From positions 1-26,425 of IMG/VR virus record IMGVR_UViG_3300044825_002253: a DNA stretch of 26,425 nt. The stretch is one strand, 5' to 3'. Source of the DNA: a virus. The translations under genes and the position numbers were made by a program. Shown piece by piece: positions 1-26,425 of this stretch (position 1 is the stretch's first letter; every line of letters begins with the position of its first letter). The notes under the pieces were generated by a model. The model worked only from the letters and a program-made list of their open reading frames with translations, was not told the origin of the DNA and made no database searches.

Positions 1-2
1 AC

Positions 3-209
3 GAATTGCACGAGGTGCGAAAGCGTGTTACCGCAATCGAAGGCTGGAAAAAGTCATTGATGTTCTGGCTGAAGTTTGCGGCTTGGTGCTTGTTCGCTGT
101 TGTTGCATTTTTTCTGTTTACTACTGCGGTTTTTGTGTTCAGTAACAAAGACATTAGGGTTCAATACCTAAACCAAAAAATTAGTAACCCGCTGCCGGGA
201 GGGGAGTGA
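3..209 (+). CDS. small membrane protein, 5'-truncated by the window edge
   Basis: The frame is already open at the first bases, so the true start probably lies upstream; a TTG at position 6 is possible but has no room for a visible ribosome-binding site. The visible part has a charged, helical N-terminal stretch (HEVRKRVTAIEGWKK), then one long hydrophobic segment of about 28 residues (roughly residues 18-46), then a short polar tail. That layout, a short amphipathic helix plus one membrane span, resembles small phage XhlA-like or holin-like membrane proteins, but the match is only architectural and I do not recognise the family. The DNA is clearly more AT-rich than the genes that follow. The stop codon overlaps the next start (TGATG). 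Confidence 0.6.
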   Translation, partial: ELHEVRKRVTAIEGWKKSLMFWLKFAAWCLFAVVAFFLFTTAVFVFSNKDIRVQYLNQKISNPLPGGE

Positions 210-394
210 TGAGAAGGCCCACTGAGCTGGAAAAGCTGGAATATGAAAACGAGCGCCTGTTGCAGGCCGTGACGCAGTGGTCTTTCACGTGCCACCAGCT
301 GCGGCTGGATGTGGACCGCCTGCGCAGTGAGGCGGAGGTGCTGCGGAACGAGGTAACCATCCTGCGCATGGCAAAGGGGGCAGCCGGTGAGTGA
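209..394 (+). CDS. small coiled-coil phage protein
   Basis: A 61-residue protein made almost entirely of one predicted helix with heptad-like spacing of Leu, Val and Ile among Glu, Arg and Lys (for example LEKLEYENERLL and LDVDRLRSEAEVL). The ATG at 209 is preferred over the in-frame GTG at 206 because GGGAGG ends six bases upstream, and the ATG overlaps the upstream stop as TGATG. No catalytic motif is visible. It is probably a small oligomerising accessory protein of the pre-packaging gene block. Function is not recognised. Confidence 0.65.
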   Translation: MRRPTELEKLEYENERLLQAVTQWSFTCHQLRLDVDRLRSEAEVLRNEVTILRMAKGAAGE

Positions 395-914
395 GCTGAC
401 AACGTGGACAACCGTGAACCTGACGGACATGGAAATGCGGATGGCCGCCATGGTGGGGGCGGAGCGCCAGCTGCAGTCAGCCGGCAGCCCTGGCACCAAG
501 CACGGCCTAAGCAACCTGGACCCCTGGACGATGCACCTGAACGGGGCAGCGGCTGAGCTGGCTGTGGCCAAGGCGCTGGCCCTGTTCTGGCCCGGCAGCG
601 TGGGCACCTTCAGGGCTGAGCCGGATATTCCATGCCGGCAACACCCGCCAGGCATCGAGGTGCGGTGGATCAGCCAAATGCGCTATGACCTGAAAATACG
701 GCATGATGACAGCCCGGAGCGCATGTACGTGCTGGTATCCGGGTTTGCCCCGCGCATGACCCTGCACGGGTGGTACTTGGGCAGTGATGCAAAACAGCCG
801 GAGTTCTGGACCGAGCTGGGCAACGGCCGGCCCGGGCTGTGGTGCGTGCCGAAGGAGCGCCTGCACGGCCCCCAGGGCCGGAAACCTTCAGCCATGGCGG
901 GGGCCGGTGTATGA
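387..914 (+). CDS. conserved phage protein, possible PD-(D/E)XK-like fold
   Basis: A 175-residue soluble protein starting at a GTG, with AAAGGGGG about six bases upstream and a short overlap with the preceding gene. The order of features resembles a phage family I recall only as uncharacterised: a helical NGAAAELAVAKAL segment near residue 52, an acidic PDIP element near 79, then an IEVRW strand (near 90) and a YDLKIR strand, and a C-terminal WCVPKERL. A Glu-rich helix followed by Asp and Glu-x-Arg on strands is suggestive of a degenerate PD-(D/E)XK nuclease fold, but the usual catalytic Lys is Arg here. It lies just before coiled-coil genes and a RusA resolvase. Function is otherwise unknown. 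Confidence 0.7.
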   Translation: MSELTTWTTVNLTDMEMRMAAMVGAERQLQSAGSPGTKHGLSNLDPWTMHLNGAAAELAVAKALALFWPGSVGTFRAEPDIPCRQHPPGIEVRWISQMRYDLKIRHDDSPERMYVLVSGFAPRMTLHGWYLGSDAKQPEFWTELGNGRPGLWCVPKERLHGPQGRKPSAMAGAGV

Positions 915-1231
915 TCGTCACGCCGGAGGATGTGCCACCCGACGGCGAGGGCCGCACCAGCGTGCGGGTGCTGGATGGCCAGGGCCGGGAATGGCACCGG
1001 CTGCAATGGGTGAACATCGCCACAGGGCAGGCCCTCCAGCTGATGACCAACCCGGAAGGTGAACTGGTGCTGCGGCACTGGATGGATGAGGACAGGAAGC
1101 GGCAGTCGGGTTACTTCAGCCGGTTCGTCCAGCTGCCCCTGCCGATCCGTTTCGAGTTTCTAGGAGGGGAACGCGATGGGGCAGAATGGAAACCCTACCC
1201 TGAGGGACCAGGTGCACCTGCTGAAAGGTGA
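911..1231 (+). CDS. hypothetical phage protein
   Basis: A 106-residue protein whose ATG overlaps the upstream stop as ATGA, which I prefer over the GTG at 839 lying deep inside the previous gene. The middle contains a mixed-charge beta-type segment (SVRVLDGQGREWHRLQWVN) and the end is Pro- and Gly-rich. Its last 56 bases overlap the next gene in another frame; since that gene has a very good ribosome-binding site, both frames appear to be used. I do not recognise the family. It belongs to the same tightly packed co-transcribed block as its neighbours. Confidence 0.6.
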   Translation: MIVTPEDVPPDGEGRTSVRVLDGQGREWHRLQWVNIATGQALQLMTNPEGELVLRHWMDEDRKRQSGYFSRFVQLPLPIRFEFLGGERDGAEWKPYPEGPGAPAER

Positions 1232-1367
1232 GCTGGCCATGGAGCGCCTTGCGGGGCTGGCCATGAAGGTTCGCATGGACCGCATCCAGACGGAATTGCA
1301 ACGCCTGAAGGATACGGTGGACCTGCTGCAGATCGAGCGGGACCGCCAGGAGGTGGCCCGCTGGTAG
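1176..1367 (+). CDS. small coiled-coil phage protein
   Basis: A 63-residue, strongly helical protein with heptad-like Leu, Met and Ile positions (for example LKDTVDLLQIERD), similar in style to the coiled-coil protein at 209-394 but not obviously the same sequence. The start is well supported: TAGGAGGGG lies just upstream of the ATG at a suitable distance. It overlaps the end of the previous gene by 56 bases. No enzyme motif is visible and the function is unknown. Confidence 0.6.
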   Translation: MGQNGNPTLRDQVHLLKGELAMERLAGLAMKVRMDRIQTELQRLKDTVDLLQIERDRQEVARW

Positions 1368-1392
1368 AATATGGCACCATGGAGGGCACACC

Positions 1393-1578
1393 ATGGGACA
1401 TGAAGACTACGAGACGATGGTCACCCTGCTGGAGGAGGTGACCCACATCCTCAGCGAGGTGCCCGAGCTGGTTTGCACCGCCAAACCCCGCACCGCCCTG
1501 GCCTGGCTGAAAAGGGCCCGCAAGCACCTGCGCACCGCCAGTGACATCATCCAGGCCGATCTGGAGGGCCGGAATTGA
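1393..1578 (+). CDS. small helical phage protein
   Basis: A 61-residue helical protein with hydrophobic residues alternating with acidic and basic ones; there are no membrane spans and no known motif. GGAGGG ends seven bases before the ATG, giving a solid start. The DNA just upstream carries a possible extended -10 element (TGGTAGAAT at 1362-1370), but there is no -35 match, so an extra promoter here is uncertain. The stop codon overlaps the TTG start of the RusA gene. Function is not recognised. Confidence 0.6.
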   Translation: MGHEDYETMVTLLEEVTHILSEVPELVCTAKPRTALAWLKRARKHLRTASDIIQADLEGRN

Positions 1579-2009
1579 CAGCAGGCCATATACCCGGTGA
1601 TAATTTCGGAAACGTCGAAAGTGCCCCAACCGGAGGCACCGGTCATCTATTTCTGCGGCTATCGCCGCCGCCCTCCGTCAACCATATCTGGAACAGGGGC
1701 AGGGGCGGGAAGGTCTACCGCAGCCGCAGCTACCAGACATGGATCACCCGCAACCTGTTCCACACCGGCCGCCAGGTGCGCCAGGTGGACGGGCCCGTGC
1801 ACGTTTCCGTCACCATCAACGGCGGTAAGGGCTGGCGCAAGGGGCGCGACATTGACAACGTGCTGAAACCGCTGATGGATTTCCTGCAGCACATCGGGGC
1901 TATCACGGACGATTGTGCTGAGGTGGTGAACAGCATTTACATACGGTTCACGCCACCAGGAAAACCGGCTGACAAATCCTACGTGGACGTGGTGGTCCAG
2001 CCCGCATGA
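1575..2009 (+). CDS. rusA: RusA-family Holliday junction resolvase
   Basis: RusA enzymes are dimeric, metal-dependent endonucleases that cut four-way DNA junctions; in phages they clear branches before or during packaging. The family signature is clear. An N-terminal PPPSVNHIW segment is followed by GRDIDNVLKPLMD with Asp92, Asp94 and Lys98, then by Asp112-Asp113. The spacing of Asp94, Lys98 and Asp113 equals that of the catalytic Asp72, Lys76 and Asp91 of E. coli RusA, so the active site looks intact. At 144 residues it is slightly longer than the usual 120 or so because of an N-terminal extension of about 25 residues. The TTG start overlaps the upstream stop and has GGAGGG nearby; no ATG or GTG is available before the conserved core. 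Confidence 0.92.
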   Translation: MTAGHIPGDNFGNVESAPTGGTGHLFLRLSPPPSVNHIWNRGRGGKVYRSRSYQTWITRNLFHTGRQVRQVDGPVHVSVTINGGKGWRKGRDIDNVLKPLMDFLQHIGAITDDCAEVVNSIYIRFTPPGKPADKSYVDVVVQPA

Positions 2010-2326
2010 ACCACCGCCAGACGGTCAGCCTGTGGGTGCTGGTGGAACGCCTGGAAAAGGTTTCCGCAGACATGGACCTGTCACCAGACCGGTGGGCCCT
2101 GTTATGCTGCCGGCTGATGCCGGAATGGTTCGGGGAACCGCAGCAGCCGGGCAAGGCCACGCAGGCGGATCCCGGCAGCGAGGAAAAGATTCTGACCATG
2201 CAGCGCAGGGCCAAGGCGGGGCAGGCCGTTTTCCACCCGCAGGATATGCGCAGGAATACCCGGGACCTCCGGCCCGATTGTGTGCCGGAACCGGTGGAAG
2301 ATGAGGAGCTGGGCCTGTGGGGCTAG
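2006..2326 (+). CDS. hypothetical phage protein
   Basis: A 106-residue protein coupled to rusA by an ATGA overlap. The N-terminal half is helical and rich in Leu and Trp (LWVLVERLEKV, WALLCCRLMPEWFG); the C-terminal half is charged and Pro-rich and looks less ordered. There are no membrane spans and no recognised motif. Its place between a resolvase and a ParB/TET pair suggests a DNA-metabolism accessory role, which is only an inference from position. Confidence 0.6.
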   Translation: MNHRQTVSLWVLVERLEKVSADMDLSPDRWALLCCRLMPEWFGEPQQPGKATQADPGSEEKILTMQRRAKAGQAVFHPQDMRRNTRDLRPDCVPEPVEDEELGLWG

Positions 2327-2337
2327 AAGGCGGGGAA

Positions 2338-2553
2338 ATGGTGGCGCACCCTAGCGGAATGGACCACCATGAATTGCAACGGCTGCACCACCTAGCATTG
2401 ACGGTGCTGGCTGATATGGCGAAAAACGCCGAAGGTGAGAACCGGTTCAAGGCCGCCGACCAGCTGGCCTGGTATACCCTGTGCCAATTGAACAAGGCCC
2501 ACGATAACGAAAGGGCCGACGTGAAAGAACAGAAAAAGGAATGGGAAAAATGA
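2338..2553 (+). CDS. small helical phage protein
   Basis: A protein of about 71 residues that is helical throughout and ends in a very Lys- and Glu-rich tail (ADVKEQKKEWEK). The ATG at 2338 has AAGGCGGGG just upstream. A GTG at 2317 in the same frame would overlap the previous gene, and a later ATG at 2359 is also possible. Its stop codon overlaps the start of the ParB-domain gene (ATGA). Function is not recognised. Confidence 0.55.
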   Translation: MVAHPSGMDHHELQRLHHLALTVLADMAKNAEGENRFKAADQLAWYTLCQLNKAHDNERADVKEQKKEWEK

Positions 2554-3194
2554 AAATACGGGACCGGGTGAAAGAGCTGCGCAGGGTACGGGCTGGAGAG
2601 CTGCTACCGAACGAGCGCAATTGGCGCAAGCACCCCAAGGCCCAGCAGGAGGCCCTCCAGGGCGTGCTGGCGGAGATCGGCTACGCCGGAGCCCTGCTGG
2701 CCTACGAGACGCCCAGCGGCCTGAAACTGATCGACGGGCACCTGCGGGCAACCACCACACCGGACACGGAGGTGCCGGTGCTGGTGCTGGATGTGGATGA
2801 CGCGGAGGCGGCCAAGCTGCTGGCCACCTTGGACCCCTTGGCAGCCATGGCGGAGGCTGACGGCAACGCATTGGACGCCCTGCTGCGGGATGTGCAAACC
2901 GGCAGCCAGGCGCTGGCGGATATGCTCACAACATTGGCTGACAACAACATCCCCTGGCTTCCACCTGAGGAGCCAAAAAGCGAGCAGGAAAAAGAGGCCG
3001 AAAAAGAGGAATACAACAATCACGACACCGAAAGGTTTCTGGAAAGCAAGGTGAAAAAGTTCGAGTTTTTCTGCACCATGGACGAATTCGAGACGGTAAA
3101 AAGTGACATTGAATATGCCCGCAAAAAATCAAAAACGGAGAATAACAGCGACGCCATTCTATGGGTGCTGAGGCGCTACCATGAAGACAATTGA
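2550..3194 (+). CDS. ParB-like (ParB/sulfiredoxin-fold) domain protein
   Basis: A 214-residue protein with an N-terminal ParB/Srx-type domain: LLPNERNWRKHP (residues 18-29), then LAEIGYAGALLAYE and the signature LIDGHLRA around residues 60-67, followed by a VPVLVLDVDDAEA strand-helix unit. In phages such domains are often fused or adjacent to DNA methylases and other DNA-modifying enzymes. Here no methylase domain follows; instead there is a charged linker (about 145-170) and a helical C-terminal module ending LRRYHED. The ATG at 2550 fits AAAAAGGA about ten bases upstream and overlaps the previous stop; an ATG at 2541 is in frame but too close to it. The last 14 bases overlap the dioxygenase gene, so the two are translationally coupled. 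DNA coding for the C-terminal part is AT-richer than its surroundings. Confidence 0.82.
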   Translation: MKIRDRVKELRRVRAGELLPNERNWRKHPKAQQEALQGVLAEIGYAGALLAYETPSGLKLIDGHLRATTTPDTEVPVLVLDVDDAEAAKLLATLDPLAAMAEADGNALDALLRDVQTGSQALADMLTTLADNNIPWLPPEEPKSEQEKEAEKEEYNNHDTERFLESKVKKFEFFCTMDEFETVKSDIEYARKKSKTENNSDAILWVLRRYHEDN

Positions 3195-4050
3195 CCTTGG
3201 GCCACCTATACCGTGTGACCACCTGCTGGGTAACGTGCCGGCTGCTGCTGAATTTGAAAGAATAATCAACCCGCCGGCCAGGCTGGTTTCACAGGGCCGC
3301 TGTGTTGGCGTGTACGCGTCACTGCCGGCGTGGCTGGCTGAAAAGGGCCACCAAATAACCCGCCAGGTGAAACCGAAAAAGAACACCCGCACACAGGGCC
3401 TGCCCACCAAGTCCACCATTCTGGGCAGCCTTCCTCGAGTGCCACTGCGGCATAACTACTGCCGGCTGAGCGCCGACACCAATGAACACCCGGAAATCTG
3501 GGAGCTGGCGAAAGAGTTCGCCGGCCATATTTGCACCCTTTACGAAAAATGGCTGCCTGAGGAATACGAGAGGCACACCCGGCAAACCAACAGCGAAATC
3601 GTGCCGGACTGGGTGGTGCCGGGTACACCGTTCACCACCATCAATTTCAACGTGAACCACGCCATTAAGCACCACCGAGACGCGGCCAACCAGAAGGGCG
3701 TTTGGTCGAACGTGATTATCCTGCGCAAAAACAGCAAGGGCGGCCTGCTGGTGCTGCCGGAGTACAGGGCGGCATTGACCCAGGTTGATGGGGCCATAAT
3801 CATATTTGACGGGCAGAAAGTGATGCACGGCGTCACCCCCATTGCCACGCAGGCCGGCGGCTACCGTTGCTCTGTCGTGCTGTACGCCCTGGACCAGTTC
3901 CGAAACTGCTACCCGTATGCTGAGCAATTGGAGAACATCAAGCGGCACAGGACAAAACTGGAGCAGGAATTCCGCAGCCAAGCGGCCCAGGAATATGGCA
4001 GGAGTGGAAAAAACGCAAACATGAAGCTGAACGCAAAGAATAAAAAGTGA
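3181..4050 (+). CDS. TET/JBP-family 2-oxoglutarate/Fe(II) dioxygenase, predicted DNA base oxidase
   Basis: TET/JBP enzymes use Fe(II), oxygen and 2-oxoglutarate to hydroxylate the methyl group of 5-methylcytosine or thymine in DNA; phage members active on 5-methylcytosine are known. The 289-residue protein has the expected double-stranded beta-helix order: FTTINFNVNHAIKHHRD with the iron ligands His165 and Asp167, GGLLVLPEYRAAL (188-199), IIIFDGQKVMHGVTPI with the distal iron ligand His216, and YRCSVVLYAL with Arg229 as likely 2-oxoglutarate anchor. All four key residues are present, so it should be active. The N-terminal part (1-145) is typical of the family; the basic C-terminal tail is lower complexity. 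It overlaps the ParB gene and precedes terS, suggesting modification shortly before packaging. The substrate is not proven: no cytosine methyltransferase lies in this window. Confidence 0.87.
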   Translation: MKTIDLGPPIPCDHLLGNVPAAAEFERIINPPARLVSQGRCVGVYASLPAWLAEKGHQITRQVKPKKNTRTQGLPTKSTILGSLPRVPLRHNYCRLSADTNEHPEIWELAKEFAGHICTLYEKWLPEEYERHTRQTNSEIVPDWVVPGTPFTTINFNVNHAIKHHRDAANQKGVWSNVIILRKNSKGGLLVLPEYRAALTQVDGAIIIFDGQKVMHGVTPIATQAGGYRCSVVLYALDQFRNCYPYAEQLENIKRHRTKLEQEFRSQAAQEYGRSGKNANMKLNAKNKK

Positions 4051-4056
4051 TATAAT
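4027..4056 (+). promoter_or_regulatory. extended -10 promoter before terS
   Basis: A perfect TATAAT (4051-4056) is preceded by TG one base away (TGATATAAT), the extended -10 form, and sits exactly at the stop codon of the dioxygenase gene. Possible -35 elements 17-18 bases upstream are weak (three of six matches), as is common for extended -10 promoters. A transcript would start near 4063 and have a leader of about 23 bases before the ATG at 4086. This would let packaging and head genes be expressed apart from the upstream modification genes. Confidence 0.55.
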
Positions 4057-4085
4057 CCTGCCACGATACTGGACGCATAAAAACC

Positions 4086-4517
4086 ATGGCACGTAAAAGA
4101 GGCTATCTCAGCGAGAAAGCGGTGGCGGACGCCCTGAAGGCGGCCCTGGGCAACGTCGCGCAGGCTGCCCGGAACCTAGGGGTGGAACGCTCCGGCCTGT
4201 TTGACCGCATTGCCAAAAGCGAAACCCTGAAAACTATCCTGCACGATGCCCGGGAGGGCATGGTGGACAACGCCGAAAGCGCCCTGCACCGGGCAGTCAC
4301 GCAGGGGGAGGGCTGGGCGGTGTGCTTTACCCTGAAAACGCAGGGCAAGGGTAGGGGCTACGTTGAGCGCCAGGAAATCCAGCAGGAGGGCCGGGTGCAG
4401 GTGACGCTGAACCCTGGAGAGCTAACTGATGAACAGCTGGCAGCCATCGCAGCTGGGGCCACAGGAGGCGGCGGCCGAGCTGCTGAGCCGCAGGCGAGCC
4501 CGCCGGGACCTGCTTGA
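4086..4517 (+). CDS. terS: terminase small subunit
   Basis: The small terminase recognises the packaging site on the phage concatemer and regulates the large subunit. The 143-residue protein has an N-terminal helix-turn-helix region (about residues 12-47, ALGNVAQAARNLGVERSGLF) and a central helical block ending in FTLKTQGKGRGYVERQE, a pattern typical of the phage TerS group with an FLKTQ-KRGY motif. The C-terminus is Gly-, Ala- and Pro-rich. It follows a promoter and overlaps the large-subunit gene by 89 bases, the usual order. No clear Shine-Dalgarno is visible before the ATG. Confidence 0.88.
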   Translation: MARKRGYLSEKAVADALKAALGNVAQAARNLGVERSGLFDRIAKSETLKTILHDAREGMVDNAESALHRAVTQGEGWAVCFTLKTQGKGRGYVERQEIQQEGRVQVTLNPGELTDEQLAAIAAGATGGGGRAAEPQASPPGPA

Positions 4518-5922
4518 TTTCTGCCGGTACACCATGCCCGATTACAAGCCGGGCTGGCACCACCAGGCCATAGCGGCAGCCCTCCACCGGATGGTGGACG
4601 GGAACCTGCGCAGGCTGATCCTCAGCATGCCCCCCAGGCATGGGAAAAGTGAACTGATCAGCCGCCGGCTGCCCGCCTACCTGCTGGGCATTGACCCATC
4701 CACCACCATCATTGGCACCAGCTATAGCGCGGACCTGGCCAGCAGGCTGAACCGTGACATCCAGCGCATTATCGACAGCACGCAATACAAGGCGCTATTC
4801 CCGGCCACCCGGCTGAACGACAGCAACAGCCGCACGGTATCCGGCAGCTGGCTGCGCAATAGCGATGTTTTCGAGGTGGTGGGGCAGCCGGGCACCTACC
4901 GCAGCGCGGGCGTGGGTGGCGGCATCACGGGCATGGGGGCCAAGTGGCTGATTATTGACGACCCCCTGAAAAACCGGGAGGAGGCCGACAGTCCTACCGT
5001 GCGGGAAAACGTCTGGGACTGGTACACCAGTACCCTGTACACCAGGCAGGCCCCAGGTGCCCGTATCCTGCTGGTGATGACCCGCTGGCACAGTGACGAT
5101 CTGGCCGGCAGGCTGGTGAAGGTGGCGCAGGATGAGCCAGGGGCGGACCAGTGGGAGGTGATCAACTTCCCGGCCCTGGCGGAGGATGCCCCAAGCGAGC
5201 ACGACCACCGGCAGCCAGGGGAGCCCCTATGGCCGGAAATGTTTTCAGCGGATGACCTGAACCGTATCCGGGCCAGCATTGGCGTGTATGACTGGTCCGC
5301 CCTGTACCAGCAGCAACCCCGTGCCGGCGGTGGCGTGGAATGGCCCGCAGGCTACACGGAGGGGCGGGACCTGCTGTTCGATGAATGGCCAGTGTGCCCC
5401 CTGCGGACCATGGCGGTGGACCCCAGCAAGGGCCGGGACGGCCGGCATGGCGACTATAGCGCCATCATCAAGCTGGGCAGGGGAACCGACGGCACCCTGT
5501 ACTGCCAGGCTGATCTGGAACGGCGCTCCAGTGAGCAGATCATCGAGGATGCCCTGGAACAGGCGGCCGATTTCAAGCCGGACGCCTTCGCCGTCGAGGT
5601 GAACCAGTTCCAGGAGCTGCTGGCCAACCTGATGGCGGCCAAGGCCCGGGCCATGGGCATGATGCTGCCCCTGGTGCAGATCAACAACACCGTCAGCAAG
5701 CTGACCCGCATCCGCCGCCTGGGCCCCTACCTGGAAGGCCGGCAAATACGTTTCAAGGCCAACAGCCCGGGCACCCGGCTGCTGCTGGAGCAGCTGCGGG
5801 ACTTTCCGGTGGCCAGCCATGACGACGGCCCTGACGGGCTGGAAATGGCCCTCCGGTGTATGATTGACCTGCACAACGGGCGCGTGGCGAAACGGCCCCC
5901 CGTCAGGAGGCTACTGGTATGA
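4429..5922 (+). CDS. terL: terminase large subunit (packaging ATPase and nuclease)
   Basis: The large terminase pumps DNA into the prohead and cuts the concatemer. The 497-residue protein shows both domains. The ATPase half has a Walker A-like MPPRHGKSE (residues 67-75) and Walker B LIIDDP with Asp177-Asp178, followed by the coupling-type segment LLVMTRWHSDDLAG. The nuclease half has AVDPSKGRDGRHGDYSA with Asp331, a VEVNQFQELL segment with Glu390, and HDDGPDGLEMA with Asp469, matching the three acidic positions of the RNase H-like fold. All key residues are present and the length is normal. GGAGAG lies about eight bases before the ATG, which is inside terS. The stop overlaps the portal start. 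Confidence 0.96.
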   Translation: MNSWQPSQLGPQEAAAELLSRRRARRDLLDFCRYTMPDYKPGWHHQAIAAALHRMVDGNLRRLILSMPPRHGKSELISRRLPAYLLGIDPSTTIIGTSYSADLASRLNRDIQRIIDSTQYKALFPATRLNDSNSRTVSGSWLRNSDVFEVVGQPGTYRSAGVGGGITGMGAKWLIIDDPLKNREEADSPTVRENVWDWYTSTLYTRQAPGARILLVMTRWHSDDLAGRLVKVAQDEPGADQWEVINFPALAEDAPSEHDHRQPGEPLWPEMFSADDLNRIRASIGVYDWSALYQQQPRAGGGVEWPAGYTEGRDLLFDEWPVCPLRTMAVDPSKGRDGRHGDYSAIIKLGRGTDGTLYCQADLERRSSEQIIEDALEQAADFKPDAFAVEVNQFQELLANLMAAKARAMGMMLPLVQINNTVSKLTRIRRLGPYLEGRQIRFKANSPGTRLLLEQLRDFPVASHDDGPDGLEMALRCMIDLHNGRVAKRPPVRRLLV

Positions 5923-7964
5923 CACTGTGGGAACGGCTATTCGGAAGCAGGGTACAACGCCAGCGGGTGGAACTCGAGGAAAGCCTGCGGGTGAAGCAGC
6001 TCCAGCGCAAGCAAAAGCTGCTGGAAGGCTACCTGGACCAGGACTATTGGCTTCAGGGCTACGCCGATCTGCTGAACCGCTACCGGGACGGCGGGCAGTT
6101 CGCCTACCCGGTCAGCCAGCCCACCGACCGGCGCTACGGCGGAAACTACCCGTTCTGGTACAGCGAACAGCAGCTGTCCATCCTGCGGGCCGCCAGCCGG
6201 CTGTGCACCACGATGAACCCCAACGCCTACGGCCTCTTGAACGGGCTGGCCAGCTACGTTATCGGCAACGGTTTCAGCTACCGGGTGGCCGCCAAAAAGG
6301 GCATCGAGGTTTCCGCCGACCTGCTGGAGCAGGCCCAGCAGGTGGTGGATGATTTCGCCTACGAAAACGCATGGCCGGAAATGGAGCGGGAGCTGTTCTG
6401 GCGCTGGCGGGAGGATGGTGACGCCTTTTTGCGCCTATTCCCGCAGAAATCCGGCCGGCTAATGATCCGCACGGTGGAGCCCGAGCAGGTGTTCCAGCCG
6501 CCCGATAGCCAGCTGGCGGAGTGGAGCTACGGCATCAAGACGGAGGTGGATGACGTTTTCCAGATCGAGGCATATTTCGTCAGCTATGCCGCCCCAGGCG
6601 GCAAGGGTGGAGACGTGCCGGTGATGGGTGAGGAGGTGGAAGCGGAAAACATGATCCACCTGAAAGCCAACGTGAAAAGGGCCATCAAACGGGGCCTGCC
6701 GGATTTCAGCTACGACACCCTGGACGCCTTCAACATTGCCAGCAAGCTGCGGCAGAACCTGGGCGAGGGCAGCGCGGTGCAGGCGGCCATTGCCGGCATC
6801 CGCCAGTACGATGCGGCCAGCAGCCAGCAGGTGGATACCTTCCTGCAAGGGCAGGTGGATTACACGCAGTACGACGCCCTCACTGGAAAGCAGCAGGATT
6901 TCCAGCAGCTACGTTCCGGCAGTTTCCTCGATATTCCCAAGGGCATGAACTACATCACACCACCCGCAGCCGCCAGCGCAGCCGCCCACCTGGAAGTTTT
7001 CCAGAGCCTGCTGCGGAGCGCCGGCAACCGGCACAACGCCCCCGAGTGGCTGGTCAGCAGCAATGCCGCCAACAACAACTACGCCAGCAGCCTGACGGCT
7101 GAATCGCCATTCCTGCGCAACTGCCTGGCCCTCCAGGAAGCTGTGAAGCGGCCGTTTTTGCGCGTCATGCGGGCGGCCCTGCAGAATGCGGCCATGGCGG
7201 GGCAGCTGCCCCCCAACGTGCTGGATGCGGTGGAAATCCAGGTGGTGCCCCCCAGCGTGGAAACCCGCGACCGGGTGCAGGAGGCGCAGACCAACCAGGT
7301 ATACAGCACGCTGCGCGTCAAGAGCCCGCAGACCATCGCGCAGGAAATCGGGCTGGACTGGGATGAGGAAATGGCCAACTGGGACGAGGTTACCCAGGAC
7401 GCCGGCCTACCCGGGCCCCTGCCCACCGACCTGCCCACCCCCGCCCTGCCGGAGGCCACCGGCAGCGTACAGGCCATGGAAGGCACCTACACGGAGGCGG
7501 AGGGCGGGCGCTATTCGCATATTGATTTCAAGCCGCCGGAGGGCGCCAGAAAGGCGGCCCAGCGGGCGCTGGATGTGCGGGCGGAGAAACCCGAAAGCCA
7601 GCGGGGCATGACGCCGGTGGGCATCGCCAGGGCCCGTGACCTGGCGAACGGCCGGGAACTATCACCGCAGACGGTGCGCCGCATGAAAGCCTATTTCGAC
7701 CGGCACGAGGTGGACAAAAAGGGCGAAACGTGGGACCAGCAGGGCAAGGGCTGGCAGGCGTGGCAGGGCTGGGGCGGTGACGCCGGCTACGCCTGGGCCC
7801 GTAAGGTGGTGGGCCAGATGGAGGCCGCCGACCGGAAGGCCACCGAGAGCAAGGTGCCCGATAAAATTCGCACCCTGAAAGATGAGGGCTACCCGCAGGA
7901 TCAGGCCGTCGCCATCGCGCTGGACATGGCCCGGCGTGGTGAAATCCCAGAGCGCAAGAAATGA
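5919..7964 (+). CDS. portal protein with C-terminal accessory modules
   Basis: The portal forms the dodecameric ring through which DNA enters and leaves the head. Residues 1-480 fit a phage portal: WYSEQQLSILRAASRL, YGLLNGLASYVIGNGF, an aromatic-rich region with LFWRWREDGDAF, and LTAESPFLRNCLALQEAVKRPF near 390-410. Beyond residue 500 two extra modules follow. One (about 530-640) contains TPVGIARARDLANGRELSP, YFDRHEVD and WGGDAGYAWA, a small module I know from other phage structural proteins. The second (about 645-681) has the EGYPQDQAVAIALDMAR motif, also widespread in phage proteins. At 681 residues it is longer than most portals, consistent with a fusion. AGGAGG lies eight bases before the ATG. 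Confidence 0.88.
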   Translation: MTLWERLFGSRVQRQRVELEESLRVKQLQRKQKLLEGYLDQDYWLQGYADLLNRYRDGGQFAYPVSQPTDRRYGGNYPFWYSEQQLSILRAASRLCTTMNPNAYGLLNGLASYVIGNGFSYRVAAKKGIEVSADLLEQAQQVVDDFAYENAWPEMERELFWRWREDGDAFLRLFPQKSGRLMIRTVEPEQVFQPPDSQLAEWSYGIKTEVDDVFQIEAYFVSYAAPGGKGGDVPVMGEEVEAENMIHLKANVKRAIKRGLPDFSYDTLDAFNIASKLRQNLGEGSAVQAAIAGIRQYDAASSQQVDTFLQGQVDYTQYDALTGKQQDFQQLRSGSFLDIPKGMNYITPPAAASAAAHLEVFQSLLRSAGNRHNAPEWLVSSNAANNNYASSLTAESPFLRNCLALQEAVKRPFLRVMRAALQNAAMAGQLPPNVLDAVEIQVVPPSVETRDRVQEAQTNQVYSTLRVKSPQTIAQEIGLDWDEEMANWDEVTQDAGLPGPLPTDLPTPALPEATGSVQAMEGTYTEAEGGRYSHIDFKPPEGARKAAQRALDVRAEKPESQRGMTPVGIARARDLANGRELSPQTVRRMKAYFDRHEVDKKGETWDQQGKGWQAWQGWGGDAGYAWARKVVGQMEAADRKATESKVPDKIRTLKDEGYPQDQAVAIALDMARRGEIPERKK

Positions 7965-10900
7965 TCCTGGCGAACAGCCGCATGGCGGCAAAAGTTGGCA
8001 TCCAGCAGGCCCGGGCGCTGGTGCAGGCTGATGCCATAGCCGACCAAATAGACGCAAAGGTGCTGCGGCTGTGGAACCGGCTGCTGCGGCTGCTGGCCCT
8101 GAAGGTGCCCCGCCCGGGCACGCAGGAGCAAATTGCAGCCATCCTGCGGGAAATCACGCAAAGCGCCATAACCGGCATCGACAAGGGCTTGGAGAGCCTG
8201 GCCCGGCAGGGCCACCAGCAGGCCATAGCCGACGCAATAGCCACAGCCCCGCAGGCGGCCATCAGCCTGGCCCTCCAGCAAAATAACCCGGGCCCGCCAG
8301 ACCTGACGGAGGCCCGGCTGTCACCTGAACAGCGGGCGCAGGTGGAGGCGCAGCTGTTCGAGCCCCTGCCAGCTGATGAGGTGGCCCGCATCATTTACTC
8401 CCCGAGCGCCGGCACCAGCTGGAACGCCAGGCTGGCGGCCCAGACCAGGCTGGCACCACCCGACCAGCTGGCGGCCCTGGTGGCCATGGGCATGGCACAG
8501 GGGCAAACGGTCCAGCAATTGGCCAACACCCTGGGGCCGGCCGTGCAGGGCGTGCGCACAAGCGCCAGGCGGGTGGCCCGCACGGAGGGTATGCGCGTCA
8601 GCCATGCCGCCCGCCTTCAGGCGTTCGATGACCTGGGCGACATGGTGATCGGCTACCAGATACACGCCACCATGGACTGGCGGGTGCGCCCGGCCCATGC
8701 GGCACGAAACGGGAATATCTACTACAAGAACCCAAAACCCGGCCAGCTATCCATCACGGAAATGCCGAACCCGCCCATGGAGGCCGATGGCACCGTCGCC
8801 TTCAACTGTCGCTGCTACCTGTCGCCGGTGCTGGAAGTGGCGGACCACATCGAGAACGACCCGGCGGCCAAGGCGCTGTTCACCGGCAACGATAAAAAGC
8901 TGATCCCCGACCCGGTCACCTACGCCGAATGGTGGCAGACGGCCACCGACCAGGAAAAGCGCTGGGCTGTGGGCACCCGCAGGCTGGCCACCGTCACGAA
9001 AATGGCCAAGGGCCGGCCGGTGGAATGGGCGGATTTCCTGAACCCAGAGACTGGGCAGCTGCTGCCGGTGGACCAGCTGAAGGGGGAAACCGCCAGCGAG
9101 CGCCAGGCCCGGGTGGACAAGGTGGACGAGGTGATCCAGCAGCGGCGCGAGCTGGCGGTGCAGGTGAGCCGTTTCGGCTACGTGCCGCCGGAGGCCCGGC
9201 CGGATACACCGCCCGTCATCACGCCACCACCGCCACCGGTGCCGCCCACACCACCGCCCCCACCGCCGACGGCCACCCTGCCGCCCAAACCTGGAGAGCC
9301 ACCCCACTACCCCAGGGCGGCAGCCCCCACCACCGGCATGGACCAGCTACGGCAGACGGCTGAGCTGCTGCGGGCAGCGCAGGAAAAGCGCACCGGCAAC
9401 CGGCAGGCCGTCCACCCGGCCGCCGGGCAATTCAACCTGAACAGGCTGCACCACATCGAGCCGCAGGATAGGGACCATTTCCGGCACTACGGGGCCGCCC
9501 TGTTCAACCGGGAAAAGCCATTCATCAACACCAGCGGCCGGCTGCAACGGTTCAAGGGCATCCTGTTCTATGAGCGGGCATACGGCAGCGACAAGTTCCG
9601 CGACATAACGGCTGCGGAAATACTGGCGGCCAATGACCAGCAGGCATCCGAGCAGGCGGCTAAAAACATCCAAAAACCCCTAAAGGATACTGAGGCGTTC
9701 AAAAAGGCGCAGGCCAAAGCGGCCAAGGCCCTGAAGGTGAAGCCTGCTACCCTGCTTTCCAGGCTGGAGAAGAAATACGGGAAGGCCCGCATGGCCAAGC
9801 TGGTCGAGGTCACGGCCAAGGACCTGAAGGAGCTGGAAAAAAAACGAGAGGAAAACAAGGACGCAAAAACAAAGGCCATACCTGACAGGCTGGAATGGAC
9901 CAGGCAAAGCCAGGTGGAAGCCTACGAGGAGGCTGTCGAGCGCCTCGAGGAAAACCACCACACCCTGGCAGCCCTGACGGCCACCATGGAACAGCTGGAG
10001 GAGGACGCCGACAACGCCCAGCCCCTGCCCAGGTGGGTGGCCGTGCAGTTTCCTGAGCTGGCGAAAAAATCCATCACCAAGCTGGCCGAGCCCCTGCAGG
10101 TGAAGCTGGACGGCGTGAAAAGCATGGTCGAAAGCATTATTGAAAAAGCGCCGGAAATGAAACGGGAAGCCATCGAGCGCAGGATTGGCAGCGATCTGAA
10201 CGAGCAGGCTATCGCCAGCATGAAAAGCGCCGGCCTGTATGAAAAACTGGTCGAGAAATACCAAACCATCCAGAAAAACGAGCTGGTTAAAAAGCCTGAA
10301 ACCAAGGACCAGGTGCATAACGCCATGCAGAAGGGCGGGCCCAAGGATCAGGCTGTGGTGGCCGTGCAACTCATGACACAAACCGCAGAAGGTTCCAAAA
10401 AACTTTACCCGCCGGAATTTCTGCAAAGGCAACGCCAGACATTGGATTTCCTGAATCTCATAGGGGAAGTGCCGGTCAATGACTGCATGGTGGCCAATCG
10501 GGCAGACATGGTGCACCCATACAAGGAAAAAACGGAAGGCCGAGCGTTTGCCCTGGACAAGGTGGACGCCGAAAAGTACCCCCAGTTATTTCATGGAAGG
10601 CCAAGAGTATTTCTGGCGAACGATGACGGGGCAGATGTGCACGTTCACGAGATGGGGCATATCCTGGAAGGAGAAGACACCTACGTGGCTGATATGGTGC
10701 AGACATTTCTGCACTACCGAGTGGGTGACGAAAAACCGGTAAAGCTAAAAAGTGTTTTTCCCAATCTAAACTACGGGCCAAGCGAAACCGGACGCATTGA
10801 CAATTTTGACCGCTACTTCTCAAAAAACTCCGCCTATTACGTGGGCAAGGAATATTCCAACGGTTCGGAAATCCTGAGCATGGGCCTGCAGGCGTTGTTT

Positions 10901-11002
10901 GATGACCCGGTGAACTTCATGGAGAAGGACCCGGAGTACGCCCAGTTTGTCCTTTCCATCATGCAGTACAAGGAAAGCGCCAGGGCAAGGGGGCAGCAGT
11001 GA
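7961..11002 (+). CDS. MuF-type minor head protein with C-terminal zincin-like metalloprotease domain
   Basis: MuF (SPP1 gp7-like) proteins sit inside or at the portal and can carry effector domains at their C-termini. In this 1013-residue protein the MuF domain spans about residues 150-290: ARRVARTEGMRVSHAAR near 205, a TMDWRVRPAHAARNG segment, and FNCRCYL with Cys283 and Cys285. A Pro-rich hinge (about 415-446) follows, then a globular segment at 490-550 (FNLNRLHHIEPQDR, LFYERAYGSDKFRD), a long charged helical region, and a terminal domain with HEMGH at 896-900 and a likely third zinc ligand Glu970 in SEILSMGLQALFDDP. HExxH plus a downstream Glu is the zincin (gluzincin-like) metal site. DNA of the last domain is less GC-rich than the rest. 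It may be a head-carried effector or process virion proteins; neither is shown. Confidence 0.85.
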   Translation: MILANSRMAAKVGIQQARALVQADAIADQIDAKVLRLWNRLLRLLALKVPRPGTQEQIAAILREITQSAITGIDKGLESLARQGHQQAIADAIATAPQAAISLALQQNNPGPPDLTEARLSPEQRAQVEAQLFEPLPADEVARIIYSPSAGTSWNARLAAQTRLAPPDQLAALVAMGMAQGQTVQQLANTLGPAVQGVRTSARRVARTEGMRVSHAARLQAFDDLGDMVIGYQIHATMDWRVRPAHAARNGNIYYKNPKPGQLSITEMPNPPMEADGTVAFNCRCYLSPVLEVADHIENDPAAKALFTGNDKKLIPDPVTYAEWWQTATDQEKRWAVGTRRLATVTKMAKGRPVEWADFLNPETGQLLPVDQLKGETASERQARVDKVDEVIQQRRELAVQVSRFGYVPPEARPDTPPVITPPPPPVPPTPPPPPPTATLPPKPGEPPHYPRAAAPTTGMDQLRQTAELLRAAQEKRTGNRQAVHPAAGQFNLNRLHHIEPQDRDHFRHYGAALFNREKPFINTSGRLQRFKGILFYERAYGSDKFRDITAAEILAANDQQASEQAAKNIQKPLKDTEAFKKAQAKAAKALKVKPATLLSRLEKKYGKARMAKLVEVTAKDLKELEKKREENKDAKTKAIPDRLEWTRQSQVEAYEEAVERLEENHHTLAALTATMEQLEEDADNAQPLPRWVAVQFPELAKKSITKLAEPLQVKLDGVKSMVESIIEKAPEMKREAIERRIGSDLNEQAIASMKSAGLYEKLVEKYQTIQKNELVKKPETKDQVHNAMQKGGPKDQAVVAVQLMTQTAEGSKKLYPPEFLQRQRQTLDFLNLIGEVPVNDCMVANRADMVHPYKEKTEGRAFALDKVDAEKYPQLFHGRPRVFLANDDGADVHVHEMGHILEGEDTYVADMVQTFLHYRVGDEKPVKLKSVFPNLNYGPSETGRIDNFDRYFSKNSAYYVGKEYSNGSEILSMGLQALFDDPVNFMEKDPEYAQFVLSIMQYKESARARGQQ

Positions 11003-11262
11003 TAGGCTCATTTACCTGGCACCTGAAAGGCAAGGACCACCTGGTGGAGCTGCACTGGGTGGAGGGTGGCCCCGCATGGGTGACAGATGATCCTGGGATT
11101 GAGCTGTATTTGAACGTGGCGTTCCCAAGGAAAACCGAACACCCCGACAGCCCGGGCTACCCATACTGGGGGCAGGCACTGGCGGAAATAGGCATGAAAA
11201 ACGTGACCATACACAAGGTGCCGCCCAGGCAAACACGGCCGCCCAAGGGGGCCAAGTTCTAG
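10999..11262 (+). CDS. small protein downstream of the MuF-zincin gene
   Basis: An 87-residue protein that starts at a GTG overlapping the MuF stop (GTGA), with AAGGGGG five bases upstream. It is rich in aromatic residues and short beta-type segments (GSFTWHLKG, VELHWVEGGPAWV), and ends in a basic Pro-rich tail (KVPPRQTRPPKG). There is no signal peptide and no membrane span. I do not recognise it. Being tightly coupled to a gene with a predicted metalloprotease domain, it could be a partner, inhibitor or immunity protein, but it could equally be an unrelated head protein. Confidence 0.6.
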   Translation: MIGSFTWHLKGKDHLVELHWVEGGPAWVTDDPGIELYLNVAFPRKTEHPDSPGYPYWGQALAEIGMKNVTIHKVPPRQTRPPKGAKF

Positions 11263-11271
11263 GCGTCTAAT

Positions 11272-11299
11272 TTGTCAAGAAAAATTTGGCCCGTATAAT
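11272..11299 (+). promoter_or_regulatory. sigma-70-type promoter for the capsid operon, possibly leaderless
   Basis: TTGTCA (11272-11277) and a perfect TATAAT (11294-11299) are separated by 16 bases in the 44-base gap between the MuF partner gene and the protease gene. A transcript would normally begin about seven bases after the -10, which is at or next to the ATG at 11307. There is no Shine-Dalgarno between the -10 and the ATG, so the mRNA may be leaderless. The promoter would give the abundant capsid proteins their own transcription. Confidence 0.68.
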
Positions 11300-11306
11300 C
11301 GAAACC

Positions 11307-12380
11307 ATGAAGACGCGCAAGCTGTTCAAGCTGATCGAGCAGACCCAGTCCACCAACGCCCTGAGCGTGGACCGGGCCGCCGGCGTCATCCATAACGTAA
11401 AGGTGTTGGGCCTCATCAGCGAGAATGGCAGGCGCTACCTGCCGGAGGCGGTGCAGAAGGCTGCCGGGCTGTATGAGGGCATACGGGTAAACATCAACCA
11501 CCCGGATGGCAAGCCAACCGACCAGCGCAGCGCATACGACCGTTTCGGCAAGCTGGAAAACATCCGGTGGGTGGAAGGCGAGGGCCTGTACGGTGACCTC
11601 GTCTATTTGAAAAGCCACCCGATGGCTGAGCGCATTTGCGAGGCGGCCGAGCGCATGCCTGACGTGTTCGGGCTGAGCCACAACGCCGGCGGCGACGGGA
11701 AGGTGGACAAGGACGGCACCTTCGTCGTGAATGAAATCGTCGAGGTGCGGCACGTGGACCTGGTGGCCGACCCGGCTACGACGAAAAGCCTGCAGGAAAG
11801 CCGGCAGGTGAAAACCCTGAAGGAGTCGAACATGGATGAGAAGCTGAAGGAGGCCCTGGACGGCCTGAAAGAGGCCATGGGCAAGCTGGAGGCGTGCTAC
11901 ACCGAAGCCGAAGGCGAGGAAAAAAAGGACGCCATGGAGGCTGAGGACGAAAAAGAAAAAGAAACCGCCGAAGCTGAGGCCGGCGAAAAGGAAGAAAAAA
12001 AGGACGCATCCGAAGCCGAAGTCGAGGTCGAAATCGACGGCGACGAGGATGAGGACATGGAAGAAGAAGACGACAAAAAGCCCATGGAAGGCAAGCGGGC
12101 CAAGCTGACCGCCCGCAAGCTGCTCCAGGAAAACAAAACCCTGAAGGCCCGCGAGGCTGTGCGTGCCCTGTGCGAGAGCGCCGGGCTGAAGGCCAACAGC
12201 CAGCTGCTGGCTGACCTGGCCCTGCTGCCCAGGGACGCTGCCCAGCGCACCGTGAACCAGCTGGCGCTGGCGGCCAAGGCCGGCAAGCCCCGCAGCTCCA
12301 GCCCCGTGCTGGAGAGCAAGCAGGACAAGGCTGCCGGCATCCCCGACAGCGACACCCTTTTCAATTGGCTGCAGAACTAA
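11307..12380 (+). CDS. prohead protease fused to acidic scaffold region
   Basis: The N-terminal 170 residues match a phage prohead serine protease of the HK97/S78-like type: VNINHPDGKP with the probable catalytic His65, GLYGDLVYLKSHP, FGLSHNA with probable Ser124, and EIVEVRHVDLVADPATTKSL closing the domain. The protease cuts the scaffold and capsid N-termini during head maturation. Residues 176-357 form a very acidic, helical scaffold-like region (long runs of Glu, Ala, Asp and Lys about 200-265, then a helical C-terminus). I chose the ATG at 11307; a TTG at 11286 is in frame but lies inside the promoter. Protease and scaffold in one frame with an internal start is a lambda C/Nu3-like arrangement. 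Confidence 0.88.
   Translation: MKTRKLFKLIEQTQSTNALSVDRAAGVIHNVKVLGLISENGRRYLPEAVQKAAGLYEGIRVNINHPDGKPTDQRSAYDRFGKLENIRWVEGEGLYGDLVYLKSHPMAERICEAAERMPDVFGLSHNAGGDGKVDKDGTFVVNEIVEVRHVDLVADPATTKSLQESRQVKTLKESNMDEKLKEALDGLKEAMGKLEACYTEAEGEEKKDAMEAEDEKEKETAEAEAGEKEEKKDASEAEVEVEIDGDEDEDMEEEDDKKPMEGKRAKLTARKLLQENKTLKAREAVRALCESAGLKANSQLLADLALLPRDAAQRTVNQLALAAKAGKPRSSSPVLESKQDKAAGIPDSDTLFNWLQN
11832..12380 (+). CDS. nested in-frame scaffold protein (internal start)
   Basis: Inside the protease gene, AAGGAG (11820-11825) lies six bases before an in-frame ATG (11832; residue 176 of the long protein), exactly where the protease domain ends and the acidic helical region starts with MDEKLKEALDGLKEAM. 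This is one of the best ribosome-binding sites in the window, better than that of the full-length gene. Independent translation would give a scaffold protein of 182 residues in excess over the protease-scaffold fusion, as lambda Nu3 relates to C. Expression is inferred, not shown. Confidence 0.65.
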   Translation: MDEKLKEALDGLKEAMGKLEACYTEAEGEEKKDAMEAEDEKEKETAEAEAGEKEEKKDASEAEVEVEIDGDEDEDMEEEDDKKPMEGKRAKLTARKLLQENKTLKAREAVRALCESAGLKANSQLLADLALLPRDAAQRTVNQLALAAKAGKPRSSSPVLESKQDKAAGIPDSDTLFNWLQN

Positions 12381-12392
12381 GGAGCAACACAG

Positions 12393-12884
12393 ATGAGCGC
12401 AAATTTCGGCGGTTCCCGCTTTGTCCTTCCCCCAGCCACCCGCACGGTGGTGTACCGGGCCCCTGCCAGCGTGCAGATTAGCGTGGGCGACCTGCTGTAT
12501 CTTGATTCCGGCACCGGTGACGTTTACCCGCTTTCCAGCAAGGTGGGCAGCGGCACGGTGAACACCGACCAGGTGTTCGTGCACGACAATTTCGTGGGCG
12601 TGGCCCAGTCCGCCAGGCTGGCCACCCAAACCACCGCCGGCGACATCACGGTTGCCACCGACTGCATCTATGAGGCGGATTGCGCCAGCCAGACCTGGGA
12701 GCCCGGTGCCCTGGTGACTGGTTTCAGCAGCGGCGCAGCCGCAGCTGGTGCCATCAGCGACCAGAAACTGGATGCTACCGCCCTGTCCGCCGAAGCCATC
12801 GGCGTGGTGGTGCAGCAGTACAAGTCAGCCACCACCCTGGTGGTCTGCCGGCTGTATGGCAAAGCCGCCCGCCAGGTGTTCTAA
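12393..12884 (+). CDS. probable capsid decoration protein
   Basis: A 163-residue, Ala-, Ser- and Val-rich beta-type protein (SVQISVGDLLYLDSGTGDVYPL, then many small-residue strands). The gene lies between the protease/scaffold and the major capsid gene, the usual place of head decoration or cement proteins. I assign the role from position and composition; the sequence is not one I can place in a named family. AAGGAG overlaps the upstream stop and lies eight bases before the ATG, predicting strong translation as expected for an abundant virion protein. Confidence 0.68.
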   Translation: MSANFGGSRFVLPPATRTVVYRAPASVQISVGDLLYLDSGTGDVYPLSSKVGSGTVNTDQVFVHDNFVGVAQSARLATQTTAGDITVATDCIYEADCASQTWEPGALVTGFSSGAAAAGAISDQKLDATALSAEAIGVVVQQYKSATTLVVCRLYGKAARQVF

Positions 12885-12913
12885 ACCAAACCAACGACGA
12901 AAGGACCTGACCA

Positions 12914-14254
12914 ATGAACCCCCTGAAGATCCGAAGCCTGTTCGAGAGCCGCAGCCAGCAGTCCAATGGGCGCTGGCGGTTCCTGACCGAAATGAAGCAC
13001 GGGCTGGGCCTGTGCGACAAGGACGGCAACGACTACCGCGATTACGCCGGCAACCGCATCAGCAAGGACGCAAAAGTCCGCGCTGAGCAGTTCAGCCTGG
13101 CGGAGCTGGCGGAGGGAATTATCGGGCCCAGCTGGCGCGGCCTGTTCAACCCGGACAGCCGGGCCCTGAACAAGTTCAGCCAGGCGAAAGCTATCCTCGA
13201 GGCCACCAACCCGGGCGACACCCGCGCCCTGCTGGAGAGCACCGGCATCGGCATCGACCCGACTGCTTTCGCCAACATCAACACGTTCACCAGCGTGGTG
13301 GGCGGGTTGGTTGAGGTGAAAATCCTCGAGGCGTTCCAGAACCCCGCCTTGATTGCCGACCGGGTGTGCCCGGCGGAGCCCACCAAGCTGAACGGCCAGA
13401 AGATCATCGGTGTGAACCACATTGGTGACCGGGCTGCCGTGCGCAAGCCTGGCATGCCGCACGAGCGGGCGCAGTTCAACGAGCGCTGGGTGGAAACCCC
13501 CGAGACGGTCGAGAACGCCCTGGCGGTGGATGTCTTTAAGGAAACGGTCTTTTTTGACCTGACCGGGCAGATCCTCCAGATGGCTTCCAGCGTGGGCGAG
13601 GAATTGGCCTACCGCAAGGAAATCCGGGTGATCGACACCATCATTGGTGTGACCAACTCGTTCCGGTACAACGGCACAGCGTACAACACGTACGTGACCA
13701 GCCGGACCCAGGGCTACCTGAACGACCAGAGCAACCCGCTGCTGGATTGGACCTCCATCCAGAGCGCCATGCTGCTGTTTGCCCGCATGCAGGACCCTGC
13801 CACCGGCAAGCGCATCCTGACCAAGCCTGACACCATCATTGTGAACCCCGCAAAGGTGGCGACGGCTAACTTGATCCTGTCGGCCACCACCACCGAGCGC
13901 CGTTCGGGTGGCGGAGCATCCACACCGCAGACGACCAGCAACCCGCTGAACGTCAGCGTGAGTCCGGGCAGCCCGTACAGCGGCCTGGAGGTGCTGAGCA
14001 GCCCGATTATCGAGCAGCGCTGCACCGATGCCACCGGCCTGAACCTGAGCCAGGCCAACGCCGACGACTACTGGTGGGCGCTGGAGCGGGGCAAGAGTTT
14101 CCGCTACATGCAAAACTACCCGTTGGCCGTGAACCAGGCAGCCCCCAACCAGTACGAAATGCTGGACAAGGGCATCGTGGCCAGCTACTTTGCCAACGAG
14201 CGCGGGGTGCCCTCCATCTGGTCCCCCTGGCACGTGGTGCGGAACAAGAACTGA
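12914..14254 (+). CDS. major capsid protein
   Basis: A 446-residue protein directly after scaffold and decoration genes. Features that fit an HK97-fold capsid protein are a charged N-terminal helical region (about 1-100), the central segment TFTSVVGGLVEVKILEAF, a set of beta strands around 150-190, a long helical segment near 210-240 (VGEELAYRKEIRVIDTIIG), and the late KPDTIIVNPAKVATANLIL unit, which resembles the P-domain part of many capsids. The C-terminus ends in SIWSPWHVVRNKN. The prohead protease probably trims the N-terminus. AAGGAC-type Shine-Dalgarno precedes the ATG. The assignment rests on order, size and these patterns together. Confidence 0.9.
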   Translation: MNPLKIRSLFESRSQQSNGRWRFLTEMKHGLGLCDKDGNDYRDYAGNRISKDAKVRAEQFSLAELAEGIIGPSWRGLFNPDSRALNKFSQAKAILEATNPGDTRALLESTGIGIDPTAFANINTFTSVVGGLVEVKILEAFQNPALIADRVCPAEPTKLNGQKIIGVNHIGDRAAVRKPGMPHERAQFNERWVETPETVENALAVDVFKETVFFDLTGQILQMASSVGEELAYRKEIRVIDTIIGVTNSFRYNGTAYNTYVTSRTQGYLNDQSNPLLDWTSIQSAMLLFARMQDPATGKRILTKPDTIIVNPAKVATANLILSATTTERRSGGGASTPQTTSNPLNVSVSPGSPYSGLEVLSSPIIEQRCTDATGLNLSQANADDYWWALERGKSFRYMQNYPLAVNQAAPNQYEMLDKGIVASYFANERGVPSIWSPWHVVRNKN

Positions 14255-14469
14255 TGAGCAAGGCGAAGGCCAAAAGTTCAGCGCAGCCGGTTCCGGTCCA
14301 GACGGGGCCGGCTGTGCGCCTTTACAGGGTGCGGCACCAGGCATGCCCGGAGGCGCTGGTCGAGGCATACAGCCCCGACGAGGCGGCCCGTATTTACCGG
14401 CAGGAAAACCGGCTGCACTGGCAGCGGGAAGTGTACACGGAGGTGGTGGAACATGGCGGCAGCCGATGA
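14254..14469 (+). CDS. small phage protein after the capsid gene
   Basis: A 71-residue basic protein beginning at the ATG that overlaps the capsid stop (TGATG); an earlier start at 14074 lies inside the capsid gene and is rejected. After a Lys- and Ala-rich N-terminus it has a short alpha/beta core (AVRLYRVRHQACPEALVEAYSPDEAARIY cut across about residues 20-48). Short proteins with a similar YRV and D-E-A-A pattern follow the capsid gene in other phages, but I know of no function. Confidence 0.6.
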   Translation: MSKAKAKSSAQPVPVQTGPAVRLYRVRHQACPEALVEAYSPDEAARIYRQENRLHWQREVYTEVVEHGGSR

Positions 14470-14668
14470 CATCGCCACAGCCATCGACCAGGTGGCTGCC
14501 CGCATCAAGGACCTTACAACGGACCCGAAGCCGGACTATTCCGTCAACGGCCAGAGCATCAGCTGGGGCAGCTATTTGGACATGCTGACCCGGCAGCTGG
14601 CCGCCTTACAAGGGGCCCAGCAGAACCTGGCGGGGCCATTTCAACGCATCACGAGGATGAGGCCATGA
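14453..14668 (+). CDS. small helical head-tail region protein
   Basis: A 71-residue protein with an N-terminal helix (DDIATAIDQVAARIKDL), a short middle (DYSVNGQSISWGSYLDML) and a C-terminal helix (LAALQGAQQNLAG). This layout is common for small proteins in the head-tail region of phages. GGAGG lies about nine bases before the ATG, which is within the end of the preceding gene. It is probably a minor structural or assembly protein; its role is not known. Confidence 0.62.
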   Translation: MAAADDIATAIDQVAARIKDLTTDPKPDYSVNGQSISWGSYLDMLTRQLAALQGAQQNLAGPFQRITRMRP

Positions 14669-14994
14669 GCGTGAAATTTGCGGCAGTGAGCGCCAGCAGC
14701 AGCGGTGACAACACCATCGTGGCGGCATCCACCGGCCAGAAGATCGTGCTGCTCAGCTACGTGGTCATAGCGGCCGGTGACGTTTCCATCCGCTGGAAAT
14801 CAGGCGCGAGCACCAACCTGTCGGGGGCCATGGCACTGGCCACCAATGGCGGGGCCGCCCCTAGTGCCGGGCCACTGGCACCCGCCGGCGTGGTGGGCCT
14901 GCTGGAAACCGCATCCGGCGAGGCGCTGGTGCTGAACCTTTCGGCCGCCGTCGCGGTGGGCGGGCATATTGCCTACCGGCTGGTGACGGTATGA
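14665..14994 (+). CDS. small beta-sandwich virion protein
   Basis: A 109-residue protein of alternating Val, Ile, Ala and Ser with conserved-looking segments ASSSGDNTIVAA, IVLLSYVVIAAGDVSIRWKSG, LSGAMALATNGG and ALVLNLSAAVAVGGHIAYRLV. I recall this pattern from many phages, where it looks like a compact jelly-roll or beta-sandwich exposed on the virion, perhaps a head fibre or decoration protein. Function is not established. The ATG overlaps the upstream stop (ATGA) with a GAGGATGAGG stretch before it. Confidence 0.65.
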   Translation: MSVKFAAVSASSSGDNTIVAASTGQKIVLLSYVVIAAGDVSIRWKSGASTNLSGAMALATNGGAAPSAGPLAPAGVVGLLETASGEALVLNLSAAVAVGGHIAYRLVTV

Positions 14995-15446
14995 ACCTTT
15001 CGGTGGGCGTGGCGCGCGCTATTGCCGGGTCTACTGCTGGCGGAATGAGCCAGCAGCAGGCCAAGGGCCTGGCGCGTGCTGCCGTCTACCTGCAGGCGCA
15101 ACACCAGCAACGCCTGGGAAAGCCGGCACCAGCCACCAAGCGGAACGGGCGGGTGCGCTACCTGCAGGGGCCGCCTGTGGCTGGGCGGTACCCGTTCAAG
15201 CGCACCGGATTCCTGCAGGCCAACGTGACTGTGGAAAGCCTGAATATCCAGCGCATCATGCGCGAGGCTAGGGTACGGGTGGGCCTGCGCCGAAACGCCT
15301 TCTATGGGGCTGTTTTGGAGGCGCGTTTCGGTGCCTTGGGCCTGAAGGATACCCTGCGCGACCTTATGCCGCAGCTTCAGGCATTGGCTGGCCAATCCCT
15401 GCAATTCCAGCTGGTGGACGTATTCCTGCCGGAGGCCCAGCCATGA
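14991..15446 (+). CDS. probable head-tail completion or neck protein (gp10-like)
   Basis: A 151-residue basic protein at the position of the HK97 gp10-type neck proteins. The helical N-terminus is followed by a GRYPFKRTGFLQANVTVES segment, which resembles the short T-G-x-L strand-helix units of that group, and by a YGAVLEARFGALGLKDTLRDLM region whose Y-x-x-x-L-E-x-R-F motif is typical of it. The protein would help join head and tail. It is coupled to both neighbours by ATGA overlaps. Confidence 0.62.
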   Translation: MNLSVGVARAIAGSTAGGMSQQQAKGLARAAVYLQAQHQQRLGKPAPATKRNGRVRYLQGPPVAGRYPFKRTGFLQANVTVESLNIQRIMREARVRVGLRRNAFYGAVLEARFGALGLKDTLRDLMPQLQALAGQSLQFQLVDVFLPEAQP

Positions 15447-15877
15447 CGCTCAGCTGGAGCCCGGAAGGCGACCACACCATATTCGACCGGCTGGAAAGCC
15501 TGGTCTGCACGCAGCCCGATGGCGTGACCTTCACCATCGCCAATTCCCTGCGCCTGCCCGGCAGCCTGCAGAACGCGCCTGCCGGCATCGCCACGATGTA
15601 CGGCACGCAGTTCCGGTTCAACCTGTGGGTGCTGGAATGCGCCCAACCGCCCAAGCTGCACGCCAAACTGGTGGACGGCAATGGGCGCGCCTACCGGGTG
15701 GACAATGTGACGCTTTCGGTAAGCCGGCAGATGTACGAGGTGGACGCCACCGGCGACGCGGCGGAAAGCCTGGTACAGGACATCAACCCCTTGCTGTGGA
15801 CGGCAGGGGCCGAAAACACCATTCTGGCGGCCATTGACCCGGTCAGCGGCGTTACCACCACCCTGGATCACGCATGA
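15443..15877 (+). CDS. head-tail connector region protein of unknown family
   Basis: A 144-residue soluble alpha/beta protein starting at an ATGA overlap. Recognisable pieces are HTIFDRLESLVCTQPDGVTFT, RFNLWVLECAQPPKLHAKLV and VDNVTLSVSRQMYEVDATGDAA. I cannot place it in a named family. Its location between a gp10-like neck protein and a tail-terminator-like protein suggests a head-tail joining role. No signal peptide or membrane span is present. Confidence 0.58.
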   Translation: MTLSWSPEGDHTIFDRLESLVCTQPDGVTFTIANSLRLPGSLQNAPAGIATMYGTQFRFNLWVLECAQPPKLHAKLVDGNGRAYRVDNVTLSVSRQMYEVDATGDAAESLVQDINPLLWTAGAENTILAAIDPVSGVTTTLDHA

Positions 15878-16308
15878 GCAAATTCTGGGACACCCTGTAC
15901 AGCGTGAAGGCCCGCCTGGGGCAGGTGCCCGGCGTGCAGGTGGCCGTCCGCAAGCGGGCCATTTTGCTGGAAGGCGACCCGCTGCCCATGGTCATTGTCA
16001 GCCCGGGCACCGACAGCGTGGACACCGAAGCCTTCAACCGGGTAATCCTGTACCGCTATCAGGTGAATGTGACGCTAGTACAGGCCGGGAACCGGGTATT
16101 TGAACAGGATGTGAAGGATTGGCTGCAATTACGCCAGACGGTGCGCGATATATCCTACCGCGACAGCCTGCCGGGCGACCCGGTGCAGCTGTGCGGGTTT
16201 GACCTGGTTACCAATCCAGCGGTGGAAATTGTGTCGGGTGCCAGTTCCAATTATGATGTAACAGGTCTACAGCTGACCTACCTAAGCCAAGAGGAGCGCC
16301 TGGCATGA
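15874..16308 (+). CDS. probable tail terminator/completion protein
   Basis: A 144-residue alpha/beta protein with an N-terminal helix (FWDTLYSVKARLG), strands around PMVIVSPG, a central VILYRYQVNVTLVQAGNRVFEQD unit and a C-terminal strand pair ending TGLQLTYLSQE. Size, secondary-structure order and location just before the tail-tube genes fit the tail terminator (gpU-like) class, which caps the tail tube and binds the head connector. The sequence itself shows no strong family signature, so the call rests mostly on order. Confidence 0.55.
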   Translation: MSKFWDTLYSVKARLGQVPGVQVAVRKRAILLEGDPLPMVIVSPGTDSVDTEAFNRVILYRYQVNVTLVQAGNRVFEQDVKDWLQLRQTVRDISYRDSLPGDPVQLCGFDLVTNPAVEIVSGASSNYDVTGLQLTYLSQEERLA

Positions 16309-16784
16309 GCCTGAGCCTGTCCGGCATTTCCGGCGAAATCACCTGGACGCAAACCAAGGCCAATACGGGATTCCTTGTCACCCGGCAGGGCCCGGACAAG
16401 GTGGACCTGAGCCTTTCCCCCAATACCACCACCTATAACGAGGTGCTGGCGGTGCAGGGCACCCTGGCAGCCAGTGCCAATACCACCATCAACCTGAACA
16501 GCTTCACCAACCTGCTGGGCGTGGCGGCCACCTGCACCAAGGGCATTGGCTTCATCATCAAGGCCACAGCCGCTGACCTGAAAATCGAGCCTGGCGCGTC
16601 GAACCCCCTTGGATGGTGGTGGGGTGGCACAACGCCCTCCATCACCATCAAGGCGGGCGGCTTCTTTTTGATCGGTGACGGTGGCACGGCCACCATCAGC
16701 GGGAGCGCCTGCAACCTGAAAATCACCAACCTTTCCGGCAGCGTGACTGCCACCTATACCGTCGCCTTTTTGGGAGGAGCATGA
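16305..16784 (+). CDS. beta-rich virion protein, role uncertain
   Basis: A 159-residue, Thr-, Gly- and Asn-rich beta protein. The middle has YNEVLAVQGTLAAS, TTINLNSFTNLLGVAATCTKG and PLGWWWGGTTPSITIKAG; the end has ACNLKITNLSGSVTATYTVAF. I recall this combination (a tail of N-L-L-G and N-L-x-I-x-N-x-S-G) from small virion proteins of other siphophages. It may be a tail-tube or tail-surface decoration. GAGGAG precedes the ATG, which overlaps the upstream stop. Confidence 0.6.
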   Translation: MSLSLSGISGEITWTQTKANTGFLVTRQGPDKVDLSLSPNTTTYNEVLAVQGTLAASANTTINLNSFTNLLGVAATCTKGIGFIIKATAADLKIEPGASNPLGWWWGGTTPSITIKAGGFFLIGDGGTATISGSACNLKITNLSGSVTATYTVAFLGGA

Positions 16785-16785
16785 C

Positions 16786-17148
16786 ATGGCTTTCTACGCG
16801 GGAAAATCGGCCAGCCTGACCATTGGCGCATCGGCCCAGCCCATGACCGACTGGACCCTGGACACCAAGGAGGAGGCGGTGGATACCACCAACTTCACCA
16901 GCGGTGGCTTCCAAGAATCCGTTGGCGGCATCAACAGCGCGGATATCACCTGCACCGGGCCCTATGACGGCACCAGCGGCGTGACCATGGGCACGGCTGC
17001 ATCGTTTGTGCTGGCCACCGGCGGCGGCGGCCCCAGCTTCACGGTTACCGCGCGCGTGACCAGCGTGAACGTTTCCACCAACGTGCGGGGTGTGGCAACC
17101 GTCAGCATCACAGCGCAGTCCACCGGCAGCTTTACCGTCGCCCCCTGA
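16786..17148 (+). CDS. tail tube-like protein A
   Basis: A 120-residue beta protein beginning AFYAGKSASLTIGA, then DWTLDTKEEAVDTTNFTSGG, TCTGPYDGTSG and the closing unit VTSVNVSTNVRGVATVSITA. The D-x-T-N-F-T-S-G and GPYDG pattern fits the small tail-tube or tube-like proteins of siphophages, which stack as hexamers around the tape measure. GGGAGGAG lies just upstream of the ATG. The next gene is a divergent copy: both share W-x-L near residue 23, a G-P-Y in the middle, and the same ending with V-N, R-G-V-A-x-V and T-G-x-F. Confidence 0.72.
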   Translation: MAFYAGKSASLTIGASAQPMTDWTLDTKEEAVDTTNFTSGGFQESVGGINSADITCTGPYDGTSGVTMGTAASFVLATGGGGPSFTVTARVTSVNVSTNVRGVATVSITAQSTGSFTVAP

Positions 17149-17160
17149 TCGGAGGCGGCC

Positions 17161-17571
17161 ATGCCGCAGGTCTTCAAGGGCAAGTCTGGCGCTGTTGCAT
17201 TTGGCCCGGCTGGGCAGGAAGTCACGCAGCCCTTCGATGCGTGGGTCCTGGTCATCCGGGCCGACCCCATTGATTGCAGCGATTATGACCAGCCAACGCG
17301 CAATTACCTGCACGACCTGCCGGCTGCGCAGGTGCAGTTCAGCGGCCCATATTTTGACCAGAAGCTGAGCCTGAAGGCCACCGATGTGGCTGAGGTTACC
17401 CTGTACCTGGACGAGGCCAATGATGTCAGCTTCCGGCTGACAACGCTCATCACCGATGTTAATCTGCGGCTGGAGACGCGGGGCGTGGCCCGGGTGGAGT
17501 TTGCCGGCGTAGTGACCGGCAACTTCTTGGAAGACGTGGCCAACGCGTTCACGCAGGAGGTGGTGCTGTGA
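17161..17571 (+). CDS. tail tube-like protein B (paralogue of A)
   Basis: A 136-residue beta protein aligned end to end with its upstream neighbour: AWVLVIRADPID against DWTLDTKEEAVD, FSGPYFDQ against CTGPYDGT, and ITDVNLRLETRGVARVEF against VTSVNVSTNVRGVATVSI, followed by V-V-T-G-N-F against Q-S-T-G-S-F. It is therefore a diverged duplicate that may form part of the tail tube or its tip or collar. GGAGG lies six bases before the ATG, and its stop overlaps the chaperone start as GTGA. Confidence 0.7.
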   Translation: MPQVFKGKSGAVAFGPAGQEVTQPFDAWVLVIRADPIDCSDYDQPTRNYLHDLPAAQVQFSGPYFDQKLSLKATDVAEVTLYLDEANDVSFRLTTLITDVNLRLETRGVARVEFAGVVTGNFLEDVANAFTQEVVL

Positions 17572-17975
17572 GCATGGGCAACGTGACAGCCGAGCCGATT
17601 CTGGCTGTGGTGGATGGCAAGGAGTACAAGGTCGGGCTGATAACGCAGGCGGCCAAGGGCCAGCTGGAGCGCATCTGCGAGAAGCGGGCCCGCGAGGCGG
17701 TGCTGGCTGGCAAGGACCAGCTGACGGACGAGGAATTCAAGCTGGCCTATTCCAGCTTTTTGGACAAGGTGGCCAGCGGCGACTTCGCATACGGTGGCCC
17801 GACGTTCAGGCGGTGGATCGACAGCGGGCTGGGTACCCTGGCCATGGTGCAGGTGCTGTTCAGCGTGGGGGCAGATGAGGCGGAACGGTTGGTGACGCAG
17901 GGGCCGGCTGAGGTGAGCGCGGCCCTGCGCAGCGTGTTCGCGGCGTCTTTCCCCCAAGCCCCAGCGGCGAGCTGA
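17568..17975 (+). CDS. tail assembly chaperone G-like protein
   Basis: In siphophages the G protein and its frameshifted G-T form act as chaperones that wrap the tape measure during tail assembly and are absent from the virion. This 135-residue helical protein lies right between the tail-tube genes and the tape measure, the standard place. It starts with a beta-type VVDGKEYKVGLIT segment and continues with helices (LERICEKRAREAVL, EFKLAYSSFLDKVA, FRRWIDSGLGTLAMVQVLF). The GTG at 17568 overlaps the upstream stop; an ATG at 17574 is an alternative. Its last codons contain a slippery TTTCCCC and the stop lies within a predicted hairpin. Confidence 0.8.
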   Translation: MSMGNVTAEPILAVVDGKEYKVGLITQAAKGQLERICEKRAREAVLAGKDQLTDEEFKLAYSSFLDKVASGDFAYGGPTFRRWIDSGLGTLAMVQVLFSVGADEAERLVTQGPAEVSAALRSVFAASFPQAPAAS

Positions 17976-17991
17976 CCGCCAGCCCTGGGGC
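17948..17991 (+). promoter_or_regulatory. programmed -1 frameshift signal of the tail chaperone
   Basis: The heptamer T-TTC-CCC (17948-17954) is in the correct phase of the G frame for X-XXY-YYZ slippage: both tRNAs can re-pair after moving back one base. Three bases later a hairpin can form with outer arms GCCCCAG (17958-17964) and CTGGGGC (17985-17991) and inner arms GGCG (17966-17969) and CGCC (17977-17980). The zero-frame stop TGA (17973-17975) lies in its loop. The -1 frame is open from the heptamer to the stop at 18280. The spacer is shorter than the usual five to nine bases, unless the first pairs are open when the ribosome pauses. Confidence 0.8.
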
Positions 17992-18013
17992 GCGCAGGGA
18001 ACAGCCCGGCGAT

Positions 18014-18280
18014 ATGCCGGATGCGGTCACGACAATGGCGGTGCTGGTGGGTGAGCCATTCCTGTTGCGGCCCGATGAAATCGGCAGGCTGACTGACTGG
18101 CAGATACAGCAGCTGTACTGCGCGAAGCGGAAAAAGGACGGCACGGTTATCCAGCAGGCGGTGGAACCCAAGCGGCAGACGATGGAGCAGGCCAAGCTGA
18201 AGTATTTCGCCATGGGGCAGGGGTTGGGCATCAGCCGGGAAAAACTGGAAGCGGCCTGGAGGGCCAAGCATGGCGGCTAG
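18014..18280 (+). CDS. tail assembly chaperone T-like part, translated as a -1 frameshift extension
   Basis: The open frame lies in the -1 phase of the G gene and is uninterrupted back to the slippery site, so I read it as the T part of a G-T fusion. After slippage translation would continue at 17954, adding 108 residues to the first 129 of G (237 in total). The segment after the Pro- and Gly-rich join carries FLLRPDEIGRLTDWQIQQLYC and KYFAMGQGLGISREKLEAAW, a helical core of the kind seen in T-like chaperone extensions. An ATG at 18014 exists but has no good ribosome-binding site (CAGCCCGGCGAT precedes it), which argues against independent translation. It overlaps the tape measure start by 11 bases. 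Confidence 0.75.
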   Translation: MPDAVTTMAVLVGEPFLLRPDEIGRLTDWQIQQLYCAKRKKDGTVIQQAVEPKRQTMEQAKLKYFAMGQGLGISREKLEAAWRAKHGG

Positions 18281-19814
18281 TGTGGACCTTACCAGCGGTG
18301 GAACAGGCGGCCCTGCCGACCTTGACGCGCTGGTCAAGGCGCTGGACCGCTTTACCGCAGCCCTCCAAGGGGTGGCCAAGCAGGCTGGCCTGGGCGGTGG
18401 CGACGAAGCCGCGCCGGCAGGGGAAACCCCTGGGGCCCCTGCGGGTGGCATGGGTGGCATCAGCCAGATGATCGCCAATTACCTGCCCAAGCAGCTGGAG
18501 GGCCTGGCCAACATTTCGCAGGGAATTGGCGCTTTCGGGGAAAAGCTGCTAACGCTTGCCGCCACCATGCAAATGGCCAACAAGTCGGCAGGCGGCCTGC
18601 CTGGCGTGGCCGAGAAGCTGGCCGGGCTGGTGGGTAGTTTTGGCGGCGGGCTGCGCACGGCGGCCACCGCCATCATGCGCTACGTCTACCCGGCTGGAAT
18701 CGCTGCGGCCATTGTTTTTCTAGCCAAAAAACTGCCCGTCATCGGGGAAACCATGGAGGTGGGCGCGCAGGGATTCCTGCGCCCGCTGCGCAGCCTGGGG
18801 GCGTCCATTTCCGGCAGCCTGGTGCCCATGCGCCAGTTTCAGGAACGGGCGCTGGTGGTGGCTTCCACGTTTGAAAACCTGGGCAAAGCCCAGTACGCGT
18901 ACAGCGAGGCCATCGGCAACAGCAGCAACCAAGTGGCCAGCGTGGTGAAGGGCGGGCTATCCCGCGTCACGGCTGTGCTGACAAACCCCCTTCAGGAAAT
19001 CCCCCAGCTGGTGGCCGAACTGCGGCCATTCGTCGAGGCATTCAACCCGGCAGTCCTGCAGGAATACGACCAAGCCATGCGCAGCGTGATGGCCGTCATT
19101 GGCGAGGCGTTGGTGCCGGTCATTCGCGTGGCTTCCGCCCTGCTGCGGGAATTTGCCGGCTACCTGCGGCCCATCATGCGCCAGCTGGAGCCGGTCATCA
19201 CGGAGGTGGCCCGGGCTGTGGGCGGATTCCTGAAGGAAATCCTGCCCCTACTGCCGGAATTCATCAACAGCCTGCTGCCCGTGCTGCGCCAGTACATGGA
19301 GGGCCTGAAGGAGCAGCTGGCGGCTGGCGCGGAATACGCGAAAGGAACCTGGACGCTATCCGACAAGCTGTGGTATGCGGCTGACAAGCTGACGCTGGGT
19401 ATGTTCGATATCGGGCCCAAGTTTGCGGGGCGCATGGCGCAGGGCCTGCCGGCTGGTGTGCAGAAGGAAAACATCAGCGCGTACGGAGCGGCACAGGCCC
19501 CCACCTTCAAGGGCACGGCTGAACTGGGCAAGGACCTGATGCAGGCCGCCTTTATCGCCCGACCTGGCGAGCTGGTGGACGATTCAGCCAAACAGACGGC
19601 TGACAATACCGCCCGGGCTGCCGACCTGCTGAAGCAGCTGGTGGACGTGAACAAGGGGGCGCAAACCTACGACGCCCGGGTGGCGGAGGGCGGTATTATC
19701 GGAGGGGCGCAGGCGGCTGTAGGGCAGGTGGCTGAAGGCGTTTACAATTTTGGCGTCGGCTTCACCAACTTGCTTTCTGGCAATTTCACCAGTGAAGGGA
19801 TGATCGACATCTAA
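18270..19814 (+). CDS. tape measure protein
   Basis: The tape measure sets tail length and is ejected with the DNA. This 514-residue, Ala-, Gly- and Leu-rich helical protein follows the chaperone pair, as expected. It has a hydrophobic segment near 137-152 (AGIAAAIVFLAKK, a possible membrane-inserting stretch), followed by long amphipathic helices (LQEIPQLVAELRPF, VIRVASALLREFAGYLRPIM) and a Gly- and Ala-rich C-terminus. With the usual 1.5 angstrom per residue, it predicts a tail of roughly 75 nm, short for a siphovirus. There is no lysozyme or peptidase motif. GGAGG-like sequence precedes the ATG, which is inside the upstream gene. Confidence 0.82.
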   Translation: MAASVDLTSGGTGGPADLDALVKALDRFTAALQGVAKQAGLGGGDEAAPAGETPGAPAGGMGGISQMIANYLPKQLEGLANISQGIGAFGEKLLTLAATMQMANKSAGGLPGVAEKLAGLVGSFGGGLRTAATAIMRYVYPAGIAAAIVFLAKKLPVIGETMEVGAQGFLRPLRSLGASISGSLVPMRQFQERALVVASTFENLGKAQYAYSEAIGNSSNQVASVVKGGLSRVTAVLTNPLQEIPQLVAELRPFVEAFNPAVLQEYDQAMRSVMAVIGEALVPVIRVASALLREFAGYLRPIMRQLEPVITEVARAVGGFLKEILPLLPEFINSLLPVLRQYMEGLKEQLAAGAEYAKGTWTLSDKLWYAADKLTLGMFDIGPKFAGRMAQGLPAGVQKENISAYGAAQAPTFKGTAELGKDLMQAAFIARPGELVDDSAKQTADNTARAADLLKQLVDVNKGAQTYDARVAEGGIIGGAQAAVGQVAEGVYNFGVGFTNLLSGNFTSEGMIDI

Positions 19815-20893
19815 TGGCACTAGATGACATAAAAGCCGCGAAGGAGCGCATCAACGGGCGCAGTATCAGCACCGCCGGCTTCGGCATTGACGGCGGCCGG
19901 GCCCAGATGGTGGTGAAGGTCGAAAGCGACAAGCTGGAGAGCGCCACCTACCAGTGTTTGGGCAACGCCGTGCCGGCCGGCCTTGGCATCAACCGCACCC
20001 TGCCCATCGCTCACCCCCAGTACCCTTGGCTGTTTTGCGAGCGCATCAGCAGCATTGACGGGGTGCAGTTCACCGAGAAGGTGGGGCCCAACGACACCAT
20101 CAACGGGCTGCCCGTCCAGCTGGAGGGCGACACCCTCAGCAATTACGCCCGGTTTCACACCTACGAGCTGACCCTGGAATTTCTGCCACGCCCCTACGCC
20201 CTGCTGAAGGACGCCCAGCTGGCGGATGAGGCGAACGCCTGGTGGGATACCACTGATACGTTTCTGCTGCCCCAGGTTTTCAGCAGCAAGTCAGAATACT
20301 GGCGGTTCACCGAGCTGAAGGAGGTCCCGGCCGGCGAGTACCTGACAGCACAACAGGGCATGTTCCAGTTCAGGATGGACAGCAACCCCGCCGGGCTGAA
20401 CCTGAAGGATCAGGCGGTGGGCATGGGGCAGCTGCGGCTGTACGTGAACAGCAGGGGCATCCAGTTCATTTGGCACCAAGTGCCCTACTCGTTCGTGCTG
20501 TCCGGCAACAGCTATTTCGACCGCTATAGCGGCCGGGTGAACCAGTTCGACTGGTACGGGTTTGCGAAGGGAACCCTGCTGCTGACCAGCGTGGACGTGC
20601 TGCGCGTGTACACGCCACCATTCCCCGAGTTCGTGCCCTTCAACGGCAGCTATTTCCCCAGCCAGGCAAAGCTGTGTGACCTGCAGTTCAACATGGTGTA
20701 CAAAAACCCGCCCATCGGCCAGGCATACACGTTCAACCCGTTGACGGATAACCCGAACAACGTGGCGGCCGGCCACAACCTGGTGCCCTCCAGCCTGACG
20801 GGCAAATACTACTACGCCACGAACCAGCAGACGGGCCTGGCGATATACCCCAGCGTGCCCTTCAACATCTTTTTCAGGAATCCCGACGCATGA
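19814..20893 (+). CDS. probable distal tail protein
   Basis: A 359-residue protein directly after the tape measure, coupled by a TAATG overlap. It is rich in aromatic residues and beta-type segments (GFGIDGGRAQMVVKVE, YPWLFCERISSIDGVQF, YELTLEFLPRPYAL, FQFRMDSNPAG). I do not recognise a named family; by synteny it would be the distal tail or first tail-tip protein that connects the tube to the adsorption apparatus. It has no signal peptide and few cysteines, unlike the four genes that follow. Confidence 0.6.
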   Translation: MALDDIKAAKERINGRSISTAGFGIDGGRAQMVVKVESDKLESATYQCLGNAVPAGLGINRTLPIAHPQYPWLFCERISSIDGVQFTEKVGPNDTINGLPVQLEGDTLSNYARFHTYELTLEFLPRPYALLKDAQLADEANAWWDTTDTFLLPQVFSSKSEYWRFTELKEVPAGEYLTAQQGMFQFRMDSNPAGLNLKDQAVGMGQLRLYVNSRGIQFIWHQVPYSFVLSGNSYFDRYSGRVNQFDWYGFAKGTLLLTSVDVLRVYTPPFPEFVPFNGSYFPSQAKLCDLQFNMVYKNPPIGQAYTFNPLTDNPNNVAAGHNLVPSSLTGKYYYATNQQTGLAIYPSVPFNIFFRNPDA

Positions 20894-21336
20894 GGTTCCG
20901 CAGCACGGACCCGCGCACGCGCTTTTCAACGGATGGCACCAGCCTGCTGCTGGAGCCGGATATTTCCCCGTATTTCCCGGCGAAGGTTACCGGGAATTTC
21001 ACGGCGGGCGGGAACACCTACTACACCTGGGAGGAAATGGAGCCGAAGAAGGACGCCACCGGCTACCAGACCAAGGCTGGAGGACGCACCGGCACCACGA
21101 CCAGCGGCTACGCGCGCGAGCTGAACGGCAGTACCAGCGTGGCCACCAATACCATTGTCTGGATGCACCCAGTCATCGTGACGCAGAATGCCGGGCTGAC
21201 CACATCCATGCTGCATGAGTTCGCGGTAAGCAGCGCAGGCGGCAGCAGCATGGACTGCCCGCACGTTTCCAGCGTGCAATGCACAGGCGGCCAGCTTTAC
21301 GTGACCTATGACACCACCTGCACGGCGGCCCCATGA
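20890..21336 (+). CDS. tail-tip protein, small and Thr/Ser-rich
   Basis: A 148-residue beta-type protein with many Thr, Ser and Gly (NFTAGGNTYYTWEEMEP, GTTTSGYARELNGSTSVATN, VTQNAGLTTSMLHEF). Three cysteines lie near the C-terminus. It starts at an ATGA overlap with the preceding gene and its own stop overlaps the next start in the same way. Similar small beta proteins with a V-T-G or W-x-E segment occur in phage tail-tip clusters, but I cannot name a family. Probably a minor tail protein that assembles with its neighbours. Confidence 0.58.
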   Translation: MRFRSTDPRTRFSTDGTSLLLEPDISPYFPAKVTGNFTAGGNTYYTWEEMEPKKDATGYQTKAGGRTGTTTSGYARELNGSTSVATNTIVWMHPVIVTQNAGLTTSMLHEFAVSSAGGSSMDCPHVSSVQCTGGQLYVTYDTTCTAAP

Positions 21337-21788
21337 GCGTAGACGTTATCGACTGTTCGACGCTTTCGCCGGCCACCTATACCAACCCGGCATACCACCC
21401 ATGCTGGGGCAGGCGGGCCCTGCCTGGCACCATGCAGTTCACAGCCGGGCCATCCACACCCACACCGCCTAACACGACCTGCAATACCGGCTGGCCTTCC
21501 ACAGTTATCACGGGCACGCTGACGCGCACGGGGCCCTGTGACTTCGCCTGGGGGTACAGCAGCGGCAGCTTCGGGATCATATTCAGCTGGACGCTGGCTG
21601 GGCCGCCAATCAGCTGTGACATTGACCAAGCCGAGCTGTACCCGGAATGGAGCCTGAATAACATCACAGGCATACCGACCGGCACCTGCAGCCAAGACCC
21701 GGTTACCGGCATCGTGACGCTGACGTTTACCGGCACTATCAGTGACGGTTTCTGCACCTGCCCGGTCACAGTCACTTACAACGGGTGA
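21333..21788 (+). CDS. Cys-rich tail-tip protein
   Basis: A 151-residue Thr-, Pro- and Gly-rich protein with eight cysteines spread over its length (for example HPCWGRRALPG, NTTCNTGWP, GPCDFAWGY, GTCSQDPVTG, GFCTCPVTVTYNG). The pattern and even spacing suggest a beta-sandwich stabilised by disulphides or metal. The middle contains GSFGIIFSWTLAGPP. There is no signal peptide, so folding would have to occur in the cytosol or after release. Family not recognised; position indicates a virion protein near the tail tip. Confidence 0.58.
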   Translation: MSVDVIDCSTLSPATYTNPAYHPCWGRRALPGTMQFTAGPSTPTPPNTTCNTGWPSTVITGTLTRTGPCDFAWGYSSGSFGIIFSWTLAGPPISCDIDQAELYPEWSLNNITGIPTGTCSQDPVTGIVTLTFTGTISDGFCTCPVTVTYNG

Positions 21789-21791
21789 GCC

Positions 21792-22850
21792 ATGGGCGCT
21801 GGCGCATACGCTGAGCAAATTGCCGGCACCTGCAATGTGATTCCCACGCGCACCTGCGGCGTCTTCAAGGAGCTGGCCGTCCACACCCTGGTCAGCTCTC
21901 CAGCCCTTGGGAGCAGCGGCCCTGTGGCGGGCAGCTTCGGCTGTGGCGCATACGGCCCCAACCCTGGAACGCAGCTGCTGCCATTGCCGAAAATCCCGAG
22001 CGCCTTGGACAGGCATCCCCTGTACGGCAATACAAGCGGGGCCATCACGCTGCCAACGTATTTTCAAGCGGCCCAGCTGGCCCCCTGGCGCAGCCGGCAG
22101 ATCATTGGGCCGGGCGACCCGTACAATAATCGGGCCAGCGGGCCGGCCATTCAGCAGGGGCATATGGTCACCATGCTGCGGCGCAGGCTGCGGCCACAGC
22201 AGGCCGCCTACATTGGAAAGCCTGCATGGTATTTCACGGACGCGGCTGCGGCGCTTTCCAACCAGCAGGACTGGTTGGTGTACCTAAATCCAGCCGAATT
22301 CTTCTGGACGAACAAGGGCCTGGCCGAGCCATTCCTGGCGGTGGATTACTACGAGCAGACCGGCCAGCTTCCCACCACCGCAGACGTCTATAACCAGCGT
22401 TTCATGCCATTCTGCACGCCCATGAACGCCTACAGCAGCGGCGGCACCCTGCTGGGGCAGTATGTGGGATATACCTGGATTTATTTCTTCGGGCAGGTGG
22501 CCATCAAATACCCGATTCCCGGCTTCCGGCCAACGGATTACCTGAGCCCCCTGCCAACCCCGCCGGAGGTTCCAGCCACCGCTGAATTCTGGAGCCTGGA
22601 CGCGCACCTGTACCTGGTGGCCAGCCCTGCCAGCGCGGGCAGCCTGCTGAGCCCGCGCCTGCAAAGCGCCCGGCACTGGGTGTACAACAAGGACGGCTCC
22701 ACTTGGAACATCTGCGACCAGTACCTGTATATGCTGTGCGGGGCACAATACGGCGTCTGGAATTTCGACGTGACCTTTAACCACGTGGGCGGTGGCAGCG
22801 AGGTGATAAAGTTTGGTATCAGTAACCTGAACCAGTACCTGGTGCCCTAA
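21792..22850 (+). CDS. tail-tip protein of unknown family
   Basis: A 352-residue protein with six cysteines, rich in Tyr, Pro and Trp. It has an N-terminal Cys-containing stretch (GTCNVIPTRTCGVFKEL), a central helix-strand part (MVTMLRRRLRPQQAAYIGKP, WYFTDAAAALSNQQDWLVYL) and a C-terminal beta-rich end (HWVYNKDGSTWNICDQY, FNHVGGGSEVIKFGISN). I do not know this family. The W-N-I-C-D-Q-Y-L-Y-M-L-C-G pattern hints at a carbohydrate- or surface-binding beta domain, but that is a guess. It stands directly before the large Cys-repeat protein with a TAATG overlap, so the two probably act together. Confidence 0.6.
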   Translation: MGAGAYAEQIAGTCNVIPTRTCGVFKELAVHTLVSSPALGSSGPVAGSFGCGAYGPNPGTQLLPLPKIPSALDRHPLYGNTSGAITLPTYFQAAQLAPWRSRQIIGPGDPYNNRASGPAIQQGHMVTMLRRRLRPQQAAYIGKPAWYFTDAAAALSNQQDWLVYLNPAEFFWTNKGLAEPFLAVDYYEQTGQLPTTADVYNQRFMPFCTPMNAYSSGGTLLGQYVGYTWIYFFGQVAIKYPIPGFRPTDYLSPLPTPPEVPATAEFWSLDAHLYLVASPASAGSLLSPRLQSARHWVYNKDGSTWNICDQYLYMLCGAQYGVWNFDVTFNHVGGGSEVIKFGISNLNQYLVP

Positions 22851-24883
22851 TGACCACCTACGTGCAGACTGTGGCCAGCGATGTGTGCGGGCCCCTGCCG
22901 CCCACTGTTCCAGTGAATATTGACTGCTCCCTGTGTGCCATCGGTTTCCCGCAGGCCGGCGGCACCATTGGCGTAAGTTTCTATGGGCCAATTTGCCCGC
23001 CTTCCACCACACCCAGCCCGAGCTACTGGCTGGGCCCTGCCACCAAATACGCGCCTTTTCGCTGCCCTAATCCTGGGCAGGACACCGAGCTGGACCCGAA
23101 CACTTGGGTGGCTGAAGCGCCGTTTGCCGGCATCACAACCGGAGCCTGTGCCAACCAGTACAAGTTCCGAGCTGTGCTGGTGGCCCTGAACGAGTACCAG
23201 ATCAGCGTCAGCGTCACGGTTTACGTGCTGACGCCGACTGTGGGCGGGAACTACTGGGCCACCTACCTGAGCTGGTCGGAAACCCTGACGGAAATAGTGA
23301 ACTTGGATACCACGCGGTACAGGGGCCGCGCCTTTGCCAGCCCCACGTACCAGAGCGTCACGCCTGCCAGCATCGGCGGTGTGGGCGACCCGGTGATGTA
23401 CGCGAAAATGATCGTCGGGCTGCAATCCATGCGCCTGGGCTGCGGTAGCGTGGCCTATGCCCTGCCCGATTGTGGCTTCTGGAACGGCACGCGGTGGCTG
23501 ACGTGCCTGCGCGGGGAAATCCAGAGCCTGGGAAATACAGATATCCGGGAGTTTACCCAGCTTGGATTCAACGTGGCTGGCTGCGGGGCTGTGGGCGCGG
23601 CCTATTGCCAGTGCGACAATTTTACCCTGGATACAGTGGCCCCACCTACCGGCACGGCCCTGCGCAACGCTGACCCGCAATTCATCACGGACTATGGGGT
23701 GCTGGGCATTGCCGGAGCCGTCGAGGCTGTGGGTGTGGAGCAGGAAATCCAGATCGCGGCTGCCACCACCTGCGGAATACAGGTGGCCGTCAAGGAAATC
23801 GGCGGCACGGTCTACATCTGCACCAATGACAACGGGGCCGGCTGGGTGTGCAGCACAGCCGTTCAGGCGCAGGCCAACAGCCCGCACATCCTGACGGCCA
23901 CCCGGGCCACGTTCGAGGTCTACCTGTATTCCATGCAATTCCCCAACCCGGAAATCCTTGCCGAATCTTGCGGGGATGGCGGGGAATACCCGACGCCGGA
24001 CCCGGAAACGGACCCCTGGTGGTGCGTGGACGGCGTGGGGTGCGTGCAGAGCCGCCTGCAACCGGAGGGCACCATTGGAGGGCCATACGCCAGCCTGGCG
24101 CTATGCAGCGCGGCCTGCGAGGCGCAGGTGGGGGAATACTGGTGCTGGTATGGGTACTGCTACCAGTCGGAAACCCAGCCGCCCGGCAGTACGGGCCCAT
24201 ACCTGGATGCGGCGGCCTGCGCGGAGGAATGCGGGCCGCCTGAAATGGTCTGGCACTGCGGCGAGGATTCCGGCTGCGCCTTGATTGCCCGGTATGAGGC
24301 CGAGCTGCTGGGGTACACGTATTATTTCAGTCAGGCGGAATGCGAGGAAAACTGCACCAGCGCATGGTGGTGTACGCCGGAGGGCTGCGTCCAATGGTGG
24401 GGCGGTGGCACCCCGCCTGGGGCAACATCCGGCCCTTATGCCACCCTGGTGGCCTGCGAGGCATCCTGCAACACCGGGCCCGGGTATTACTGCGTCGAGG
24501 GCGTTTGCGCCTTCTATTCCAGCGCACCGCCTGGGGCCACTGCCGGGCCGTATGCCACGTTTCTGGAATGCAGCGTGAACTGCGGGGAAGGTTTCTCGCA
24601 GCCGGCCCCGCAGCAGGAGCCAGCTTTCCAGCCCCTGGGCGCCCCGAAGCTGATGGAACCAGCTCGCAGGGCCAAGCTGCTGGAGCGCGTCAAGCTGCTG
24701 CAGGTGGCCCCATGCCAATTCCTGGGGCCGCCCGTTGAGGCTGTGCCGAGCTGCGGCTGTTCTGGCGGGCTAATGCACGCCTGCGCGGTTTTCGGTACCT
24801 GCCGGACCAAGGGCCCGGACTGGAACGGGATACCCAGCTGCTGGAACTGCGAGAAGGACCCGCGCGCCAATTTGGCCGGCTAG
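22850..24883 (+). CDS. large Cys-rich tail protein with five four-Cys repeats and Cys-rich C-terminal module
   Basis: A 677-residue protein with about 43 cysteines. Residues 1-385 form a beta-rich part with some 16 cysteines (DVCGPLPPTVPVNIDCSLC at the start, WNGTRWLTCLRGEIQSLG in the middle). Residues 390-578 hold five tandem repeats of 38-40 residues, each of the form [WY]-x-C-x(4-5)-C ... GPY-x(5)-C-x(3)-C; the third is degenerate at GPY. After a Pro-rich and a basic helical linker (about 580-620), the end (626-672) has seven cysteines in pairs (SCGCSGG, HACAVFGTC, SCWNCEK), which looks like a metal- or disulphide-stabilised knuckle. As the last and largest of the tail-tip genes it is a candidate adsorption protein. 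No signal peptide is present. Confidence 0.68.
   Translation: MTTYVQTVASDVCGPLPPTVPVNIDCSLCAIGFPQAGGTIGVSFYGPICPPSTTPSPSYWLGPATKYAPFRCPNPGQDTELDPNTWVAEAPFAGITTGACANQYKFRAVLVALNEYQISVSVTVYVLTPTVGGNYWATYLSWSETLTEIVNLDTTRYRGRAFASPTYQSVTPASIGGVGDPVMYAKMIVGLQSMRLGCGSVAYALPDCGFWNGTRWLTCLRGEIQSLGNTDIREFTQLGFNVAGCGAVGAAYCQCDNFTLDTVAPPTGTALRNADPQFITDYGVLGIAGAVEAVGVEQEIQIAAATTCGIQVAVKEIGGTVYICTNDNGAGWVCSTAVQAQANSPHILTATRATFEVYLYSMQFPNPEILAESCGDGGEYPTPDPETDPWWCVDGVGCVQSRLQPEGTIGGPYASLALCSAACEAQVGEYWCWYGYCYQSETQPPGSTGPYLDAAACAEECGPPEMVWHCGEDSGCALIARYEAELLGYTYYFSQAECEENCTSAWWCTPEGCVQWWGGGTPPGATSGPYATLVACEASCNTGPGYYCVEGVCAFYSSAPPGATAGPYATFLECSVNCGEGFSQPAPQQEPAFQPLGAPKLMEPARRAKLLERVKLLQVAPCQFLGPPVEAVPSCGCSGGLMHACAVFGTCRTKGPDWNGIPSCWNCEKDPRANLAG
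24017..24583 (+). repeat. five tandem Cys-rich protein repeats (coding)
   Basis: The repeats start with WWC at 24017, YWC at 24137, WHC at 24251, WWC at 24365 and YYC at 24485, giving periods of 38-40 codons. Each has four cysteines; four of five carry GPY-x(5)-C-x(3)-C at the end, and three carry PPG(A/S)T before it. DNA identity between copies is low except in these motifs, so the duplication is old or the copies diverged under selection for variety. Confidence 0.85.
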
Positions 24884-24900
24884 TTCCATACGGGTAAAAT
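24872..24900 (+). promoter_or_regulatory. possible promoter before the late membrane protein, with inverted repeat
   Basis: TTGGCC (24872-24877) and TAAAAT (24895-24900) are separated by 17 bases, four and five matches to the sigma-70 boxes. The -10 is in the 46-base gap after the Cys-repeat gene. Just downstream lies the small inverted repeat CAGCG-GATAAAA-CGCTG (24901-24917), which covers the expected start of transcription and could be an operator or simply chance. Confidence 0.42.
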
Positions 24901-24929
24901 CAGCGGATAAAACGCTGGGAGCCCTGGAA

Positions 24930-25241
24930 ATGGTGGAAGCCGCGACAATTGACTGGGGGAAGGTGCTGGAATACGGCCTGGGTGCCGCCGCCTTGCTCTG
25001 GATTGGCGTCTATGTCGTGGTGCCACTGCGCGACCGCCACCTGAAATTCCTGGAAAGCGTGGAAAAAACAAACGACAAGCTGGCCGGCACCATCGAAAAG
25101 CAGGCCGATATCCTGGCCGGAATGCAGGCTGGCGTGACACAGCTGGCGGAGAACCAGCGCGAAATGGCCCGCGACGTGGAAAAGATGGGCCAGATCATTG
25201 AAAAGCTTACCACCATTCAGCAAAACTTGAGGATGCCCTAA
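24930..25241 (+). CDS. membrane-anchored coiled-coil protein, possibly holin- or XhlA-like
   Basis: A 103-residue protein with one N-terminal membrane span (about residues 14-33, EYGLGAAALLWIGVYVVVPL), then a basic turn (RDRHLKFLE) and a long amphipathic coiled coil to the end (SVEKTNDKLAGTIEKQ, VTQLAENQREMARDVEKM). This layout matches small phage membrane proteins of lysis or entry modules (XhlA-like or spanin-like), but there is no lysin nearby to support a lysis role. It sits after the tail-tip cluster under its own possible promoter, and its stop directly abuts the ATG of the fibre gene. The call is from architecture only. Confidence 0.6.
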   Translation: MVEAATIDWGKVLEYGLGAAALLWIGVYVVVPLRDRHLKFLESVEKTNDKLAGTIEKQADILAGMQAGVTQLAENQREMARDVEKMGQIIEKLTTIQQNLRMP

Positions 25242-26425
25242 ATGTCCCTACCCCTCCTCCACGCTGGACGCACGAATCCCGGCCTATCCGCTGCCCTTGA
25301 TCTGCGATTCGCTCTCGATAAAAGCCTTACCGCTTATCGTGGTCCCACGCCCAGTTTTTCCAGAGCATCCACCGGCACATATTTCAACTCCTCTGGCGTG
25401 CTGACCAGCGCAAGCATTAACACCCCCCGCTTCGATCACACATTCAACGGCACAAGCTGGGTTTCTCGTGGTCTGTTGGTGGAGGAGCAAAGGACGAATA
25501 TCTGCACTTACAGCGAAGACATGGCAAATTCTAATTGGAGCAAGCTTAGGTTAATTATTTCATCAGACATTGTTAGTGGGCCTGACGGGAATGCAACTTC
25601 CGACAAGTTGGTGGAAACCGCTTCTAGCGGGACGCATCTTGCTAGGCAGTTTTTTTCAGGAATTTCAAGTGGTGCAATTGTAACTTTTTCATCTTTTTTT
25701 AAGGCAGCAGAAAGAGGGACTGTTGCGATAGTTGCAACAGATAATGTTGCAAAGAATTACCCAGTTTTGTTTGATCTTGTTAACGGTTTGGTTTTAGGAA
25801 ATCTTACATCTTATTCTGCTTATGCAGCACCACTTTCTTCTTCTATTACGAATGTTGGAAATGGCTGGTATCGTTGCGCTGTTGTGGTTCAGCTTGATGC
25901 CGGAGTAACAACTGCTGGAATCGTTTTAGCTCTTTCAAATACTTCAAGCACATCATTTAATGGAGTGTACACAGGTGACGGTGTAAGTGGCATCTATCAA
26001 TGGGGGGCACAGGTTGAAGTTGGCGCATTCCCCACCAGCTACATCCCCACCACCTCCGCATCCACCACCCGTTCCGCTGATGTGTGCCAGATTACTGGAG
26101 GAGATTTTTCTAGTTTTTACAATTCATCAGAAGGCAGCATTGCAGCGGAATTTGACAGGCTTTATGTGCCGACTACTGATGGAAGTTCTGTGTATTCGAT
26201 TCGTGATGCCAGTAACAACAACGCAATTTACACTTGGGTTCCGACATCTACAGGCCAAGATCAAGTCGAGATTTACACTTCTGGTTCTGTTGCTGCATTT
26301 AATCTTGGAACTCCAGCAGCAGTAGGGGTTACCACTAAAATTGCGACAGGGTACAAGGCAAATGATTTTGCTGCAAGTAAAAACGGAGCCGCAGTCTTAA
26401 CTGATACATCCGGTGCCGTACCAGT
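25242..26425 (+). CDS. receptor-binding tail fibre, 3'-truncated by the window end
   Basis: The frame starts at an ATG directly after the upstream stop and stays open to the last base (394 full codons plus two bases), so the gene runs off the window. The N-terminus fits phage tail-fibre or head-fibre proteins: SFSRASTGTYFNSSGVLTSA at about 44-63, GLLVEEQRTN at 77-86 followed by TYSEDM, and WGAQVEVGAFPTSYIPTT at 254-271 with the usual TRSADV after it. Between 87 and 253 lies a beta-sandwich (carbohydrate-binding-like) domain, and after 280 another beta-rich domain begins with ITGGDFSSFYN. The first 250 bases are GC-rich, while the two domain-coding stretches (from about 25500 to 26020 and from 26090) are AT-rich, unlike every other gene here. 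This mosaic indicates exchange of host-recognition domains. Upstream AAACTTGAGGATGCCC gives a modest ribosome-binding site. Confidence 0.87.
   Translation, partial: MSLPLLHAGRTNPGLSAALDLRFALDKSLTAYRGPTPSFSRASTGTYFNSSGVLTSASINTPRFDHTFNGTSWVSRGLLVEEQRTNICTYSEDMANSNWSKLRLIISSDIVSGPDGNATSDKLVETASSGTHLARQFFSGISSGAIVTFSSFFKAAERGTVAIVATDNVAKNYPVLFDLVNGLVLGNLTSYSAYAAPLSSSITNVGNGWYRCAVVVQLDAGVTTAGIVLALSNTSSTSFNGVYTGDGVSGIYQWGAQVEVGAFPTSYIPTTSASTTRSADVCQITGGDFSSFYNSSEGSIAAEFDRLYVPTTDGSSVYSIRDASNNNAIYTWVPTSTGQDQVEIYTSGSVAAFNLGTPAAVGVTTKIATGYKANDFAASKNGAAVLTDTSGAVP

Follow-up and report, generated by a model that had tools for sequence, protein, structure and literature searches.

A reduced ParB–TET/JBP gene pair ahead of the terminase genes of an environmental phage, predicted to oxidize bases in phage DNA

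The window analyzed here, a complete IMG/VR record of 26,425 bases (IMGVR_UViG_3300044825_002253, G000 below), comes from an environmental-sample phage and has a G+C content of 62%. It contains a gene for a ParB-like protein whose 3' end overlaps the start of a gene for a TET/JBP-type dioxygenase, and this pair is followed directly by the genes for the two terminase subunits and the portal protein (Table 1). An earlier reading of the bare letters, referred to here as the original prediction, had described this arrangement, and the two reading frames, of 217 and 289 residues, their 14-base overlap, and their position ahead of the terminase genes are all present as described.

Over 7,325 bases (window 1-7325, corresponding to oriented positions 13477-20801 of G001), the window matches a second record (G001, 20,801 bases) with 100% identity; G001 extends upstream of it, the remainders of the two records being complementary. 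Judged by sequence, the two likely represent one phage of ~40 kb that is not closed, with the gap falling in a tail gene. Pfam scans assign the larger genes of both records to ordinary replication, lysis-region, and structural families, and several early genes of G001 match no Pfam family. A gene for a papain-family (C1) cysteine protease lies past the tail genes (G001 oriented 2985-3917; L013:4740-5672, minus strand). A terminase search for a clue to the host gave best matches of at most 45%, to unrelated phages.

Table 1. Positions in the window of the ParB–TET pair, its key residues, and the packaging genes downstream
Feature	Position	Strand	Evidence
ParB-like protein, 217 aa; predicted N-terminal ParB/CTPase-type domain, ~aa 10-105	2541..3194	+	PHROG matches, AlphaFold2 (AF2) model
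ParB C-terminal helical module, aa 156-211	3006..3173	+	Profile E = 2e-9; helices pLDDT ~75-92
Overlap of 14 bases between the end of the ParB gene and the start of the TET gene	3181..3194	+	ATG within parB, TGA 11 bases on
TET/JBP 2OG-Fe(II) DNA-base dioxygenase (predicted), 289 aa	3181..4050	+	Pfam Tet_JBP, AF2 fold
Fe(II)-binding H165-x-D167	3673..3681	+	H in 75/76, D in 76/76 homologs
N170, three residues past the iron Asp	3688..3690	+	N in 73/76, D in 3/76 homologs
GGLLVLPEY motif, aa 187-195	3739..3765	+	G188 in 76/76, P193 in 75/76, Y195 in 74/76
Distal Fe(II) ligand H216 in HGVTP	3826..3828	+	75/76 homologs
2-oxoglutarate-binding R229	3865..3867	+	76/76 homologs
Terminase small subunit (TerS; HTH)	4086..4517	+	phrog_4044, E = 8e-6; Pfam HTH_8
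Terminase large subunit (TerL)	4429..5922	+	Pfam Terminase_6N/6C; phrog_38, E = 2e-109; longest ORF, the true start may be later
Portal protein	5919..7964	+	Pfam Phage_portal_2; phrog_21

By profile and by fold model, the product of the downstream gene is a TET/JBP enzyme, for which base oxidation itself is predicted. The Pfam Tet_JBP family (PF12851) matches it with E = 3.3e-14 and 52.9 bits, against a curated cut-off of 34.9. The motif set picked out in the original prediction (H165, D167, GGLLVLPEY, H216, and R229) is where it was said to be and proves near-invariant in homologs: across alignments of 61 to 76 sequences, the catalytic set, G187/G188, P193, and Y195 are invariant or almost so. 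N170 aligns with the Asn of HRDLHN in TET2. An AF2 model built from 61 sequences (mean pLDDT 84.5) is closest to human TET2 (4nm6; Z 19.2, rmsd 3.5 over 248 residues), with NgTET1 (Z 18.3), CcTet (18.1), and CMD1 (17.7) close behind, so that the structural comparison proposed at the outset indeed finds TET/JBP enzymes nearest. TET2 is also the best solved relative by sequence (family profile, E = 7e-4). An AlkB/FTO assignment was rejected, since structures of the four TET members score Z 17.4-19.2 and the next family, ALKBH3/FTO, only 13.6.

The top PHROG match of the enzyme, phrog_6059, is labeled DpdA/queuine transglycosylase, as are many GenBank relatives (gp2 of Acadian, PRodriguez, LilMcDreamy, and others). 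We discarded a DpdA or queuine tRNA-ribosyltransferase identity because Tet_JBP is the sole Pfam match; in the relatives with this label that we examined, the TET residue set is likewise present and nothing but Tet_JBP matches. Public labels on several TET-bearing phage genes therefore need correction.

The upstream protein matches phage ParB families (phrog_620, E = 5e-9; phrog_723, E = 6e-7; phrog_498, E = 3e-10), in agreement with the ParB-like domain first recognized from its LIDGHLRA motif. The phrog_723 match spans almost the entire protein, and the TET-linked ParBs of actinophages strongly match the same family. The window ParB itself gives no Pfam ParB_N match, whereas relatives at the same position do match PF02195. 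In an AF2 model of modest confidence (mean pLDDT 66.7), the N-terminal domain resembles the ParB CTPase fold, with a best Z of 8.4 over 81 residues (6t1f_B) and several ParB/Noc chains at around Z 8. This modest model suggests that the domain has the ParB-CTPase fold, and the sequence matches also indicate homology.

The C-terminal helical module is common to the window ParB and the TET-linked ParBs of other phages, as detected with a profile from which the window sequence was left out; the N-terminal part of that same profile gives no match to the window ParB. The ParBs concerned are those of the low-G+C relatives, whose C-terminal module resembles that of the window protein, whereas the N-terminal domains have no detectable similarity. 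The module profile finds nothing in the ParBs located beside a methyltransferase (phage BS-TP3) or a TAGT-family gene (JNU_P11), even though their N-terminal domains are much closer to that of the window protein. It matches the ParB of one Arthrobacter phage, Ottawa (E = 8e-4), yields sub-significant matches near the C terminus of other actinophage ParBs, and detects no module in the ParBs of HTVC112P and P-HS2, though both accompany a TET. The module thus tracks a subset of TET-linked ParBs, and its non-detection in the latter two means that it is not a universal adaptor. Structure comparison of the modeled module returned only weak helical matches. It may contact the TET enzyme.

The pairing of the two genes is conserved across dozens of phages, beyond what chance would produce. 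A single scan of viral contigs by profile yielded 80 loci, and ParB is immediately upstream of TET in 76 of the 81 loci that have a gene before TET. The 14-base overlap is exact in 56 of these 76 pairs, and in up to 10 others, where the called start is a TTG, beginning instead at an in-frame ATG six bases further in would also give 14 bases. The G+C content of the measured loci spans 30% to 68%. Among the 75 loci where two or more genes lie downstream, 72 have a TerL family gene within five genes (representative calls were confirmed by Pfam), and in most of the clade no gene separates TET from the terminase genes. Overlapping translation probably yields ParB and TET together. The original prediction had regarded a ParB without a methylase domain as unusual, a view that does not survive, since TET-linked loci normally have such a ParB; ParBs also neighbor other base-modifying enzymes ahead of the terminase. 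Operons with ParB and TET ahead of the terminase were reportedly predicted by Iyer and colleagues in 2009 and 2013. A set of 84,980 bacterial and archaeal genomes, one per species, contained no relative when searched with a close-relative profile. In three loci (L027:840-1688, L039, and L060), a gene of 280-290 codons with an SGGKTSSYIA motif lies immediately upstream of ParB or one gene further; its product looks PAPS-reductase-like by eye and has no Pfam match.

A tblastn search found 102 phage records, chiefly Bclasvirinae mycobacteriophages and phages of Microbacterium, Arthrobacter, and Gordonia. The loci of Rhodococcus phage Tonitrus and Gordonia phage CaiB comprise ParB, TET, ADDT, and kinase genes, and that of Mycobacterium phage PRodriguez comprises ParB, TET, TAGT, deacetylase, kinase, and TerL. 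Like the window, the Tonitrus, CaiB, and Bclasvirinae loci present ParB and then TET/JBP ahead of the terminase, with the same catalytic motifs and ~30% TET identity over 60-90% of the enzyme. In contrast to the window phage, where none of these genes was found, the actinophage loci carry a PF18751 kinase and often ADDT, or else TAGT and a deacetylase. Mycobacterium phage Adawi was considered as a cultured minimal form and rejected, because its gp3 (L106:1795-2391), annotated as a small terminase, is a PF18751 kinase (Ploopntkinase3, E = 1e-70), presumably acting on 5-hydroxymethyluracil (5hmU) in DNA. The TAGT loci of Nonlabens phage P12024L, Arthrobacter phage Prairie, and PRodriguez share with the window a TET/JBP gene beside another DNA-modification gene and differ in having a glycosyltransferase; in P12024L, the residue matching N170 is Asp, and ParB does not immediately precede TET.

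Environmental IMG/VR loci (most of L023-L094) share the gene order, the 14-base overlap, and 33-39% TET identity with the window, and mostly have no additional modification gene in the locus. They differ in their low G+C content (~30-32% in the two measured) and in their ParB N-terminal domain. Another group of ParB–TET loci (L004-L008, L022, L011, and L107, with the cultured Prochlorococcus phage P-HS2 and phage HTVC112P among them) bears an FkbM-family methyltransferase gene. In L004-L008, L022, HTVC112P, and P-HS2, ParB and TET are adjacent or one gene apart, as in the window, whereas the FkbM gene has no counterpart in the window phage. Seven relatives whose TET belongs to the same subfamily have it inside the locus, as does the Pelagibacter phage HTVC112P, whose TET is of a different subtype, and it always adjoins TET; its product might O-methylate the hydroxymethyl base. 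By identity, only L002 and L003 have a TET nearer to that of the window than L004-L008 do. The tree places the window with FkbM-bearing and minimal loci (support 80) and outside the actinophage clade, on a long branch of unsure position. L002 also has a 322-aa minus-strand ORF that matches no Pfam family.

Two further records (L108:3001-6465 and L109:2501-5618) have ParB with another modification enzyme in the pre-terminase slot: that of BS-TP3 holds ParB and a ParB-methyltransferase, and that of JNU_P11 holds ParB and a TAGT-family glycosyltransferase, with no TET beside them. The pre-terminase position may therefore be an exchangeable slot for DNA modification. ParB–TET upstream of the terminase has been published for CaiB, where it was read as nucleotide modification (PMC9302106), and for Tonitrus, where it was read as thymidine hypermodification (PMC11955845). 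The window locus appears to be a reduced version of this published actinophage locus, one that is common in environmental, uncultured phages; in a literature search outside most subscription journals, no publication was found for the FkbM form or for the two-gene form.

Six-frame searches of the window and G001, a genome that is not closed, covered five named families and found none of them: C5-methyltransferase (PF00145), 5hmU-type DNA kinase (PF18751), ADDT/aGPT-PPlase2 (PF18724), TAGT glycosyltransferase (PF20691), and FkbM methyltransferase (PF05050). The reported lack of a cytosine methyltransferase in the 26 kb thus holds and extends to the overlapping contig, and a C5-methyltransferase encoded in cis was set aside as a source of 5-methylcytosine (5mC). 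The same enzyme was found in 0/12 complete TET-bearing phages examined and in no more than 5 of the group's 40 viral records, in some cases elsewhere in a longer contig. Ploopntkinase3 (PF18751), by comparison, is present in 8/9 actinophages examined, which have the same TET subfamily. The PF18751 kinase and ADDT are thymine-pathway genes. Together, the kinase- and ADDT-linked relatives and the missing methyltransferases favor thymine over 5mC, and by this analogy we consider, with moderate confidence, that the substrate is thymine, oxidized post-replicatively to 5hmU. The original prediction had left the substrate open, and this no longer fully applies, as the choice narrows toward thymine and away from 5-hydroxymethylcytosine (5hmC). 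Because the window's own clade has no kinase or ADDT, however, the case for thymine draws on relatives that are more distant (~30% identity).

The active site does not add to this argument. TET2 has a His, which we take to be the base contact H1904, where the window enzyme has L237, but a substrate call from residues was abandoned because N170 and L237 are common to methyltransferase-linked and unlinked members. As read, the active site leaves thymine versus 5mC undecided. Burke and colleagues reportedly found in 2021 that phage TETs act on 5mC, and thymidine hypermodification is said to have been worked out by Lee and colleagues in 2018 and 2021.

We favor, at a probability of roughly 55%, a minimal ParB–TET unit for ParB-directed, post-replicative thymine hydroxylation, in which bare 5hmU is packaged and hinders host nucleases. 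The TET/JBP enzyme would act on phage DNA by hydroxylating a pyrimidine methyl group, most likely that of thymine, and the ParB-like protein would bind DNA and bring the enzyme there, perhaps through a contact made by its C-terminal helical module, which would result in sequence or regional specificity. The oxidized base would stay undecorated in this phage, be packaged, and most likely hinder host nucleases. Guidance of the enzyme by ParB is held with lower confidence, and the mark may serve anti-restriction or packaging.

It is rather improbable, in our estimate, that the enzyme instead oxidizes 5mC, supplied by the host or by a missed phage C5-methyltransferase, to 5hmC or beyond, whether as a shield for phage DNA or as an eraser of host marks. 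Its closest solved structures are 5mC oxidases: TET2, NgTET1, and CcTet share its fold (Z 18-19) and Fe/2OG residues, although these enzymes have no ParB partner. Methyltransferase genes do occur near the pair, directly 3' of TET in L089 (L089:8827-9849) and two genes ahead of ParB in L092 (L092:2331-3635), and elsewhere in longer contigs of other related records, and action on 5mC is possible for the L089 and L092 versions. These two are separate tips of the tree, however, such that the methyltransferase-linked loci are scattered, and no C5-methyltransferase accompanies the pair in the window, G001, 35/40 viral records, or the 12 complete phages; the kinase and ADDT partners in actinophages likewise indicate thymine. 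A similarly low probability attaches to the idea that the oxidized base is an intermediate, finished into a hypermodified base by a decorating enzyme of an unrecognized family that the host provides or that is encoded in the gap between the two records. Cultured relatives do add kinase, ADDT, TAGT, or FkbM in the same slot, and the early genes of G001 that lack a Pfam family could harbor such an enzyme. The absence of PF18751, PF18724, PF20691, and PF05050 from both records in six frames, and the gene-free interval between TET and terminase in most of the clade, argue for the undecorated base.

That ParB acts on its own, as a regulator or in a partition-like role, and neighbors TET merely as a fellow late gene seems clearly unlikely. 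It would account for BS-TP3 and JNU_P11, where a pre-terminase ParB has no adjoining TET, but these TET-free cases also have a modification-type enzyme as neighbor, and ParB precedes TET in 76/81 loci, mostly with the same overlap over widely differing G+C content. More doubtful still is a version of the preferred ParB-directed hydroxylation in which ParB would write site-specific bare 5hmU on concatemeric DNA and terminase would read it, oxidation thereby helping to select the DNA to be packaged. If so, FkbM-bearing relatives would use O-methylated 5hmU as their version of the mark, and the pre-terminase slot would generally pair ParB with a writer enzyme whose chemistry can be exchanged.

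Phage TETs are usually treated as step one toward bulky bases. In the widespread lineage described here, the locus is cut down to the oxidase and its ParB-like neighbor, with their overlap conserved, and thus the oxidized base or its placement should itself matter. The pair offers a two-protein system for asking whether a ParB-fold protein directs a DNA-base-modifying enzyme, and the cultured relatives (P-HS2, HTVC112P, and the actinophages) put base analysis within reach.

One close relative bears on the need for the enzyme. The L003 contig is 97% identical to the window, from which it differs by 12 synonymous and 2 non-synonymous changes in ParB and by 24 synonymous changes, 5 non-synonymous changes, and 1 stop in TET; the mostly synonymous differences are as expected for genes under selection. 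The stop, a TAG at TET codon 171 (L003:5811-5813), replaces a Gln codon of CAA/CAG type just past the iron-binding motif, and no further stop differences are seen in ParB, TerS, TerL, or portal. Either the function was lost naturally or the sequence is in error, and the presence of the stop means that TET function may be dispensable. In L091 (L091:1106-1933), the TET frame is split into two ORFs, reflecting a broken gene or a sequence error.
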